Both the position numbers and the translations under genes were made by a program. Shown here piece by piece: positions 1 to 64,000 of a stretch of 64,000 bases of DNA. This DNA is from Arenibacter sp. F26102 (GTDB taxonomy: Bacteria > Bacteroidota > Bacteroidia > Flavobacteriales > Flavobacteriaceae). Positions within the stretch are counted from its first letter, which is position 1, and the number at the start of each line of letters is the position of its first letter. The stretch lies in NCBI RefSeq assembly GCF_023015865.1, contig NZ_JALKBC010000001.1, positions 62,001-126,000 of the forward strand, in the 5' to 3' direction. The notes below the pieces were generated by a model. It saw only the letters and a list, made by a program, of their open reading frames with translations. It was not told the DNA's origin and did no database searches.

Positions 1-3000
1 AATGCCGGAGCAGAAGCTGTACAGGTTGTGGTATCATCCGTAACATATACGCTATAGGCGCCCATTGCAATATTTGGTACCGAAATAGGTGTGGTCGTAG
101 TAATATTATTTTCAAACTGTACGGTTACTCCTGAGCTATTTTTTACTGTATAACTAAAGGTTGAGACAAAATCGCTTGCCGTGAAGGCAAACTCACCATC
201 GGCATCCCCTTTACAGGTTACGTTGTTTACCAATTGGTACAATACGCTTACCTTGGGAATGGTATTGATGGTATAATTTTTTTGAATGGAACACCCCTTG
301 GAATCTGTAACTTCAAAAGTGTATGTTCCAGGTGTTAATCCAACGAATGTTGCATTATTACCGTTGTTGGTAGTCTCAAGGAAAGGGGCTACAATTTTAT
401 AGATAAAAGGCCCAGTACCATTAGTTACATTCACAGTAACATTACTAAGTATAGCCGGACAGGTCAATGCCGATGGAGCAAATGATAAATCTGTAGGTGC
501 ATTCAAAGGGGCGATAGTCTGAGTACTTGTTGTTGTACATCCTTTTGCATCCCTTGCCGTAATGGTATAGGTTCCGGCCATTAAGCCTGAAAATGTCGTG
601 GAAGCTCCGAAAGTGACCCCGTCAATGCTGTATTGATATGGAGCAGCACCTCCATTTGTACTCGTCACGGTAATTGTCGCTGAACCGGAAATACAGGTAT
701 AGTCTTGCGAAACCGAGGTTGTTGATGTCAATGCTGGAGGATCCGTTAGGGTTACCGTACCTGTTATTTCACACCCTTTGGTGTCGGTAACGGAATAATT
801 ATAAGTTCCTGCAGTTAACCCGCTATAGACCATTTGGGTAGAAGGGGCACTGCCATTGAACACTATTTGGTATGGAGGAGTTCCACCAGTTACGTTTAAA
901 TTAACAGAACCATCTGCAGAGCCTGCACAATTTGGGTCTGATATGACTGGACTCACCGTCGGTGGGGTGTTGCTGCTTACAATTATGGCATTGGATGTAA
1001 CGGTACAGCTGGAGGCATCTGTAATTACAAATTCATAGGAACCTGCTGTTGTTGGGGTATAAGTAAATGGAGTACCAGGAACCACAGTGCTGGATTGATG
1101 AATTGCTCCGTCTAAATATACTTCGTAATTATAGGGTGTTGTTCCATCTGAAACTTCAACACTGATTTCAGCATCTGGACTAACACTACAATCCAAATCT
1201 TTAACAAGAGATGCATTTACGATAAGTGTAGGATTAACAGTAAGGGTTTCGGTGTCGGTACAGTTCTTATTATCTATTACGTCCAACGTGTAGGTCCCAG
1301 GGGCCAATCCGCTAAAAACGTTGTTGGACTGGTAAGCACCACCGTTGATTCTAAACTGAAATGGAGCTTGTCCACCTGAGCTTACAGAAGCCGTTATGGT
1401 TAAACCAACGGCTGCATCATAACATAGGTTGTTGGCACTTATGGCCAAGTCTGGTGCAACGGCTGGGGTTAAGGTAAATGTTGTGGAAACAGTACACCCA
1501 TTCATATCGGTAACATCAACACTGTAAGGTGCCGAGGTGTCCAAAAGACCACCAAAGGCTCCAGATGTATTGGAAGTAGTAGCGGCACTTGGGTCTGTAA
1601 TTTGGTAAGTATAACCTCCCCATCCTCCGGAAACACTAATATTCACAGATCCTGGAACCGTGCCACTTGGGGAACAGCTTGGATCTGTTACTGCCACTGC
1701 ATCAATCACCAGAGGAGATGCAGGTTCATTTACTGTTATTGTTGTGGTGTCTGAACAACCTGTGGTCTCATCCGTTACTACGATAGTATAATTTCCTGCA
1801 ATGAGGCCAGCGATGGCGGTAGTTGCAGCTGATTGATTTGTTATTGGAGCACCTGCATTTACGGTATACTGATATGTTGTGGAAAAGCCAGAAGTGTCAA
1901 AAGAGATCACCCCGTCAGCGGCTCCCTTACAAGTAACATTACTTACCAAAGTGCCTACAATGCTAATAGGAGTTACCGGTAATATGGTATATGTTTCTGT
2001 ATAAGAACAGCCATTGGCATCGGTTACCAGAAAGGTATAGGTGTCAGGTGCTAGGCCTACAAATACATTATTATTTATATTATTTATTGCGGTCGGAGCG
2101 GTTATTTCATATGTAATTGCTCCTATACCGCCAGTAACGGTAAGGGTTACATCTGAGGTTTGCGCTGGACAATTCGGTGCTGTACTACTAAAAGTAATAT
2201 CGGTGGGTGGATCTAAGGCCGGAACATTTACGGGAACGCTAGCAAAAGTACATCCACTTGCGTCACGAACTGTAATCGTATAATCTCCATCGGTAAGTCC
2301 TGTAAAAGTATCCCCTACTACAAAATTAATTCCGTCTATGCTATAGGTATATCCAGGCGTACCCCCTGTTATATTTTGAACTTGTATACTGGCAGTTTGC
2401 AAACAGGTATAAGGTTGTGTTAATACCGCATCCGCAGTAATAGCATTGGGCGCTGTAAAGGTTGCGCTACCATTGAAAATACAACCTTTACTGTCTTGTA
2501 TTACATAGTTGTAAGTTCCTGAAGCAAGTCCAGAGTAGGTGGTTTGATTGCTAAGTCCACCACCATTGAAGTTAACCTGGTAAGGTGCAGTTCCAAAGTT
2601 GGGATCAATTACAATTTCAACACTTCCGTTGGCTGCACTATCACAATTTGGATCCGTAATATTATTTGTTGCAACAGGATTGGTAATGGGATCCACAACA
2701 ACAGTGGTTTGTGCCGTACAGCCTTCACTATCCGTAATTAGGAAGGTGAAACTACCATCTACGGCTGTGGTATAAGTTATGGTATTACCTACTACAGCGG
2801 TACTTGTTCCGCCGTTTATTTGATAGCTATATGCGGCATATCCACCATTTATGGTAATATCAATTATCGCATCCGGAGAAGCGGAACAATCCAGTTCTTT
2901 AGTAATAACATTGGACACCGTCAGTTGTGGCTCTATGGTTATTGTATTTGTAGTATCACTACATCCATAAGCATCCCTAACAACAACGGAATAGGCACCA

Positions 3001-4800
3001 GGAGCAAGGTTGTTAAACACATTGCCGTTCTGTGCGGGGGCACCATTTAGGCTATAGGTATAGGGCGCAATTCCACCTGCTGCGGTAGCGGTTAGGCTAA
3101 CACCGGTCCCTGGGTCATAACAAAGGTCAGTAGTTGCGTCAAGTGTTACAGTGGGTATAGTTGGTGAATCAATCACAAAAGTGTCCGTTTCAACACATCC
3201 ACCGGCATCCGTTACGCGAATAGTATGGGTTCCGGTTTGATCGATACCTGAAAACGTCTTGCTTGATTGTGGCCCAAGAACATCCGTATTTGGTTGAACA
3301 ATTTCATAGGAATAACCTCCCCAACCATTCGTTGCAGTAATGGTAACGGAAGCGTCAGCGGAACAAGTCAAAGGGCTCACAGAAAAAGTGAAGGCCAACG
3401 AAGCTGCTGGCTCACTTACCGTAACCATGGCAGTATCGGTACAATTGGTAGTCTCATCAGTGACCACGATGGTGTAATCACCTGCTGAAAGTCCGGTTAA
3501 ATTAATTGTGTTGGCAGACTGTCCCGTAATGGCGGTTGCACCATTAACAGAATAGCTATAGGTAGTGCTAAAATCGTTTATTTCAAAGTCTATGGCTCCA
3601 TCAGAGCTTCCCTTACACAATACATTGTTTACCAATGTCCCTACTACTTGGATCGGATTTACAGGAGTTATGGTATAGGTTTCGTCATAAGAACATCCTT
3701 TACTATCTGTGACCCTAAAGGTGTATGTGTCCGGGTTAAGGTTATTAAAGGTTGCCGTTTTTCCCGCTATAGAATTTGATGCTATAGCTGACGGGGCAAT
3801 GATCTCTATGGTCAAGGGATCAATACCGTTTACTGTAGTTACGGTTACATTGGATGTTTGTGTTGGACAGTTTGGAGCTGTTGACGTAAATGTTAGGTCG
3901 GTTGGCTCGTCAAGCGGTGCAATTACTATGGTATTGGTTACAAAGGTACAAAGTGTTGCATCCCTAATAGTAATAGTATAAGACCCATCGGTAAGATTGG
4001 AAAAGGTTTCAGACCCAGGTCCGCTTACAAAATTCACTCCATCTATACTATAAGAATATGGTGCTGATCCACCGGTAACATTTTGGGCTTCGATTATACC
4101 ATCTTGAAGACAGGTAAAATCCTGTATTAATGTAGCATCCCCGTAAATACCGTCTGTGGGGCCACCTATGGTGAAATCTTGTACAAAATCGCAACTTGCC
4201 CCTCCTTTAGATTGAGTAAGTGTAACCGTATAATCCCCCTGTGGTAGGCCTGTAAAAGTACCTGAGGAATTAGTAATGGTACTGTCGTCTGGGTAGGTTA
4301 TAGTGTACTCCACTTTATAACCGTTGGTGGCGGTCATGTTGTAAACAATACTACCATCTTCCGCGCCAAAACAACTCTCATCCGTGACCGAGGTTGTGAA
4401 TTCCACTGCTGGGACTAAATTAATGGTAACGGTATTGGAAAAAGAATAGCAATTATTTCGATCTACTACTACAAAAGTATAATCTCCTGGGTCCAGTATA
4501 TCGAATATTTGGCTAGTTTGAAAGTTACTAGGAGGTATTGAAGTTACATTTGGGTAGGAGGTAACGGTATTGCCACCTTCATCCACGTAGGACCAAACAG
4601 CATAGGTATGAGGTGTTTTTCCACCATTGGAATCCATTAAAATATTACCTTCCTTACAACTTATATGTTGGGAAATCCTTGCTGTTAAGTCCAAGTTGGC
4701 CTCGCTAAGTACAGTGACCTTTTCCTCCAGGAAACAACCATCATCGGTACGAACACGGATTATATAATTGCCTGCATTTAAATTTTGAAATGTAAAATTA
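1..4800 (-). repeat. Tandem SprB-repeat array with a seven-unit superperiod
   Basis: About 20 units of roughly 240 bp run through this part of the giant adhesin gene. The conserved VTDxxGC-like codons fall near 30, 296, 543, 773, 1010, 1262, 1495, 1757, 2008, 2252, 2485, 2722, 2963, 3196, 3440, 3690, 3945, 4190, 4450 and 4737. The same order of variants recurs every seven units (about 1.7 kb): VTDSKGC (296), VTDANGC (2008), VTDSKGC (3690); RDAKGC (543), RDASGC (2252), RDATLC (3945); DDTTTC (30), DETTGC (1757), DETTNC (3440). This points to growth by duplication of seven-unit blocks. Confidence 0.75.
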
Positions 4801-7541
4801 TTGTCAGGCTGTGCAGTCTCGTTGTCCAATAGTGTACCGTTGCCACCGTTGCTACCGTCATCAATTCTTATCTCATATTCGTAATTGGCCTCTACGTTCA
4901 ATGCCTGAACGTTTATGCTACCCAGAGTGCTACATGTGGCTGCTGTTGTTGTTGTATTGAGTTGGAAATCTCGATTTCTTATCCCTATGTCCGGGGTTGT
5001 AAATTCACATGAGCCATCTATAGGTTCCCCTGTAGTGTTGTCCAATTGAGTAATGCCCACTCTGTAGGCACCATTGGTACTAATGTCAAAACTTGGGCCA
5101 TTATTGGCGCTATAGGGAACTACAATGGTGTTATTGGCAACATCATATAGTTGATAGCCATATCCCAAACCTAAATTGGTAATGGTAATATTACCAGGGG
5201 TATTACAAATAATATCGTTGGCATTGTACTGTACATCCAAATTGTTTTGGAAGACGTTGAAATAGAAGCGGCTAAAGCAACCATTTTGGTAATTGACTAC
5301 CAAACGAAATTTACCGGCACTGTTTGCCGTAAAGCTTGGACCTGTTGATACTTGGTTCCAGGTACAGGTAGCATTTTTGTTGCCACAATCGTCTCCTGAA
5401 TCTGTACAACTGCCTTCTACCAATTGCTCCCACTGCATATTCTGAGCATCGGCAATATTGACTTGTATTAACTGAGTGTCGTTTACACCGCAAAGAAAGA
5501 TTTTTGGTAAAGGACTGCCATCAACGGAACAACTAACAATTTCCCCTTGTACATCATTGGTGGGGTCGGCATCATTGTTACTGTTGTTAAAGAAATCTAC
5601 AATCGGATTGGTCTGAGTGGCACCAAAACGTTCTACAACCAATATTTCCTTAAATCCCTTACAGGGGTCAGCAACTATTTTATCAACAATATAGGTACCT
5701 ATGGTACTAACAACGAAGGTACTTGGGTCGTTATCGGAGTCTCCATCCGTTATAAGTGTATCCGATGCATCCAATTCTTGGTTGCCATTTTCATCCTTAT
5801 ACCATATATAATCATCAAAACCATCCCCTGCATCCAAGAGGGCCTGATCACCACAGAGTTTTACGTTTCGGACGAAATTACAATCTGCCAAATCGTCCAA
5901 AAGGAAGTTGGTGGCACCAGGGGTTACAAAACCACAATTATCGAAGTCTGTAACACTGGGGTCATCACTAATTTGGTTGCTGTTCAACACTCCGCTGTAG
6001 GTAGAGTAGGCAAGGTTTTGGATAAGGTCCGAACATGCATCCACAAAATCGAAGCAGTTCTCAGCTACCTTAACGCGCATACGTATAGCATAACTGGGAT
6101 CATTTTTTTCCACAAATGCATTTGGAATACTAAAAACTACCGTCCTTGTAGGTTCGTCATAAGTATAGGAAACGCCTATTGGATAAGTAAAGTTTGTTTC
6201 GTCCAGGGTAACATTAACAGGAAGAACATCCTTTATTGTATAGTTATCTGCACTATCGTTACCCACATTCTGAAATGTTAGTACATAGTCCAAGGTTTGA
6301 CCAAGATTTACACCTAGTCCAGTAATATCATTACCGGCAATGTCTTCAACGGTTTTCGTTAAATTTATTATAGGTTCAATAATCTCAACGTCAAAAGAGG
6401 TAAAGAAAATATCGTATTTATCCTGTGTAGAACTAGCTCTAAATACTGCACCAGTTTCATTGTTGGGAATTACTCCATTTAGTGGGTTAATTATGCTAAA
6501 ATAATCCACATCCCATCCGAGGGTATTTAAGGAGTTGGGGTTTCTAGTGGTTACGATAGCATCGGCATCGGTTATATTGCTATTAAAAAAGTTTGTAGTT
6601 GGGTTTACTGTATTCCCTAAAGGGGTAAAGGCGATGTTGCTATTTGCTTTAATGGAAAGGCCGTCTCCACTGATTCTGTTATCCCCTTCAAGGGCGGCTA
6701 CACCAAGTTGCGCATTTACTGGGAAGGGAGCAGGAAGTGTTGTAAAGCCATTAAATGGGATATCAACCGTTTGACCAGATTTTATTCCTGCGTATCCATC
6801 AAATGTGGTAATATATTTCCCTGGTAAATTAGGGTCTTCATAAACTACTACCATTTTCCAACCTCCAGAAACACCTCCGGAAATACTACTTCCCGAACTG
6901 GCCCTTATATTGGCTGCAAAATATTCTCCGTTAGGATCTGCCATACCGGCCACAATAGCTGTAACATCCTTATAACAGGCATATGGGCTGTAATAATCAA
7001 AATCGGCATCTCCAGCGCCATCAAATAAAATTTCATCTGCTGTTAAGTCCTGATAGGCACCTCCGGGAATCTTAAATTTTAGTTGGTCAAAACCACTTCG
7101 GTTATTTTGTTTAAATACGGCCGACCAGTATAGTCCGGCGTAACGTACTTTGGCGCAATCCGGATTGGGTACGGTTAATATGGCACTACTGGAGCTAAAA
7201 GTGGAAGAATCGCCATCGATATCAATGTACTGCATATCGAGGTCGTCATTATATTCCGAGGAGTTTCCTGTATCATTGTAGGGGTCATTTGGTGAAACAG
7301 GTGACGAAACCCATACGTAATCCCACTCTTTACATTCCCCTTTTTTTACTCTAACACATTGGTAGTCCCAATATCCATCGGCTTGCCTATTGACAATATT
7401 GTTGGCAATAAAGGTTATATCACCACGTAGTTCATTCTCATAACGAACATCGAAAGTGTTTTTTACTTGTGAATAGGCAAAGAAGACGCCTAATAGTAAA
7501 AAACAAGTCAGCAGTAATTTTTTAATATGAATTGATCCCAT
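1..7541 (-). CDS. Giant SprB-repeat surface adhesin, 3' end outside the window
   Basis: At least 2513 codons stay open from an ATG at 7541 to the left edge, so the C-terminus is not visible. The protein begins with a signal peptide ([20 protein letters not shown] then AYSQ), then an N-terminal region of about 370 residues, a DUF11-like segment near residues 384-490 ([16 protein letters not shown] onward) and a mixed beta region. From about residue 930 to the edge it carries about 20 SprB-type repeats of roughly 80 residues, marked by VTDxxGC-like motifs and FxGLxxGxYT turns. SprB-repeat proteins are very large cell-surface adhesins exported by the type IX system; in Flavobacterium johnsoniae SprB is the moving gliding adhesin. 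A PorP/SprF gene lies upstream on the same strand, matching the usual SprB-SprF pairing. A T9SS C-terminal signal is expected but lies outside the window. The exact ligand cannot be inferred. Confidence 0.9.
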
Positions 7542-8361
7542 CAGGTAAATTAGTTTGGTATGGTATACATTAATTGGGTTCTAACGCCATTAATAATGTT
7601 TACTTTGAATGGGAGGTTTTTGGAAATTTAAATTTTAGTTGTTGAAAAACTTTTTGATAAGTTTTTAAAAACCTGACATTCATAACAAATATTAATCTTA
7701 ATACCGAGCTGGTAAATTTAATGTTGTAGCAGTGTTGTATTCTGTTGTGAAACTCTTTTATTGTATGGTCACCCTTTTTTTTTATAGGGAATTTAGAATA
7801 ATTTAAGCACGAAGATCAAGTCTATGATAATCAAGCCTATACCAGTTATAATGGAGTTTAAAGAAAATTTTGGAACTGATGTTGCTGTAAAAGTGAAATA
7901 TTATTCTCTTTAAAAAGGATTTATTTTATTAGAATTTTGTTGTCATATACAACAAAAGTGATTTTAGTGATTAACAATTATAATAAGTTAAGTATCATGG
8001 ATATACAAAACATTAAGGACAATGGAAATTAATGTACTTCCATAATTAGAATTACCGTTGTCTACCTTTTCAATCGCGGTGGAAAATTCACCTTGCTGAT
8101 ATTGGAAAATATTGGGATAAATTAATCTAGAGTAGAAAAGGGAAGACTATTTATAATGTGCTGTTAATGCCATTAATAGCTTTCTGTATTAATTTTCAAA
8201 ATTTCTAAAATGTTTTAAGTGATAATCTGGATATTGATAGAAAACCTTTAATGAATTTGCTGTTCTTGTTTTGATCGGTTAAAAATATGAATCGATTATT
8301 TTCTGTTTATTGTGGTTTGCTTATTGAATTATTGAAAGGAACTTTTGATCTACATTTCTTT
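7542..8361. other. 820-bp non-coding region
   Basis: No plausible gene was found on either strand. It holds the 5' region of the giant adhesin gene, including the shared element at 7709-7770 on the minus strand, and the 3' flank of the PorP/SprF gene. It is very AT-rich. No clear rho-independent terminator was found after the PorP/SprF stop. Confidence 0.6.
7709..7770 (-). promoter_or_regulatory. Upstream element shared with 12851-12912
   Basis: On the minus strand this block starts ACCATACAATAAAAG, continues GTTTCACAACAGA and ends with ACAACATTAAATTTACCAG. A near-identical block of the same length lies about 130-190 bp upstream of the Ig-like surface-protein gene (start 12723). Here it lies about 170-230 bp upstream of the giant adhesin start. 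About 20 bp further downstream both copies have an ATATTTG-containing sequence resembling the flavobacterial TAnnTTTG -7 box. It is probably a shared promoter or activator site; the regulator is unknown. Confidence 0.5.
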
Positions 8362-10449
8362 TTAGGTCAATTGTTTTGGTGCTACCTTCATAATCCACAT
8401 CTTTTCGTTATAAGTATCGTTGATGTTTGAGTAATAGGAAACTAGTGCATTGTTCCAGGATTCGTGCCTTTTTAAATAAACATACCGATAATTATTTTCT
8501 GGGTTTATAAAGTAACTGGCACTTAAGCCTTGAGCATTTAACATTTTTACAAATCGATTGGCATTATTGGCACTGGCAAACACATTGGCGATAATATAGT
8601 AGCCAGTTCCCAGACCATTTATCTTGTATACCTTTGCGGTTGGGTCGTTGGAGGTAACATTATCTTTGACAACCACATTTTTCTGTAGTTTGTCCACAGC
8701 ATATTTAGACGATTTTTCCTTTATTTTGTTAACGTTTTCCACATAGGCCTTATCTGCATCCGTGTAATTGGTGTTGTCAACATTCATAATCCACATGTCC
8801 TTGTTATATGATCCGTTTAAATTGGATTTATGGGCCGCCAAGGCTTCTTGCCATGTATCATACCTTTCCAGATATACATATTTAAGGCCATTGTTCGAAT
8901 TTTCGAAATGGTCTGCCCTTACTCCGGAATTTGCAAGTTCTTCCACGAACTTGTTAAGATATTTTTCGCCTTTATATACATTGGCTACAACATAGTATCC
9001 GTCGGCCACGCCATCCAAGTTCCTAAATTTTCTGCTCTTAATATTGTTTTGTTGTGCAACCCTTGTAAACTCATCTATTTGGGTGTCCTCTGTCTTCGCC
9101 CTCGGGGTAATTTTGGTCTCCACTTCCCTAGTTACAATGGCATCCTTGGGTTTGGTAACGGAATTTATAATGTTCGGTTTATTTTCCTTTATAGTCGGTT
9201 TTGAATTGGCGACCAGGCCTCCGTTTTCATTATTTACCAAGTACATCTTCTTAGCTTTTTCCTCTATGTCAGGTCGCTTTCCCTGGGTTTCTTCCCTAAC
9301 CATTCTCATAACCATTTCGAACCTGCGTTCCAAATCCTTTTGACGGTTGACTTCAGATGAATCCTGACGGAACATTAGCTCGGCCAAAATTTCATCATTT
9401 TCTGCCAAAGCCTTTTTAAGTTTTTCTATTTCCAGTTGTTGTGCGGTTAATTGCTCTTCTGGTTCTTCTTCGTTCTGCGCCAGTTCCTCGTAACCTTCTT
9501 CCAACATTACCCTATCTTCTGTAAGTGTTGGGGTTATGGAATAGGCAAATGATATTTCATGGGTAAGCCCAAAATTGTCAAAATTGTTGGACAATCCCTT
9601 TTCCATAGTATAACCTAAAGAAAGCCTGCGATTTATATTAAATCCTATACCGGCGGAAGCACCATAGAAACTATCGTATCCACCTTGTAACCAGCCTAAT
9701 TTTGGCAGGTCTAGGATTAAACTTCCTCCCAACACTACCTCTTCAGCTCCAATTTTACGAACACGTGCCAACGGCATTAATCGCCCTTCTTCAAAGATAC
9801 CGTCGCCGTTTTCAAACTGATGGGTATATTGTAAATGACCGGAAAATGTTTTATCCCCGAATTGGGTTATTGTTTCACTTGTCTTTAGGTTATAGTCAAA
9901 TAGGTTTTCAGCGAATACACCAAAATCGAATTTTCCATAAGAAAGATTGAAGCCTGGTTGAAAAGATAGAAGGTTGGAATCCTGTAGTCCGTTTAGTGCG
10001 GGATCGTTTGGATCTAACGCGTTGGCCCTGTTCCTGTCAAAACCACTGTTGTAATAGGCAAGGTTGGCCCCAAATGTAAAATTACTTTTATCACTTAGTT
10101 TAATACCATAGGCATAGTTGGCCATAACCCCGTAGTTGGATATTAAACCTTCTCTCTGAGTATATAGGCTTAAACCTAGACCACTACGGTCATTAACCCT
10201 ACCACTGTAACTTAGGAAATAGTCTTGGTTGTTATCATTAAAAGATACCGATTGGTTTCGGTGCAATAGGTTTATATAGGATTTGTCTTCCCTTACTGTG
10301 GAAAACGTAGGGTTTATTAGGAATCTATTAAATTTTAGGAGGTTCTGTGAAGGAACGTCGTAAGACACAAACGGACTTTCTTCCTGCCCTGTAACCTTGG
10401 TAAGGCAGAGTAGAAGGAAAAGTATATATAAGTAGTTTTTATTAAACAT
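8362..10449 (-). CDS. PorP/SprF-family outer-membrane protein with two SPOR-like C-terminal repeats
   Basis: 695 residues with a signal peptide (MFNKNYLYILFLLLCLTKVT then GQ). Residues about 30-310 match the PorP/SprF beta-barrel family, whose members partner with T9SS-exported adhesins; SprF is needed for SprB export in F. johnsoniae. A charged coiled-coil region follows (about 335-380). The C-terminus has two homologous SPOR-like repeats, residues about 477-559 and 607-695. Both have GYYxxANV near the start, then YVYLxR, then a closing MWIMxV. SPOR domains bind peptidoglycan, so the tail may anchor the barrel to the wall (inference). It starts 6 bp after the stop of the upstream Ig-like protein, so the two form an operon, and it sits just upstream of the giant SprB-repeat gene, its likely client. 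Start ATG at 10449. Confidence 0.88.
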   Translation of the reverse strand: MFNKNYLYILFLLLCLTKVTGQEESPFVSYDVPSQNLLKFNRFLINPTFSTVREDKSYINLLHRNQSVSFNDNNQDYFLSYSGRVNDRSGLGLSLYTQREGLISNYGVMANYAYGIKLSDKSNFTFGANLAYYNSGFDRNRANALDPNDPALNGLQDSNLLSFQPGFNLSYGKFDFGVFAENLFDYNLKTSETITQFGDKTFSGHLQYTHQFENGDGIFEEGRLMPLARVRKIGAEEVVLGGSLILDLPKLGWLQGGYDSFYGASAGIGFNINRRLSLGYTMEKGLSNNFDNFGLTHEISFAYSITPTLTEDRVMLEEGYEELAQNEEEPEEQLTAQQLEIEKLKKALAENDEILAELMFRQDSSEVNRQKDLERRFEMVMRMVREETQGKRPDIEEKAKKMYLVNNENGGLVANSKPTIKENKPNIINSVTKPKDAIVTREVETKITPRAKTEDTQIDEFTRVAQQNNIKSRKFRNLDGVADGYYVVANVYKGEKYLNKFVEELANSGVRADHFENSNNGLKYVYLERYDTWQEALAAHKSNLNGSYNKDMWIMNVDNTNYTDADKAYVENVNKIKEKSSKYAVDKLQKNVVVKDNVTSNDPTAKVYKINGLGTGYYIIANVFASANNANRFVKMLNAQGLSASYFINPENNYRYVYLKRHESWNNALVSYYSNINDTYNEKMWIMKVAPKQLT

Positions 10450-10455
10450 GGTATA

Positions 10456-12723
10456 TTATCGTATTACTGTAATAGTTCCCTTTTTCAAGGTTTCCTTGGC
10501 ATTTTTTATGGTGTAATAAAAGACCATATTTTGCTTTGGAAATTTCATGGTAGCCTCTGGCCAATTGTTTTGGTATTGTTTCTGACTAAGCACTTCCTCT
10601 CCCTTGTCGTTATAAATAATAACTGAAATATTGGGGTCTTTAGTATATGTATTGGGAATTATCCATTGGTCGTTAAAGCCATCACCATTGGCAGTGATTA
10701 CATTTGGTATTCCGAATGTATCCTGAAAAGAGGCGGTGAACGATTTTGAAACCTCACAGTTGTTAATGGTCGCTGTTACCAAATAGCTTCCTTCCTGGGT
10801 TATGGAAACTGTGTCCGTATCACTGATTTGAACATTATTTTGGTCGTACCATTTGTAGCTTATAGCGCCACTGGCCGAAATTATTTTGCTGCCACCTTCT
10901 GGAAATACTACTTCGTTATTGGTTGTGCTTAGCGCTATCAATGAAGCGTCCAAGGGAGAAATAATTACTTCATTTGATTTAAGGTCGCATCCGTTTTTCT
11001 GTACTATCAATTGGTAGGTACCAGGTGTTGTAGCTGATAAGGATTCGCTCACCGTATTTAAATTTACGCCATCTTTATACCAATCATAGCTTTCACCGGT
11101 CAAGACGGTTGTTGTGGAAATATCAATAGTTTCGTTGGAATTACAGATAATACTACCGCTAGCCGAAATAGATAAAGTTTCGTTTGTCAACAAGCGTACC
11201 GTTAGGGAATTGGAGTTGGAATTGAAACTGTCCAAAGTGGCCTGAACTTTATATTCACCATTTTCGTTGGTGTTGGTTAAACTTATACTACTACCATTGG
11301 CACTTGGAATGTTGGCAGCATCTTTGGTCCACTGATAAGAAAAATTATTTTTTAAGTCTGCAGTAACATCTGTTTTGGAACCATCTGATAGCACTGCGTT
11401 AATGCTACTAACCTCTATAGCCACACTAGTATTAACGCAATCGGTATATTCTGTGGTGTAGTCTGTAATTATCTCAAAGGAATCCGGGTTAACTAAGGTA
11501 GTTGTTTCCGTATTCTTGGCAGCAGAGGTACAGACGCCACCACTTAATGTAATTTCTGCATAGTAAACACCTATTGCATTGGCCGTTAAAGTACTGTTTG
11601 TTTCACCTGATAGGGCAACATTGTCCTTATACCATTGATAGGTTACCGATCCAACATCTGATGAAGCAGCTAAATTTGCAGTTGCTCCGGGCAAAATAAC
11701 CATGTTGGCAGGGTTATCCCTGGAAACAGTAAAGAGTCCGGCATTACTAATGCTTACCGTATTGGAGGTTTCTGTACAGATACCAGCACCCTGAATTTTA
11801 ACGGAGTAGTCTCCTGGAAAATTGGCGTTATTGGTATCTATGGAATAGGTATAGGCACCTAAGGTACTTGGCTGGATAATTGTGGATCCCTTATACCAAG
11901 TGTAGTAAAGATCTGGATAGTTCATGTTTGCTTCAAGGGGCGCATAGCTTTGGCCTGAGCACAAAGCGGTTTCAGCAGGCGTGTTAAGGGCCAAACCTAC
12001 ACTGGATCCTATTTGAACCTCAATGGAGAGGGACTGGGTATTGGCAGAACCCGAACAGGTTGAACCGTAATCCAATTCCACAACATAGTAACCACTTTCA
12101 GTAACCTCAATCGAGGATCCACTTCCACTGCTGGTAAAGGGAGACGTATTTTTATACCAATTATACCGATAGGTTTCGGGATTGCTAACATTATAAACTT
12201 CCAATGTAGTGCTGCCGCCATCACAGAGTTGTATTTTTTGTGATGGTGGTGCTCCAGAGTCACCTACTTCCCTTATAGCAAGACTTGAATTAAAATCTAT
12301 ATAATACATTTCAAAAGCGTCGGAAACAGGACTTGTTTTGGCCGGACTGGTACTTCTTACCCTAAATCTGTAGGCATCTCCTCTTGTATCTGTGGGCAAA
12401 GAAAATTTAAATTCAAAATCAAAGTCCGAATTCTTGTCGGATACACTACTTAATTCCTTAGGAGCTGTAAATGAACCATTGGCATCAGATAGCTCCAAAA
12501 CAAATTTATTGTCGCTATTGACAGAGGGTAACCACGTGAAATTTATATAATATTCATTAAATGTTGCGGATGCGCAGGCAGCGGTCCATACCGAATTTCC
12601 CGCTAAATTGGGGTTGTCGGCCGGAGTGGGTTTGTTCAATGTCTGGGCGGAAATGGAGTTTATACCCAACATCATAAATGTTAGAACGAAAATTAGTAGG
12701 TTATTTTTCTTGTTCGGGTTCAT
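10456..12723 (-). CDS. T9SS-exported Ig-like repeat protein with gliding-motility C-terminal domain
   Basis: 755 residues with a signal peptide ending near SISAQ. The body is a chain of Ig/PKD-like beta domains of about 80-90 residues, recognisable by repeated YxWYKDGV-type motifs (SYDWYKDGVNL, TYQWYKDNVAL, YTWYKGSTI) and by GxYxVxV turns. The last 90 or so residues (TANGDGFNDQW, then IIYNDKGEEVL, ending KGTITVIR) match the gliding-motility-associated C-terminal domain (TIGR04131/CHU_C), a type-B T9SS export signal. It is therefore predicted to be secreted and to stay cell-surface associated. It is followed 6 bp later by the PorP/SprF gene. The start ATG at 12723 lies about 130-190 bp downstream of the element shared with the giant adhesin gene, suggesting co-regulation. 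Ligand unknown. Confidence 0.88.
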   Translation of the reverse strand: MNPNKKNNLLIFVLTFMMLGINSISAQTLNKPTPADNPNLAGNSVWTAACASATFNEYYINFTWLPSVNSDNKFVLELSDANGSFTAPKELSSVSDKNSDFDFEFKFSLPTDTRGDAYRFRVRSTSPAKTSPVSDAFEMYYIDFNSSLAIREVGDSGAPPSQKIQLCDGGSTTLEVYNVSNPETYRYNWYKNTSPFTSSGSGSSIEVTESGYYVVELDYGSTCSGSANTQSLSIEVQIGSSVGLALNTPAETALCSGQSYAPLEANMNYPDLYYTWYKGSTIIQPSTLGAYTYSIDTNNANFPGDYSVKIQGAGICTETSNTVSISNAGLFTVSRDNPANMVILPGATANLAASSDVGSVTYQWYKDNVALSGETNSTLTANAIGVYYAEITLSGGVCTSAAKNTETTTLVNPDSFEIITDYTTEYTDCVNTSVAIEVSSINAVLSDGSKTDVTADLKNNFSYQWTKDAANIPSANGSSISLTNTNENGEYKVQATLDSFNSNSNSLTVRLLTNETLSISASGSIICNSNETIDISTTTVLTGESYDWYKDGVNLNTVSESLSATTPGTYQLIVQKNGCDLKSNEVIISPLDASLIALSTTNNEVVFPEGGSKIISASGAISYKWYDQNNVQISDTDTVSITQEGSYLVTATINNCEVSKSFTASFQDTFGIPNVITANGDGFNDQWIIPNTYTKDPNISVIIYNDKGEEVLSQKQYQNNWPEATMKFPKQNMVFYYTIKNAKETLKKGTITVIR

Positions 12724-12850
12724 AAGATGTTGTAGTTAGGGGCTACTACCAGCATTTATTGTTGATAATTATCAGATAACTTTTTTCAAAAATTGGCAAT
12801 ACCTTGAGTTACAAAGTATCCAACCACAAATATGTCATATAATTATAATA

Positions 12851-12912
12851 CTGAAAATTTAAAGTTGTAAGGACATTTAAATCTGTTGTGAAACCCACTT
12901 TATTGTATGGTA
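12851..12912 (-). promoter_or_regulatory. Upstream element shared with 7709-7770
   Basis: On the minus strand it starts ACCATACAATAAAGTGG, continues GTTTCACAACAGA and ends with ACAACTTTAAATTTTCAG. It matches the element upstream of the giant adhesin gene with only one or two single-base gaps. It lies upstream of the surface-protein operon starting at 12723 and also sits in the divergent gap with glnS. A CATATTTG sequence follows on the minus strand and could be the -7 box. Confidence 0.5.
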
Positions 12913-12948
12913 TGCGTAAATAATAGTCTGCTTTCCCTGCAATTTCCG

Positions 12949-12956
12949 TACATTTG
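12949..12956 (+). promoter_or_regulatory. Putative -7 box of glnS (TACATTTG)
   Basis: An exact match to the Bacteroidota -7 consensus TAnnTTTG, 18 bp upstream of the chosen glnS ATG. No perfect -33 TTG is present at the usual spacing; the nearest match is a CTG at 12928-12930. Confidence 0.5.
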
Positions 12957-12974
12957 CGCATCAAAAAAGAGAAT

Positions 12975-14660
12975 ATGAGTGAAGCATCAAAATCGCTAAA
13001 TTTTATTGAGCATATTGTAGAGGAAGATTTGGCCAATGGCTTTCCTAAGGATAAGCTTCGATTTAGATTTCCACCAGAGCCAAATGGTTATCTTCATATT
13101 GGACATGCAAGTTCTATATGCCTTAATTTCGGTTTGGGATTAAGATATCAGGCACCTGTTAATTTGCGTTTTGATGACACCAACCCGGCCAAAGAGGAGC
13201 AGGAATATGTGGATGCCATTAAAAAGGATGTTAAATGGCTTGGTTACGAATGGGATACTGAATGTTTTGCATCCGATTATTTTCAGCAGCTATACGATTG
13301 GGCCATAATGTTGATAAAAGAGGGAAAGGCCTATGTAGATAGCCAGTCCTCTGAGGAGATTGCCTCCCAAAAAGGAACACCTACTGAGGCAGGTACGCCT
13401 AGCCCATACAGGGAGCGCACTGTTGAAGAGAATCTGGAGTTGTTTAAGGGAATGCGCAATGGAAAGTTTAAGGAGGGAGAACATGTTTTAAGGGCTAAAG
13501 TAGATATGTCCTCTTCCAATATGTTGATGCGCGATCCAATTATGTACAGGATTTTATACAGAGCTCATCACAGAACAAATACCGATTGGTGTATTTATCC
13601 GATGTACGATTGGACCCATGGCGAGAGCGACTATATAGAACAGGTTTCGCATTCGTTATGTACCTTGGAATTTGCTATGCATAGGGAACTTTATGATTGG
13701 TTTTTGGATCAGGTAGTGGACCAAGATCTTGTACGGCCCAAACAAAGGGAGTTTGCAAGAAGAAACTTTAGTCACACCGTTGTGAGCAAACGAAAGTTGC
13801 TTCAATTGGTGGAACAAGGATTTGTTAGTGGTTGGGATGACCCAAGAATGCCTACCATCTCCGGATTGAGAAGAAGGGGTTATACACCGGAGTCCATTAG
13901 AAATTTTGCAGATACAATTGGTATTGCCAAAAGGGATAATGTGGTTGATGTTTCCTTGTTGGAATTTCATGTTCGGGAACATTTAAATAAAATTGCGCCT
14001 AGGGTAATGGGCGTATTAAATCCGTTAAAAGTAGTGTTGACCAATTATCCCGAAGGGAAAGAAGAATGGTTGGAGGCAGAAAACAACCAGGAAGACGAGG
14101 AAGCAGGGTTTAGAAAATTACCATTTTCGAGGGAATTGTACATTGAGCAGGAAGATTTTTTAGAGGAGGCCAATAGAAAATTCTTTAGATTAAAACTTGG
14201 AGGCGAGGTGCGCCTTAAGAATGGGTATATAATAAAGGCGGAATCTTGCACAAAAGATACCGATGGGAATATTGTTGAAGTTCAGTGTACCTATGATCCC
14301 AAAAGTAGAAGTGGAAGCGGTACGGAAGAAAGTTTGAGAAAAGTAAAGGGTACCTTGCATTGGGTTTCTGTAAAACACGCTTTGAAAGCTGAGGTTAGGT
14401 TGTATGATCGTCTATTTACAGATGAGACACCCGATTCGCATAAGGATAAGAATTTCCTTGATTTCATAAACCCGGATTCCCTACAGATAATCTCTGCTTA
14501 TGTGGAGCCAAGTTTGGCCGAGGGAAATATTGGGGATATATTCCAATTTCAACGTATGGGATATTTTAATATCGATAAGGAGAGCAAACCCAATAAATTG
14601 GTTTTTAATAGAACGGTCGGATTAAGGGATACCTGGGCGAAAATTCAGGAAAAAAAGTAG
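12975..14660 (+). CDS. glnS: Glutamine--tRNA ligase
   Basis: Class I aminoacyl-tRNA synthetase that charges tRNA-Gln with glutamine in the cytoplasm. The 561-residue protein has the class I signature HIGHASSICLNF near residues 41-52 after FPPEPNGYL, the FDDTNP motif, and a KMSKS-type loop (VVSKRKL, near residue 270), followed by the two-barrel anticodon-binding C-terminal half. ATG at 12975 is preferred over an in-frame TTG at 12954, because the N-terminus MSEASKSLNFIEHIVEEDLA then aligns with the usual GlnRS start and the TTG overlaps the probable -7 box. It is transcribed divergently from the surface-protein operon and ends with a strong terminator. Length and motifs are normal for the family. 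Confidence 0.97.
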   Translation: MSEASKSLNFIEHIVEEDLANGFPKDKLRFRFPPEPNGYLHIGHASSICLNFGLGLRYQAPVNLRFDDTNPAKEEQEYVDAIKKDVKWLGYEWDTECFASDYFQQLYDWAIMLIKEGKAYVDSQSSEEIASQKGTPTEAGTPSPYRERTVEENLELFKGMRNGKFKEGEHVLRAKVDMSSSNMLMRDPIMYRILYRAHHRTNTDWCIYPMYDWTHGESDYIEQVSHSLCTLEFAMHRELYDWFLDQVVDQDLVRPKQREFARRNFSHTVVSKRKLLQLVEQGFVSGWDDPRMPTISGLRRRGYTPESIRNFADTIGIAKRDNVVDVSLLEFHVREHLNKIAPRVMGVLNPLKVVLTNYPEGKEEWLEAENNQEDEEAGFRKLPFSRELYIEQEDFLEEANRKFFRLKLGGEVRLKNGYIIKAESCTKDTDGNIVEVQCTYDPKSRSGSGTEESLRKVKGTLHWVSVKHALKAEVRLYDRLFTDETPDSHKDKNFLDFINPDSLQIISAYVEPSLAEGNIGDIFQFQRMGYFNIDKESKPNKLVFNRTVGLRDTWAKIQEKK

Positions 14661-15085
14661 CATAAATTTAGTTGATACCTTTTGATATAACAATTGGTAT
14701 TTTCTATAAAAAACGGATTCCACAGCTCTTATTTGCTGTGGTTTTTTTTTGAGCCAAGGTAAATCCATCCCATGTATTTTTTTGTTCTTTACAAGGTCTT
14801 ATTTCGGATTTAGTCTAAAAAATGGTCCATCATGGCTATTTAGGTCAAAAGTTTGTTGGATAGTGGCAATGCAAAGTTATCCCTCATCTTAATTTTGAAC
14901 TATTAACAAATACTTCATATCTTAAAGAAGAATTTATTCCAATATGGATTTTAGAACCTGGGGAATTTCCTTATGCTATCAGGACGTTTTTTATTGAACT
15001 GGTTATTATCAGACAAAGGTTTATTTTGGATGTAATTTAATTTGAAAAAAAGAAATAGGAATTAATAACAATAAAAAGAATAATT
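14661..15085. other. Intergenic region glnS to YtxH gene
   Basis: It holds the glnS terminator (14720-14750) and then about 330 bp of AT-rich sequence with no recognisable gene. The part just upstream of 15086 is A-rich and probably contains the promoter of the small envelope trio, but no exact TAnnTTTG box was found. Confidence 0.5.
14720..14750 (+). terminator. Rho-independent terminator of glnS
   Basis: Stem CCACAGC (14720-14726) and GCTGTGG (14735-14741), an 8-nt loop, then a run of nine T. Confidence 0.9.
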
Positions 15086-15415
15086 ATGACAAACGAAAGT
15101 GGAAATACATTGTTGGCTTTGCTAACAGGTGCTGCAATTGGTGCCGGAATAGGAATATTATATGCTCCTGATAAAGGGACCAAAACCAGAAAAAGGATTA
15201 AGAAAAAAGCTATGGAAACATCGGATGAGCTAAGTAGTAGAATATCCCTTGCAAAAGAAGAGCTGACAAAAACGGCCGAGGCCAAGAAGATTGATTTTGA
15301 TCAAAAATTGGAGGAGACCATCTCCAATATGAGCTATAAGGCAGACGATATTATATCCGCTCTTGAAAAAAAGTTGGCCGACCTGAAAGTAAAGAACGCA
15401 CAACTACAGAAGTAA
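15086..15415 (+). CDS. YtxH-domain protein
   Basis: 109 residues. It has a single N-terminal membrane segment rich in Gly and Ala (about residues 9-28, ending GILYAPDKGTKTR), the hallmark of the YtxH family, followed by a basic stretch and a long amphipathic helix or coiled coil to the C-terminus. YtxH proteins are small stress-linked membrane proteins of unknown biochemical function. It is first in a tight set of three genes: the next start is 11 bp downstream and the third follows 6 bp after that. All three encode small membrane-associated proteins, so a shared envelope or stress role is likely but is inference. Confidence 0.85.
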   Translation: MTNESGNTLLALLTGAAIGAGIGILYAPDKGTKTRKRIKKKAMETSDELSSRISLAKEELTKTAEAKKIDFDQKLEETISNMSYKADDIISALEKKLADLKVKNAQLQK

Positions 15416-15426
15416 AGGAAAGTTAG

Positions 15427-15771
15427 ATGGCTTTAGAGGATATAAAAGAAAGTTTTACACAAGTTGATAATGATGTTAGGTCATATTTAGAAAATACTGG
15501 TGAGTATTATAAACTTCAGTTGTTGAAAATTACAATGCGGAGCATTACTACCTTTGCCAAGGTCTTGATGGTTGGTAGTATTGCGTTACTTGCTCTGTTT
15601 ATGTTATCCTTTGCAGCTGCATATGGCATTGGCCTTTGGTTGGAAAATACTTTCTTGGGGTTCTTGTTTATAGGGTTATTTTACGTTGTTATTGGTGGGA
15701 TTTGTTATCTATACCGACATAAATTGGATAAACCCATGTTGAAGAATTTTTCTAAATATTATTTTGATTAA
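15427..15771 (+). CDS. Phage-holin-like (Phage_holin_3_6 type) small membrane protein
   Basis: 114 residues with an amphipathic N-terminal helix (about 1-35) and two closely spaced hydrophobic helices (about residues 42-65 and 72-95), ending in a basic tail (YRHKLDKPMLKNFSKYYFD). This matches the Phage_holin_3_6/DUF1469 family. Despite the name, these are chromosomal proteins and not evidence of a prophage; there are no phage genes nearby. It is the middle gene of the YtxH trio, and probably co-translated with its neighbours. Confidence 0.8.
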   Translation: MALEDIKESFTQVDNDVRSYLENTGEYYKLQLLKITMRSITTFAKVLMVGSIALLALFMLSFAAAYGIGLWLENTFLGFLFIGLFYVVIGGICYLYRHKLDKPMLKNFSKYYFD

Positions 15772-15777
15772 CTAGTT

Positions 15778-15993
15778 ATGGCAGTACCTTCATTTAATTC
15801 CTTTGAGGAAATAGACCAAAAGTTGAGAATTCTAAAATTACAGAGAGCTATTGATAAGGAGCAGCTTAAAGGGCACCTTAATAATGCAAAATCCAGTTTG
15901 TATCCTACCAGGTTATTGGGAGGGTTTGGAGGTATAACCAAAAAATTGATTATTTCCTTTGTGGCCAATAAAATTTTAAAGAAGCTTAGTTAG
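15778..15993 (+). CDS. DUF6327-like small protein
   Basis: 71 residues. The N-terminal half is charged and helical (EEIDQKLRILKLQRAIDKEQ), followed by a short, weakly hydrophobic C-terminal part (KKLIISFVANKILKKLS). It resembles the short flavobacterial proteins (DUF6327) found downstream of YtxH and holin-like genes. Function unknown. It is the last gene of the trio, 6 bp after the preceding stop, and is followed by a bidirectional terminator. Confidence 0.75.
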   Translation: MAVPSFNSFEEIDQKLRILKLQRAIDKEQLKGHLNNAKSSLYPTRLLGGFGGITKKLIISFVANKILKKLS

Positions 15994-16012
15994 TTTCATC
16001 TTTTATGTAAAG

Positions 16013-16057
16013 AAAAACCTTTTACTACTTGTTAAACAGAAGTGGTAAAAGGTTTTT
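16013..16057. terminator. Bidirectional terminator between convergent genes
   Basis: A 17-bp stem (16013-16029 with 16041-16057) with one G-T wobble and an 11-nt loop, bordered by A-rich and T-rich arms. It lies between the trio (plus strand) and the SPFH gene (minus strand) and can serve both. Confidence 0.85.
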
Positions 16058-16079
16058 GCTTTAGAAAATAAATGGTCGA

Positions 16080-17009
16080 CTATTTGGTGTCTTTCTTTTT
16101 ATTTTGCGTTTTCATAGATTCTCCGATCATATTACTGGCTGTAAAAGAGGCTACCATGTTATTAAGCATGTCGCTTCCGGCCTGTGGTGAGTTGGGCAAC
16201 AGTATTAAATTGGTGTTGGTAGCTTCCCCTATGGACTGTAGGGTATCATAATGTTGTGTAACGACGATTAGGGCAGAGGCCTCCTGTGAATTTATACCCA
16301 CTTTGTTCAATACTTCCACAGATTCCTCCAATCCACGGGCAATTTCCCTTCTCTGATCGGCAATACCTTGTCCCTGTAACCTTTTGCTTTCTGCTTCGGC
16401 TTTTGCTTTTTCTACGATGAGGATACGAGCTGCATCTCCTTCAAATTGGGCAGCAATTTTTTCCCTTTCAGAGGCATTTATACGGTTCATGGCTTCTTTC
16501 ACCTGTGCATCCGGATCTATATCCGTTACCAGTGTTTTAATAATATCATACCCGTAGTCCAACATCGCATCTTGAAGCTCGGTTTTAACGGCTATTGCGA
16601 TATCATCCTTTTTTACGAATACATCATCCAATTTCATTTTCGGAACTTCGGCACGTACTACATCAAATACATAAGATGTAATTTGATCATGTGGATATTC
16701 CAATTGATAAAAAGCTTCGTAGACTTTATTTTTTAGTACAACGTATTGTACAGAGATTTTAAGTTTTACAAAAACATCGTCCAATGTCTTGGTCTCAACA
16801 ATTACATCCAATTGTTGAATTTTTAACCCAACGCGGGCCACAATGCGGTCTACAAGCGGAATTTTCATTCCTAAACCGGAAGTACGTACACTATTAAATT
16901 TTCCAAAACGCTCAATAATAACTGCGGTTTGTTGCTTAACAGTAAAGAAAGAAGAAAAAAGAACAATAAGACCGAATAATATTAACGGTATTAGTAAAAA
17001 TGAACCCAT
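16080..17009 (-). CDS. SPFH/Band 7 membrane protein
   Basis: 309 residues. One N-terminal membrane helix (about 3-22) is followed by the SPFH/Band 7 domain (about residues 20-190, starting VKQQTAVIIERFGKF) and a helical Ala/Glu-rich region (EREKIAAQFEGDAAR, KAKAEAESKRLQGQG), then a low-complexity tail. This architecture matches stomatin/QmcA-like proteins, which form membrane-anchored oligomers and often modulate membrane proteases. No NfeD partner gene is adjacent. It is co-oriented with gltX upstream (gap 156 bp) and ends at a terminator shared with the convergent trio. Confidence 0.92.
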   Translation of the reverse strand: MGSFLLIPLILFGLIVLFSSFFTVKQQTAVIIERFGKFNSVRTSGLGMKIPLVDRIVARVGLKIQQLDVIVETKTLDDVFVKLKISVQYVVLKNKVYEAFYQLEYPHDQITSYVFDVVRAEVPKMKLDDVFVKKDDIAIAVKTELQDAMLDYGYDIIKTLVTDIDPDAQVKEAMNRINASEREKIAAQFEGDAARILIVEKAKAEAESKRLQGQGIADQRREIARGLEESVEVLNKVGINSQEASALIVVTQHYDTLQSIGEATNTNLILLPNSPQAGSDMLNNMVASFTASNMIGESMKTQNKKKDTK

Positions 17010-17165
17010 GATTAAGTGTTTAAAATTAGTTAATGAATTTACAAAAGACTTTGCAGATATGTCGCTTTTTAGTCCAAGATGTTACATTTTCAATTTCATG
17101 GCCTTGGAGTCTTTTTCTTAATGGGCTTTCAAATCTTACCTTATTGTAATGTTGAAAGTAATGGT

Positions 17166-18677
17166 CTACAAAACGGAAATAGCTGTTTTAATTCTGTCCA
17201 TGCAATCCTTCTTGCCAATTAATGCTATAATGTCGAATATATGTGGTCCTTTCATCTCACCAACAATTACTAAGCGTAAGGGGGGCATTACCTTTCCAAA
17301 GGATAGTTCATTATCCGTAATCCATGCCTTCACTTGATTTTCAAGATTTTCAGAGGAAAAATCATCTATACCCTCAATTAGCGTTAACAATTGCGTCATT
17401 ATGGCGGCACTGTCTTCCTTCCATTGCTTTTTTACCGCCTTTTCATCGTAGTTGGTTGGTGCAACAAAGAAATAATTCCCTAACTCCCAAAGATCTTTTA
17501 CAAAGGTTGCACGTTCCTTTATTAGGCTTACTACTTCTTTGATATAGTTAGCATTATCCTTTTCTTGTGGTAAAGGAATACCCCTGTTTTGCAAGTTCAA
17601 CATAAATGCATTGGCCAGTTCGGCATTGTCCTGGGTCTGCATATAATGTTGATTGTACCATTTGGTTTTGTCCGGATCAAATCGTGCTCCGGATTTGTTT
17701 ACTCTTTCTAAGCTGAAGGCTGCTACCAGTTCATCAAGTGTAAAGATTTCTTGTTCCGTACCAGGATTCCACCCCAACAATGCCAAGAAGTTGGTAACTG
17801 CTTCTGGAAAATAGCCTTCTTCGCGATATCCAACGGAATCCTCCCAAGTAAGTGGAAAGACAGGGAAGCCCATTTTTGCGCCGTCCCTTTTACTTAGCTT
17901 GCCTTTTCCTACCGGTTTCATTATCAACGGCAAATGTGCAAACTGGGGTGCTTCCCAACCAAAGGCATCATATAATTGCTGGTGAAGAGCTAATGAAGGT
18001 AACCATTCTTCACCGCGTATAACGTGGCTAATCTGCATTAAATGGTCGTCAACTATGTTGGCCAAATGATAGGTTGGCATTCCATCGCTCTTAAACAAAA
18101 CCTTGTCGTCTAAGGTATTGGTATCTATTCTAATGTCACCCCTAATAATATCGTGAAGCTGTAATACGCAGTCTTGAGGGGTTTTAAAGCGTATAACAAA
18201 ATCCTCTCCTGCTTCCAATTTGGCCTTTGTTTCAGCAGGACTTAAGGAAAGGGAGTTGGAGAGTTTTAGGCGGTTGTGGTAATTGTAGATAAAAGTTTTC
18301 CCCTTTTCTTCGTGGTCCTTTCTATGAAAATCCAGCTTTTCACTTGTATCAAATGCATAATAGGCATGTCCGTTCTCAATAAGGGTATCTGCATATTTTT
18401 TATATAGATCTTTTCTATTGCTTTGTCGGTATGGACCAAAACCACCATCTTTTCCAGGACCTTCATCGTAAGGTATATTACACCAGTTTAGGGCGTCTAT
18501 TATATATTGCTCGGCACCCTCAACGTAACGATTTTGATCTGTGTCCTCTATACGCAATATGAAATCCCCATTGTGTTTTTTGGCAAATAAATAATTGAAG
18601 AGAGCGGTACGAACACCGCCAATATGTAATGGCCCTGTTGGGCTAGGAGCAAAACGAACGCGTACTTTCTTGGTCAT
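17166..18677 (-). CDS. gltX: Glutamate--tRNA ligase
   Basis: Cytoplasmic class I synthetase that charges tRNA-Glu. The 503-residue protein starts MTKKVRVRFAPSPTGPLHIG; the HIGH-type motif (HIGG) is at about residues 18-21 and the KMSKS-type loop is KLSKRDG. The C-terminal helical anticodon-binding region is complete. The start at 18677 is chosen because the family N-terminus begins just before VRVRFAPSPTG; an in-frame TTG at 18704 would add nine non-conserved residues and overlap the likely -7 box. With glnS also in the window, the organism charges Gln and Glu tRNAs directly. The SPFH gene lies downstream on the same strand. Confidence 0.96.
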   Translation of the reverse strand: MTKKVRVRFAPSPTGPLHIGGVRTALFNYLFAKKHNGDFILRIEDTDQNRYVEGAEQYIIDALNWCNIPYDEGPGKDGGFGPYRQSNRKDLYKKYADTLIENGHAYYAFDTSEKLDFHRKDHEEKGKTFIYNYHNRLKLSNSLSLSPAETKAKLEAGEDFVIRFKTPQDCVLQLHDIIRGDIRIDTNTLDDKVLFKSDGMPTYHLANIVDDHLMQISHVIRGEEWLPSLALHQQLYDAFGWEAPQFAHLPLIMKPVGKGKLSKRDGAKMGFPVFPLTWEDSVGYREEGYFPEAVTNFLALLGWNPGTEQEIFTLDELVAAFSLERVNKSGARFDPDKTKWYNQHYMQTQDNAELANAFMLNLQNRGIPLPQEKDNANYIKEVVSLIKERATFVKDLWELGNYFFVAPTNYDEKAVKKQWKEDSAAIMTQLLTLIEGIDDFSSENLENQVKAWITDNELSFGKVMPPLRLVIVGEMKGPHIFDIIALIGKKDCMDRIKTAISVL

Positions 18678-18693
18678 TGTATTAATTTTTGCC

Positions 18694-18701
18694 CAAAGAT
18701 A
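18694..18701 (-). promoter_or_regulatory. Putative -7 box of gltX (TATCTTTG)
   Basis: An exact TAnnTTTG match on the minus strand, 16 bp upstream of the gltX ATG. No TTG was found at the standard -33 distance. Confidence 0.45.
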
Positions 18702-18787
18702 CATAAAGCGTTCTATTTGGTTAAGTGGTTTTTACTGCATTGAGTCTATTGGGCTTTTTTGTATCTTGGTTCTAAATATGTTGGATT

Positions 18788-21700
18788 TTGGAGAATTATA
18801 AAAATATATTGGATAAGCTTAATCGCTTCATGGCAAAGTTTTATACCAAGATGTTGCTTAAGGGTGTAATTCTTTTTTTGACCTTGGGTGTGCTTTTCTT
18901 TTTTTTCGTTCTGGGTGTAGAGTATTATTTATGGTTGAATTCTACAGGAAGGTTTATTCTCTTTCTTTTGTTTGTTTTGATAGAATTGTTTTTGGTTTGG
19001 AAATTTATTCTCATTCCCTTGTCATTCTTATTTAAATGGAAACGTGGATTAAGTAATAAGGAGGCTTCCCTGCTTATTGGAATATATTTTCCGGAGGTTG
19101 ATGACAAATTGTATAATTTGTTGGATTTGGCCGAGAGTGATTCTAAATCGGAGCTGTTATTGGCTAGTATTCAGCAGCGCTCAACAAGCCTCGGGATGGT
19201 ACCATTTGTTAAGGCAATCAATTTTAAGGATAATTTTAGGTATGTAAAGTATTTATTAATTCCGTTTGGTATTTTTTGTTTAATATGGGTTTCAGGTGAT
19301 ATTGTTTCGTACTTCAGTTCATATAAAAGGGTGGTAAATTATGATTTGGCCTATGAACCTCCTGCGCCTTTTAGCTTTATATTGGCTAATGCTGATCTAA
19401 ATGTTTTGGACAATGAACCAACGACTCTATTGGTGACTACCGAAGGTCGTATCAGGCCGGAAACTATGTCTATTGTAATTAATGGTAAGGAATTGCTTTT
19501 GCAGTTTAAAGATGGCTTTTATCAATACCTTTTTACGCCGCCACTGCGGAGTACACCTTTTTATTTCTTGGCAAATGGCGTTAGATCGAAGGAATATTTT
19601 TTAAATGTTCTTCAAACTCCTGCCATAGTGGATTTTGATATGGTAATGGATTATCCGGATTATACAAACAAAAAGGATGAGGTTATTAGGAGTACTGGAA
19701 ACGCGGTTTTTCCGGAAGGTACAGAGGTTTTATGGAGAATTGGCACCAAGGCTACGGAAGAGGTAATTTTTCATGCCAAGGATAGTTCGGAAATCTTTAA
19801 GAGGTCCAACGATCGTTTCACCTTTTCTAAAAGGATATTTTCTGATTTCGATTACGAATTGTCTACTTCCAATAGCAATATTAGGGATTACGAGAGATTG
19901 GGTTATCGGTTTACCGTGGTTAGGGATGCTTATCCTAGTCTGCGGGTTAATCAAGTGTTGGATTCCTTAAATCCAAACGTGTCTTATTATGTAGGAGAGG
20001 CTACTGATGATTACTTATTAAGCACGGTTAGATTGGTTTATTATAGAAAAGGGGAGGAAGATAGGAAGGTTTTGGAGTTGTCCAGGCCAAATTTGAATTA
20101 CGATAAATTTTACTACACTTTTCCCTCTGGTTTGGATTTGGTGGAGGGAGTCACTTATGATTTTTATTTTGAGGTGGTAGATAATGATGCTATTCACAAG
20201 GGTAAAGTAACTAAGAGTCAGGTGTTTAGCTCTACTATGTTTGATGATAATCAATTGAAAAACAAGGAGTTAGAATTTCAAAGGTCGGTTTTGAGCAGTT
20301 TGGATAAGTCTTTGGAGAAATCTAAAAATCAACAAGAAACTTTAAAGGATTTGACCAAGGAACAAAAGGAGAATAGTAGTTTAAGTTTTTCCGATCAGAA
20401 TAGAATTAAGGATTTTTTAAAACAACAGCAACAGCAGGAGGAGTTGATGAAAAAGTTCAGTAGTCAGCTAAAGGATAATCTTAAAAAGACCAATGATGAT
20501 AGCAGGTTAAATAAGTTGCTCCAAGAGCGGATTGAGCGACAGGAGTTGGAGGCTAAAAAGAATGAGAAATTATTGGAGGAGTTGAATAGGATAGCTGAGA
20601 AGTTGGATAAGGAAGATTTGGCCAGGCGCTTGGAAGAGTTGGGTAAGCGGCAGAAGAATGGTGATCGTAATTTGGAACAGCTCTTGGAGCTTACCAAACG
20701 GTATTATATACAGCAGAAATCGGAACAGTTGGGCAACGAATTAATAAAGTTGGCAGATCGACAATTGTCATTGATTTCAGAGGAATTTGATAGGAAGAGG
20801 GCCATATTGAAAGAGGAACAGAATAAATTAGGTTCAGATTTTGATCGGGTATCTAAGGAATTGGATGAGTTGAGAAAAGATAATGCTAGTTTGAAGAAGC
20901 CTATGGGTTTGAAGATTGATAGGAACCAAATCGAGGCAATCAGGCGGGAACTTGAGGAGGCTTTGGAAGAGATTGGCAAACAGCTTAAATCCGAAGATGG
21001 TGTCGAGGATAAGCAGCTCTCGGAAAAAGGCAAATCCAAACAAAAGTCTGCTGCTGGTAAGATGAAAGAAATGGCGGAAGATTTAATGCAATCAGGCTCT
21101 AGTTCGGGGGGTGGTTCCTCTGAAGCAGAGGATGCCGAGGTATTGCGGCAGTTGTTGGATAATTTAATTACTTTTTCTTTTAAGCAAGAGAGTTTATATA
21201 ATAGTTTGGGACAATCCGATATTTCGAGTACTGTTAATTCGGGTAGTATTAGGAAGCAACGGGAATTGAGGGAATTGTTCAAACATGTTGATGATAGTTT
21301 ATTTGCTTTATCCTTAAGGCAGGCGGAGATGACCGAATTTGTAAATGAGCAGATAGGTGAGGTGTATTATAATTTGGATAGGGCATTGGAAAGTATGGCA
21401 GAGAGTGAGATGTATCAAGGGGCTTCATATCAGAAATATGTTTTAAATGCCTCTAATAGTCTTTCAGATTTTTTGGCCATTGTTTTGGATAATATGCAGC
21501 AGAATATGAGTATGGGTTCTGGTAAAGGAAAAGGGGAAGGATTTCAATTACCTGATATCATTATGGGTCAGGAGAAATTGGGCGAGAAGTTGGGGGAGAT
21601 GGGTAAGAAGGGATCTAATGGAAATGATCCAGGTGAAGGTGAGGAAGGTGAAGCAAATGGAAATAAGCAGGGGAAAAATGGGAATAGTGGCAAAGAAGGT

Positions 21701-22252
21701 GAGGGTCAGGGAGGTGAAGAGGGTAGCAATGGAAAAGAAGGTAAGGGCAAGGGCAGTGGCGGGTCCAAAGGTGAAGAAGAAGGAGTTGGTGGTGAAGGTG
21801 GTTCTAGCGGTAGTCAAGGAGGTCCTAGTGAAGAGGAGTTAAATGAAATTTATGAAATTTACAAGGAACAACAAACTTTGCGGGAACAACTCGAGAATCA
21901 TTTAAAGGACCTGATTGATAATGATGATCGTAAGATAGGGGAGAAATTGGTGAGGCAGATGGAAGATTTTCAGAATGACTTATTAAGGAATGGTGTTACT
22001 CAGCAAAGCCTTAGTAAGATGAATAATATTAACCGGGAAATGTTGAAATTAGAAAATGCTGCTCTTAAACAGGGGAAATCGGAGAAAAGGGAGAGCAATA
22101 GAGCTAATGATATGTTTCAGAACCCAATACTTACTAAACCCTCAATATTAGAGAATTATCGTAATGAGGTGGAGATTTTAAACAGACAAGCATTACCTTT
22201 GCAGCAAAATTTTCAAATTAAGGTTAAGGAATATTTTAGAATTGATGATTGA
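18788..22252 (+). CDS. DUF4175 family large membrane protein
   Basis: 1154 residues. The N-terminus has two membrane helices (about 22-48 and 53-80) and another near 150-170. A beta-rich soluble region follows (about 190-480), then a long coiled coil with many Gln, Glu and Lys residues (about 495-760) and a Gly/Glu/Lys-rich low-complexity linker (about 930-1010) before a final helical part. This is the layout of the Bacteroidota DUF4175 proteins, of unknown function. No ATG suits the conserved N-terminus: the best start is TTG at 18788, giving MENYKNILDKLNRF, which resembles family starts; ATG at 18830 would lose 14 residues. It overlaps ybeY by 8 bp and is probably co-translated with it. Transcribed divergently from gltX. 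Confidence 0.88.
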   Translation: MENYKNILDKLNRFMAKFYTKMLLKGVILFLTLGVLFFFFVLGVEYYLWLNSTGRFILFLLFVLIELFLVWKFILIPLSFLFKWKRGLSNKEASLLIGIYFPEVDDKLYNLLDLAESDSKSELLLASIQQRSTSLGMVPFVKAINFKDNFRYVKYLLIPFGIFCLIWVSGDIVSYFSSYKRVVNYDLAYEPPAPFSFILANADLNVLDNEPTTLLVTTEGRIRPETMSIVINGKELLLQFKDGFYQYLFTPPLRSTPFYFLANGVRSKEYFLNVLQTPAIVDFDMVMDYPDYTNKKDEVIRSTGNAVFPEGTEVLWRIGTKATEEVIFHAKDSSEIFKRSNDRFTFSKRIFSDFDYELSTSNSNIRDYERLGYRFTVVRDAYPSLRVNQVLDSLNPNVSYYVGEATDDYLLSTVRLVYYRKGEEDRKVLELSRPNLNYDKFYYTFPSGLDLVEGVTYDFYFEVVDNDAIHKGKVTKSQVFSSTMFDDNQLKNKELEFQRSVLSSLDKSLEKSKNQQETLKDLTKEQKENSSLSFSDQNRIKDFLKQQQQQEELMKKFSSQLKDNLKKTNDDSRLNKLLQERIERQELEAKKNEKLLEELNRIAEKLDKEDLARRLEELGKRQKNGDRNLEQLLELTKRYYIQQKSEQLGNELIKLADRQLSLISEEFDRKRAILKEEQNKLGSDFDRVSKELDELRKDNASLKKPMGLKIDRNQIEAIRRELEEALEEIGKQLKSEDGVEDKQLSEKGKSKQKSAAGKMKEMAEDLMQSGSSSGGGSSEAEDAEVLRQLLDNLITFSFKQESLYNSLGQSDISSTVNSGSIRKQRELRELFKHVDDSLFALSLRQAEMTEFVNEQIGEVYYNLDRALESMAESEMYQGASYQKYVLNASNSLSDFLAIVLDNMQQNMSMGSGKGKGEGFQLPDIIMGQEKLGEKLGEMGKKGSNGNDPGEGEEGEANGNKQGKNGNSGKEGEGQGGEEGSNGKEGKGKGSGGSKGEEEGVGGEGGSSGSQGGPSEEELNEIYEIYKEQQTLREQLENHLKDLIDNDDRKIGEKLVRQMEDFQNDLLRNGVTQQSLSKMNNINREMLKLENAALKQGKSEKRESNRANDMFQNPILTKPSILENYRNEVEILNRQALPLQQNFQIKVKEYFRIDD

Positions 22253-22664
22253 TTTTCATTACGAGGCAGATTTTGTTATAGAAGATGAAGGCAGGTTTGC
22301 CGATTGGATTAGTAGGTTAGTGGTATCTGAGGGCCGTAGTCATAGTCAGTTGGATTTTATCTTTTGTAATGATGAGTATCTATTGAAGATTAATCAGGAT
22401 TATCTAAATCATGATACATATACAGATATTATTACTTTTCCTTATGAGGATTTAAACGGACTCGCCGGAGATATTTTTATTTCGGTTGAACGTGTCAGGG
22501 ATAATGCTTCTGATTTTGGTGTGGAGTTCGATACTGAATTGAAGCGGGTAATGGCTCATGGAGTGCTACACCTTATAGGTTACGGTGACAAGAGTGAGGA
22601 TGAGGCCTTGTTGATGAGGTCTAAAGAAGATGAAAAAATTAAATTGTTCCACGTGGAACATTAG
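22245..22664 (+). CDS. ybeY: Endoribonuclease YbeY (16S rRNA maturation, ribosome quality control)
   Basis: 139 residues from ATG 22245; a TTG at 22242 is less likely. The metal-site region is MAHGVLHLIGYGDKSEDE, giving the two His of HGVLHL; the third His of the classical HGxLHLxGYDH motif is replaced in GYGDK, a variant I recall from other Bacteroidota homologues. YbeY is a single-strand-specific endoribonuclease acting in rRNA maturation. It overlaps the end of the DUF4175 gene by 8 bp and is followed 5 bp later by mnmG. Its last codons (FHVEH) are written by a perfect parS palindrome. Confidence 0.93.
   Translation: MIDFHYEADFVIEDEGRFADWISRLVVSEGRSHSQLDFIFCNDEYLLKINQDYLNHDTYTDIITFPYEDLNGLAGDIFISVERVRDNASDFGVEFDTELKRVMAHGVLHLIGYGDKSEDEALLMRSKEDEKIKLFHVEH
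22645..22660. promoter_or_regulatory. parS: parS-type partition site inside the 3' end of ybeY
   Basis: A perfect 16-bp palindrome, TGTTCCACGTGGAACA, matching the chromosomal ParB-binding consensus TGTTNCACGTGNAACA at every defined position. It encodes the C-terminal FHVEH of YbeY. A second identical 16-mer lies 1.9 kb away, on the other side of mnmG. No parA or parB gene is in the window. Confidence 0.85.
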
Positions 22665-22669
22665 AAATT

Positions 22670-24538
22670 ATGTTTGAAAAGGAATATGATGTTATAGTAG
22701 TCGGTGCCGGTCATGCTGGTGCTGAAGCTGCGGCTGCGGCTGCCAACCTTGGGTCTAAGACCCTTTTGGTTACAATGAATTTACAGACTATTGGACAAAT
22801 GTCCTGTAATCCTGCCATGGGTGGAATTGCAAAGGGTCAAATTGTGCGCGAGATTGATGCACTTGGTGGCTATAGTGGAATAGTAAGTGACAAAAGCGCT
22901 ATACAATTCAAGATGCTTAATAAAAGCAAGGGTCCGGCTATGTGGAGTCCTAGGACCCAAAATGACAGGATGCGTTTTGCGGAAGAGTGGAGAATGGCTT
23001 TGGAAAATACACCTAATGTTGATTTTTATCAGGAGATGGTGTCTGGGCTTTTAGTGGAAAATGGGCGTGCTGTAGGTGTGAAAACATCGCTTGGAATCGA
23101 CATTAAATCTAAGTCCGTTGTGCTTACTAATGGCACTTTTTTAAACGGCTTAATTCATATAGGAGACAAACAATTTGGTGGGGGTAGAGCGGGAGAAAAG
23201 GCCGCTACAGGAATTACCGAACAATTGGTGGGATTGGGTTTTGAAAGTGGAAGAATGAAGACCGGAACACCTCCTAGGGTGGATGGTCGTTCCTTGGATT
23301 ATTCTTTAATGATTCCACAGCCAGGGGATGAAATTCCTGAGAAGTTTTCATATTCGGACACAAAGGCGCTTACTAAGCAACGGGATTGTTATATGTCCCA
23401 TACGAGTCTTTTGGTTCACGATTTGCTAAGAGAGGGGTTCGATCGTTCTCCCATGTTTAATGGTAGGATCAAAAGTACGGGACCAAGATACTGTCCGTCT
23501 ATTGAGGATAAGATCAATCGGTTTGCGGATAAGGATAGTCATCAACTGTTTGTAGAACCTGAGGGGTGGAATACGGTGGAGGTGTACGTGAATGGGTTTT
23601 CTACTTCCTTGCCAGAGGATGTTCAATATAAAGCGTTGAAATCTGTAAAAGGATTTGAAAATGTCAAGTTTTTTCGACCGGGTTATGCCATTGAATATGA
23701 TTATTTTCCACCTACGCAATTGAAGCATACTTTGGAGACAAAGCTTATTGATAACTTGTATTTTGCTGGTCAGATAAATGGTACAACCGGATACGAGGAG
23801 GCTGCTTCCCAAGGGTTGATGGCTGGGATAAATGCCCATTTAAAAATTAATGAAAAGGAGCCTTTTATTCTTAATAGGGACGAAGCATATATTGGAGTTT
23901 TGGTGGATGATCTTATTACGAAAGGTACGGAAGAGCCATATCGTATGTTTACTTCCAGGGCAGAATATAGGACCTTATTGCGCCAGGATAATGCCGATTT
24001 AAGACTTACTCCCAGGAGTTTTGAAATGGGCTTGGCTTCAAAGGATAGGCTAGAAAAGATGGAGGAGAAGGAGCGTAAATCAAGTGCTTTTGTAGAATTC
24101 TTTAGAGAGACTAGTTTCAAGCCCGAACAGATAAACCCTATTTTGGAAGAGTTGGATTCGTCTACAGTTAAGCAACCTGATAAAATGTTTAAAGTGTTTT
24201 CTAGGCCCAAAGTAACCATGGAGCATATGATGCAATTGGAAGGTGTTTCTGAGTTTGTTTCAGATAATAATTTGGATCGAGAGATAATGGAGCAGGCGGA
24301 AATTCAGGTTAAATATTCTGGTTATATCGCCAAGGAAAAGAACAATGCTGATAAATTACAGCGACTTGAAAACATAAAAATTCCAAAGGGATTTGATTAC
24401 AGTAAACTGAAGTCACTGTCCTATGAGGCACGGGAAAAGCTTAAGGCAATACAGCCAGTTACTATTTCCCAAGCTTCTAGAATAAGTGGGGTTTCGCCAA
24501 GTGATATTAGCGTTTTGCTGGTTTATATGGGCCGATAA
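22670..24538 (+). CDS. mnmG: tRNA uridine-5-carboxymethylaminomethyl modification enzyme MnmG (GidA)
   Basis: 622 residues, the standard length. An FAD-binding Rossmann motif is at about residues 11-19 (VGAGHAGAE), and family signatures CNPAMGGIAKG and GTPPRVDGRSLDYS are present, as is the C-terminal helical MnmE-interaction domain (SYEAREKLKAIQP, GVSPSDISVLLVYMGR). With MnmE it modifies the wobble uridine of several tRNAs. It lies between two perfect parS sites; mnmG is a classical origin-proximal gene in many bacteria, so this part of the chromosome is probably near the partition centre (inference). It starts 5 bp after ybeY. Confidence 0.97.
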   Translation: MFEKEYDVIVVGAGHAGAEAAAAAANLGSKTLLVTMNLQTIGQMSCNPAMGGIAKGQIVREIDALGGYSGIVSDKSAIQFKMLNKSKGPAMWSPRTQNDRMRFAEEWRMALENTPNVDFYQEMVSGLLVENGRAVGVKTSLGIDIKSKSVVLTNGTFLNGLIHIGDKQFGGGRAGEKAATGITEQLVGLGFESGRMKTGTPPRVDGRSLDYSLMIPQPGDEIPEKFSYSDTKALTKQRDCYMSHTSLLVHDLLREGFDRSPMFNGRIKSTGPRYCPSIEDKINRFADKDSHQLFVEPEGWNTVEVYVNGFSTSLPEDVQYKALKSVKGFENVKFFRPGYAIEYDYFPPTQLKHTLETKLIDNLYFAGQINGTTGYEEAASQGLMAGINAHLKINEKEPFILNRDEAYIGVLVDDLITKGTEEPYRMFTSRAEYRTLLRQDNADLRLTPRSFEMGLASKDRLEKMEEKERKSSAFVEFFRETSFKPEQINPILEELDSSTVKQPDKMFKVFSRPKVTMEHMMQLEGVSEFVSDNNLDREIMEQAEIQVKYSGYIAKEKNNADKLQRLENIKIPKGFDYSKLKSLSYEAREKLKAIQPVTISQASRISGVSPSDISVLLVYMGR

Positions 24539-24552
24539 TTTTTTATTCTATT

Positions 24553-24576
24553 TTAATGTTCCACGTGGAACATTAA
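24553..24576. promoter_or_regulatory. parS: parS-type partition site downstream of mnmG
   Basis: The core TGTTCCACGTGGAACA at 24557-24572 is identical to the copy at 22645-22660. Here the symmetry extends four bases on each side, making a 24-bp perfect palindrome. It lies 14 bp after the mnmG stop. Confidence 0.85.
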
Positions 24577-25201
24577 TAAACTGAATGTGTTCTTAGGGCT
24601 TTTTAAGGCCTTATATTCTAATTTTATATAAAGGGTGTTTGCACTATTTGATGGGCAGATACCCTTTTTTGTGGCTTAGTTTTTGTGGCCAAATATGAAA
24701 TCAATTGGCTGTAGGTTGATACATCTAGAAGGGATTTTTGGGCGGATATTTTTGGCCTTAAAACTAAACTACTATTTGTTTTTGGATTCGAATTGGGTTA
24801 GTTAAATAAATTTTCAAAAGAATAGAAAATCGACTGTAGGTGTGCTTTTTAATTTTACTGTTTCGGGAAATTTTACTGTTATAACTATTTATTTATATAG
24901 GTGGATATTTTAATGGGTGCTTGCAGTTTTGTTGTATTAAGTAAATTGTTATTTATTAATATAGATTAGCTTGTTTCTGGGTCAAATGATTTTTGGGTCG
25001 AAACTTCAATCTTCTTCTTTCTCAAATATGGATATTACTTCTTATGATATAAAGAGGGATTGATTACAAATAGGATATCATTTTGTAATTGGAGTAGGGA
25101 TGCCGTTAAAGAATAATGTTATTTAAAATTCACTTTCATGAACTACTGTTTTAAAGTATCTTCGTTGCTTCGTGTATTTATAATTATCCGCATCTTATAC
25201 C
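24577..25201. other. 625-bp non-coding region downstream of parS
   Basis: It holds the mnmG terminator (24630-24670) and then about 530 bp of AT-rich sequence with no recognisable gene, tRNA or cluster of DnaA boxes (TTATNCACA). Confidence 0.5.
24630..24670 (+). terminator. Terminator downstream of mnmG
   Basis: A 13-bp stem with two wobble pairs, AAAGGGTGTTTGC with GCAGATACCCTTT, a loop of about 12 nt and a following T run. Confidence 0.75.
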
Positions 25202-26029
25202 ATGAAGCTGTATTTAGAGACTAAAGATTACACCCTTACCGGAGAGTCGTTTCAATTGTTGCACGATCCTGTATTGGATATGTTGGTGACGAAACCACAA
25301 CCTAAAGATCTTAGTAAATATTATGATAGTGAAGATTATATTTCACATACGGACTCTAAGAAATCCTTAGTGGATAAGATCTATCAAACTGTAAAGGGAT
25401 ACAATCTAAAAAGTAAACTTGCACTTATTGATTCCTATAGTTCTAAAGAAAGAACGCTATTGGATGTAGGAGCAGGCACTGGGGATTTTTTAGCAGTAGC
25501 GAGAAAGCAGGGCTGGGAAATTTTTGGGGTTGAACCTAGTGTGCTGGCAAAACACAAAGCTAAGGAAAAGGATATCGAGCTATTTGAAGATTTGGATGCG
25601 CTACCACAGAAAAAATTCGAGGTAATAACCCTATGGCATGTTCTGGAGCATTTGCCAAATTTGGATGAACAGATATCCAAGTTGGTAGGACTCCTATCTG
25701 ATTCGGGAACGCTTATTGTTGCCGTTCCCAATTTTAAATCCTACGATGCTGTTTACTACAAACAATTTTGGGCAGCGTTCGATGTTCCTCGACATCTATG
25801 GCATTTTTCTAGGAATAGTATTAAGAACATCTTTGGGAATCATGGGATGAAAGTGGTAAAGATCAAACCTATGTTATTTGATGCTTTTTATGTTTCTCTG
25901 CTTTCTGAAAAATATAAGACGGGTAGACAGAATTTTGCAAAGGCGCTTTGGTCAGGATTTAAGTCGAATTTGTCTGCCTTTAGGTCCAAAGAGTATTCTT
26001 CCCTGATATACATTATTAAAAGGCGCTAA
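25202..26029 (+). CDS. Class I SAM-dependent methyltransferase (Methyltransf_23 type)
   Basis: 275 residues. The SAM-binding motif I is LLDVGAGTGDFL (about residues 80-91), followed by EPS after strand 2, the post-motif ITLWHVLEHLPN (about 140-151) and GTLIVAVPNFKSYD. This is the UbiE/Methyltransf_23 fold; the N-terminal region (YYDSEDYISHTDSKKS) is typical of members acting in lipid, quinone or cell-surface pathways. Substrate unknown. It lacks any sign of being an arsenite methyltransferase. It is on the same strand as mnmG upstream and the OmpH-type gene downstream, but separated from both by long gaps, so probably independently expressed. Confidence 0.85.
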   Translation: MKLYLETKDYTLTGESFQLLHDPVLDMLVTKPQPKDLSKYYDSEDYISHTDSKKSLVDKIYQTVKGYNLKSKLALIDSYSSKERTLLDVGAGTGDFLAVARKQGWEIFGVEPSVLAKHKAKEKDIELFEDLDALPQKKFEVITLWHVLEHLPNLDEQISKLVGLLSDSGTLIVAVPNFKSYDAVYYKQFWAAFDVPRHLWHFSRNSIKNIFGNHGMKVVKIKPMLFDAFYVSLLSEKYKTGRQNFAKALWSGFKSNLSAFRSKEYSSLIYIIKRR

Positions 26030-26326
26030 TACTTGTTTTAAGGGGCTCTGCGAAAGTTACACCTCCATTGTCCTCTCGTAGTATTCCCACTTTAAGAAAG
26101 ACGCTGTCAGCAGCATTAACTGCTCCATTTATGATAGATATCGATTATGAAAAGATAAATTGGTATAAAGTTTATCTATAGATGCTAAAAGATGGTTTTC
26201 GTGTTCAGTGTTCGAAGAACAAGGGAAGTGTTGGCCTATAATATTGTGTTCTAATGTTTGACAACAATTTTTGACTTATTCTAGAAAACCTTTTCTATTT
26301 TTGCCAAAATTTAAATTAAACAGAAA
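26030..26326. other. Intergenic region with a coding-like antisense stretch
   Basis: The 3' part is the promoter region of the OmpH-type gene. On the minus strand, from about 26140 to 26025, there is a stopless stretch reading NAADSVFLKVGILREDNGG and on to a stop, which looks protein-like but has no start codon and no family I recognise. It may be a gene remnant or chance. Confidence 0.3.
26296..26303 (+). promoter_or_regulatory. Putative -7 box of the OmpH-type gene (TATTTTTG)
   Basis: An exact TAnnTTTG match 23 bp upstream of the ATG. A TTG at 26271-26273 lies slightly further away than the standard 19-bp spacing. Confidence 0.5.
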
Positions 26327-26833
26327 ATGAAAAAATTAGTTTTGGCACTGGTATTTATCGGAACAATATCTTGCCAACAGGAAAAGATAGCTTTCGTTGA
26401 TAATGTGAAGTTGATGGATACCTATCAAGAGAAAATTGATATTGAAGCTAAATTTAAAACGAGAACCGAAACTTTTGGTAAAAAGAGGGATAGTATTTCC
26501 CAAGCTTTTCAAGTGGAGGCCCAAGCATTCCAAGCTAAGGCTCAAAAAATGGCACAGGCCAAGGCACAAGAGGAGTATGGTCAGTTGCAACAACGTAGTC
26601 AGTTTATAGGTCAGCAGTTGCAACAGGAAGAGCAGCAGTTGCAAATGCAAGGTCAGACTGAGATGGATAGCCTGGTGTCTAAAGTAAAAGAGGAAATCAA
26701 AGCTTACGGGGAATCAAATGGATACTCTTTTATTTTAACCGGAGGAGACGGAGGAAGTGTTCTTTATGGAACTGAATCCCATAATGTAACCGATGCCATA
26801 GTTAAAATTTTGAACGATAATTACAAGAAGTAA
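26327..26833 (+). CDS. OmpH/Skp-family periplasmic chaperone-like lipoprotein
   Basis: 168 residues. The N-terminus is a lipoprotein signal with lipobox ending ISC (Cys18), so it is probably lipid-anchored instead of free like E. coli Skp. The mature part begins KIAFVDNVKLMDTYQEK, as in OmpH/Skp proteins, and continues as a long Gln/Lys-rich coiled coil (about residues 45-125), the tentacle region, ending with a small beta domain (YSFILTGGDGGSVLYG). Skp-type proteins hold outer-membrane proteins in the periplasm. It is monocistronic: its own -7 box lies upstream and a strong terminator follows. Confidence 0.88.
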   Translation: MKKLVLALVFIGTISCQQEKIAFVDNVKLMDTYQEKIDIEAKFKTRTETFGKKRDSISQAFQVEAQAFQAKAQKMAQAKAQEEYGQLQQRSQFIGQQLQQEEQQLQMQGQTEMDSLVSKVKEEIKAYGESNGYSFILTGGDGGSVLYGTESHNVTDAIVKILNDNYKK

Positions 26834-26869
26834 AACTTTATTCAATAGTCCTTAGGGACAATATATCAC

Positions 26870-26903
26870 AAAAAACCTTCGAACTTATGTTCGAAGGTTT
26901 TTT
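26870..26903. terminator. Bidirectional terminator between convergent genes
   Basis: A perfect 15-bp stem (26870-26884 with 26889-26903), loop TTAT, ending in A and T runs. It serves the OmpH-type gene and the convergent alcohol dehydrogenase. Confidence 0.92.
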
Positions 26904-26953
26904 AGTTCCAACTACAACGTGCTCATTGCCTTATTAGTTGCATTCAGACAGTC

Positions 26954-28114
26954 CTAATAGGCCAGTTCTACAATTTTAGCTACATCGTAGGGTGAGAGAG
27001 AATTATGCTCACCTAGACCCAACCAACCTCTATCTGTAAACCTATTGGAAATAACATTTGCGCTTCCGTCAAATTCCTCTGTATAATCGGATAGCTTGGT
27101 TTTTATTCCCAATTCATGAAAAAAGGACTCCGTTTTTTCAATACCCAAATTGGCTTTTTCCTCCAAAGTTCCTTCGGTGATATTCCAAACTCGCTCTGCG
27201 TATTGGGCCAATTTTTCTTTTTTATTGTCAAAATTATAGCGATAATGACTTGGGGTAATTATGGCCAAAGTTCTGGCATGATCTATACCGTAGAGTGCCG
27301 TTAATTCGTGTCCAATGGCATGCACTGCCCAATCGGTAGGAACGCCCAAAGGCAATATTCCGTTCAAGGCCATGGTACAGCTCCACATAAAGTTGGATGC
27401 CGCTGTGTAATCCTTGGGGTTTTTAATAATAATGGGCGCCACCTCTATCAAGGTCTGTAAAACACTTTCTGCCATGCGATCTTGTAGGGATGCTCCTATT
27501 GGATAAGTCATATATTGCTCCAGTACATGGGTAAAGGCATCGGCTATTCCATTGGCTAATTGGCGCTCTGGAATAGAGGCAATTACTTGTGGATCTAGGA
27601 TGGAAAATACAGGGAACAATCCAGGTCCGCCCATAGCCAACTTTTCCTTGGTTTCTGCCCTGGTAATCACAGCTCCTGAGTTCATTTCAGATCCGGTTGC
27701 GGGTAAGGTCAATACCGTTCCAAAAGGTAGACCTTCCAATGTTGGAGTATTTTGTGTTAATAGATCCCAAGGAATGTCGCCTTTATAAAGTGCCGCTGCC
27801 GATAAAAATTTGGTGCCATCTATTACAGAACCTCCACCTACGGCCAGCATAAAAGTAATGTTCTCTGATTTTATTAACTGCAGGGCACGTAATAGAATTT
27901 CATATTCCGGATTGGCGGGAATACCTCCAAATTCAATTACCTCATAATTTTTCAATGCTTTTTTAACCTGGTCGTAAATACCATTCTTTTTAATGCTTCC
28001 TCCCCCATAGAGCATTAATATTTTGGCATTGGCGGGAATCTCTTCTGTCAAATTTTCTATTTGTCCTTTACCGAACAATATTTTGGTCGGATTTTTATAT
28101 TTGAAATTATGCAT
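26954..28114 (-). CDS. Iron-containing (YqhD-type) alcohol/aldehyde dehydrogenase
   Basis: 386 residues, the normal length for group III Fe-type alcohol dehydrogenases. The NAD(P)-binding motif is LAVGGGSVIDGTK. Metal-site residues lie in DAFTHVLEQYMTYP (Asp and His) and in HAIGHELTALYGIDHARTL (two His). The N-terminus NFKYKNPTKILFGKG is typical of YqhD/BDH enzymes, which reduce aldehydes with NADPH. The real substrate is unknown. The gene stands alone on its strand, with palindromic operator-like sites around its promoter, suggesting repressor control. Confidence 0.92.
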   Translation of the reverse strand: MHNFKYKNPTKILFGKGQIENLTEEIPANAKILMLYGGGSIKKNGIYDQVKKALKNYEVIEFGGIPANPEYEILLRALQLIKSENITFMLAVGGGSVIDGTKFLSAAALYKGDIPWDLLTQNTPTLEGLPFGTVLTLPATGSEMNSGAVITRAETKEKLAMGGPGLFPVFSILDPQVIASIPERQLANGIADAFTHVLEQYMTYPIGASLQDRMAESVLQTLIEVAPIIIKNPKDYTAASNFMWSCTMALNGILPLGVPTDWAVHAIGHELTALYGIDHARTLAIITPSHYRYNFDNKKEKLAQYAERVWNITEGTLEEKANLGIEKTESFFHELGIKTKLSDYTEEFDGSANVISNRFTDRGWLGLGEHNSLSPYDVAKIVELAY

Positions 28115-28690
28115 CTTAATAGCGTTTAATGTTGAACATTTATTTAATTACAGCTCAAAGATACAAGAAAATGAATGTTCATTTAGTTTATGATTGACTT
28201 TAACAAAACTATAGGTTTTAGGACTTTAGGTTGGCTACAAAAAAAGAATGTTGAATTTCATATTGAAATATTGTACAAGATTATCAAGGTTTATGGGTAC
28301 GGAATCCATTTCCTTATTAATTGCAAAGCAGGTAAGTTCAGGGTTATATTTTTCCATGGATGATGCCCTACATATGAAATGGAACCACCTCACGAAACCT
28401 CCTTATGGTGTTATGTGTCCCATTAATTCCAATACTTTTTTTAAACTAAGGAGTCGGTCACCAATAGTTTAACTATTATTAGCTGACCATTTTCCGTCCT
28501 TAACCGATTTATTAAGGCTTTTTATCTACCCTTATTCCAAGGCTGGCCACATATTTCAATAGGATAACCAACCAATGGGTTTAATTTGGAATAACAGTTA
28601 TGGTTAGGGCCCAATTTTGTAATGAAATGCTTCGGCAATCGACCAATTAATTCTAGGATTTTATTGTATGTTTATGAAATAACAAGAGTA
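28115..28690. other. Divergent intergenic region
   Basis: It contains the alcohol dehydrogenase promoter and operator-like palindromes (28128-28184) and an imperfect hairpin at 28456-28488. No plausible gene was seen; short open frames near 28248-28472 have no recognisable features. Confidence 0.5.
28128..28184 (-). promoter_or_regulatory. Alcohol dehydrogenase promoter with two operator-like palindromes
   Basis: On the minus strand the -7 box TATCTTTG is at 28156-28163. Upstream of it, at 28169-28184, lies AAATGAATGTTCATTT (AATGAA and TTCATT arms). Downstream, at 28128-28140, lies AATGTTGAACATT. Both contain the octamer TGAACATT in one orientation. Two palindromes on either side of a -7 box are typical of repressor operators. 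The regulator is unknown. Confidence 0.45.
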
Positions 28691-29395
28691 ATGCCCGAAA
28701 CCTTAAAAATATTTACAACGGCAATTTTGGTATTTGCCAATTCCTCCAGGGAAGAATTGAAGCATAAGGCCATCCCGAAGGGTAATGTATTGTTTAAAGG
28801 GTTAACGGAACATGCAATATGTACCGTAAAAAAGACAGGGCTGCCTTATTTTCTTCTGACTGAAAAGGAGCAATATGGAAATTCTTTTGGGGAAAGGTTC
28901 GTAAATGCAATCAATTCCATTTTTGATAAGGGATTTGATAATGTTATTACTATAGGGAACGATACGCCCCAACTAAAGGTCTCCGATATCCTGAAAGCTT
29001 CAGGATATTTAAGTGCAAATAAGTTTGTTTTGGGACCATCAAGGGACGGAGGTTTTTATTTAATGGGACTTAATAAATCCCAATTTGATGCTAGGGATTT
29101 TAAGGATTTACCTTGGAAAACAAATTCTCTCACCAAAAAAATCACTGAATTTATAGAAGTTTCGAATATTCAAATAATTCAACTTCGAACTTTGTTAGAT
29201 CTGGATAATAATACCGATCTAAAAAGGATTCTAGAGGGATTTAGGACTTATTCGTCAAAGATCTTTCATACCATAAAAACCATAATAATACCGATGAAAA
29301 GGTACTTCCATCATCGGAGCATATTCATAAACTTTTACTTTGTAAGCAATTATTTTAATAAGGGTTCCCCTTCCGGTTCTACCATCTTTTCTTAG
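28691..29395 (+). CDS. DUF2064-type (TIGR04282-like) glycosyltransferase of the arsenosugar cassette
   Basis: 234 residues from ATG 28691; a start at 28622 would add 23 non-conserved residues. Visible motifs are TAILVFANSSREE at the N-terminus, FGERFVNAINSIFDKGFDNVITIGND in the middle (the GT-A-like core, with a TIGND acidic motif) and VLGPSRDGGFYLMGL. These match the DUF2064 proteins that flavobacteria carry beside arsS; the related TIGR04282 family is annotated as an arsenosugar biosynthesis glycosyltransferase. This is the variant without the classical KTRL start. The C-terminal 50 or so residues are not conserved as far as I can tell. The peroxidase-like gene and arsS follow on the same strand. 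Confidence 0.75.
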   Translation: MPETLKIFTTAILVFANSSREELKHKAIPKGNVLFKGLTEHAICTVKKTGLPYFLLTEKEQYGNSFGERFVNAINSIFDKGFDNVITIGNDTPQLKVSDILKASGYLSANKFVLGPSRDGGFYLMGLNKSQFDARDFKDLPWKTNSLTKKITEFIEVSNIQIIQLRTLLDLDNNTDLKRILEGFRTYSSKIFHTIKTIIIPMKRYFHHRSIFINFYFVSNYFNKGSPSGSTIFS

Positions 29396-29596
29396 TTGAG
29401 GAAATCTATTTCCTAATCACTTTCGGCCTTATCGTTTAAAATTTTAATAACGGATTTTTAGATCTGTATTGTTACTTTCTATCCCGACTTAATACTGTTG
29501 TAACGGAAGTGGGCCTTTAAAACAATAAATCATAAATAATGGAAATTTATATAACATATGGTTTCCAAAAAATATAACTATAATAAAAAATATATA

Positions 29597-29932
29597 ATGG
29601 CAGATTCTTATTATGACCCAGCGGATTTACGCAAGTTTGGAAATATAACCGAATGGAGCGAGGAATTGGGAACCAAGTTCTTTGATTACTATGGAAAAGT
29701 ATTTGAGGAAGGTGCCCTTAGTGCTAGGGAGAAATCCCTTATAGCGCTTGCTGTAGCCCATGTTGTTAAGTGCCCTTATTGCATTGATGTCTATACAAAA
29801 GACGGTTTGCAAAAGGGGATAACCAAAGAGGAAATGATGGAAGCAGTACATGCTGGCGCGGCTATTGAAAGCGGTGCCACTTTGGTACATGGGGTTCAAA
29901 TGATGAATAAATATAAGAAGCTATCCATGTAG
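29597..29932 (+). CDS. Arsenosugar biosynthesis-associated peroxidase-like (carboxymuconolactone decarboxylase family) protein
   Basis: 111 residues from ATG 29597; an upstream in-frame start would add 13 low-complexity residues. It is an AhpD/CMD-like protein with a CPYC redox pair (Cys59 and Cys62) in AHVVKCPYCIDVYTK. The full-length match to the small AhpD-like family beside arsS (TIGR04169) includes LSAREKSLIALAVAH and HAGAAIESGATLVHG. It is thought to act with arsS in arsenosugar or arsenolipid synthesis; the exact chemistry is unproven. A palindrome overlaps its stop codon. Confidence 0.88.
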   Translation: MADSYYDPADLRKFGNITEWSEELGTKFFDYYGKVFEEGALSAREKSLIALAVAHVVKCPYCIDVYTKDGLQKGITKEEMMEAVHAGAAIESGATLVHGVQMMNKYKKLSM

Positions 29933-29948
29933 TACATGGAGCTTTCTT
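29915..29948 (+). terminator. Hairpin at the end of the peroxidase-like gene
   Basis: The perfect palindrome TCCATGTAGTACATGGA lies across the stop codon, with extra pairing between AAGCT and AGCTT outside it. The following tract is only weakly T-rich, so it may be an attenuator or mRNA-stability element within the cassette instead of a full terminator. Confidence 0.4.
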
Positions 29949-30063
29949 GATTAATGATATGCCTTATTTTGGGATGTGGATTTTTGGAAATGTGTGATCC
30001 GAAAATTTCAACTTTCTGTAATCTGCCCCAGATATGGCGTACTAATAACCGAATACGATTATA

Positions 30064-31119
30064 ATGGCAACAAAATCTTTAAAGGCAAGGCATGAAGCCC
30101 TTGTGATGGACAATAAACAAATGGAAATCCTTAATGGAGGGATTTTTGAAAATGGGGAGCTGCCCTATTTTAAGGATAAAATTGCCCAGACTGGGCAGTT
30201 TCCATTGCGTCCCAAAAAATTGGAAATTCTACAGATCAATGTAGGCTATATGTGCAACCAGGTTTGTGAACACTGCCATGTTGATGCCGGTCCGGACCGT
30301 AAGGAAATCATGACCAGGGAAACCATGGAAATGTGTTTGGAGGTTATCCGTAATACTGCGGCTCACACCTTGGATTTGACCGGCGGTGCTCCGGAAATGA
30401 ATCCGGATTTTAGGTGGTTTGTGGAAGAGGCAGCCAAAGCTGGAATAAAGGATTTTATTGTGCGCTCCAATCTGACCATCATTAGGGCGAACAAGAAATA
30501 TTATGATCTTCCCCAATTTTTTAAGAAACACAATATCCATGTGATTTCCTCCATGCCACACTACACTCGTGGAAAAACGGATAGACAGCGGGGAGAAGGA
30601 GTTTTTGATTTGTCTATTACAGCACTTCAGGAGTTAAATGCGGTTGGATATGGTATGCCGGACAGTTCCTTAAGATTGGATCTCGTATATAATCCATCCG
30701 GGGCCTTTTTGCCAGGAGATCAGGTGGCAATGGAGCGCGACTTTAAAAAGGCGCTTAAGGAAGATTTTGGGATTAATTTTCACAACCTTTTTTCCATTAC
30801 AAATTTACCCATAGCCCGTTTTTTGGATTATTTGATAGCTTCGGGGAATTATGAAGATTATATGTATTCCTTAGTGGAGGCCTATAATCCTTCGGCCGTA
30901 GCCAACGTAATGTGCACCAATACCATTTCAGTGAGTTGGGATGGATGGCTTTACGATTGCGACTTCAATCAGATGTTGGGATTAAAAGTGGCCAGTAAAA
31001 TTAAACACATTAAGGATTACAATGAAGATATTCTAAATGACAGGAACATTATAATTTCACAACATTGTTATGGATGTACGGCAGGGGCGGGGAGCAGCTG
31101 CCAAGGTTCCGTTACTTAG
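30064..31119 (+). CDS. arsS: Arsenosugar biosynthesis radical SAM protein ArsS
   Basis: 351 residues. The radical SAM cluster motif is CNQVCEHC (Cys64, Cys68, Cys71), with the family-specific CHVDAGPDRKE right after it. The C-terminal part carries the DUF3641/SPASM-like Cys pattern CYGCTAGAGSSCQG, and other signatures such as LDLTGGAPEMNPDFRW and HYTRGKTDRQRGEGVF are present. ArsS-type enzymes are proposed to attach a deoxyadenosyl group to dimethylarsenite as the first step to arsenosugars. It is downstream of the DUF2064 and peroxidase-like genes; the methyltransferase ArsM that would make the methylated substrate is not in the window. Confidence 0.93.
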   Translation: MATKSLKARHEALVMDNKQMEILNGGIFENGELPYFKDKIAQTGQFPLRPKKLEILQINVGYMCNQVCEHCHVDAGPDRKEIMTRETMEMCLEVIRNTAAHTLDLTGGAPEMNPDFRWFVEEAAKAGIKDFIVRSNLTIIRANKKYYDLPQFFKKHNIHVISSMPHYTRGKTDRQRGEGVFDLSITALQELNAVGYGMPDSSLRLDLVYNPSGAFLPGDQVAMERDFKKALKEDFGINFHNLFSITNLPIARFLDYLIASGNYEDYMYSLVEAYNPSAVANVMCTNTISVSWDGWLYDCDFNQMLGLKVASKIKHIKDYNEDILNDRNIIISQHCYGCTAGAGSSCQGSVT

Positions 31120-31293
31120 AATCTTTTGCATTTTTCTGATTAAAAGTTAGATGATAAATTGGAAAATAAATGGACCATTCGGTTTGTAGCGGATAAAGAT
31201 TGTCGTTAAGATTGCTTTTTTTGTGTATTTTATCGATTTAAAGTTATTTTTAGCTTTACTTTTTAAATAAAAGACCAAAATTAGAGTTAGGGT

Positions 31294-31313
31294 AACAGAC
31301 TTATAGGTCTGTT
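31294..31313. promoter_or_regulatory. Operator-like palindrome upstream of the TetR gene
   Basis: AACAGACTTATAGGTCTGTT, a 20-bp inverted repeat with one mismatched pair, 18 bp before the TetR start. AGAC/GTCT dyads of this size are typical TetR-family operators, so autoregulation is likely. Confidence 0.6.
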
Positions 31314-31331
31314 TATAGAAAACCAAATCTT

Positions 31332-31946
31332 ATGGACAAACAATTAAAGCGCATGGCAACCATGCAGCGCATACAAACTACCGGCTTGGAGATTTTTTAT
31401 CAAAAGGGCTATCATAATACCAGCATTGACGATATTTTAAAGGAACTCTCCCTTTCTAAAGGTGCGTTTTACTACCATTTTCAATCCAAGGAAGAATTCT
31501 TTATCAGTATTGTGCAAAACCTTTTATTCAGAAAGGTCTATAGCAGTCTAATAGAACCTATAGAGGGCGAAGAAGACCCATTGAACAAGATTGCTGCTTG
31601 TTTTGATAATGCATTGGAAACAGCAGAGCACAATTTTCTGGATTACGGATTCGTTCTGAGTAATTTCATTACTGAATTTAATGGGAAGAACCCGGATATC
31701 ATGAATTATCTTCAGGACATTTTAAAAGTGTGGGAAGTAAATTTGGTTACTGCCCTACAGAAGGGAAAAACGGACGGGTATGTAAACAGGCATGTAGATA
31801 GCGAAGCCGTGGCCACTTATTTAATATCATCCTATATTGGTATTCGTACTTTAATGGTTGAAGGAAATGGTAAAATGTTACGCTATAATTATATTCAACA
31901 GCTTAGGCATTACTTTAAATTAATAGAGCACAAGGAGCCGGCATAG
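31332..31946 (+). CDS. TetR/AcrR-family transcriptional regulator
   Basis: 204 residues. The N-terminal helix-turn-helix covers about residues 10-55: GLEIFYQKGYHNTSIDDILK then LSLSKGAFYYHFQSKEEFF, the classical TetR signature. The C-terminal part is an all-helical ligand and dimer domain with no residue pattern that reveals the ligand. A palindromic operator lies just upstream. Its targets are unknown; candidates are itself, the arsenosugar cassette upstream (212 bp gap, same strand) or genes elsewhere. Confidence 0.92.
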   Translation: MDKQLKRMATMQRIQTTGLEIFYQKGYHNTSIDDILKELSLSKGAFYYHFQSKEEFFISIVQNLLFRKVYSSLIEPIEGEEDPLNKIAACFDNALETAEHNFLDYGFVLSNFITEFNGKNPDIMNYLQDILKVWEVNLVTALQKGKTDGYVNRHVDSEAVATYLISSYIGIRTLMVEGNGKMLRYNYIQQLRHYFKLIEHKEPA

Positions 31947-32096
31947 TTTGGTGTTTTTTCAAATCCCGCTTCAATTGTTTCCGGACAACTTACTTTAAGA
32001 AGGTTGGCTTAGGGAATATAAACTGTGGAACCTTTCTTTAGTTTTATTTGTGACTTCTGTGTCGATGCTAAATGACACCAGAAGTTCAATTTTTTG

Positions 32097-33212
32097 CTAC
32101 TTTTTTAATATTTCCTCAATTTTTAAAACAACATCCTCTGGAGAAATGGTGCGCATTGCATTTTCATATCCAGGAGGGTATTTGTTTCCATAAACTGAGG
32201 TTGGAATCAAAGGATATTGTTTCCTATCTGCCAACATTGCATTATTGGAATTTTGTCCAAAGGGATAAAATCCGGCATAAGGATGGGTAACTCCCCAAAG
32301 CGTTATTGTAGGCACTTCAAACAAGGCCGCTAAATGTGCATTTCCACTATCCATAGCAACCATTAAATCCAGTTGGGAAATTAAGGCCAATTCTTCCTGG
32401 AATGGTAATTTGCCCACCAGATTAATACAGTTACTGAATTTGGTATCCCATTTTTCCAGTTGTTCCTGTTCGTTTTTTCCGCCTCCAAACAGAAGTATTT
32501 TGTGTAGATCGGTTTTATTCAGTGCATCCACTACTTTTTCCATCAGATCCAGGGGGTACATTTTGCCGTCGAAAGCGGCAAAAGGAGCTATGCCGATCCA
32601 TGTTTTTTCTTTGCCATCCACCAATTGACTTGTAGCAGGTGCAATATATCTTTTAGGAAGTACTGGGGCTGTTTGTAAATCTACGGGCATTCCTAGTTTT
32701 CCAAAAACATCCGCATAACGCTGGTGGGTAGTTTTAAGCTGTCGAAATTCCTTTGAGCGCAAAGCAGTTAAGGCTTTTTTTTCTGCCCGGCCCTTGTCTA
32801 TCTGAACAAAGGGTGTAGCCCCAAACTTAAAATACCTTTTTAGAATGTTACTGCGCAATACATTGTGCAAATCGGCAACTGCATCTATGTTTAAGTCTTT
32901 AAGTTCCTTAAATAGCTTCCAAAGCCCAAATACGCCTTTGTGCCTACCCTTTACATCCGCTTCGTAAATGCTAACGTTATCAAGGTCGAGAAAAATAGGT
33001 TTGAAGAAACTTCTGGTCAGTACAGTAACTTTTAATCCTGGATATTGCTTAACCAAGGCGGATAGGACAGGAACGGTCATAGCCACATCGCCCATTGCCG
33101 ATAAACGAATGACCAGAATATGCTTTTTTTGGTCAGGATTAAGGAGAGTTGACTTAGTTACATCCCTTACTTTCCCCTCGGCATCCTTTGAAATACTTTT
33201 CTCGTTTACCAT
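32097..33212 (-). CDS. Glycosyltransferase family 9 (heptosyltransferase-like)
   Basis: 371 residues from ATG 33212. After a short N-terminal extension the GT-B fold starts with HILVIRLSAMGDVAMTVPVLSAL, the GT9 signature, and the C-terminal domain has WIGIAPFAAF near the donor site and MDSGNAHLAALFEVPTITLWG, also typical. GT9 enzymes usually transfer ADP-activated heptoses in LPS-core synthesis. No heptose genes are nearby, so the donor is uncertain. It lies 46 bp after the DUF4254 gene and is probably co-transcribed with it. Confidence 0.9.
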   Translation of the reverse strand: MVNEKSISKDAEGKVRDVTKSTLLNPDQKKHILVIRLSAMGDVAMTVPVLSALVKQYPGLKVTVLTRSFFKPIFLDLDNVSIYEADVKGRHKGVFGLWKLFKELKDLNIDAVADLHNVLRSNILKRYFKFGATPFVQIDKGRAEKKALTALRSKEFRQLKTTHQRYADVFGKLGMPVDLQTAPVLPKRYIAPATSQLVDGKEKTWIGIAPFAAFDGKMYPLDLMEKVVDALNKTDLHKILLFGGGKNEQEQLEKWDTKFSNCINLVGKLPFQEELALISQLDLMVAMDSGNAHLAALFEVPTITLWGVTHPYAGFYPFGQNSNNAMLADRKQYPLIPTSVYGNKYPPGYENAMRTISPEDVVLKIEEILKK

Positions 33213-33258
33213 CAATTGTTTAGTTGCAGGGCTAAGATAAGCTTTTCATTATTTGGAT

Positions 33259-33861
33259 TCAGGGCGCTTTACGAAGAACAGGGTTAAGTTCGTTGTCATT
33301 GTACATTTTCATCTGCTTATAGACTTTCATGTATTTCTTGCCAGATTCAATATCCAGTAATAATTGATCTATAGCGGAACATAGATCTTTCTTTTGTTCC
33401 AATAATATGTTAAGCTTGGTGCTGCATTTTTGAATATGATCTTGGGTGGCGTCCTTTCGATCTACCTCCTGCTGCATGTGATATATCTTTAAAGCCAAAA
33501 TGGATAGTCGGTCTATGGCCCATGCCGGACTTTCCGTATTAATGGTAGCATTTTCTTTTTTTTCTACCGATTGGTATTTATTTAGAAAGTAACTATCAAT
33601 AAATTCAACCAAATCTGTTCTATCCTGGTTGCTGGAGTCGATTTTTCTTTTGAGTTGAAGTGCTGCAACCGGTTCAATATTAGGGTCCCTGATAATATCT
33701 TCATAATGCCATTGCACGGTATCTATCCAATTTTTACGATATAACAGGTGGGCAATATCTTCTTTTGAAAATGGATTGCTGAAAGATTGGGACACATCGT
33801 CCAATAGATGATATTTTTCTATGCTTTCTTCAAATATTTTATAGGCAAAATCACTGAACAT
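33259..33861 (-). CDS. DUF4254 family protein
   Basis: 200 residues, soluble and mostly helical, with a Trp/His-containing motif RKNWIDTVQWHYEDIIRDP near residues 43-61 and LQLKRKIDSSNQDRTDLVEFID, the DUF4254 signature of Bacteroidota. Function unknown. It is next to, and likely co-transcribed with, the GT9 gene; DUF4254 genes are commonly beside GT9 genes, suggesting a role in surface glycan or LPS-core work (inference). A TATCTTTG sequence on the minus strand at 33880-33887 is a plausible -7 box, 18 bp upstream. Confidence 0.85.
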   Translation of the reverse strand: MFSDFAYKIFEESIEKYHLLDDVSQSFSNPFSKEDIAHLLYRKNWIDTVQWHYEDIIRDPNIEPVAALQLKRKIDSSNQDRTDLVEFIDSYFLNKYQSVEKKENATINTESPAWAIDRLSILALKIYHMQQEVDRKDATQDHIQKCSTKLNILLEQKKDLCSAIDQLLLDIESGKKYMKVYKQMKMYNDNELNPVLRKAP

Positions 33862-34031
33862 AACGACAATATTTTAAGACAAAGATACCGTTTATTTAAA
33901 AAACACATTTTATTTATTTGGAAGCTATTTTGTGGGTTGAAGACCTAACAATTTTATGATGTACTCAGCAATAGAGCAAGTTTTGAAAGTTATTGGTTAA
34001 GAAACTTAGGTTACATTAACAGATAGCCTTT

Positions 34032-34970
34032 CTATTTCATAATGATGTTGGTCAGAAGTACAATAAAAGGAACAATTACGGATGCCATTAGTACTATTTC
34101 CCTGATACTATCTTTTTTGATGGATTGGACATAGGTGGTAATAAATACTACTGCGGGAAAGAAGGTAATAAGAATGGGGTGTGTATCCGGGGAAGACTTA
34201 AGCACTTTTACCAACAATCCAATAAGGAATAGAACCAGAACCAGACGCATAGTCACCAATTTACCTACCCCAACGTTACCCAATTTTAGAAATGCCAAAA
34301 AGCCGCAGAGTAAAGCGGTAAAAACATAGAGAAACAAAAGGGTGCTATTGCTCCAATCGTAAAAATAAACGGCATTGAACTTAAAATCGAAAAAATAATG
34401 ATCCCATAAAAAGTCCATATTATTGCTCAGCACCAGAACAGCCAACATAATGAGGAACATAGCTATAATTGCCGCAAAGGGAACCAGCCAATTTCTAATA
34501 TTTTTTGGATCATAAAAGTATATGGCAATGACAACCATTATAAGGTATAAAATTGCCCAGTCGTAAAACAAACTGGCAATCAATATCCAAAAGGTGGCAT
34601 CAAAAATTTTTAGTTTAATATTTTTTAGAGACCGGAAACTTAGTATACGACGAATGGCAAGCAACAAAAAAAAGCTGCATAGTATGGCGTTGGAATCGGT
34701 CAATACTTCCGGGAACAGTACCATCAGCAAGGTATAAAATAGGATGGCCAATGAATTTCCGCCCGTTATCTTATTTCTTAATGTAATAAAATTAACTACA
34801 AAAATGCTAAAGGATAAAAATCCTAAAATTGCTGTTTGCCCCAATATTTGTTCTGGTGAATACGATTTTTGGAACAGGAAAAAGTGCACAAACCAATAGA
34901 AGAAAAATAGAAATACCACAAGTATTATATAATTTATTGGTTTTGTTCTTCCAAAAATGCTTGAAATCAT
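34032..34970 (-). CDS. DUF6427 family polytopic membrane protein
   Basis: 312 residues with about nine to ten hydrophobic helices. The start MISSIFGRTKPINYIILVVF and LFYDWAILYLIMVVIAIYFYDPKNIRNW are recognisable in the flavobacterial DUF6427 family. Function unknown; the topology is compatible with a transporter or membrane transferase. It is divergent from the DUF6341 gene, and the two are often neighbours in flavobacteria as I recall. Its 5' end overlaps the promoter of that divergent gene. Confidence 0.8.
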   Translation of the reverse strand: MISSIFGRTKPINYIILVVFLFFFYWFVHFFLFQKSYSPEQILGQTAILGFLSFSIFVVNFITLRNKITGGNSLAILFYTLLMVLFPEVLTDSNAILCSFFLLLAIRRILSFRSLKNIKLKIFDATFWILIASLFYDWAILYLIMVVIAIYFYDPKNIRNWLVPFAAIIAMFLIMLAVLVLSNNMDFLWDHYFFDFKFNAVYFYDWSNSTLLFLYVFTALLCGFLAFLKLGNVGVGKLVTMRLVLVLFLIGLLVKVLKSSPDTHPILITFFPAVVFITTYVQSIKKDSIREIVLMASVIVPFIVLLTNIIMK

Positions 34971-34990
34971 CCTAGGTTTTTATATTTTTG
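34961..34990 (+). promoter_or_regulatory. Promoter of the DUF6341 gene (TTG-N19-TATTTTTG)
   Basis: TTG at 34961-34963 and TATTTTTG at 34983-34990 are separated by exactly 19 bp, a full match to the Bacteroidota sigma consensus. The -7 box lies 19 bp upstream of the ATG at 35010. Confidence 0.7.
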
Positions 34991-35009
34991 CATGGTAAAT
35001 ATAATTAAG

Positions 35010-35231
35010 ATGGATTCATTTTTTTACGGTATTGAAGATTTATTTGTGAATGTGCTTTTCGCACCTTTCGACGCTTTGCGTAGTATGGAGAATTGGTGGG
35101 CGGCAAATACATTGAATTGGATTTTAATGCTTATCGGCGCTGCCGCCTTTGTATATTGGATGTTGGAGTTGAAAAAATACAACGATAGCGGCGAGGAAGA
35201 CAAGGACGCAACTGCACACTCTTACCTTTAA
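35010..35231 (+). CDS. DUF6341-like small membrane protein
   Basis: 73 residues from ATG 35010; an in-frame ATG at 34992 lies almost on the expected transcription start and is less likely. Residues about 28-50 form a single membrane helix (NTLNWILMLIGAAAFVYWML), followed by an acidic tail (DSGEEDKDATAHSYL). The FFYGIEDLF and FAPFDALR motifs match the flavobacterial DUF6341 family of unknown function. It has its own promoter and a strong terminator. Confidence 0.8.
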   Translation: MDSFFYGIEDLFVNVLFAPFDALRSMENWWAANTLNWILMLIGAAAFVYWMLELKKYNDSGEEDKDATAHSYL

Positions 35232-35318
35232 TCGTTTTTCGGATTTCGGTTTGGATTAAGGCTTCTTTTTTGAAGCTGTGGTTTTACTTAAGCTTTATTT
35301 AAGGATAATGAATAATAT

Positions 35319-35350
35319 AAAAAATGGATAGCAAACGCTATCCATTTTTT
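35319..35350. terminator. Bidirectional terminator before convergent purD
   Basis: A perfect 14-bp stem, AAAAAATGGATAGC with GCTATCCATTTTTT, and a 4-nt loop, between the DUF6341 gene and purD. Confidence 0.92.
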
Positions 35351-35388
35351 AGTTTTTGTCCTAAGCCGACCTATTTGCTGTAAAACTT

Positions 35389-36663
35389 TTACTTAAGATC
35401 GAATCCTAGGTCTTTGCGATAATACATTTTATCGAATTGTAGTTTTTCAATGTTTTTATAGGATTTTTTTAGCGCCTCGTTGAAGTTGGAGCCGTATGCG
35501 GTAACCGCCAAAACCCTGCCTCCATTGGTCAAGACCTTGCCGTCTATTAATTCGGTGCCGGCATGGAATACAACGGCATCTTCAATTTTGTCAAAGCCGG
35601 TTATTTCCATTCCTTTTTTATAGGCCTCTGGATAGCCCCCGGATACAGCCATAACCGTGGTAGCAGTGCGCTCATCTATTTCTAGGTCAATACTGTCCAA
35701 GGTTTGGTTTGCCACAGCTTCAAAAACCGCAACCAAATCGTTCTTTATTCTTGGTATTACCACTTCGGTCTCCGGATCGCCCAATCGTACGTTGTATTCA
35801 ATTACTTTTGGTTCGTCCCCAACTTTTATCAATCCGATAAATACAAATCCCTTGTATGGCAGATTATCTAATTTAAAGCCTTCTACGGTAGGTTTTACGA
35901 TGCGCTCAAGTACTTTTGCCATAAAGGTTTTATCTGCGAAAGGAACAGGGGAAATGGCCCCCATACCACCAGTATTCAATCCGGTATCCCCTTCACCAAT
36001 TCTTTTATAGTCCTTTGCCGTCGGTAAGACCTTAAATCCTTTTCCGTCGGTAAGTACAAAACAGCTCAGTTCAATTCCGTCCAAAAATTCCTCAATGACC
36101 ACAGTAGTACTGGCAGCCCCAAATTTGGAGTCGATCAACATCGTTTTCAGTTCGTCCTTGGCTTCTTGCAGCTCATTCAGAATCAAAACCCCTTTACCAG
36201 CGGCCAATCCGTCGGCCTTAAGTACATAAGGCGGTTTTAAGGTTTCTAAAAAGGCATATCCCTTTTCCAAGGTTTCAGCCGTAAAACTTTCATAGGCCGC
36301 TGTTGGAATGTTGTGCCTCATCATAAATTCCTTGGCAAATTGCTTGCTTCCTTCCAAAGTGGCAGCTGCTTTTTGAGGACCAATTACAGGGATGTTTTTT
36401 AAGGCATTATCATTAAGAAAAAAATCGTGCACCCCATTGACCAGGGGGTCTTCAGGGCCTACAATAACCATATGGACTTTTTCAGAGAGCACACATTTTT
36501 TAATGGCTTCAAAATCGTTTACACCTATGGGTACATTTTTCGCTATGGTTGCGGTTCCCGCATTGCCGGGAGCCACATAAAGATTTTTAAGTTTTGCACT
36601 TTGTTTTAATTTCCAAGCTAAGGTATGTTCGCGCCCACCGGCACCAAGGATCAAGATATTCAT
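35389..36663 (-). CDS. purD: Phosphoribosylamine--glycine ligase
   Basis: 424 residues from ATG 36663 (MNILILGAGGREHTLAWKL); the upstream in-frame codon at 36681 overlaps the probable promoter. The N-terminal GGREH motif, the ATP-grasp domain (AAGKGVLIL, VIEEFLDGIELSCFVL, NTGGMGAISPVPF) and EYNVRLGDPETEVV are all typical of PurD. It catalyses the second step of purine synthesis in the cytoplasm, joining glycine to phosphoribosylamine using ATP. No other purine gene is nearby. It is monocistronic: a -7 box lies upstream, and the terminator at 35319-35350 is shared with the convergent gene. Confidence 0.97.
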   Translation of the reverse strand: MNILILGAGGREHTLAWKLKQSAKLKNLYVAPGNAGTATIAKNVPIGVNDFEAIKKCVLSEKVHMVIVGPEDPLVNGVHDFFLNDNALKNIPVIGPQKAAATLEGSKQFAKEFMMRHNIPTAAYESFTAETLEKGYAFLETLKPPYVLKADGLAAGKGVLILNELQEAKDELKTMLIDSKFGAASTTVVIEEFLDGIELSCFVLTDGKGFKVLPTAKDYKRIGEGDTGLNTGGMGAISPVPFADKTFMAKVLERIVKPTVEGFKLDNLPYKGFVFIGLIKVGDEPKVIEYNVRLGDPETEVVIPRIKNDLVAVFEAVANQTLDSIDLEIDERTATTVMAVSGGYPEAYKKGMEITGFDKIEDAVVFHAGTELIDGKVLTNGGRVLAVTAYGSNFNEALKKSYKNIEKLQFDKMYYRKDLGFDLK

Positions 36664-36678
36664 TATAAAAAATTTCCC

Positions 36679-36686
36679 CAAAAATA
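36679..36686 (-). promoter_or_regulatory. Putative -7 box of purD (TATTTTTG)
   Basis: An exact TAnnTTTG match on the minus strand, 15 bp upstream of the purD ATG. No TTG was found at the standard distance. Confidence 0.45.
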
Positions 36687-36753
36687 CGGTTTGAAATGGA
36701 TATTGAACATACTTAAGGCAAAATATAAATATATTTCAGGGATAATATTAAAT

Positions 36754-36779
36754 AAAAAACCCACCTATAAGGGTGGGTC
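36754..36779 (-). terminator. Terminator of the polysaccharide cluster
   Basis: On the minus strand, ACCCACC and GGTGGGT form the stem with a loop of about 6 nt, followed by TTTTTT. It lies directly after the last gene of the cluster. Confidence 0.88.
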
Positions 36780-36783
36780 AGTT

Positions 36784-37770
36784 CTATTTTCTATTTCTAT
36801 CGGAAAAATCCCGATGTTCTGTTTTTCTTAATTCCTCAACAGTCAGGGTTTTGAAGTAATCCCAGGTTTTTTTCATACCTTCCTTTCTGCTAATTTTAGG
36901 CTCCCAGCCTAATATGTCCTTCGCCTTTGTAATATCGGGTTGACGTTGCATAGGGTCATCTTGTGGCAAGGGTTGGTATATTATTTTTTGGTCTGTCCCT
37001 GTTAAATTAATAATTTCTTCTGCAAATTCCTTGATAGTTATTTCATGCGGATTTCCAATATTCACGGGAAGTGTATAGTCGCTCATCAACAGTCTATAAA
37101 TCCCTTCTATTTCATCGTCTACAAAACAAAAAGAGCGTGTTTGCGAGCCATCACCAAATACCGTCAAATCCTCTCCACGTAAAGCCTGTCCCATAAAAGC
37201 TGGTATTACCCTACCATCGTTTAATCTCATTCTAGGGCCATAGGTATTAAAAATCCGGACAATCCTTGTATCTACACCATGAAATCGGTGGTAAGCCATG
37301 GTAATGGATTCTTGAAATCGTTTGGCTTCGTCATAAACTCCACGAGGTCCTATGGTATTTACATTGCCATAGTACTCTTCTGTCTGTGGATGTACCAATG
37401 GATCACCGTATATTTCGGAGGTAGAGGCAATAAGGATCCGAGACTGTTTTTCCTTGGCCAGTCCCAATAAATTATGGGTCCCCATAGCTCCTACCTTTAA
37501 GGTTTGAATAGGAATCTTTAAATAGTCGATTGGACTTGCCGGGGAGGCAAAATGCAATATATAATCCAACTTCCCAGGAATATGCACAAATTTTGTAACA
37601 TCATGATGCTGAAATTCGAATTGTTCCAAGGAGAAAAGATGTTCTATATTCTTTAGGTCACCGGTGATTAGGTTATCCATGGCAATAACATAATGACCTT
37701 CTTTGATCATCCTATCACAAAGGTGTGATCCCAAAAAGCCGGCGGCGCCAGTTATAAGTACTTTTTTCAT
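36784..37770 (-). CDS. UDP-glucuronate decarboxylase-like (UDP-xylose synthase) SDR
   Basis: 328 residues. The NAD-binding GAAGFLGSH motif (about residues 8-16) and catalytic Y-x3-K (YDEAKR) are present, as are SPASPIDY and [22 protein letters not shown], all characteristic of the UXS family, which converts UDP-glucuronate to UDP-xylose. A related dehydratase or epimerase role cannot be excluded. It is the last gene of the cluster, directly before the terminator, and probably supplies a donor sugar for the glycan. A TAAATTTG sequence at 37805-37812 (minus) could be an internal promoter. Confidence 0.88.
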
Positions 37771-37967
37771 TTATTGATTATTTTAAAGTCAAATTGGTAG
37801 CAAGCAAATTTAATCGAATCATGCATTTATAAAAATAATTATGGTTTATTAGCCAAAATAGTTGGGTAAAGTGTGATAATTATATTAAGTGAGTTTAAAT
37901 GGCGGTGATGGTTGTGTTAAGATATAGATTATGATTTTATAGTGTTAATTAAAGTTTATTTTATTTC

Positions 37968-39320
37968 TCAATATGCTTTTTTCTCTCCAGAAATTGCGTT
38001 TAAAACTGTTTGTACTATTATTTTTAAATCCATGAACAGCGACCAGTTTTCAATATAAAAAATATCAAATTTAGTGCGGTTTAAAATATCAATATCAGTT
38101 TCAATCTCACCCCTATATCCCCGGACTTGGGCCAAACCTGTTATCCCCGGTTTAACAAAGTGGCGTAGCATGTATTTATCAACCTTATTCGCAAACTCAT
38201 TGGTGTGCTTTACCATATGGGGTCGAGGCCCAACCACCGACATATTTCCAAACAGGACATTATAAAATTGAGGCAGTTCATCAATACTTGTTCTGCGGAT
38301 AAATTTGCCCACTTTGGTAGTTCGCATATCATTTTTAACTGCCATAAGGGTATCGGCGTGTTCATTGGGTGCCATGGAGCGAAATTTATAGCAATAGAAT
38401 TCCTTGTTGTCGATTCCGTTTCTTTTTTGCCTGAAATATACAGGACCTTTGGTTTCCAATCTTATAATTAGGGCAATAAGAGGGGCCAACCAAGAAAGAA
38501 TTCCAACAACCACTAATAATGAAAATACAATATCGAAACCTCTTTTTAGGGCAGAATTTAAAGGATTGTGCAGAGGAATGTCCCTCAGCGATAGGATTGG
38601 AATATAATCGTAGTATTCAAAGGTTAGTTTTTTGGAAAAAATGTTTTTATTGTCCGGGATAAATTTCAGAGTTTTCAAATTATTATCCGCAAAGTTAATA
38701 AACTCGGTAAGTTGATTATTCTTCAATTCTGAAACGGAACAGTAGATTTCATCAACATTATTTTCTACTATGTATACAAAAGTTTTATAGATATCAAAAA
38801 CCGGGTCTGAAGGGCAGAATTGCTTCATAAAGTGATATCCATACTCCCGGCGATCTTTAAAAACGTCGATTAGTTGGTCGGTTTTCTTATTTTTCCCAAT
38901 AACCACTACATTCCTCATGTTCCCTTTTATTCTCTCCCTGTATTTCATTAAAAGAATATAGTTTAGGAATTTAATGGTAAAAATGGCCAGCCCAACAAAA
39001 ACAAAATATTCCCCTAGTGCCAATCGGCTCATATTGGGTTGCTTAAAGAAGCCAATAAAGGCATATAATATTAAAAAGAAAAAGACAAATTGGTTAAATA
39101 GCAGTTTTAAAATATAAGATACCTTAGTATATCTATATACTTCATAAAAGCTATTCTTAAAGGAAAGTATAATCCATGCCAAGGTGAGATAACTGTGAAA
39201 AAGTATGGGATATTGAAAATTGATGGGCAGAATGTATGCAAAGAAGTTAATTACCAACAAATCCAACCCATAGGATATTGGGGTAATAAGGCTGGAATAA
39301 CGATGTCTTTTGGAGAGCAT
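37968..39320 (-). CDS. Initiating polyprenyl-phosphate sugar phosphotransferase (WcaJ/PglC type)
   Basis: 450 residues. The N-terminal half has about four to five membrane helices and a CoA-binding-like linker (NVVVIGKNKKTDQLID). The C-terminal third is the bacterial sugar transferase domain, with FDIVFSLLVVVGILSWLAPL (the reentrant helix), GPVYFRQKRNG, CYKFRSM, RRTSIDELPQFYNVL and MSVVGPRPH, then KPGITGLAQVRGYRG. This enzyme transfers a sugar-1-phosphate to undecaprenyl phosphate and starts repeat-unit assembly on the inner membrane. A TACTTTTG sequence at 39370-39377 (minus) could be a local -7 box. Confidence 0.93.
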   Translation of the reverse strand: MLSKRHRYSSLITPISYGLDLLVINFFAYILPINFQYPILFHSYLTLAWIILSFKNSFYEVYRYTKVSYILKLLFNQFVFFFLILYAFIGFFKQPNMSRLALGEYFVFVGLAIFTIKFLNYILLMKYRERIKGNMRNVVVIGKNKKTDQLIDVFKDRREYGYHFMKQFCPSDPVFDIYKTFVYIVENNVDEIYCSVSELKNNQLTEFINFADNNLKTLKFIPDNKNIFSKKLTFEYYDYIPILSLRDIPLHNPLNSALKRGFDIVFSLLVVVGILSWLAPLIALIIRLETKGPVYFRQKRNGIDNKEFYCYKFRSMAPNEHADTLMAVKNDMRTTKVGKFIRRTSIDELPQFYNVLFGNMSVVGPRPHMVKHTNEFANKVDKYMLRHFVKPGITGLAQVRGYRGEIETDIDILNRTKFDIFYIENWSLFMDLKIIVQTVLNAISGEKKAY

Positions 39321-39763
39321 TAATTGTATCTATTATAACAATAACTAATATCTACTTTAATTAAATAGTCAAAAGTAAACAAACAAATACACAATCGAGA
39401 ACACCTTGCCATTTTTTAAGTAGGCTGGGCTTGATATAAATTCTACACATCCATTACAAAGTTAAATTTGTAAAAAAAAACAGGGATGATACTGAATTCC
39501 TTTAGACGTTTTACAGATAAAGTCTCAGCTATTATTCTGAGGCCCATACTTCAATCCAATTTTCTTTTAAGTCTAGACATTGGCACCTTCGGTATTAATT
39601 ATATGTGTAGTATTATCATCGCGGGCTTAATCCATTTTGGAAATCCTCCATTAAAAATGGCTTATTTAGGGATACTTAACTTCTCTTCCTTGGTTTAATA
39701 AATAATCCAAACTATGCATAAGATTTGCTAGGGCATCTCAAATAACTCCTGAATTTCTGTACC
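39321..39763. other. 443-bp non-coding gap in the cluster
   Basis: No recognisable gene on either strand; a 70-codon plus-strand frame at 39486-39698 lacks any family feature. It holds the 5' region of the initiating transferase gene. Confidence 0.45.
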
Positions 39764-40468
39764 CTATTTTTCTCTCCTTTTAGATAAATTAAATCTATCC
39801 ATTATAAGGTAAAATAACCCAACAGGATAATCAAAAAAATACCTGTTAAACAACTTAGGTTCCTTATAAATTCTATATACCCACCTTAGATGAAGTTTGG
39901 ACAATAAGTTAGGATAATATTTCACTCCCTTTTCCGCGGTTTGACTAAAAAAAGCTCCACAGGCAAAACATGAGCCTTTAAATCCTGCAATTCGTGCACT
40001 TATCATAAAGAGCTCTTGTTTAGGGGTGCCCAGGCCAACAATGCATGCGTCAACTTCCTTCATTATTAATTCTTTGAATATCGTTTCTTCGTTGATGTCA
40101 AAACCACTTCGAAAACCAACAACATTGATTTTGGGGTATTTTACTTTTATGACGCTCACAAATTTTTCAATATCAATTTGTGAAGCACCTAGGAAATAAA
40201 CCTTTTTTCTATTCTGATCAAAAAATGAAAACATCGGGTCAAAATATGAGGAAAAATCAGGAGATTTTCTTTTTATCTTTTTACCGGTAAATACACGTAA
40301 AAAAATAGCCAACATAATACCATCCAACGTAAAAAAGTCAATTGCTTTTATACGTTCGAAATGTTTTCTTAAAATTTTATAGTTATATATATTTAGATAT
40401 CCCACTAATTGGGAATCATTGCGGTAATCTATTTTATCCGTTATCTTGGAAAAAACATCGTTGATCAT
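39764..40468 (-). CDS. WecB/TagA/CpsF-family glycosyltransferase (GT26)
   Basis: 234 residues from ATG 40468; an in-frame ATG at 40531 would add 21 residues and cannot be excluded. The GT26 core includes DFFTLDGIMLA, YFLGASQIDIEKF and the signature VGLGTPKQELFM, then CGAFFSQTAEKGVKYYPNLL and LHLRWVYRIYKEPKLFNRYF. GT26 enzymes add a ManNAc- or glucose-type sugar to the lipid-linked first sugar, so it most likely acts right after the downstream initiating transferase. It is a peripheral membrane enzyme. The gene is clearly AT-rich. Confidence 0.85.
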   Translation of the reverse strand: MINDVFSKITDKIDYRNDSQLVGYLNIYNYKILRKHFERIKAIDFFTLDGIMLAIFLRVFTGKKIKRKSPDFSSYFDPMFSFFDQNRKKVYFLGASQIDIEKFVSVIKVKYPKINVVGFRSGFDINEETIFKELIMKEVDACIVGLGTPKQELFMISARIAGFKGSCFACGAFFSQTAEKGVKYYPNLLSKLHLRWVYRIYKEPKLFNRYFFDYPVGLFYLIMDRFNLSKRREK

Positions 40469-40531
40469 ATTGATTTTTTTAAACCTGCCCTCATAAGTTA
40501 ATAGCTTATTACAAAAACCTCCTCGGACCAT

Positions 40532-40912
40532 ATTTTTTGTATCCTATCATTTGCTAACCTCATTATAATGTCCTATTTCTAATTTCTACGTAAACCTCAC
40601 ACCCCAGTCTTTTTATTCTCTCAATTTTGGAACTCTTATATGCTTTTGCAAGTACTATTCAATTCAAAAAGTAAGAATGTAAAACAACGATCTTCCGTAA
40701 GACAGTTACTATATCATTTTGGGTACCTAAAACTTGCTAGCTGTCCGTAAATATAAATAGGTCATTTTTCCCCCCAGTACTTAAATGGAAAAAATAGTAA
40801 AAGTGTAAATGCCAACCTCCAAACCATTTTTTCATTTATTTTTGTGATTAAGCTAGGTAATTTTCCCATTTCTAATCTACTATTCAAAACTTGATATAGT
40901 TTTTTTTATCTT
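40532..40912. other. 381-bp non-coding gap in the cluster
   Basis: AT-rich, with no recognisable gene on either strand and no clear terminator. Confidence 0.45.
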
Positions 40913-42166
40913 TTATATATTAAGTACACGACGTTCAATGTTATTATATGGAAAAAAATATAGTATTACAATGGAAACTAAAACAATGCCTTTATGAGTT
41001 TCCATAAATGATTCTAGGAATCCAAAAAACATAAATAAACTAATAAGTGAAAAATATAATCCATCTCTTGAGATAACAGCCTTATTTAGGCCATACAAAA
41101 GTATTGAAACGAAGCTGATAAAGCCCATAATTCCAGAAGCCAAAAAGCTTTCCAAATATTGATTATGAGCATCGAAAGATCTTATTATACCTTCTTTAAA
41201 GTCCATTAAAATATATTGTTTTTTTAACTCACCTCTTACATCACCTATACCAACACCCAACAAAGGACTATTTTGAATAATATTACTACCTGCTTCTATT
41301 TTTTTAACTCTGTTGTACAGACCACCGACTTTTCCCTCATTAATATTTTCAGATTTCAATTCGATCAATGTCTTTTTGAATCTTTGTCTTAAAACGGGAA
41401 TGGAATTAAAGGTCGTTATTATTAAACCTATTGTAAAAATAAGGGAAAAGATTATGCCTAAAAGATTATATCTGGTGTAGGCTTTTTTTAGGAATATAGC
41501 GATACTAAATACTGCAAAAAATAAAATTATTCCTCTTGAACTCAATAATATCAAGAAAAATAATTGTACTCCTATTAATAACCAATATAAACGATGTAAT
41601 TTATGTCTAAAAAAATAGACTGCCAAGAAGTTAATAATTATTAGGGTTGAAAAATAATTTGGCCCAAAATCTAAATATTTACTTAAATGATAGTTATTGT
41701 ATTTCCAATCAAACCACCATTTAAAAGGGATATCATTACTTATAAAGAAATAAAAATTCCTTATTAGACAATATAAACATGCTGTAAAACTGGAAAAGGA
41801 TAATACTTTAATAAAATTAATCTTATTGGACAAAAGATTTTTATTTGCCATAAAAATTAAAGGAAACACAATTAGGGACAACGATCTTTCCATTATTTTA
41901 AGACCACTTTCAATATTTTCAGAATAGCATAAAGACACTAAGCGACTTAAAAAAAAAAGATAGAACAAAATGTTAAGCGTATTGAATTCCAATGACCTCG
42001 TAAAAAATAAATTAATTAATGATAGTGTGAACAGAATAATTATAGCAATACTATTCAAATTAATTGATAATGGGTATGTGATCAATACTAAAAGAAAAAA
42101 AAAGTATATTGATTGATTTAAGATGGATTCTTTCGTATGAAAAAAATGAAGATATTTTGATTTCAT
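40913..42166 (-). CDS. O-antigen polymerase/ligase-like membrane protein (Wzy/WaaL type)
   Basis: 417 residues with about 11-12 hydrophobic helices. A long outward loop sits in the second half, and the Wzy_C-type motif GVGIGDVRGELKK followed by FDAHNQYLESFLASGIMGF is clear. Such proteins either polymerise O-units (Wzy) or ligate the chain to lipid A-core (WaaL). It lies 9 bp downstream of a second protein of the same kind, so one may be Wzy and the other a ligase; sequence alone does not settle which. Inner membrane. Very AT-rich codon use. Confidence 0.85.
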   Translation of the reverse strand: MKSKYLHFFHTKESILNQSIYFFFLLVLITYPLSINLNSIAIIILFTLSLINLFFTRSLEFNTLNILFYLFFLSRLVSLCYSENIESGLKIMERSLSLIVFPLIFMANKNLLSNKINFIKVLSFSSFTACLYCLIRNFYFFISNDIPFKWWFDWKYNNYHLSKYLDFGPNYFSTLIIINFLAVYFFRHKLHRLYWLLIGVQLFFLILLSSRGIILFFAVFSIAIFLKKAYTRYNLLGIIFSLIFTIGLIITTFNSIPVLRQRFKKTLIELKSENINEGKVGGLYNRVKKIEAGSNIIQNSPLLGVGIGDVRGELKKQYILMDFKEGIIRSFDAHNQYLESFLASGIMGFISFVSILLYGLNKAVISRDGLYFSLISLFMFFGFLESFMETHKGIVLVSIVILYFFPYNNIERRVLNI

Positions 42167-42175
42167 AATGAAAAT

Positions 42176-43426
42176 TTAATCAATTACAATATTTGAACTT
42201 TCTCCAGAATTAGATTCCATATAGATTAACAGTCCTACCAATATAAAAACAATTGCTTGAGAAGTGAAAAAGTAATAATTATTCAAAAGAAACGAGCATA
42301 TTTCCATTAAAAAAACTGAAACAAAAATCAGTCTTCTATAATTAATTTTTGATCCAATCATTGGCGGTTTTCTTATAAATTGAAATAGTACCAGTACTAG
42401 AACCAATTGATAGAATAAAAATATTATTAATCCTATGATACCACCTTCGGTATAGAACAATAAAAAATTATTATGAGCGGCAACACCACTCTTACCAGAA
42501 ACGCCTTCATAAAAATTGTTAAAGCCACCCAAGCCAATTCCAAAAATGTTTTCAAAGGTATCCATATTGGAAATTGTATTTTCAATGATAGTGAATCTCG
42601 TATTGGTCGACGGGTCTTTAAAGGATTTTTCTGATAGAACCATTGTCCGTAATCTTGGAGAGATTTCAGTCTTTGTAATTAAAAAATAAAGGCTAATCAA
42701 TACAACAGTAATACCCGCTATAACCTTAAAAAATTTAATAACCCTCTTTTCCTTTAGAAAATAATACAAGAAAAAAGAAAAGAAAAGAAACACCAAGGGC
42801 ATTCTAGAATGTGTATTAATGAATAAATAAAATAAAAGCAGTAATCCAAAAACGTTCAAAAATGATTTTTTGGGCATTACAAAGTATTCAAACCACAGTA
42901 AAATTACCATGGCCAAAAACATAGAATCCGCAAGTGGGTGTTTAAGAAATGAACCAGAGTACCTATAAGCACCATTCATGAATGTGATTTCCATAAAGAA
43001 AGCTTCGTAAAACCCAAAGCCGCAAGCGATTAAAAACAGTGATAAAGTAAAGATCTTCATTTTTTTGTCAAATACGCCCAAGCCATTATTTTTTATAAAA
43101 TTGTAAGTTAAAAGGGCCAATAAAAAATACATGTAAAAACGTAAAAAACTGGGCAAAATCTCTATTGGAGAATTAAAAAATAGGCCAATAAAGAAGACCC
43201 AGGTAATTAATATCAAAAAAACATTAAGAGGAAGGAATCTTACAATTTTTGGTTTTTGAAGTAATCCGAAAAATGAAATTAAAAATATTAATAAGACATA
43301 AATAATATTTACTGCCTGTGCAAAATCAAATGGAAATATATCTTTTACTATTGTCTTATCTATAAAATAAGTAAACGAGCTAACAGTAATAAGTAATAAA
43401 ATAAGTGTGAGTTTTTGTATTTTCAT
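42176..43426 (-). CDS. O-antigen polymerase/ligase-like membrane protein (Wzy/WaaL type)
   Basis: 416 residues with about 11-12 hydrophobic helices and the Wzy_C-type region IFGIGLGGFNNFY then AAHNNFLLFYTEGGIIGLIIF. It is a second polymerase/ligase-type protein directly upstream of the one at 40913-42166, with little similarity outside the shared motif. It could be the Wzy polymerase of the repeat unit. The upstream gap of 347 bp separates it from the transferase genes. Confidence 0.85.
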   Translation of the reverse strand: MKIQKLTLILLLITVSSFTYFIDKTIVKDIFPFDFAQAVNIIYVLLIFLISFFGLLQKPKIVRFLPLNVFLILITWVFFIGLFFNSPIEILPSFLRFYMYFLLALLTYNFIKNNGLGVFDKKMKIFTLSLFLIACGFGFYEAFFMEITFMNGAYRYSGSFLKHPLADSMFLAMVILLWFEYFVMPKKSFLNVFGLLLLFYLFINTHSRMPLVFLFFSFFLYYFLKEKRVIKFFKVIAGITVVLISLYFLITKTEISPRLRTMVLSEKSFKDPSTNTRFTIIENTISNMDTFENIFGIGLGGFNNFYEGVSGKSGVAAHNNFLLFYTEGGIIGLIIFLFYQLVLVLVLFQFIRKPPMIGSKINYRRLIFVSVFLMEICSFLLNNYYFFTSQAIVFILVGLLIYMESNSGESSNIVID

Positions 43427-43773
43427 ATTAATACGGTGGCAATTCTACAAAGTTTAACTTACACCTTGCTAATTAATTATCATTAAAAACAGTCATTTTC
43501 AATTTTTATTCGAAATAATCGGCAACATTTTGTTCGTCAAAATAATATTGAAGACTAGTAGGTTTTTTTACAAGCTCACTTGGATCAAAGAATCATTTAA
43601 AGGATTAATATACAGCAAAGCCATCACAGTCAACTTCGAAATTTTTCGATCATAGCCAGAACTATTGGTAAAAAATAAAAAATCTAAAGAATTAAATAGC
43701 ATACTGATGGAATTTGTTCGTTCTTTTCTAAAAACAATTATAACCGATAAAGCAACTTATATGTATGTGCAAT
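43427..43773. other. 347-bp non-coding gap in the cluster
   Basis: No recognisable gene, terminator or repeat was seen. It probably holds a promoter for the Wzy-like genes, but no exact TAnnTTTG box was identified. Confidence 0.4.
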
Positions 43774-44994
43774 TTAAAAAAGAGATTTTATATCTTCCGA
43801 AATTCTTTCTACCGATAAAGGTGTGTCATGTGATAAAAATACATTATTGGAAGAATCATTATAAAATACTTCGGGGAATTTGAACTGATTCTTTAAATGA
43901 GATTTCAGTTCTTCTTCTGTAAAATATTTGATTATGGAATCGTTCTTTAAAAATCCATTCTTAACTTTCCAGTAGGGAAAGTTAATCATAAGTGACCCAA
44001 CATTTACACCTAAGTTAATTCCTTCCACGATGCAAGTAGACAAATTGCTCAATAAAACCTTATAATTGGAAATTGTCTCTATAAATGGTTCGTTTTCTAC
44101 TAATATCAAGTCTTCGACATTTTCAAATTGTATATAGTCCATCGGGTTTTCTCTTGGGTGTAATTTTATGTAAAGGGTATAACCTTCATTAGGATATAGT
44201 TCGTCCAAACATCGTCGTAGCAATAGTATATCCTTTATTTGATACTGATGATAGGAAAGCAAACCATGCCATTTATAGGCTGAAGTTATAAAACAAATAG
44301 ATTTAGGGTGTTTAGGAATAAAAGATTTAGGCTTGCTTCTAAAATAGGATATCATCCGGGGTAGACCTGTGTTCAATATAGAGGTTCTTTGATGGGCATA
44401 TTTTCTAATAGCTTTTCCTGAAAACTCGCCTATTGTATAAATTACATTTAGATTACTACAAGCAATAGTGCTAGGTAGATAAGGACTACATTTAGTGGTA
44501 GCAAAAGCTTTTGAAACATACAACACTATTTTTTTTAGGTATAGCTCCTTTATGTCGGCTAATTTATTTTTTGAGTATTTTACAATATCCAATAAGTTAA
44601 ACATTACTGGATCATTGATTAACCCGTCTAGAATCATAGAACATGGTTTGTTTTTTTTCTTTGCGAAATAAATGAACTGGCGTTGAATGGCTCCATCGTT
44701 GCCAAATACGAAAGAATCGTATTTTTCGGTAATATCTTTGATTCTATTTCTTAAACCATATACCAACTGCATTCTCTTCAAGGACGAAATATTATAAAAC
44801 GACCTTCTTAGCTTGATATCGGAAAAAGATAGGGTTTTGATTCCCTTCGGGAATTCTAAATCTTGAAAAAAAATGTTGTTAGTGTCCAGATAATCACAAA
44901 TAAAGCCGTCCTCAATGAGTTTTGCCATTACTGGGTTCATATTTAAAAGGTGTTCCCTATTTTGAGGAATGAATAATATTTTTTTTGCACTCAT
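43774..44994 (-). CDS. Putative GT-B glycosyltransferase, family not assigned
   Basis: 406 residues, soluble, with a two-domain GT-B-like pattern. The C-terminal half has YTLYIKLHPRENPMDY (a K-x-HP motif) and LLSNLSTCIVEGINLGVNV, as in CDP-glycerol/KpsC-like and polysialyltransferase-like proteins, where the HP His and the Ser/Thr pair contact the nucleotide. No stronger family match is visible. It overlaps the upstream sialyltransferase-like gene by 4 bp, so the two are translationally coupled and may act in sequence. Acceptor and donor unknown. Confidence 0.6.
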   Translation of the reverse strand: MSAKKILFIPQNREHLLNMNPVMAKLIEDGFICDYLDTNNIFFQDLEFPKGIKTLSFSDIKLRRSFYNISSLKRMQLVYGLRNRIKDITEKYDSFVFGNDGAIQRQFIYFAKKKNKPCSMILDGLINDPVMFNLLDIVKYSKNKLADIKELYLKKIVLYVSKAFATTKCSPYLPSTIACSNLNVIYTIGEFSGKAIRKYAHQRTSILNTGLPRMISYFRSKPKSFIPKHPKSICFITSAYKWHGLLSYHQYQIKDILLLRRCLDELYPNEGYTLYIKLHPRENPMDYIQFENVEDLILVENEPFIETISNYKVLLSNLSTCIVEGINLGVNVGSLMINFPYWKVKNGFLKNDSIIKYFTEEELKSHLKNQFKFPEVFYNDSSNNVFLSHDTPLSVERISEDIKSLF

Positions 44995-46082
44995 ATACTT
45001 TTGCTATGGTGCGTTTGAAATTCTTTATTTAGTAATATTATATCATTTCTTTGTAGAAATATGTCATTCCATATAGTCAATCTTGGTGATTTGAAATTAA
45101 CTGCCAGTTCAAAATAGGGATAAAGAACATGAACATTTTGTATGCCAAATAATGCGGCATATACCAGAAGTGAGGAGCCAATACCAAAAATATTTAATTG
45201 TTTGTTATTAATAAAAACGGCCTCCAGTACAAGTTGGCTTGGAATTACCTTTACAGTAATATTATTCTTATTGAAAATTGCTATAATTTCTTCAATTTCT
45301 TTCTCATCTTGGAAGGGGTGGAACTTAATAGCAATGGCATCTAATCTAAAATAGTCCTCGCAAAACCAGAGTACAAAATTAAAAAGATCTTTTTCCTTTA
45401 TGACATTCTGATTTTTTACGGCATCGAAAACAAATACGTTTGTAAACTCTATGTTTGCATCGTTATAATAACTGTTCGCTTTAATCTGTAATATATTTCT
45501 ATTACCGTTGTCTTGGCCTAAAAAAGACTTGTCGGATAAGCAATATATTTCGGATACTGAATCTTTAAGGTCTGGAAGAAAGCGGTCGGATACATAATTT
45601 AATCTATTGGCACAGAACACAGGAAAAAACCTGAAAACATAGTCTGCTATTTTCTGGTGAAAAGGTATCGGAACTGGAAATTTCTTCAATAGCTCTTCCT
45701 TAGATAAATAAGCGTCCATTCCATCTTCAATATAGTTTACACTAACACATTTTGGATGGGAAAAGAAGGCTCTGTAAACCGGAACTCTCGAATTAGGGCA
45801 AAAATAGGTAAAAGCCTCATCCACATATTTATCTATTATGCCATCTATTTTTGAAAGCACTTCTTTATTCTTTCTAAACTTTAAATTGGGTAATGATTTT
45901 AAGGTGTTAAATGAATGGTAATAAACGACTTCAGGTAATGTAATTTTATTTACCTTAAAGTCTGTCTCTATTCCTCTGGCTAGTATAAAAACCACATTGT
46001 TTTTATTTATATTTCTATGCTCAACGGATAAAATTGCAGTTAGTAGGTTTATGTTACTGTGTATGTGGAATAAGTATTTCAT
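44991..46082 (-). CDS. Candidate nonulosonate (sialyl-/polysialyl-like) transferase
   Basis: 363 residues from ATG 46082; a start at 46115 would add 11 residues and overlap wzx more deeply. It carries the three short motifs shared by bacterial sialyltransferases of the GT52/GT38/GT80 type: E/D-D/E-G (NYIEDGMDAYL, residues 119-121), HP (IKFHPFQ, 255-256) and the Ser pair (GIGSSLLVYAALFG, 303-304). With two sets of CMP-nonulosonate synthesis genes in the same cluster, it is the best candidate for putting pseudaminic acid or the second acid into the repeat unit. It overlaps wzx by 29 bp and the next transferase gene by 4 bp. Family assignment rests on motifs only. Confidence 0.6.
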   Translation of the reverse strand: MKYLFHIHSNINLLTAILSVEHRNINKNNVVFILARGIETDFKVNKITLPEVVYYHSFNTLKSLPNLKFRKNKEVLSKIDGIIDKYVDEAFTYFCPNSRVPVYRAFFSHPKCVSVNYIEDGMDAYLSKEELLKKFPVPIPFHQKIADYVFRFFPVFCANRLNYVSDRFLPDLKDSVSEIYCLSDKSFLGQDNGNRNILQIKANSYYNDANIEFTNVFVFDAVKNQNVIKEKDLFNFVLWFCEDYFRLDAIAIKFHPFQDEKEIEEIIAIFNKNNITVKVIPSQLVLEAVFINNKQLNIFGIGSSLLVYAALFGIQNVHVLYPYFELAVNFKSPRLTIWNDIFLQRNDIILLNKEFQTHHSKSI

Positions 46083-47478
46083 ATAAGATAACAAATATAA
46101 TGAATAGTAACCCAACCGGGATTATCAATTGCTTTTCAAAAGTGAAAAACGATTGTTCTATTTCGTCGTAATTCTTCCGTACCACATAAACCGTAAAAAA
46201 GGTTAGGTAGGCAATACTACTTGACAAAGGCAGGGCTTTTATAGAAAAAATTGGAAATAACACATACATTAGTATTATGGTTAAGCTTCCTGTGGCAATT
46301 ATTCTGAAATGCGCAATAATTGCATTGTTCATAAATGTATATAATTGTGTATGCATAGCGGTGTATCTTTCTATAAATAGAAACAAGGCCATTAAAGAAA
46401 AAACGGAATTATCTACAAGATGCACTTTAGATCCAATTAGATCTAAGATTATATTTCCAAAAAACAAAAGGATAATCAGACCTAAAATATTGACCACATA
46501 TGAAAAACCCATTGAAAAACGAACTTTTTTAATCATAAGAGCAATTTTGCCTTGTCCCCTTAATTTTGCAAATTCAGGAATTTTAGAATAAAAAGGTGCT
46601 CTTGAAACCTCCTTTAATTGTCCAAATATCCTGTCGGTCAATAAATAGGCATTGGCTATATCAACTGGCACCAAATTGGCGATAAGAAGATTAAGGCCCT
46701 GCTGTGTTCCAGTTCCTGCAAAACCGGCTATAGATGATCTCCAGGACAGGTTAAAAACTGTTTTATCAATAGATGACGTAGTATGTATTTTAGGACTGTC
46801 TTTTTTGATGATAACTCTTTTTGCTAAAAAATAGTAGTTGAAGAAATTTATTATAATCCAGATATTCAAAACCAACATAAAGCTCAATAAGGTAGGATTG
46901 ATCAACATTACAACTACAAGTGATAATGCAGATAGTCCCTTTAATAGAACCTCCCACCTTTTGACCAAAGCCACTTTATTTAAGCCGATTAAAATCGAAA
47001 TGTATAAGTTGCTATATAAAAAAAATGCGGAGCCTATCACCACTGCTAAACAAGCATACCAGAAGTCCATTTGATCGACAATAGAACTCCTTAAACTAAA
47101 ATAGGTTAGTATAGAGATGAATAGAAGGGAAAATAAAAAGATATATCTGTAATACAACTTTGATCTTTGGAAAATAGTGGAAATCAATTCGGAATTAGGG
47201 GCACTATTGTTTTCGGTTACTGATGAAAATTCGTTTAAATTTTTCACTCCGGCATTGGCATAGGAAAATAATCTTGATAAGTTCTCCTTTAAACCAAAAT
47301 CAAATATATTTTTGAATTGGATAATAGTTGCCAAAACCAAATATATTTTGGTCTCAATAGTAGAAAATTTAACCAATATCATAGGTAAAACAACAATGGT
47401 ATTGGTGGATATAACGACTAAACTGGCCCAAGTAGTCAATGTAGGTGAGTTCCATAATCGATTAAGAACTTTGATCAT
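46054..47478 (-). CDS. wzx: Oligosaccharide repeat-unit flippase (Wzx-like)
   Basis: 474 residues with about 12-14 membrane helices, in the MATE/MVF (polysaccharide synthase) superfamily. The first helices, SLVVISTNTIVVLPMILVKF and YLVLATIIQFKNIFDFGLKE, resemble Wzx proteins. It would move the finished lipid-linked repeat unit to the outer leaflet of the inner membrane, for polymerisation by one of the Wzy-like proteins downstream. It starts directly after the stop of the synthase fusion (no gap). Confidence 0.85.
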   Translation of the reverse strand: MIKVLNRLWNSPTLTTWASLVVISTNTIVVLPMILVKFSTIETKIYLVLATIIQFKNIFDFGLKENLSRLFSYANAGVKNLNEFSSVTENNSAPNSELISTIFQRSKLYYRYIFLFSLLFISILTYFSLRSSIVDQMDFWYACLAVVIGSAFFLYSNLYISILIGLNKVALVKRWEVLLKGLSALSLVVVMLINPTLLSFMLVLNIWIIINFFNYYFLAKRVIIKKDSPKIHTTSSIDKTVFNLSWRSSIAGFAGTGTQQGLNLLIANLVPVDIANAYLLTDRIFGQLKEVSRAPFYSKIPEFAKLRGQGKIALMIKKVRFSMGFSYVVNILGLIILLFFGNIILDLIGSKVHLVDNSVFSLMALFLFIERYTAMHTQLYTFMNNAIIAHFRIIATGSLTIILMYVLFPIFSIKALPLSSSIAYLTFFTVYVVRKNYDEIEQSFFTFEKQLIIPVGLLFIIFVILYEILIPHTQ

Positions 47479-49044
47479 TTAATTATGCAACTTGTTAACC
47501 TTGTATTTGTGATGTTCTTTATTATGAATTTTTTTTGAAGATTCTCCTTTTATTACAACAGCGTTTTTTAGATCTTTAATAAAAGTTGAAAATTCATCGT
47601 TAGAAATATCTAAGGCTACCCCATCAAAATGGACCCATTCCAAATTCCCTAATTTAACATGTTTTTCTATCATTAATGCCCCTGCACCAATGGCAATTTG
47701 ACTCGCTAAGGATCCTACGTCATGACTTGAATATCCAGGAACAATATTATTGTATGTTCCTCTTATTTGAGAATAGTGGTTCACAACACCTATGTTACAA
47801 GAATCTGGAGGAGCAGGATAGGAAGATGTGCATTGTAAAAGATACAATCTATCTTTTTTCTTAAAGGTATTCAATACAAATTCTTCATATTCGGAATCGG
47901 TGAAACCAGTAGAGATAACAACATCTCCCTTAAAGGAATCAGCCACATAACTAAGATAGTTACGATGATTGGATATTGTACTTGGTAGTTTGATCAATGG
48001 GGTGTCATATTGTAACATATATTCGTAAGAATTCTTATCTAGAACAGAGGTAAACCAAAATATTTGATTTTTATTACACTCGTCTATCAATACTTTGAAT
48101 AGATGGTCGTTTAGCTCCACATTTATTCGGTAATCTCTCAGGGTATTACCAAATGGTGACTTGTAAAAACTTTGTAATTCACTCTTGGTATAGAAGGTGT
48201 CTACATCTCTTTTTTGAACTTTAATAGCATCTGCCCCATGTTGCTTGCATAGTTTAATCATTTTTCTTAACCTATGTTCATCACCTATATGATTATTTGT
48301 TAATTCAGCTACAATAATCGGAATATTGTCATTTATTTTTTCAATAAGACTCAGATAAAGTTCAGAATTAGATTTTGTTGTCTTATTAACAATACTGTTT
48401 TTATTATTAAAATCTTCAACAGATAAATCACTAAAGGATTTAGTTCCGACATGAATTATATCTATATCTTTTAAATAATAATCTGAATGATATTTTATTA
48501 CTGTAAATATTTGCTCCTGTGTTTGAAGCAATATTGAAGAAAATTCGGAATTATAATTAGAAAAGTCTTTTATGGTCTTTTCCATTGAAAAATTAAAATC
48601 GAAGCCTAAAAAATACACCTCATATTTTTTATTTTGAATCTCGGCTATTATTCTTGCTAGCTTAATTGCGCCTAAAAATAAAAAATCGGAAAGACTAAAT
48701 TCTTTATTGATTAAATCGATCGTAGCATTTTGCACTTGTTCGAACGAGACTGGCACATAAGGAACAGAAATAGAATTGCTTTCCAATACTGAATCTGATA
48801 TATATACTTTGGATTTAAAACCGTTTCTTTTAACACTTTCAATGGCCCAGTTAGAATGTAAAAGGGAAAAATGCCCCGGTAGGATTATCTCTGAATCGTT
48901 TAGGTTAATTATTAAACCGTCTGTCATAATGCTTTTGTCAACATTATTCATGCTTGGACCCTTCCCTATGATGTAGATCTTATTTGTATCGAAATCTATA
49001 TTTTTTAAGGCCTTCCTAATTAACTTTTTAATGGACTCGCTCAT
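47479..49044 (-). CDS. Fusion: GT42-like/Maf-like domain + NeuB-type nonulosonate synthase without SAF domain
   Basis: 521 residues in two parts. Residues about 241-505 are a NeuB-type TIM barrel (IVAELTNNHIGDE, GADAIKVQKRD, VISTGFTD, LLQCTSSYPAPPDSCN, GYSSHDVG, IEKHVKL), which condenses PEP with an amino- or hydroxy-hexose to make a nine-carbon acid. The usual C-terminal SAF (antifreeze-like) domain is missing. The first 240 residues are a Rossmann-like domain with IYIIGKGPSMNNVD near 23-36 and a His-Ser pair at 186-187. This pattern resembles GT42 sialyltransferases (GNGPS start, catalytic His near 188) and the DUF115/Maf flagellin glycosylation family. Its role is unknown; transfer of the product is one possibility. 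Downstream of neuA-like and phosphatase genes, directly upstream of wzx. Confidence 0.8.
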   Translation of the reverse strand: MSESIKKLIRKALKNIDFDTNKIYIIGKGPSMNNVDKSIMTDGLIINLNDSEIILPGHFSLLHSNWAIESVKRNGFKSKVYISDSVLESNSISVPYVPVSFEQVQNATIDLINKEFSLSDFLFLGAIKLARIIAEIQNKKYEVYFLGFDFNFSMEKTIKDFSNYNSEFSSILLQTQEQIFTVIKYHSDYYLKDIDIIHVGTKSFSDLSVEDFNNKNSIVNKTTKSNSELYLSLIEKINDNIPIIVAELTNNHIGDEHRLRKMIKLCKQHGADAIKVQKRDVDTFYTKSELQSFYKSPFGNTLRDYRINVELNDHLFKVLIDECNKNQIFWFTSVLDKNSYEYMLQYDTPLIKLPSTISNHRNYLSYVADSFKGDVVISTGFTDSEYEEFVLNTFKKKDRLYLLQCTSSYPAPPDSCNIGVVNHYSQIRGTYNNIVPGYSSHDVGSLASQIAIGAGALMIEKHVKLGNLEWVHFDGVALDISNDEFSTFIKDLKNAVVIKGESSKKIHNKEHHKYKVNKLHN

Positions 49045-49074
49045 TTAATCAAGTTTATCTAAATTGTTGTATCC

Positions 49075-49773
49075 CTAATTTCTAGTTATTTTGAATGTAT
49101 ATTTATCATTTGGACTTAGCAATTCCCCGTTGTATTTTTTATTGTTTACAACGACGTTTAATCCATTTTCCAATGCAAGATTCAATCCTGGTATGATATC
49201 CCATATGTAGGCTCCTTTAGGGTTTTCAAATGAATTAAAAGATCCATTTACAACATTTAGCATATTATAAACGCAACAACCTATGATTCTGTATTCAAAG
49301 CCTGGTTTTAATTTTAAAATATCTTCCTTTGTTAAACTGGATGAAATTCCACATATCCTTGATTGAATAGTTTCTATCTTATCACCTGTCTTTAAATATT
49401 TTCTAAGCTCAGGAAGCGCTAACATGGACTCTATGTGTTGGCCATTTTTATAATAACATATGGCCATTCCCCATTCCATTAACCCGGACACAAAGTTTTC
49501 TGTCCCATCAATAGGGTCTAGGATCAAAACCTCATCTTTCTTAATATTCTCAACATTATCAATAGGACTTTCCTCAGATACTAACCAGATTTTCGGGTAT
49601 TTTTTTTTAAGAAAACCCTTTATTAAACTTTCGCATAATAAATCACCTTCAGAAACGTAACTTCCATCGGCCTTTAAAGTTTTTTTACTTCTTAGCTCTA
49701 TAATGAGATTTAAATTAATTTCAATTAATTCTTTTATTTCAGTACAAATACTGATTGATAAGGGATTTTTCAT
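49075..49773 (-). CDS. Inositol-monophosphatase-family sugar phosphatase
   Basis: 232 residues, slightly short for the family. The IMPase metal-binding motifs are visible: WLVSEES (about 63-69), LILDPIDGTENFV (about 82-94) and WDIIPGLNLALENG near the C-terminus. It overlaps the end of the neuA-like gene by 35 bp, and the NeuB fusion follows 30 bp later. The position between a nonulosonate synthase and a CMP-transferase suggests it removes phosphate from a nonulosonate 9-phosphate, as in the KDN/Neu5Ac-9-P route. A housekeeping PAP or inositol phosphatase role is less likely in this place, but not excluded. Confidence 0.8.
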   Translation of the reverse strand: MKNPLSISICTEIKELIEINLNLIIELRSKKTLKADGSYVSEGDLLCESLIKGFLKKKYPKIWLVSEESPIDNVENIKKDEVLILDPIDGTENFVSGLMEWGMAICYYKNGQHIESMLALPELRKYLKTGDKIETIQSRICGISSSLTKEDILKLKPGFEYRIIGCCVYNMLNVVNGSFNSFENPKGAYIWDIIPGLNLALENGLNVVVNNKKYNGELLSPNDKYTFKITRN

Positions 49774-50467
49774 ATTTTACTAATAATTCAACAATTTTAA
49801 AATCAATTTCGTCATCGATATCAAGACCACAAATTTTGTCTATTTCATATCCAAATACCTTATTTCCCAAAAAAGTATTGGAAAAATCTTTTGTGTTGGA
49901 TCTAATGATATCAGTACTGTAAACTTTAAATTTTGACTCGACATCTTGTCGTCTAATCATAGATTTTCCGGAATCTTCAAAATTCGGAATGAGTAATTTA
50001 TCAATATTCAATGAATAAAGCCTACTTTCTGCCTCACAAACTGTTCTTGCACTTGATAGTGTTTGGTCTTTTTCTAAAACCTCTAAACAGTTTAATATTG
50101 AAACTTTATCCCTAAATACGAAAGTAGGACGCAACCAAATAATATAATCCGGTTGACTTATTTTCATCTTCTCAAAGTTTGCATAAAGATCTTCTAAAAT
50201 ATCACCTTCCATGGCAGAATCCGAGGCGGCTTTTCGACTGCGTAGAAATGGAACCTGTGCTCCATAAAACTCTGCAATTTTGGCATAATCTGGAGAATCT
50301 GTGGAACAAATAATTCTATCCGCATTAATTGCTTTTGCGAAAGCAATGGCATACGATAGAAGTGGTTTCCCATCAATTGATCTGATATTCTTGTCTATAA
50401 CCCCTTTGGACCCAGAACGAGCCGGAATTATTGCATATATTAATTTGTCTTTTATAATTTTTCCCAT
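49739..50467 (-). CDS. CMP-nonulosonate (acylneuraminate) cytidylyltransferase, second copy
   Basis: 242 residues. The nucleotide-binding motif is YAIIPARSGSKGVIDKNI and CSTDSPDYAKIAEFYGAQVPFLR follows; the family covers NeuA, LegF and PseF. It activates a nine-carbon acid with CTP. It is distinct from the PseF encoded at 57606-58316, so this cluster can activate two different acids. The phosphatase gene overlaps its 3' end by 35 bp. Which acid it uses is unknown. AT-rich like its neighbours. Confidence 0.88.
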   Translation of the reverse strand: MGKIIKDKLIYAIIPARSGSKGVIDKNIRSIDGKPLLSYAIAFAKAINADRIICSTDSPDYAKIAEFYGAQVPFLRSRKAASDSAMEGDILEDLYANFEKMKISQPDYIIWLRPTFVFRDKVSILNCLEVLEKDQTLSSARTVCEAESRLYSLNIDKLLIPNFEDSGKSMIRRQDVESKFKVYSTDIIRSNTKDFSNTFLGNKVFGYEIDKICGLDIDDEIDFKIVELLVKYEKSLINQYLY

Positions 50468-50508
50468 TAATTTCTGTAAAAGTTAAGATTTAAATTCGAA
50501 TATGAAAC

Positions 50509-52203
50509 TTAGGCTTTATACAAAAATACTTTCCAGAACGAGGTCTTATTTGTAAATATTTTTTCTAATTTCAAATGTTTTTTTTCTGCATTTAAAATCT
50601 CGACGGCTGAAAATATGTATTCCCCATTCATTTTGCTAAATTGGCCTATGTCAATATCCAAATTTTTTATTACTTTTTTTGAATTTTTATCAAAGAAATA
50701 ATTTCTATTCAGCTCTACCGGCAAAACATAACATCTACAACCCCAAGTGTCATAGTATCTTTCTATTACCGGGTTTTTTTGAATTTCATTTCCAATTATT
50801 TTTCTAAAATCTCTTTTATATTCAAGTGAATATGAATTCTCATAACTATCTAGGGTATAAAACCCATTGTACTGTGCTATGCTTGGAGACATGCCTACAC
50901 TTACTACTCTATAAGTGCTTTTATCCTTAGCAATAAATTCCCCTATTTCTTTAAATAAATCTGTTGCGAAAAAAGAAGCGTAATTTAAATCAGCCTTATC
51001 TTCTTTCTTATCGTTTATTTTTAAGACATTTTCCCAGTTTGGCAAATAAGTATTTGTTTTTGGATCTCCTTTTAAAACACCTTTGATATGGAAAAAAAAT
51101 AGAACTGGTACTATTAGCCTTAAAAATTTATTTGATATAATTCCTGACAAAGATACTATAAATAAAGTAGTCCATAAGAAGGGCAATAAAAATGAAAACC
51201 TTGTAGCATCAAATGCTTTTGCAAGTTCTAAACCCCAGGAAACGGTAATTTGCTTTAAGTAAATAGCCCCAAAAATCATAGCGAAAACCATGGCAATGGA
51301 AGCTACCCCGATTTGAATCTTGAGTGGTATTTTCCTATGAATTATAATATAAAGGCAAAATGCGGTAATGACCAAAATTGGATCAAAAGTTCCCGAATGG
51401 TATGGAGTCGTATATTTATTATACACTTGATCTCTAATTTCATTCAGCGATAGTATGGGGACAACAAAGTCTGTTCTATTACTTATATAAAAGCTGTCTA
51501 ATACCTGTATGACCAAATTGTATTCTACCAACAAAGAGAATCCAAACAATAAAAGAAAACCTTTGATATAATCTGTAGGAATGGTTTTGGTTTTAAAGAC
51601 ATAAACTAACCCAAAAATTAGCAAAAAAACTAAAATAAATAGCGTGGAGTATACAAAGAAACTATACAGTGAGAATAAACATATTAGAGTATAACTAAGT
51701 TTTTTGTTTCTCCCATAAAGTAAGTTTAAAAATGCATACACCAATAATGGTTGGCCGGCCACAGTTAATCCTTGTATGGAATAAAATTGGATAAAGGCAA
51801 ACAAAATAGATCCCAAAATAATTAGATACCTATTCCAGTTGCTATCTTCCATTAAATAATTCTTTAGCAATAAGTACATTCCAGTGTATGCAATAATTCT
51901 CACGAAAAATTCATTGACCATATAGGCTACAAAAGGCGGGAACATAAAAAAAAACACGTTTATTATACTAAGTGAGGAGGGGTAATAGGCTCTAGGCAAA
52001 CCATTCATTACTTGTTCCATTGGAAAACTTGGCGAAAAAGGGATTCCGTTTCTGACTAAAATAACTCTTTGTATAAATGATATTTCTAAGTTGTCATGGA
52101 TAAAAATTTTGGATTCTTCCCCCAAAATCAGAAAGGGAAAAAAATAAAAACAGACAATTACAATACCGGATAGATACCAAAATATTTCTTTTTTATCCAA
52201 CAT
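50509..52203 (-). CDS. Polytopic membrane protein (DUF6044-like), putative GT-C type transferase
   Basis: 564 residues: about 11-12 hydrophobic helices in the first 390 residues, then a soluble C-terminal domain of about 170 residues (YRVVSVGMSPSIAQYNGF, NPVIERYYDTWGCRCYVLP). An acidic loop after the first helix (IFIHDNLEISF) fits the GT-C pattern, where a luminal acidic motif is catalytic. It resembles DUF6044, a family of unknown function found in polysaccharide loci. Transfer of a lipid-linked sugar to the growing glycan is the best guess, but this is inference. Confidence 0.6.
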   Translation of the reverse strand: MLDKKEIFWYLSGIVIVCFYFFPFLILGEESKIFIHDNLEISFIQRVILVRNGIPFSPSFPMEQVMNGLPRAYYPSSLSIINVFFFMFPPFVAYMVNEFFVRIIAYTGMYLLLKNYLMEDSNWNRYLIILGSILFAFIQFYSIQGLTVAGQPLLVYAFLNLLYGRNKKLSYTLICLFSLYSFFVYSTLFILVFLLIFGLVYVFKTKTIPTDYIKGFLLLFGFSLLVEYNLVIQVLDSFYISNRTDFVVPILSLNEIRDQVYNKYTTPYHSGTFDPILVITAFCLYIIIHRKIPLKIQIGVASIAMVFAMIFGAIYLKQITVSWGLELAKAFDATRFSFLLPFLWTTLFIVSLSGIISNKFLRLIVPVLFFFHIKGVLKGDPKTNTYLPNWENVLKINDKKEDKADLNYASFFATDLFKEIGEFIAKDKSTYRVVSVGMSPSIAQYNGFYTLDSYENSYSLEYKRDFRKIIGNEIQKNPVIERYYDTWGCRCYVLPVELNRNYFFDKNSKKVIKNLDIDIGQFSKMNGEYIFSAVEILNAEKKHLKLEKIFTNKTSFWKVFLYKA

Positions 52204-52300
52204 TTTATTTTTTATAGGCTATATAACGTTCCTTTTATAGAAACTTATTTTTAAAAATATTTAATGATATGTGTGGTGTTGCGAACAAGAATTCTTTTAA

Positions 52301-53722
52301 CTAATCAGTTAAAACATCTACAGCCGCATCTTCTTGATATTCATCATCTGAATTTACATTCCATAGATCAATCCCTGACTCCCCTAAAACTTTATCCGAA
52401 ACCATCAACCCCATTAAGATCGAATGATCTTGATTATTATATTTGAACGATCCATACCTTCCTATGGCATCTAAATTTTCTATTTTATCCAAATGTTTTT
52501 TTATTATGTTCACATTATTTGAATACCCAGTTTCGTAAACTGGATATGATCTTGGAATCTTAATTACTTTCCCATTTAGAATAATATCCTTCTCCGATAC
52601 TAATTCTATTTCTCTAACCTCCTTAGAAGCTAACTCAATAAGCTTAGAATCAATATCCTCCCATATACCGTCACTTTCAAAGCACCAGTATTCCAAGCAA
52701 AGAATTGTAGAAGTTTTGTTGGCGTTCAATGTGGGACACCAATTGCTGAAATTGGTGATTCTACCATGAAGGACATCATTAGAATGAATATAAAGCCAGT
52801 TGTCATCGAACAAATTATTTCTGTCAACCTCTAAATATACCAATATTGTATTTCTAAAATATAGAGAATCTGCTGCTTTTTTTACCTCCGGGGGTAGCCC
52901 TGGAAGATGCTTGACCATTATCGTTAGCGGCATAGTGGATATCATATGATCTCCTAAAACTTTTTCTCCGGACATAAGTTCAATACCTATTGCCCTTGTT
53001 TCGCTTTCATTTAAAAGTATTCTTTTTACTCCTTGATTTAAAAACACGCTGCCCTTGTTCTCTATAATTTGTTCCACGGCATTGTCATATAACTTCCCAG
53101 TGCCACCCTTAGGATACATAAATTGGTCTACCAAGGTTTTGTGTGTATTATTTTTGTCCTGAAATATAGAATGTTTTATAGCTTGAAATAGTGTTAATTT
53201 TTTAATTCGTTGAGCTGCCCAATCAGAATCGATTCTATTACATGGTATACCCCAAAGTTTTTCTGTATAATTCTTGAAAAACATGTTATAAAGTTCTTTT
53301 CCAAATCTACTTACGATCCAACTTTCAAATGTTGAAGTGTCTTTTGTAGGGAATACTTTTTGAAGACCAAAGAAATATACAACCCTAAACAGTTTAAAAA
53401 TAGACACATTGGAAAGCACATTGAAAAACCTCAAGGGGTATTCAAAAAACCGTCGATTGTAATAAATCCTTGTTTTTCTATTTACAATCGAATATTTGCC
53501 TTTGGCCAGTTCATGGAACAATTTGTTAATACGGTTATCCTTGGAAAAAAAACGGTGAGGACCTAAATCAACAGTTTGCCCCCATAATTTTAAACTTTTT
53601 GATAGACCACCAACTGAATTGGATGCTTCAAATACACTTACTTTTACGGTTGTTCTTTTCGATAATTGATAAGCGGCGGTTAATCCGGCTGGTCCGGCAC
53701 CAATTACTAATATTTTTTTCAT
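52301..53722 (-). CDS. FAD-dependent oxidoreductase (protoporphyrinogen-oxidase/UDP-galactopyranose-mutase-like)
   Basis: 473 residues. The FAD Rossmann motif VIGAGPAGLTAAYQL (about residues 5-19) is followed by VFEASNSVGGLSKSL and DLGPHRFFSKD; the C-terminus has AIGRYGSFKYNNQDHSILMGL. Similar proteins, often annotated as protoporphyrinogen oxidase-like, sit in O-antigen loci and may oxidise or isomerise a sugar; no heme genes are near. It lies between pseI and the DUF6044-like gene, all on one strand, so it is probably part of the glycan pathway. Substrate unknown. Confidence 0.8.
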   Translation of the reverse strand: MKKILVIGAGPAGLTAAYQLSKRTTVKVSVFEASNSVGGLSKSLKLWGQTVDLGPHRFFSKDNRINKLFHELAKGKYSIVNRKTRIYYNRRFFEYPLRFFNVLSNVSIFKLFRVVYFFGLQKVFPTKDTSTFESWIVSRFGKELYNMFFKNYTEKLWGIPCNRIDSDWAAQRIKKLTLFQAIKHSIFQDKNNTHKTLVDQFMYPKGGTGKLYDNAVEQIIENKGSVFLNQGVKRILLNESETRAIGIELMSGEKVLGDHMISTMPLTIMVKHLPGLPPEVKKAADSLYFRNTILVYLEVDRNNLFDDNWLYIHSNDVLHGRITNFSNWCPTLNANKTSTILCLEYWCFESDGIWEDIDSKLIELASKEVREIELVSEKDIILNGKVIKIPRSYPVYETGYSNNVNIIKKHLDKIENLDAIGRYGSFKYNNQDHSILMGLMVSDKVLGESGIDLWNVNSDDEYQEDAAVDVLTD

Positions 53723-53778
53723 AAATACTGGTCTTTAAGTTTTTAGGTGATAGTTATGTTGGTTCTAAAAACTTACTC

Positions 53779-54807
53779 TTATTCAGATAATAGGTGATGC
53801 TGTGACAAAGGGAATCCCATTTCAAGATTTTGGTTAAATCTTTTCCCCAAGACCTCGTTAAAATATTTGGGATGCATTCCGTAACCTGGTCGTATGGATC
53901 GTACATTTTCTTTGGTTAGAACATCCCCTGCTTTAACATCTTTAACTATAAAAAGAGAACGACAAAACTCTCTGCTCTTCTCTTTCTTTGCTGTCATTTC
54001 ATAGTCAACTTTTCCCAACAACTTTTCTGTTAACCTTACGGCATCGACCATGTGCTTAAATTCTTTTTCGTCCAAGGAGAAATGAGCATCAGCACCGCCG
54101 ATTGATTTGTCTAGAATAAAATGTTTTTCAATAACTTGTGCCCCTAAAGCAACCGCGACCATGGGCGCTTCAATACCCATTGTATGATCGGACAAACCTG
54201 ATTTTACCCCAAAACGTTTCGCTATATCAGGAATGGTCGATAAATTAGCGTCTTCTGGAGCAGCTGGATATGCGGAAGTACATTTTAAAATGGTAATATC
54301 ATGATTCCCTGCTTTTTTACAGGTTTCAATCGCCAATTCTATATCTTCAATAGTAGCAATTCCAGTTGATATGATCATCGGCTTTTGTTTTGATGCCATG
54401 TATTCAATCAATGGGATATCTGTTATTTCAAAAGATGCTACCTTATAAATAGGGGTATTTAAATCCTCCAAAAAATCTACTGCAGTGAAATCAAATGGAG
54501 ACGAAAAACAAACTAAGCCTTCTTCTTTACCGGTTTCAAACAATTCTTTATGCCACTCCCAGGGTAAAGAAGCCTCTTTATATAAATCGTATAAATACTG
54601 ACCATCCCAATGCGTCCCTTGTGTGATTTTAAAATGATCTTGCTTACCATCCATGGTTATGGTATCTGCGGTATAGGTTTGTAACTTTATTGCATCCGCA
54701 CCCGCCCTCTTTGCAGCTCTAATAGTTTCTTTTGCAATGTCTATATTGCCACCGTGATTGGCCGATAGTTCGGCAATTATAAACGTCTTATTTATATTAG
54801 AGCACAT
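53779..54807 (-). CDS. pseI: Pseudaminic acid synthase
   Basis: 342 residues. The NeuB-type barrel covers about residues 10-270: IIAELSANHGGNIDIAKET, GADAIKLQTYTADTITM, then TLKG-like core, ILKCTSAYPAAPEDANL, GLSDHTMGIEAP and IEKHFILDKSIGGADAHFSL. The C-terminal SAF domain follows (SLFIVKDVKAGD, SIRPGYGMHPKYFNEVLG). The GYGMHPKY stretch and the preserved ANHGG match PseI more than NeuB or LegI. It condenses 2,4-diacylamido-2,4,6-trideoxy-L-altrose with PEP. It overlaps pseH by 11 bp and is the last gene of the compact pse operon. Start ATG at 54807. Confidence 0.93.
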   Translation of the reverse strand: MCSNINKTFIIAELSANHGGNIDIAKETIRAAKRAGADAIKLQTYTADTITMDGKQDHFKITQGTHWDGQYLYDLYKEASLPWEWHKELFETGKEEGLVCFSSPFDFTAVDFLEDLNTPIYKVASFEITDIPLIEYMASKQKPMIISTGIATIEDIELAIETCKKAGNHDITILKCTSAYPAAPEDANLSTIPDIAKRFGVKSGLSDHTMGIEAPMVAVALGAQVIEKHFILDKSIGGADAHFSLDEKEFKHMVDAVRLTEKLLGKVDYEMTAKKEKSREFCRSLFIVKDVKAGDVLTKENVRSIRPGYGMHPKYFNEVLGKRFNQNLEMGFPLSQHHLLSE

Positions 54808-55390
54808 ATTCTATAATTTTTCTAGTTTTTTCTTTACTAATATTGAACCATGTTTCTGCAGAAAACTCTAGGGATAAATATTCGTTTTTAATGATATCTT
54901 GTGAAAAATTCTCGTTTAAAAGAACGGCTCCAAATAATTTATTAAGACGTATGGCATTTATATTGTCTTTTTTAACTATAGCTTTGATTTTACTACATTT
55001 TATTATCTCAAAGGCGATATAATGCATAAAATAATTGACAACTGCCCCAAAACCACTTCCAATCATTTCAGGCGCAATAAAATTGCCCCCAACAAAAGAA
55101 GCATCCTTTTCATTATATTGTATTAATGAAATTGACCCTAAAATCTCCCCTTTTTTTTTTAATGCCCAGTATCCAATATTTTTTTTGGACAAAGTTGAGA
55201 CAAAATGAAAGTGATTTTCTTCAGAAATCAAATCTGAATTAACCATTCTTCTCCGTATTGAAAAATCATTTCTGATTGCCAATATCTTTAAAGAATCCTT
55301 CTTGCTTAGATTGGAATAGTTTATTAAGTGGTATCCTTCTATTTCTAAAGCACAATCCCTTCTTAATGCATGTAAATCTATTGGATACAT
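54797..55390 (-). CDS. pseH: PseH-like GNAT N-acyltransferase
   Basis: 197 residues. A GNAT fold is indicated by the central KNIGYWALKKKGEILGSISL (beta4) and MIGSGFGAVVNYFMHYIAFE (the acyl-CoA/pantetheine loop and helix), then NINAIRLNKLFGAVL. In the pse pathway PseH acylates the 4-amino group of UDP-4-amino-4,6-dideoxy-N-acetyl-L-altrosamine. Here the gene lies directly after a carrier protein gene (stop and start adjacent), so the acyl donor may be an acyl-ACP instead of acetyl-CoA (inference). It overlaps pseI by 11 bp. Confidence 0.82.
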   Translation of the reverse strand: MYPIDLHALRRDCALEIEGYHLINYSNLSKKDSLKILAIRNDFSIRRRMVNSDLISEENHFHFVSTLSKKNIGYWALKKKGEILGSISLIQYNEKDASFVGGNFIAPEMIGSGFGAVVNYFMHYIAFEIIKCSKIKAIVKKDNINAIRLNKLFGAVLLNENFSQDIIKNEYLSLEFSAETWFNISKEKTRKIIEYVL

Positions 55391-55612
55391 TTATTCTAAA
55401 TTATCTTCACCAACAAAATTAATTAGATCTTTTATTTGTTTTATTTCTTTAATTTTTTCTTGGGAAATACTTTTAGAAAAATTTTCATCAAAAAAAGCAA
55501 TTAATAAAAGACTAGCCATAGAGTCTATCTCTATATATGTTTCCGTATTAATATTTGTTTCTTCTAAAAGTAAAATCTCTTTAATTTCTTCTAAAAAATG
55601 TTTCTTTTCCAT
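55391..55612 (-). CDS. Acyl carrier protein of the pse operon
   Basis: 73 residues, small and acidic, as expected for an ACP. The phosphopantetheine Ser is in EIDSMASLLL (Ser31, the DSL-type motif as DSM), followed by helix II and III. It is not the housekeeping acpP: the sequence is atypical (FLEEIKEILLLEETNINTET) and it is embedded between a KASIII-like gene (8 bp gap) and pseH (no gap). It probably carries the acyl group made by the KASIII enzyme. Confidence 0.85.
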   Translation of the reverse strand: MEKKHFLEEIKEILLLEETNINTETYIEIDSMASLLLIAFFDENFSKSISQEKIKEIKQIKDLINFVGEDNLE

Positions 55613-55620
55613 ATTTACCT

Positions 55621-56619
55621 TTATATTTCAATAATAGTTGCTCCCCACGATAATCCAACTCCAAATCCAGCGAGTAAAACTTTGTTTCCTTTTTTTATCT
55701 TCTCATTTTCTAGGGCTTGATGTAGAGCTATTGGTATAGTAGATGATACTGTATTTCCTGTTTTTTCTAAATCAATGTGAAATTTTTCTAAAGGAATTCC
55801 TATTTTTCTGCGCAAATAATTCAGCATAAATTTATTAGCCTGATGAAAAACAAAATAATCTACATCCTCTTTTTTTAATTTATTGGCCTTTAAAGTGTCA
55901 GATATTAATTTAGGGATATTGTTAATGGTAAAATTAAAAATTTCTGGACCATTCATATAAATGCAATTATCTGTAAATTGATTACCGTCGCCATAATTTT
56001 TAATTTCTGCCTTTTCATCGAATTCGTTTTTACCTCCACCATTTTTAATGATCAATTTATCGAATCCGGATCCATCCGACCCCAAATTGAACTGCCCTAA
56101 TTTGTCTTTTTCGTCTTTTGTTATTATTGTTGCTGTTGCCGCATCTCCAAATATAGATCTGTTGCCTTTGTCTTTTTTATGGATATATTTAGTGTATGTA
56201 TCTGCAGTTACAAAAAGAATTTTAGAAGCAATGCTAGCCTCTAGGAAGCCTTTACACATTGCTAATCCATAAACATAACCCGAACATCCGAGGTTGAAAT
56301 CCAAAGCACCTATAGAGCTAGGAAGCCCCAGACGATCTTGTAGAATACATGCGCCTGTTGGAAGAATATAGTCTGGAGTTTGCGTACAAAGTATTATAAA
56401 ATCAATATCATTGGTCCCTGATCTTTCAATTACATTTAAAGAGGCTTTATAGGCCAAATCCAAACTTGTTTCTTTTTCTCCTGCAATATGGCGTGATTTG
56501 ATTCCGACTTTATCTTCTATCTTGTTTATATCAAAATCTGGAAAAATTTCTTTTAATGCTGCGGAATCCAATTTCCCTTCTGGAAGATAATATGCTATGT
56601 TTTCGATTTTAGCCCCCAT
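55621..56619 (-). CDS. KASIII-like 3-oxoacyl-ACP synthase of the pse operon
   Basis: 332 residues, the usual length of FabH enzymes. The complete catalytic triad is visible: Cys112 in NLGCSGYVYGLA, His259 in VFHQANKFMLNYLR and Asn289 in TGNTVSSTIPIAL. FabH-type enzymes condense an acyl-CoA with malonyl-ACP, so this one could make acetoacetyl-ACP or a related acyl-ACP. It starts 1 bp after the pseG stop and is followed 8 bp later by its ACP. It is one of only two genes of this operon that do not belong to the classical pse pathway. No ketoreductase gene is in the window. Confidence 0.9.
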   Translation of the reverse strand: MGAKIENIAYYLPEGKLDSAALKEIFPDFDINKIEDKVGIKSRHIAGEKETSLDLAYKASLNVIERSGTNDIDFIILCTQTPDYILPTGACILQDRLGLPSSIGALDFNLGCSGYVYGLAMCKGFLEASIASKILFVTADTYTKYIHKKDKGNRSIFGDAATATIITKDEKDKLGQFNLGSDGSGFDKLIIKNGGGKNEFDEKAEIKNYGDGNQFTDNCIYMNGPEIFNFTINNIPKLISDTLKANKLKKEDVDYFVFHQANKFMLNYLRRKIGIPLEKFHIDLEKTGNTVSSTIPIALHQALENEKIKKGNKVLLAGFGVGLSWGATIIEI

Positions 56620-56620
56620 T

Positions 56621-57628
56621 TTAACTTAATTTATTCATTAATTTTAAAAATCTCCTTTTTTGATTACCATCAATTAACATCCTTTGAGCTTCAATTTGAT
56701 TTTTTATGTCATTTGCTGAAACATTTATTAGATGATTTTTTAGAAAATCAAATTGATATTTATTAAAATCACCTAACCCTTTAAAAACGGCTCTTCTTTC
56801 AAATTCGTAATAAGCCATCCTTTGATTTTCCACATAATAACCCGATACTAGGTACATATTGACCGATATCAATTCAAGCAAAATAGTACTTGTAGGTGCT
56901 ACTGCAAAATTACATGTATCCATTAAGGTATGTAAACTTTTTTCATTTAAATTTTTGAATATCTTAACTTTAGAATTTTTCTTTTCTACTTCGAATATTT
57001 CCGGGTATTTGTATGCACCTCCAACAACAAGGTTAATTTTTTTGATTTCAGGAATATTCAATAATTCAAGCATAATTTTATATGTAAAATTATTTTTATC
57101 AGCTCCACCAAAGCAAACAAATACATTACTTAAAGATTTAATATCTCGATTTCCTAAAGATACCTTTAGAAAAGACGGTCTTAATATGGCATAGTCAGTT
57201 CCTAAAGCAAACTTAGTGTATTTTTCTTTTTTGTACTGAACGTCCGTTATATGGGGCGAATGGTTTACAACCAAATCTGCATACATATGTTCATTTGCCA
57301 AGTCGTCTACGTATATTAAAATATAACCCAACTCTTTAATTTTTTTTTGATAGGCACTCACAAATTGATATCCGTCAGCGATAAGAATATACTCCTCAGG
57401 TGGAAAATTTTCAAAAACCCAAATCGGTTCTCTATTTATGTTTACATGATTTGGAATTGTTTTTACCTTGTAATTAAGAGGGATGACATCTAAAAGAGTA
57501 TCTTTTTTAGTTAAAAAAACAAAATCATATTCATCTTTATACATTTCAACCAATGCAAATAATCGATACAGATGCCCTAATCCAATTTCAGAATTTCCAT
57601 CTGCCCTAAAGATTATTTTCTTTTTCAT
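56621..57628 (-). CDS. pseG: UDP-2,4-diacylamido-trideoxy-L-altrose hydrolase
   Basis: 335 residues with a GT-B-like fold. The N-terminus IIFRADGNSEIGLGHLYRL includes the conserved GxGHxxR motif whose His (His19) is catalytic in Campylobacter PseG. The C-terminal domain has CFGGADKNNFTYKIMLELL and NFAVAPTSTILLELISVNMY. It removes UDP from the bis-acylated L-altrose intermediate. It overlaps pseF by 23 bp and lies 1 bp before the KASIII-like gene. Cytoplasmic. Confidence 0.9.
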   Translation of the reverse strand: MKKKIIFRADGNSEIGLGHLYRLFALVEMYKDEYDFVFLTKKDTLLDVIPLNYKVKTIPNHVNINREPIWVFENFPPEEYILIADGYQFVSAYQKKIKELGYILIYVDDLANEHMYADLVVNHSPHITDVQYKKEKYTKFALGTDYAILRPSFLKVSLGNRDIKSLSNVFVCFGGADKNNFTYKIMLELLNIPEIKKINLVVGGAYKYPEIFEVEKKNSKVKIFKNLNEKSLHTLMDTCNFAVAPTSTILLELISVNMYLVSGYYVENQRMAYYEFERRAVFKGLGDFNKYQFDFLKNHLINVSANDIKNQIEAQRMLIDGNQKRRFLKLMNKLS

Positions 57629-58316
57629 TGAGCAACATTTTATATTTAATCTCAGCTAACTTCCAGTCGGTTTCTGTATCTATATCTTGTGCATGAAGTT
57701 GAGATATGGTAACAGCGCCGGAATTATTTGTAAGTATTTTTTTTTCTTCTAAAAATGCTTTTGATTTTATCCAGTAAAATTGCCCTGAATCATGAAATCT
57801 AGGTTCTAAATCTTGCGATCGAGTATTAAGATGTTCCTTCCAAATCATTTCAACTTTATCATTCTTGATTTGTAGACAACGTTGAATAGGAAAAGAAAAT
57901 TCCAAAACCGGAAAAACGGTATCAAAATTACGTTCAGTATCTATTAGTAAATTATATGCTTCGATAATTTTTTCTGACGTAACAAAAGGTGCCGTTGGTA
58001 AAATACAGCAAACATTGTCGAAGTTTAAACCTTGTATTGAATAGGTTTTTAAAACCTCTCCTATCACATCTGCTAATACTGCAAAATCGTTTGAATTTTC
58101 TGAACTGCGAATAAAAGGTATTTTCGCACCATATTGAGAGGCGATTTCAGCAATTTCCTCATCGTCGGTTGATACCATAACCTCCTCAAAAAGATTACTT
58201 TTTAAAGCGGCCTCGATAGAGTAAGCAATTATTGGTTTTCCCAAGAAAGGTTTAATGTTTTTTTGTGGGATACGCTTACTACCTCCTCGCGCTGGTATAA
58301 TTGCTAGATTAGCCAT
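57606..58316 (-). CDS. pseF: CMP-pseudaminic acid synthetase
   Basis: 236 residues. The cytidylyltransferase motif LAIIPARGGSKRIPQKNIK is at the N-terminus, followed by VSTDDEEIAEIASQYGAKIPF and ILPTAPFVTSEKI. The PseF subtype is supported by the position between pseC (8-bp overlap) and pseG (23-bp overlap). It uses CTP to give CMP-pseudaminic acid, the donor for a transferase. Confidence 0.92.
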   Translation of the reverse strand: MANLAIIPARGGSKRIPQKNIKPFLGKPIIAYSIEAALKSNLFEEVMVSTDDEEIAEIASQYGAKIPFIRSSENSNDFAVLADVIGEVLKTYSIQGLNFDNVCCILPTAPFVTSEKIIEAYNLLIDTERNFDTVFPVLEFSFPIQRCLQIKNDKVEMIWKEHLNTRSQDLEPRFHDSGQFYWIKSKAFLEEKKILTNNSGAVTISQLHAQDIDTETDWKLAEIKYKMLLNEKENNL

Positions 58317-59454
58317 TAATGAATGCTAGTGTTTTCTTTATTGCATATTCTTGTTCCTCATCTGTCAAGCTTGGATACATTGGTAAACTAATACATTTAG
58401 AGTAATAATTTTCGGAGTTGTCTAAAACGGCACTACCATAACCGATTTCCTTATAATATGGTAAAGAGTATACTGGAATATAATGTATCTGAGCAAAAAT
58501 ATTTTGGGTTCTTAGGAAGTCGTATAATCCTTTTCTATCCCCAACTTCTATAACGAATAAATGATGGGCATTGTAAGTTCCTTTGGGTAAATGTTGATAT
58601 TTAATTGTTCCGTCAAAAGCACTTTTATAGGCTTCAGCAATCTCGTTTCTTCTTTTGACCCCAGCATCATTTTTAGAGAGCTGGCTAATACCTAAAGCGG
58701 ATTGAATATCAGTTAATCTATAATTGAACCCCAGTTCTTGCATTTCGTAATACCAACCACCATGGTCCTCCTGCATGTTTTCCTTGGTAATTCCATGAGT
58801 TCGAAGCAATGACACCTTCTTATACAGCACTTCAGAGTTAGTGGTTACCATACCACCTTCCCCGCATGCTATATGTTTTACGGGGTGGAAAGAAAACACT
58901 GCTAAATCCGCGTAGTTTCCGTTACCACACTTTTGCTGCTTACCTTTTAAATCTGTAAAATACCCCCCTGGAGCGTGCGCAGCATCTTCAATGAGCCATA
59001 GGTCATGTTCGTCGGCTAAATTGCGAAATTCTTCAAGATTCACAGGTAAGCCTGCAAAATCAACCGGAATAATTCCTTTAAAGAAGCCTTTTGGTTTACT
59101 CTCAATAAGATTTTTGGTGCTTTCCAAAGATATTAGATAGGTGTCGGGGTCAATGTCTGCAAACCAAACTTCACCCCCGGCGTACCTTACGCAATTGGCA
59201 GAAGCTGCAAATGTTATTGGTGTTGTGATTACACGTTCTCCTGGTTTTATACCCAAGGCCAAAATAGCAAGATGTAACCCAGACGTGGCATTATTGACGG
59301 CCACAGCATATTTTGCCCCAACATATTCGGCGAACTTATCTTCAAACTCCTTTACCTTTGGGCCCTGCGTTAAAAAATCTGCAGTAAGCGTTTTTATTAC
59401 AGCATCAATATCATCCTGCTCAATGTTCTGTTTTCCGTAGGGTATAGATTGCAT
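58309..59454 (-). CDS. pseC: UDP-4-keto-6-deoxy-N-acetyl-L-altrosamine 4-aminotransferase
   Basis: 381 residues. It is a PLP-dependent DegT/DnrJ/EryC1-family aminotransferase with SFHPVKHIACGEGGMV (the Lys after the VKH-type motif binds PLP) and IEDAAHAPGGYF. The start MQSIPYGKQNIEQDDIDAV is typical of PseC. It converts the 4-keto sugar made by PseB to the 4-amino form, using glutamate. Its ATG overlaps the pseB stop by one base (TAATG), so the two are translationally coupled; pseF overlaps its end by 8 bp. Confidence 0.94.
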   Translation of the reverse strand: MQSIPYGKQNIEQDDIDAVIKTLTADFLTQGPKVKEFEDKFAEYVGAKYAVAVNNATSGLHLAILALGIKPGERVITTPITFAASANCVRYAGGEVWFADIDPDTYLISLESTKNLIESKPKGFFKGIIPVDFAGLPVNLEEFRNLADEHDLWLIEDAAHAPGGYFTDLKGKQQKCGNGNYADLAVFSFHPVKHIACGEGGMVTTNSEVLYKKVSLLRTHGITKENMQEDHGGWYYEMQELGFNYRLTDIQSALGISQLSKNDAGVKRRNEIAEAYKSAFDGTIKYQHLPKGTYNAHHLFVIEVGDRKGLYDFLRTQNIFAQIHYIPVYSLPYYKEIGYGSAVLDNSENYYSKCISLPMYPSLTDEEQEYAIKKTLAFING

Positions 59455-60467
59455 TATATAACGAAATTAGTATCTACATGTTCTTTTATTAAGCATCTTA
59501 AAGTTTCAACCGTTTCCCATTCTTCATTTTCACCCGAATTATAACTAAAATTTGATGGTACGGGTTTTGCATTAAATTCTTTTATAAATTCTTCCAATTT
59601 CCATTTGTGTGTGGAAGGTAATATTGTATAATATTTTCCAAGATCATAGGTGTAAAAAGAATCTGAAGGAGTAATCATTTCTTCATGAATTTTTTCTCCT
59701 GGCCTGATTCCTACTATTGGCTTTTTGCATTCAGGAGCAATTGCTTCGGCAACGTCCAAAATTCTGTAGGACGGTATTTTGGGAACATAAAGCTCTCCAC
59801 CCCAAGCATATTTCAAAGCATGCATTACCATGTCAACTCCTCCTTGAAGCGAAATGTTGAACCTGGTCATATTGGGATCTGTAATAGGCAAGGAACCCTC
59901 TTTTTTCTTATTAATGAAAAAAGGTATTACAGAACCATTGGATCCCATAACGTTGCCATAACGTACCACGGAAAAACGTATTGGACTGTCCCCTTTAATA
60001 TTGTTGGCTGCGACAAATAACTTATCTGAGGTCAATTTGGTGGCGCCATAAAGATTTATTGGAGCACAAGCCTTATCAGTTGATAACGCTACTACTCTTT
60101 CAACGTTCGTGGAAAAGCAAGCATCCACTACATTTTGGGCCCCGCCTATATTCGTTTTTATGCATTCCTCTGGATTATATTCAGCTAGATGAACGTGTTT
60201 CATAGCTGCGGCATGGATGACGTAATCTACACCTTTAAAGGCCCTAATTAATCTATCCCTATCCCTTACGTCACCAATAAAGAATCTTATTTGGGGAAAT
60301 TGGTCAATGGGAAATTCTTGAGCCATTTGAAATTGCTTTTGTTCGTCTCGCGAAAAGATGATGACTCTTCTAATTTCAGAGTGATTAGATAATATATGGC
60401 TTGTTAAAGCCTTTCCCAAGGAACCAGTTCCTCCAGTTATCAAAAGTGATTTACCTGTAAAATCCAT
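59454..60467 (-). CDS. pseB: UDP-N-acetylglucosamine 4,6-dehydratase (inverting)
   Basis: 337 residues. The SDR cofactor motif ITGGTGSLGKAL is near residues 10-21; the active-site region has STDKACAPINLYGATKLTSD (YxxxK and the Asp-Lys pair typical of the inverting PseB/FlaA1 subfamily). VIHAAAMKHVHLAEYNPEEC supports PseB. It performs 4,6-dehydration with 5-epimerisation, the first committed step to pseudaminic acid. It is the first gene of the pse block and lies 15 bp after the rfbD stop. Confidence 0.95.
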   Translation of the reverse strand: MDFTGKSLLITGGTGSLGKALTSHILSNHSEIRRVIIFSRDEQKQFQMAQEFPIDQFPQIRFFIGDVRDRDRLIRAFKGVDYVIHAAAMKHVHLAEYNPEECIKTNIGGAQNVVDACFSTNVERVVALSTDKACAPINLYGATKLTSDKLFVAANNIKGDSPIRFSVVRYGNVMGSNGSVIPFFINKKKEGSLPITDPNMTRFNISLQGGVDMVMHALKYAWGGELYVPKIPSYRILDVAEAIAPECKKPIVGIRPGEKIHEEMITPSDSFYTYDLGKYYTILPSTHKWKLEEFIKEFNAKPVPSNFSYNSGENEEWETVETLRCLIKEHVDTNFVI

Positions 60468-60482
60468 TATACACTTTGTTGT

Positions 60483-61280
60483 TTATTGTTTTAAAACGCT
60501 TATTTTAGGTCTCTTGGCAAAACTACGATAATTATTCTCCTTCACAATAGTTGTAGTATTTTTCAGTCCGTTGTCCTGCAATATGTTTTTGGCAAAACCA
60601 AACCAACTCATGGCTTTTCCGTCTGTAAAATGATAAATGCCATATTGTGGATTTGTATTTGAAATTAGTTCCAAAATGTATTTGGCCAAGTTTACTGCAT
60701 TAGTCGGGCAACCAACTTCACTATCTATTATGCGTAATTCCTCGCCCTTTTTAGCCATTTTCAAAATGGTCTTGTAAAAGTTGTGACCATGTGTTTTATG
60801 GTACAACCATGAGGTACGGACAATATAATACTTATCCAATATTTCCTGGATATACTTTTCTCCCTCCCATTTGGACATGCCATATGCGTTAATTGGGTTT
60901 GGTTGGTCATCAATCGTATATGGTGATCCTTTTTCTCCATCGAAAACATAATCGGTAGATATGTGGATCAAGGTAACATTATAATTTTCGCAGGCCAGTG
61001 CCAGATGCTTAACGGCTTCAGCGTTCACTTTAAAGGCGATTTGTGGGCTTTTCTCTGCTTTTTCTACATTGGTGTAGGCAGCGCAATTAATACAGTAGTC
61101 AAAATAGCCTATTTCAATGGTTTTCCACACTTTTTCAGTGTCTGTTATGTCCAGAGTTTGGGAATTGGCAAATACAAATTTCAACAGTGGATATTCCTTA
61201 GCTATGTCCTGAAGACTAAGACCTAGTTGCCCAGAAGACCCGGTAACCAAAATTCGTGTTATAGTTGAATCTCTTTCCAT
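60483..61280 (-). CDS. rfbD: dTDP-4-dehydrorhamnose reductase
   Basis: 265 residues from ATG 61280 (MERDSTITRILVTGSSGQLG); an in-frame start at 61337 would add 19 residues inside rfbC. The SDR motif GSSGQLG and YxxxK (YGMSKWEGE) are present, with HISTDYVFDGEKGSPY and RTSWLYHKTHGHNFYKTIL, all RfbD-typical. It performs the last step of dTDP-L-rhamnose synthesis. It overlaps rfbC by 22 bp; pseB follows 15 bp downstream, linking the rhamnose and pse modules in one transcript. Confidence 0.93.
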   Translation of the reverse strand: MERDSTITRILVTGSSGQLGLSLQDIAKEYPLLKFVFANSQTLDITDTEKVWKTIEIGYFDYCINCAAYTNVEKAEKSPQIAFKVNAEAVKHLALACENYNVTLIHISTDYVFDGEKGSPYTIDDQPNPINAYGMSKWEGEKYIQEILDKYYIVRTSWLYHKTHGHNFYKTILKMAKKGEELRIIDSEVGCPTNAVNLAKYILELISNTNPQYGIYHFTDGKAMSWFGFAKNILQDNGLKNTTTIVKENNYRSFAKRPKISVLKQ

Positions 61281-61804
61281 AGGGGTAATTCCAAATCTTT
61301 TGGCGATAATATTAGATTCATGTCGTCTTTTTCCCAATCAATATCTAAATCGGGGTCATTGTATTTAATACCGCTTTCAGCCTCTTTGTGGTAATGGGAA
61401 TCGCATTTATAGCTAAAAATAACATCTTCGGTCAAGGCCAAGAATCCATGCGCCATACCTTTAGGTATAAAAATAGATTTCTTGTTTTTCGAGGATAATT
61501 TTAATTTAAAATGCTGGCCGAATGTGCTGCTTTCTTTGCGCATATCTACTACTACATCCAAAACGTCACCTTTCAACACCTGCACCAATTTACTTTGGGC
61601 GTTTTTTCCGGTTTGAAAATGCAAGCCGCGTAATACTCCTTTTTTGGAAACTGAAATATTATCTTGAACAAAATTTATGGACTCGCCAATGGCTTGCTCT
61701 AAATTGGTTTTATGATAGGATTCAAAAAATAACCCTCTCTCATCCACATGAATCTTGGGCTCTAAAATAAAACAGCCTTCTAGCCTAGTCTTTGTAATTT
61801 TCAA
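61259..61804 (-). CDS. rfbC: dTDP-4-dehydrorhamnose 3,5-epimerase
   Basis: 181 residues, a cupin of standard length. The catalytic His is in VLRGLHFQTGKNAQSKLV, and GDVLDVVVDMRKESSTFG, IPKGMAHGFLALTEDV and SGIKYNDPDLDIDW follow, all RfbC signatures. It epimerises C3 and C5 of the dTDP-4-keto-sugar. It overlaps rfbD by 22 bp; a 177-bp gap with imperfect direct repeats separates it from rfbA. Confidence 0.95.
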   Translation of the reverse strand: MKITKTRLEGCFILEPKIHVDERGLFFESYHKTNLEQAIGESINFVQDNISVSKKGVLRGLHFQTGKNAQSKLVQVLKGDVLDVVVDMRKESSTFGQHFKLKLSSKNKKSIFIPKGMAHGFLALTEDVIFSYKCDSHYHKEAESGIKYNDPDLDIDWEKDDMNLILSPKDLELPLWKEIQL

Positions 61805-61815
61805 TGTTTCTAATA

Positions 61816-61977
61816 TTATCTTGTTGTTCAGTTATCTTTTGATGATATTAATGGGTATCATTTTAACTCATTCATAACAGCGTAACTTCAACCCCAGGTT
61901 ATCTTGTTATTCAGTTATCTAGCGATCTTTCGATGATGTTAACGAGTTTCATTTTAACATCTTCACAGCTACGTAAC
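61816..61977. repeat. Imperfect direct repeat between rfbA and rfbC
   Basis: Two copies of a 71- to 79-bp unit, 61816-61886 and 61899-61977, each starting TTATCTTGTT then TTCAGTTATC, with shared CGATGATG-like and TCATTTTAAC blocks and ending CGTAAC. The period is 83 bp. The function is unknown; it is probably a local duplication. Confidence 0.7.
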
Positions 61978-61981
61978 ATCA

Positions 61982-62869
61982 TCACTTCATCACGACCCCA
62001 CCAAATTGGTCTATAAGTAGCCCTAATAAATATTTGCCATAACCACTTTTTAATAGGGGTTTTGCTAATTCCCGCAGTTGATCTTTTGAAATATACCCCA
62101 TGGTATAAGCTACTTCTTCGATAGATCCTATTTTTAGCCCCTGTCTGTCCTCTATGACCTCAACGAATTGGGAGGCCTGCATAAGGGAGGCGAAGGTCCC
62201 TGTATCCAGCCAAGCCGTTCCCCGATCTAAAATGCTCACTTGTAACTTGCCCTGTTCCAAATAGGCCTTATTGATATCGGTTATTTCCAGTTCCCCTCTT
62301 TTGCTGGGTTTTATTTTTTTGGCGATAGCAATTACATCGTTATCGTAAAAATATATGCCAGGTACAGCATAATTGGATTTTGGATTGGTCGGTTTTTCCT
62401 CGATACTTATGGCTTTTCCTTCCTCATTAAATACCACCACTCCATAACGTTCAGGGTCCTGAACATGGTAGCCGTAAATAATACCCCCATCCGGGTCGTT
62501 ATTGGCCTGCAATAATGTTGCTAGTCCGGAACCGTAGAAAATATTATCACCTAAAATCAAAGCAACTTTATCGGTTCCAATAAAATCTTCCCCAATGATA
62601 AAAGCCTCTGCCAATCCATTTGGATTCTCTTGGGAAGCAAATTTAAAAATACAGCCCAATTGGGAACCGTCACCCAAAAGGGTTTTAAATTGGACCTGGT
62701 CCTGAGGAGTGGTTATTATCAAAATTTCCTGAATACCCGCCGACATTAAGGTTGCCAGCGGGTAGTAGATCATTGGCTTATCATAGATGGGCATCAATTG
62801 TTTGCTCATCGCCAAAGTGATGGGGTATAATCTTGTTCCGGATCCTCCTGCCAATATGATGCCTTTCAT
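61982..62869 (-). CDS. rfbA: Glucose-1-phosphate thymidylyltransferase
   Basis: 295 residues. The nucleotidyltransferase motif is [20 protein letters not shown], followed by [26 protein letters not shown], and [20 protein letters not shown], all RfbA-typical. It makes dTDP-glucose from glucose-1-phosphate and dTTP, the first step of dTDP-rhamnose synthesis; the product often inhibits the enzyme. The broken DUF559 gene lies between it and rfbB. Confidence 0.96.
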
Positions 62870-62913
62870 TTTTTTGATATCTAGTTATGTTGTAATATTT
62901 ATTGCAAATTATT

Positions 62914-62929
62914 CCCCCTTTGAAGGGGG
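62914..62929. repeat. C5/G5 palindrome, left flank of the DUF559 gene
   Basis: CCCCCTTTGAAGGGGG, a 16-bp inverted repeat with one unpaired central step. It is followed by TCAGGGGGATG, which adds a third G block. It nearly matches the palindrome on the other side of the DUF559 gene. Confidence 0.65.
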
Positions 62930-62947
62930 TCAGGGGGATGTTATGCC

Positions 62948-63319
62948 TCAACAATTATTATTTAAATTGTCTATTTTATCCTTCAATACTGGTAAAACAC
63001 TAAAAATTTGTTGTTTTATGTCATTATCGGAAATCCTGAGAAAAGTTACGCCATATTGTTCTATTTCAACTTGTCTTCTTTTGTCATACTGTTGTTTGTA
63101 GTCATGACTATTTCCATCAATTTCAATGGCCAACTTGATCTCATGAGAATAAAAATCGACAATATAATTTAACATCGGGACTTATCGGTGAAATTCTATC
63201 CCCAATGCTTTACGTTTAATTTGGTTCCATAACAATATTTCAGTCAGCGTACTATTTTTTCTTAGTTCTCTGGCGTATGCTTTAAGCTTTGGGTTATATG
63301 GTATTATTCTGTTTTTCAA
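62948..63319 (-). pseudogene. DUF559 endonuclease-domain gene with an in-frame stop
   Basis: The frame reads from TTG at 63319 (KNRIIPYNPKLKAYAREL, TLTEILLWNQIK, ALGIEFHR), then a TAA at 63182-63184, then VPMLNYIVDFYSHEIKLAIE and IDGNSHDYKQQYDKRR to the stop at 62948. Family members read FHRQxPxxNYIVDF here, so the TAA most likely replaces a CAA (Gln), a single C-to-T change. DUF559 proteins are small PD-(D/E)xK-like nucleases related to Vsr. It is not functional as one protein unless read through; an ATG at 63175 could give only the C-terminal part. It lies between two C5/G5 hairpins and breaks the rfbB-rfbA order. Confidence 0.85.
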
Positions 63320-63337
63320 ATAGTAAACTCTTTACAT

Positions 63338-63353
63338 CCCCCTTCGAAGGGGG
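63338..63353. repeat. C5/G5 palindrome, right flank of the DUF559 gene
   Basis: CCCCCTTCGAAGGGGG, a perfect 16-bp palindrome, 18 bp from the TTG start of the broken gene and 5 bp from the rfbB stop. The partner palindrome is at 62914-62929. Confidence 0.7.
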
Positions 63354-63358
63354 AATTG

Positions 63359-64000
63359 TTAGGGGTACTGCCTCTCATAATATTCCTTATACTTGCCCGA
63401 GGTTACATTGTTTAACCACTGCTCATTGGTCGAATACCAATCAATTGTTTTTTCCAGTCCTTTCTCAAAAGTAACGGATGGTTCCCAACCCAATTCCCTT
63501 TTAATTTTTGAAGCATCTATTGCATATCGTAAGTCGTGACCTGGCCTGTCCTTGACAAAAGTGATGAGTCTTTCACTTTCCCCAGGGGATCTTCCCAATT
63601 TTTCATCCATTTTTCTGCAAAGCAATTTCACCAAATCTAAATTCTTCCATTCATTAAAACCGCCGATATTATAGGTTTCGGCATTTTCTCCGTTGTGGAA
63701 TAAAAGATCTATTGCTCTGGCATGGTCTTCCACATACAACCAATCCCTTGTGTAATTCCCGTCGCCATAGACAGGCAAAGGTTTCTTGTTGATGATATTG
63801 TTCAAAAATAATGGAATCAATTTCTCCGGAAATTGATAGGGGCCATAATTATTGGAGCAATTACTAATTAAGTAGGGCAGGCCATAGGTTTCCCCATAAG
63901 CCCTAACAAAATGATCCGAGCTTGCTTTTGAGGCAGAATAGGGGGAGTTTGGATCGTAGGCCGTGGTTTCGGTAAACAAACCGGTTTTTCCTAGGGAACC
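63359..64000 (-). CDS. rfbB: dTDP-glucose 4,6-dehydratase, 5' end outside the window
   Basis: The C-terminal 213 codons are visible and open to the right edge. The catalytic YxxxK (YSASKASSD) is present, followed by [44 protein letters not shown] and [20 protein letters not shown], all RfbB-specific. It makes dTDP-4-keto-6-deoxyglucose, the second step to dTDP-L-rhamnose. The N-terminal NAD-binding part lies beyond the window. It is the first visible gene of the polysaccharide cluster. Confidence 0.96.

Follow-up and report, generated by a model that had tools for sequence, protein, structure and literature searches.

Described N-acylation systems

A dedicated acyl supply for an amino sugar has been described in the viosamine island of Pseudomonas syringae (vioS-acp-vioR-vioB), where a KASIII (VioS) and an ACP serve sugar N-acylation and the product carries an N-(3-hydroxybutyryl) group (PMC3927599). 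A comparable KASIII-ACP cassette is predicted in the O-antigen locus of F. psychrophilum, where wfpC-wfpG include an ACP and 3-ketoacyl-ACP synthases and the acyl group is predicted to pass from the ACP to a UDP-4-amino sugar (PMC6519341). The first-pass annotation of the DNA studied here had named the viosamine genes as a precedent and read KASIII-ACP as a sugar N-acylation cassette; both statements agree with these accounts, as established for the viosamine island and as predicted for F. psychrophilum (PMC3927599, PMC6519341). Like the viosamine island, our locus pairs a dedicated KASIII and ACP with genes for a sugar aminotransferase and an acyltransferase, but the island as described also has a ketoreductase and the VioB acyltransferase, and it makes dTDP-viosamine, which is not a nonulosonate precursor (PMC3927599). 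The wfpC-wfpG cassette differs in its second ketosynthase, its ketoreductase and the PglD type of its acyltransferase, and in acting on a bacillosamine-type sugar with a 3,5-dihydroxyhexanoyl group (PMC6519341).

Pseudaminic acid (Pse) with a non-acetyl 7-N group is already known, as Pse5Ac7(R)Hb from the psaABCGHF genes of A. baumannii and the psb genes of Shigella boydii type 7, where the acyltransferase and hydrolase encoded in the locus determine the group (PMC9676051, PMC6586298, PMC3628348). Unlike our locus, the A. baumannii psa module as listed in print has no KASIII or ACP gene (PMC9676051, PMC6586298). The Group II flagellar glycosylation islands of Aeromonas resemble our locus in that an ACP gene and further genes of fatty-acid type lie among the pse genes, and an ACP gene immediately downstream of pseH has been published there; these islands, whose authors suggested a liposugar component, have a 3-oxoacyl-ACP reductase, an AMP-dependent synthetase, LuxE and LuxC instead of a KASIII (PMC7874193). 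In line with the first-pass annotation, we consider it likely that the operon described here makes CMP-pseudaminic acid with a non-acetyl 7-N group that is built by KASIII and ACP and transferred by PseH. The final product may be one that is already known, with the supply route alone being new.

Operon layout and enzyme families

The window, the 64,000-nucleotide stretch of Arenibacter sp. F26102 DNA that was analysed, carries a tightly packed operon at 53779-60467 in the order pseB-C-F-G-KASIII-ACP-pseH-pseI. All eight ORFs lie on the minus strand, and the coordinates, strands and families bear out the tight, partly overlapping operon of the first-pass annotation. Five Pse enzymes pass their NCBIfam equivalog cut-offs: PseB, an inverting UDP-GlcNAc 4,6-dehydratase (59454..60467; TIGR03589, 498.4 bits, cut-off 407.75), PseC, the aminotransferase yielding UDP-4-amino-4,6-dideoxy-AltNAc (58309..59454; TIGR03588, 460.6 bits, cut-off 423.5), PseF, a CMP-pseudaminic acid synthetase (57606..58316; TIGR03584, 304.6 bits, cut-off 205.7), PseG, a UDP-sugar hydrolase (56621..57628; TIGR03590, 166.4 bits, cut-off 153.55), and PseI, the pseudaminic acid synthase (53779..54807; TIGR03586, 512.5 bits, cut-off 340.25). 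The pathway had been called complete, which holds for these five; PseH is the exception, falling below the TIGR03585 cut-off. PseI and PseH share 11 bases, no base separates PseH from ACP, gaps of 8 bases and 1 base separate ACP from KASIII and KASIII from PseG, and overlaps of 23, 8 and 1 bases follow at PseG/PseF, PseF/PseC and PseC/PseB. With operon and families confirmed, chance grouping or annotation error was ruled out, because a single pathway covers most of the genes and other glycan loci repeatedly contain KASIII-ACP pairs.

The KASIII (55621..56619) belongs to the glycan-cassette subfamily, passing NF006829 (276.2 bits, cut-off 249) and scoring below the cut-off of TIGR00747 (248.9 against 292.1 bits), and its closest PDB entry is 3gwa (E 1e-90). 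The Cys112-His259-Asn289 triad noted in the first pass is invariant in an alignment of 12 sequences. The dedicated ACP (55391..55612), a protein of 73 aa, has the expected phosphopantetheine site of the Asp-Ser-Leu type, here Asp30-Ser31-Met32. It is divergent, with no Pfam match at 0.001, an NF002147 score below cut-off (20/84) and a best PDB match to 1vku (E 0.0012), and it was assigned from its sequence, these weak family matches and its position beside KASIII as in related cassettes. The ACP gene is directly followed by pseH; a VioB/PglD hexapeptide acyltransferase is missing from the operon, its place being taken by the GNAT. A second set of ulosonate type lies in the same cluster, comprising a NeuB-like protein (47479-49044) and a cytidylyltransferase (49739-50467).

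Proposed acyl supply and product

In the proposed route, KASIII would condense a short acyl-CoA (acetyl-CoA being the likeliest) with a malonyl group carried by the neighbouring ACP to give a 3-oxoacyl-ACP (acetoacetyl-ACP), and the acetoacetyl group would be used unreduced or be reduced to 3-hydroxybutyryl-ACP by an enzyme encoded elsewhere. PseH, which as a GNAT probably performs the acyl transfer, would move the ACP-borne group to UDP-4-amino-4,6-dideoxy-AltNAc, and the non-acetyl group would end at the 7-N of Pse, equivalent to the C4-N of the UDP-sugar precursor. The acylated sugar would then pass through PseG, PseI and PseF to give the CMP-sugar for a surface polysaccharide. The operon, its enzyme families and active-site residues, the repeated occurrence of the cassette and the pocket substitution can be read from sequence; ACP use by PseH, the acyl identity and the final glycan are what we infer from the genes.

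As the first-pass annotation had stated, no FabG-type ketoreductase was found in the window by Pfam scans, which covered 39 of its 58 ORFs of at least 100 aa. The other 19 comprise three of more than 200 aa (60483-61337, 61982-62869 and 63359-63979), which we take to be rml genes, and shorter ones, many of them antisense. A dedicated ketoreductase was likewise absent from the operon and from the 40 window proteins scanned. Reduction of the 3-oxo group by housekeeping FabG had been suggested, but this is not to be assumed because deletion of vioR in P. syringae led to loss of the modified viosamine (PMC3927599).

The acyl group could also be branched or longer, neither acetoacetyl nor 3-hydroxybutyryl, if KASIII used another primer, and related sugars do bear 3,5-dihydroxyhexanoyl and 3-hydroxy-3-methylbutyryl groups (PMC6519341, PMC3210612). 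We regard this as unlikely, the operon having a single ketosynthase as against wfpC plus wfpE in F. psychrophilum. A chemical parallel to a short acyl group is found in the O-antigen of Flexibacter maritimus (now Tenacibaculum). Its nonulosonate carries a short hydroxyacyl amide, (S)-3-hydroxybutyramido, a likeness drawn from chemical structure alone, the sugar being an 8-amino one and the amide position being given in two ways (PMC3210612).

KASIII-ACP cassettes in other loci

From 576 relatives in the KASIII subfamily we kept 80 named loci and counted neighbours within 5 kb. An ACP was present in 76/80, a ketoreductase in 64/80 and a hexapeptide/PglD acyltransferase in 59/80. The window falls among such cassettes, with KASIII and ACP adjacent within a sugar operon. 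On the B. glumae plasmid pBGF3 a related KASIII (43%) occurs with VioA, ACP, SDR and acetyltransferase genes beside flagellin genes.

The proposed check for a KASIII-ACP-PseH triplet in other pse loci gave a divided answer. KASIII stood near PseI in 1 of 59 places, which rules out KASIII-ACP as a general companion of pse loci; PseH-like GNATs do occur beside KASIII and ACP elsewhere, and most of these have a small residue in the pocket position discussed below. A second pse locus with KASIII-ACP, from a Porphyromonadaceae MAG (L146, PseI 523 bits), has a cassette that additionally carries a ketoreductase, MaoC and a hexapeptide acyltransferase. Consecutive genes for ACP, KASIII, a protein of ~300-316 aa and a PseH-like GNAT are found in eight further loci (L261, L264, L271, L272, L277, L279, L288 and L293), with no ketoreductase match in any of the eight. 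Such a ketoreductase-less KASIII-ACP-GNAT unit may point to N-acetoacetyl sugars. Five KASIII-linked GNATs were scanned, and all five had TIGR03585 as best match, at scores below its cut-off (30.1-86.9 bits). No PseI-like gene was seen near eight KASIII relatives on viral contigs, nor were annotated pse genes seen near those on Azospirillum and Deinococcus plasmids, where the gene tables are incomplete.

These counts bear on whether KASIII and ACP are a relic or a recent cassette insertion that no longer acts on Pse, leaving PseH to use acetyl-CoA. The rarity of the cassette at pse places (1/59) would fit this, as would the lack, in the window's cassette, of two genes found in most relatives, those for the ketoreductase (64/80) and the hexapeptide transferase (59/80). 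Intact reading frames, operon-tight spacing and a conserved triad nevertheless argue for a working module, the eight loci above likewise combine a GNAT with a cassette that lacks a ketoreductase, and we judge a relic or recent insertion very improbable.

The PseH-like acyltransferase and its acetyl-contact position

The PseH-like GNAT (54797..55390), our proposed acyl-ACP N-acyltransferase, scores 73.9 bits against the TIGR03585 cut-off of 93.1, yet PseH is its sole NCBIfam match. Given this score, we file it as PseH-like and not as an acetyl-CoA equivalog. It matches PDB 4ri1 and 4xpk weakly (E 0.001 and 0.00015) and, by alignment, keeps substrate-site residues, Arg40, Met49, His60, Phe63 and Ser88 corresponding to H. 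pylori Arg30, Met39, His49, Phe52 and Ser78 (numbered from chain 4ri1_A through a 6-residue offset worked out in this analysis). The roles of the H. pylori residues, including a Leu91 that contacts the acetyl moiety, have been described (PMC4363471). The H. pylori and C. jejuni enzymes (4ri1, 4xpk) thus share family and substrate-binding residues with the window protein by alignment, and differ from it in having Leu or Phe at the acetyl contact and acetyl-CoA as donor (PMC4363471). In the window protein the counterpart of Leu91 is Gly101, a position that is bulky in all 61 other rows of the alignment; a glycine where acetyl-CoA-using PseH is bulky fits a larger acyl group. At the proposed general acid Tyr138 the window has Asn150, as against Tyr in the C. 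jejuni fragment; the H. pylori fragment ends earlier and the position varies among the other rows. The pocket claim comes from alignment alone because the AlphaFold model of PseH was poor (pLDDT 35.4) and was not used.

Among 11 KASIII-linked GNATs, 10 have Gly, Ala, Ser or Cys at the Leu91 position, as against none of 85 unlinked rows, a count in which two unlinked rows are duplicates (L135 and L144 overlap), the C. jejuni and H. pylori rows are unlinked by assumption about their genomes, and L275, whose GNAT is cut by a contig end, is left out. The linked exceptions are Val in L270 and, found later, Pro in L070, and Thr occurs in three unlinked GNATs. If Thr and Pro are classed as small, the counts become 12/13 linked against 3/85 unlinked, with the residues of L070 and L209 read from a separate alignment and entered by hand, both alignments being shaky there. 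A point against the proposal is that the acetyl-CoA enzyme of C. jejuni has Phe at this position while the organism also has FabH2, Cj1303, which we take to lie in its flagellar glycosylation region.

On the tree, KASIII linkage needs two changes and the small pocket residue four, and an AU test does not reject one common origin for all linked GNATs (p 0.263). The correlation of pocket and KASIII thus amounts to about two events, and the sign test is unable to reach 0.05. The window PseH sits on a long branch. More tentatively, a branch of PseH-like GNATs might use short 3-oxoacyl- or 3-hydroxyacyl-ACP from a dedicated KASIII-ACP pair and be recognisable by a small acetyl-contact residue, the module serving several pathways for amino sugars, that of Pse in the window and one of the 4-amino-4,6-dideoxygalactose type in L264; we hold this wider reading to be possible but doubtful, and under it the missing linked ketoreductase would make the product here 7-N-acetoacetyl Pse. 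If the proposed route is right, PseH-like GNATs would join the acyltransferases supplied by a dedicated ACP, and the genes beside pseH together with one pocket residue could serve to predict which N-acyl group a nonulosonic acid carries. The N-acyl groups of these sugars affect antigen type, as described for the R-group genes (PMC6519341), so a readable gene-to-group code would be useful.

Relatives of the window PseH

Relatives of the window PseH among 149 genomes of the family, searched at an E limit of 1e-10, were confined to the window itself; 395 genomes of the order gave one other, and viral contigs, plasmids and phages gave none. Its closest relative (L226, 36%), itself without relatives in viral contigs, plasmids or phages, comes from a pse locus that has neither KASIII nor ACP and has Trp at the pocket, so that the pairing is not obligate within the lineage of the window PseH. 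The two differ as predicted, KASIII and ACP going with Gly in the window and neither with Trp in L226.

Such a relative could also suit a scheme in which the acyl group is a product of KASIII and ACP but reaches PseH as acyl-CoA, or one in which PseH is a plain acetyltransferase and a different acyltransferase draws on the acyl-ACP to modify some other sugar in the same glycan. Retention of the substrate-site residues of acetyl-CoA enzymes and the second ulosonate-type set would be in line with either form. However, a scan of 40 window proteins revealed no acyltransferase besides PseH, the ACP gene abuts pseH and Gly101 suits a larger acyl group, which leaves these two schemes together fairly unlikely.

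A further pse locus (L112) has an ACP without KASIII, and its PseH, which has Trp and scores over the cut-off, has no relatives in viral contigs. BLASTP gave no real similarity between this PseH and that of the window (best E 1.4), and it was rejected as the closest kin. With an FkbH-like protein and a VOC protein as neighbours, beside PseH, the L112 ACP looks like part of a different system resembling glyceryl-ACP supply.

The pseudaminic acid operon and its acyl module

Eight closely packed genes on the minus strand (53779-60467) run in the order pseB-pseC-pseF-pseG-KASIII-ACP-pseH-pseI, where KASIII is a FabH-like ketosynthase III and ACP an acyl carrier protein, and gene order and family scores bear out the operon described in the first-pass annotation. 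PseB, PseC, PseF, PseG and PseI reach their NCBIfam equivalog cut-offs; PseH, a GNAT-family acyltransferase, is alone under its own (73.9 versus 93.1 bits), and its two PDB matches are both PseH (4xpk, E 0.00015; 4ri1, E 0.001). The KASIII, most similar in the PDB to 3gwa (E 1e-90), retains the previously noted triad of Cys112, His259 and Asn289, invariant across 12 aligned sequences, and the divergent ACP has the expected Ser31 within Asp30-Ser31-Met32. When 40 window proteins (the ACP and 39 of the 58 ORFs of at least 100 aa) were scanned against Pfam, no second acyltransferase and no FabG-type ketoreductase came up, in agreement with the earlier reading on the latter.

Distribution of the KASIII-ACP cassette and of PseI loci

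In the phylum, 21 of 395 genomes, counting the window's, carry relatives of the KASIII at E <= 1e-70. Among the KASIII relatives on genome contigs, the best 80 of 576 were kept as loci; within 5 kb of the KASIII, 76 of these 80 encode an ACP, 64 a ketoreductase and 59 an acyltransferase of the hexapeptide or PglD type. A PseI-like gene is present in two of the same best 80. The first, L146 (3169-13153), comes from a Porphyromonadaceae MAG and represents another pse locus with a KASIII. Besides PseI (523 bits) and PseC- and PseF-like genes it encodes a larger acyl module, made up of KASIII, ACP, a ketoreductase, a MaoC dehydratase, a hexapeptide transferase and an ATP-grasp protein. In the second, L203 from an Omnitrophota MAG, a NeuB/PseI-type synthase (under both cut-offs) adjoins KASIII, ACP and a NeuD-type transferase. 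A KASIII (43%) on a plasmid of Burkholderia glumae has flagellin, VioA, ACP, SDR, acetyltransferase and Rieske genes as neighbours.

Of 395 genomes of the phylum, 58 encode PseI, at 59 places in all, two of which score below the family cut-off; within the window's genus only its own genome, one of 18, has it. In the census of the window and stretches around the other 58 places, some contig-end-limited and two overlapping, KASIII lies near PseI in the window only (1/59), and a general co-occurrence of the KASIII-ACP pair with other pse loci, proposed as a check, was not borne out. An ACP was counted in the window and in one other census locus, L112, omitting three small ORFs (L115, L142, L143) that fit only a loose motif. 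In that pse locus (L112, 6319-10269), PseH exceeds its cut-off, and PseI is preceded by an ACP together with FkbH-like and VOC-family proteins, which may supply glyceryl-ACP for an N-glyceryl pseudaminic acid. In L087, L090, L108, L111, L121 and other census loci, PseI is adjoined by proteins of ~487 aa; since these match the GNAT profile and stand where PseG was called, they appear to be PseG-PseH fusions, of which one has been published for Aeromonas caviae (PMC7874193).

Across 395 genomes of the order, a relative of the window PseH turned up in only one other genome (G554, 36%). There it belongs to the pse locus L226, which also encodes an SDR and a formyltransferase-like protein; the 19.9 kb covered contain neither KASIII nor ACP.

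GNATs linked to KASIII and their pocket residue

A class search with the window/L226 alignment matched 36 of 395 genomes, including the window's own, and 35 new GNAT loci were annotated. KASIII is present in 11 of these, ten of which also have an ACP. Five have a PseI-like gene, none of them with KASIII (pocket residues, defined below, Trp, Val, Trp, Trp and Ile). A block of ACP, KASIII, a ~300-316-aa gene and a PseH-like GNAT recurs in L261, L264, L271, L272, L277, L279, L288 and L293, and one reductase query found no ketoreductase in any of them (in stretches of up to 19 kb, some contig-end-limited); another KASIII-GNAT locus, L291, has a match. TIGR03585 is the best match, below cut-off, of all five linked GNATs scanned (L264, L271, L070, L209, L291). 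L264 also encodes a WecE-like transaminase, over cut-off for NF008687 of NCBIfam (393.1/375), and a glycosyltransferase best matched by the ArnC model, under cut-off (117.8/529). The block likely makes an N-acyl 4-amino sugar.

In the PseH of Helicobacter pylori, residue Leu91 is in contact with the acetyl moiety (PMC4363471). Its counterpart in the window, as read from sequence alignment, is Gly101, whereas the residue is bulky in all 61 other aligned rows, two of them duplicates (Ile, Val, Leu, Trp, Tyr, Phe or Met). This position was chosen from the window first and tested afterwards on new sequences. With census rows added, and with L275 left out as its GNAT ends at a contig edge, Gly, Ala, Ser or Cys occupies the aligned position in 10 of 11 linked GNATs (ten plus the window) versus 0 of 85 unlinked rows, the Campylobacter jejuni and H. 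pylori rows being taken as unlinked by assumption (Fisher p 9.8e-13, ignoring kinship). In the new set minus the window, the counts are 9/10 linked and 0/25 unlinked; the linked exception is L270, with Val, and Thr occurs in three unlinked GNATs. Two further KASIII-adjacent GNATs from earlier loci have Pro (L070) and Ser (L209).

In the GNAT tree, KASIII linkage requires two changes and a small residue four. Eleven linked GNATs cluster together; the window, on a long branch, pairs with L226, and L209 is poorly placed. A single origin of linked GNATs is not rejected (AU p 0.263), and 0.05 was out of reach in a sign test over independent pairs. C. jejuni has a FabH2, its gene lying in the flagellar glycosylation region, and Phe at the pocket position of its PseH; a neighbouring KASIII therefore need not feed PseH. 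For the window, transfer of an acyl group from the ACP by PseH, as the first-pass annotation proposed, is the reading that we consider fairly probable.

Precedents and the probable acyl group

The Pseudomonas syringae viosamine island, as described in PMC3927599, has KASIII (vioS) and acp genes like the window's operon but, unlike that operon, a reductase gene, vioR, besides vioB. The Flavobacterium psychrophilum wfp genes described in PMC6519341 comprise two ketosynthases (wfpC, wfpE), an ACP (wfpD), a reductase (wfpF) and a PglD homolog (wfpG), and are predicted to synthesize and transfer 3,5-dihydroxyhexanoyl. In Group II islands of Aeromonas, genes for an ACP and a reductase lie amid the pse genes (PMC7874193), and 7-N-(R)-3-hydroxybutyryl pseudaminic acid is known from Acinetobacter baumannii (psaABCGHF) and Shigella boydii type 7 (PMC9676051, PMC6586298, PMC3628348). 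Cassette and pathway are known; what is new is that the two are combined and that a GNAT is the probable transferase. Our literature search, mostly at title and abstract level with subscription journals largely outside, found no published report of a KASIII-ACP-PseH operon.

As for the group transferred, we rate 3-hydroxybutyryl about evenly against all others together. The 3-oxo group had been expected either to stay or to be reduced by housekeeping FabG. Deletion of vioR in P. syringae abolished the modified viosamine (PMC3927599), so FabG is not to be assumed always to fill in; that part of the expectation is weakened, and acetoacetyl stays a real option.

Surroundings of the operon

The operon lies in a polysaccharide locus with glycosyltransferases, two proteins that carry an O-antigen ligase domain and a Wzx-like protein that scores below its cut-off; the window also encodes Type IX secretion domains, a sign of Bacteroidota. 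The same cluster holds a second ulosonate-type gene set (43774-50467, minus strand). One of its products, 521 aa long, carries a NeuB domain in the C-terminal half (TIGR03586, 123.5 bits, far below cut-off), and another is a PseF-like cytidylyltransferase that scores 95.7 bits against a cut-off of 205.7; the set further encodes an IMPase-like protein, a Wzx-like protein and two POLYST-like glycosyltransferases. A DUF6044 protein (472.8 bits; 50509-52203, minus strand) separates the two sugar gene sets.
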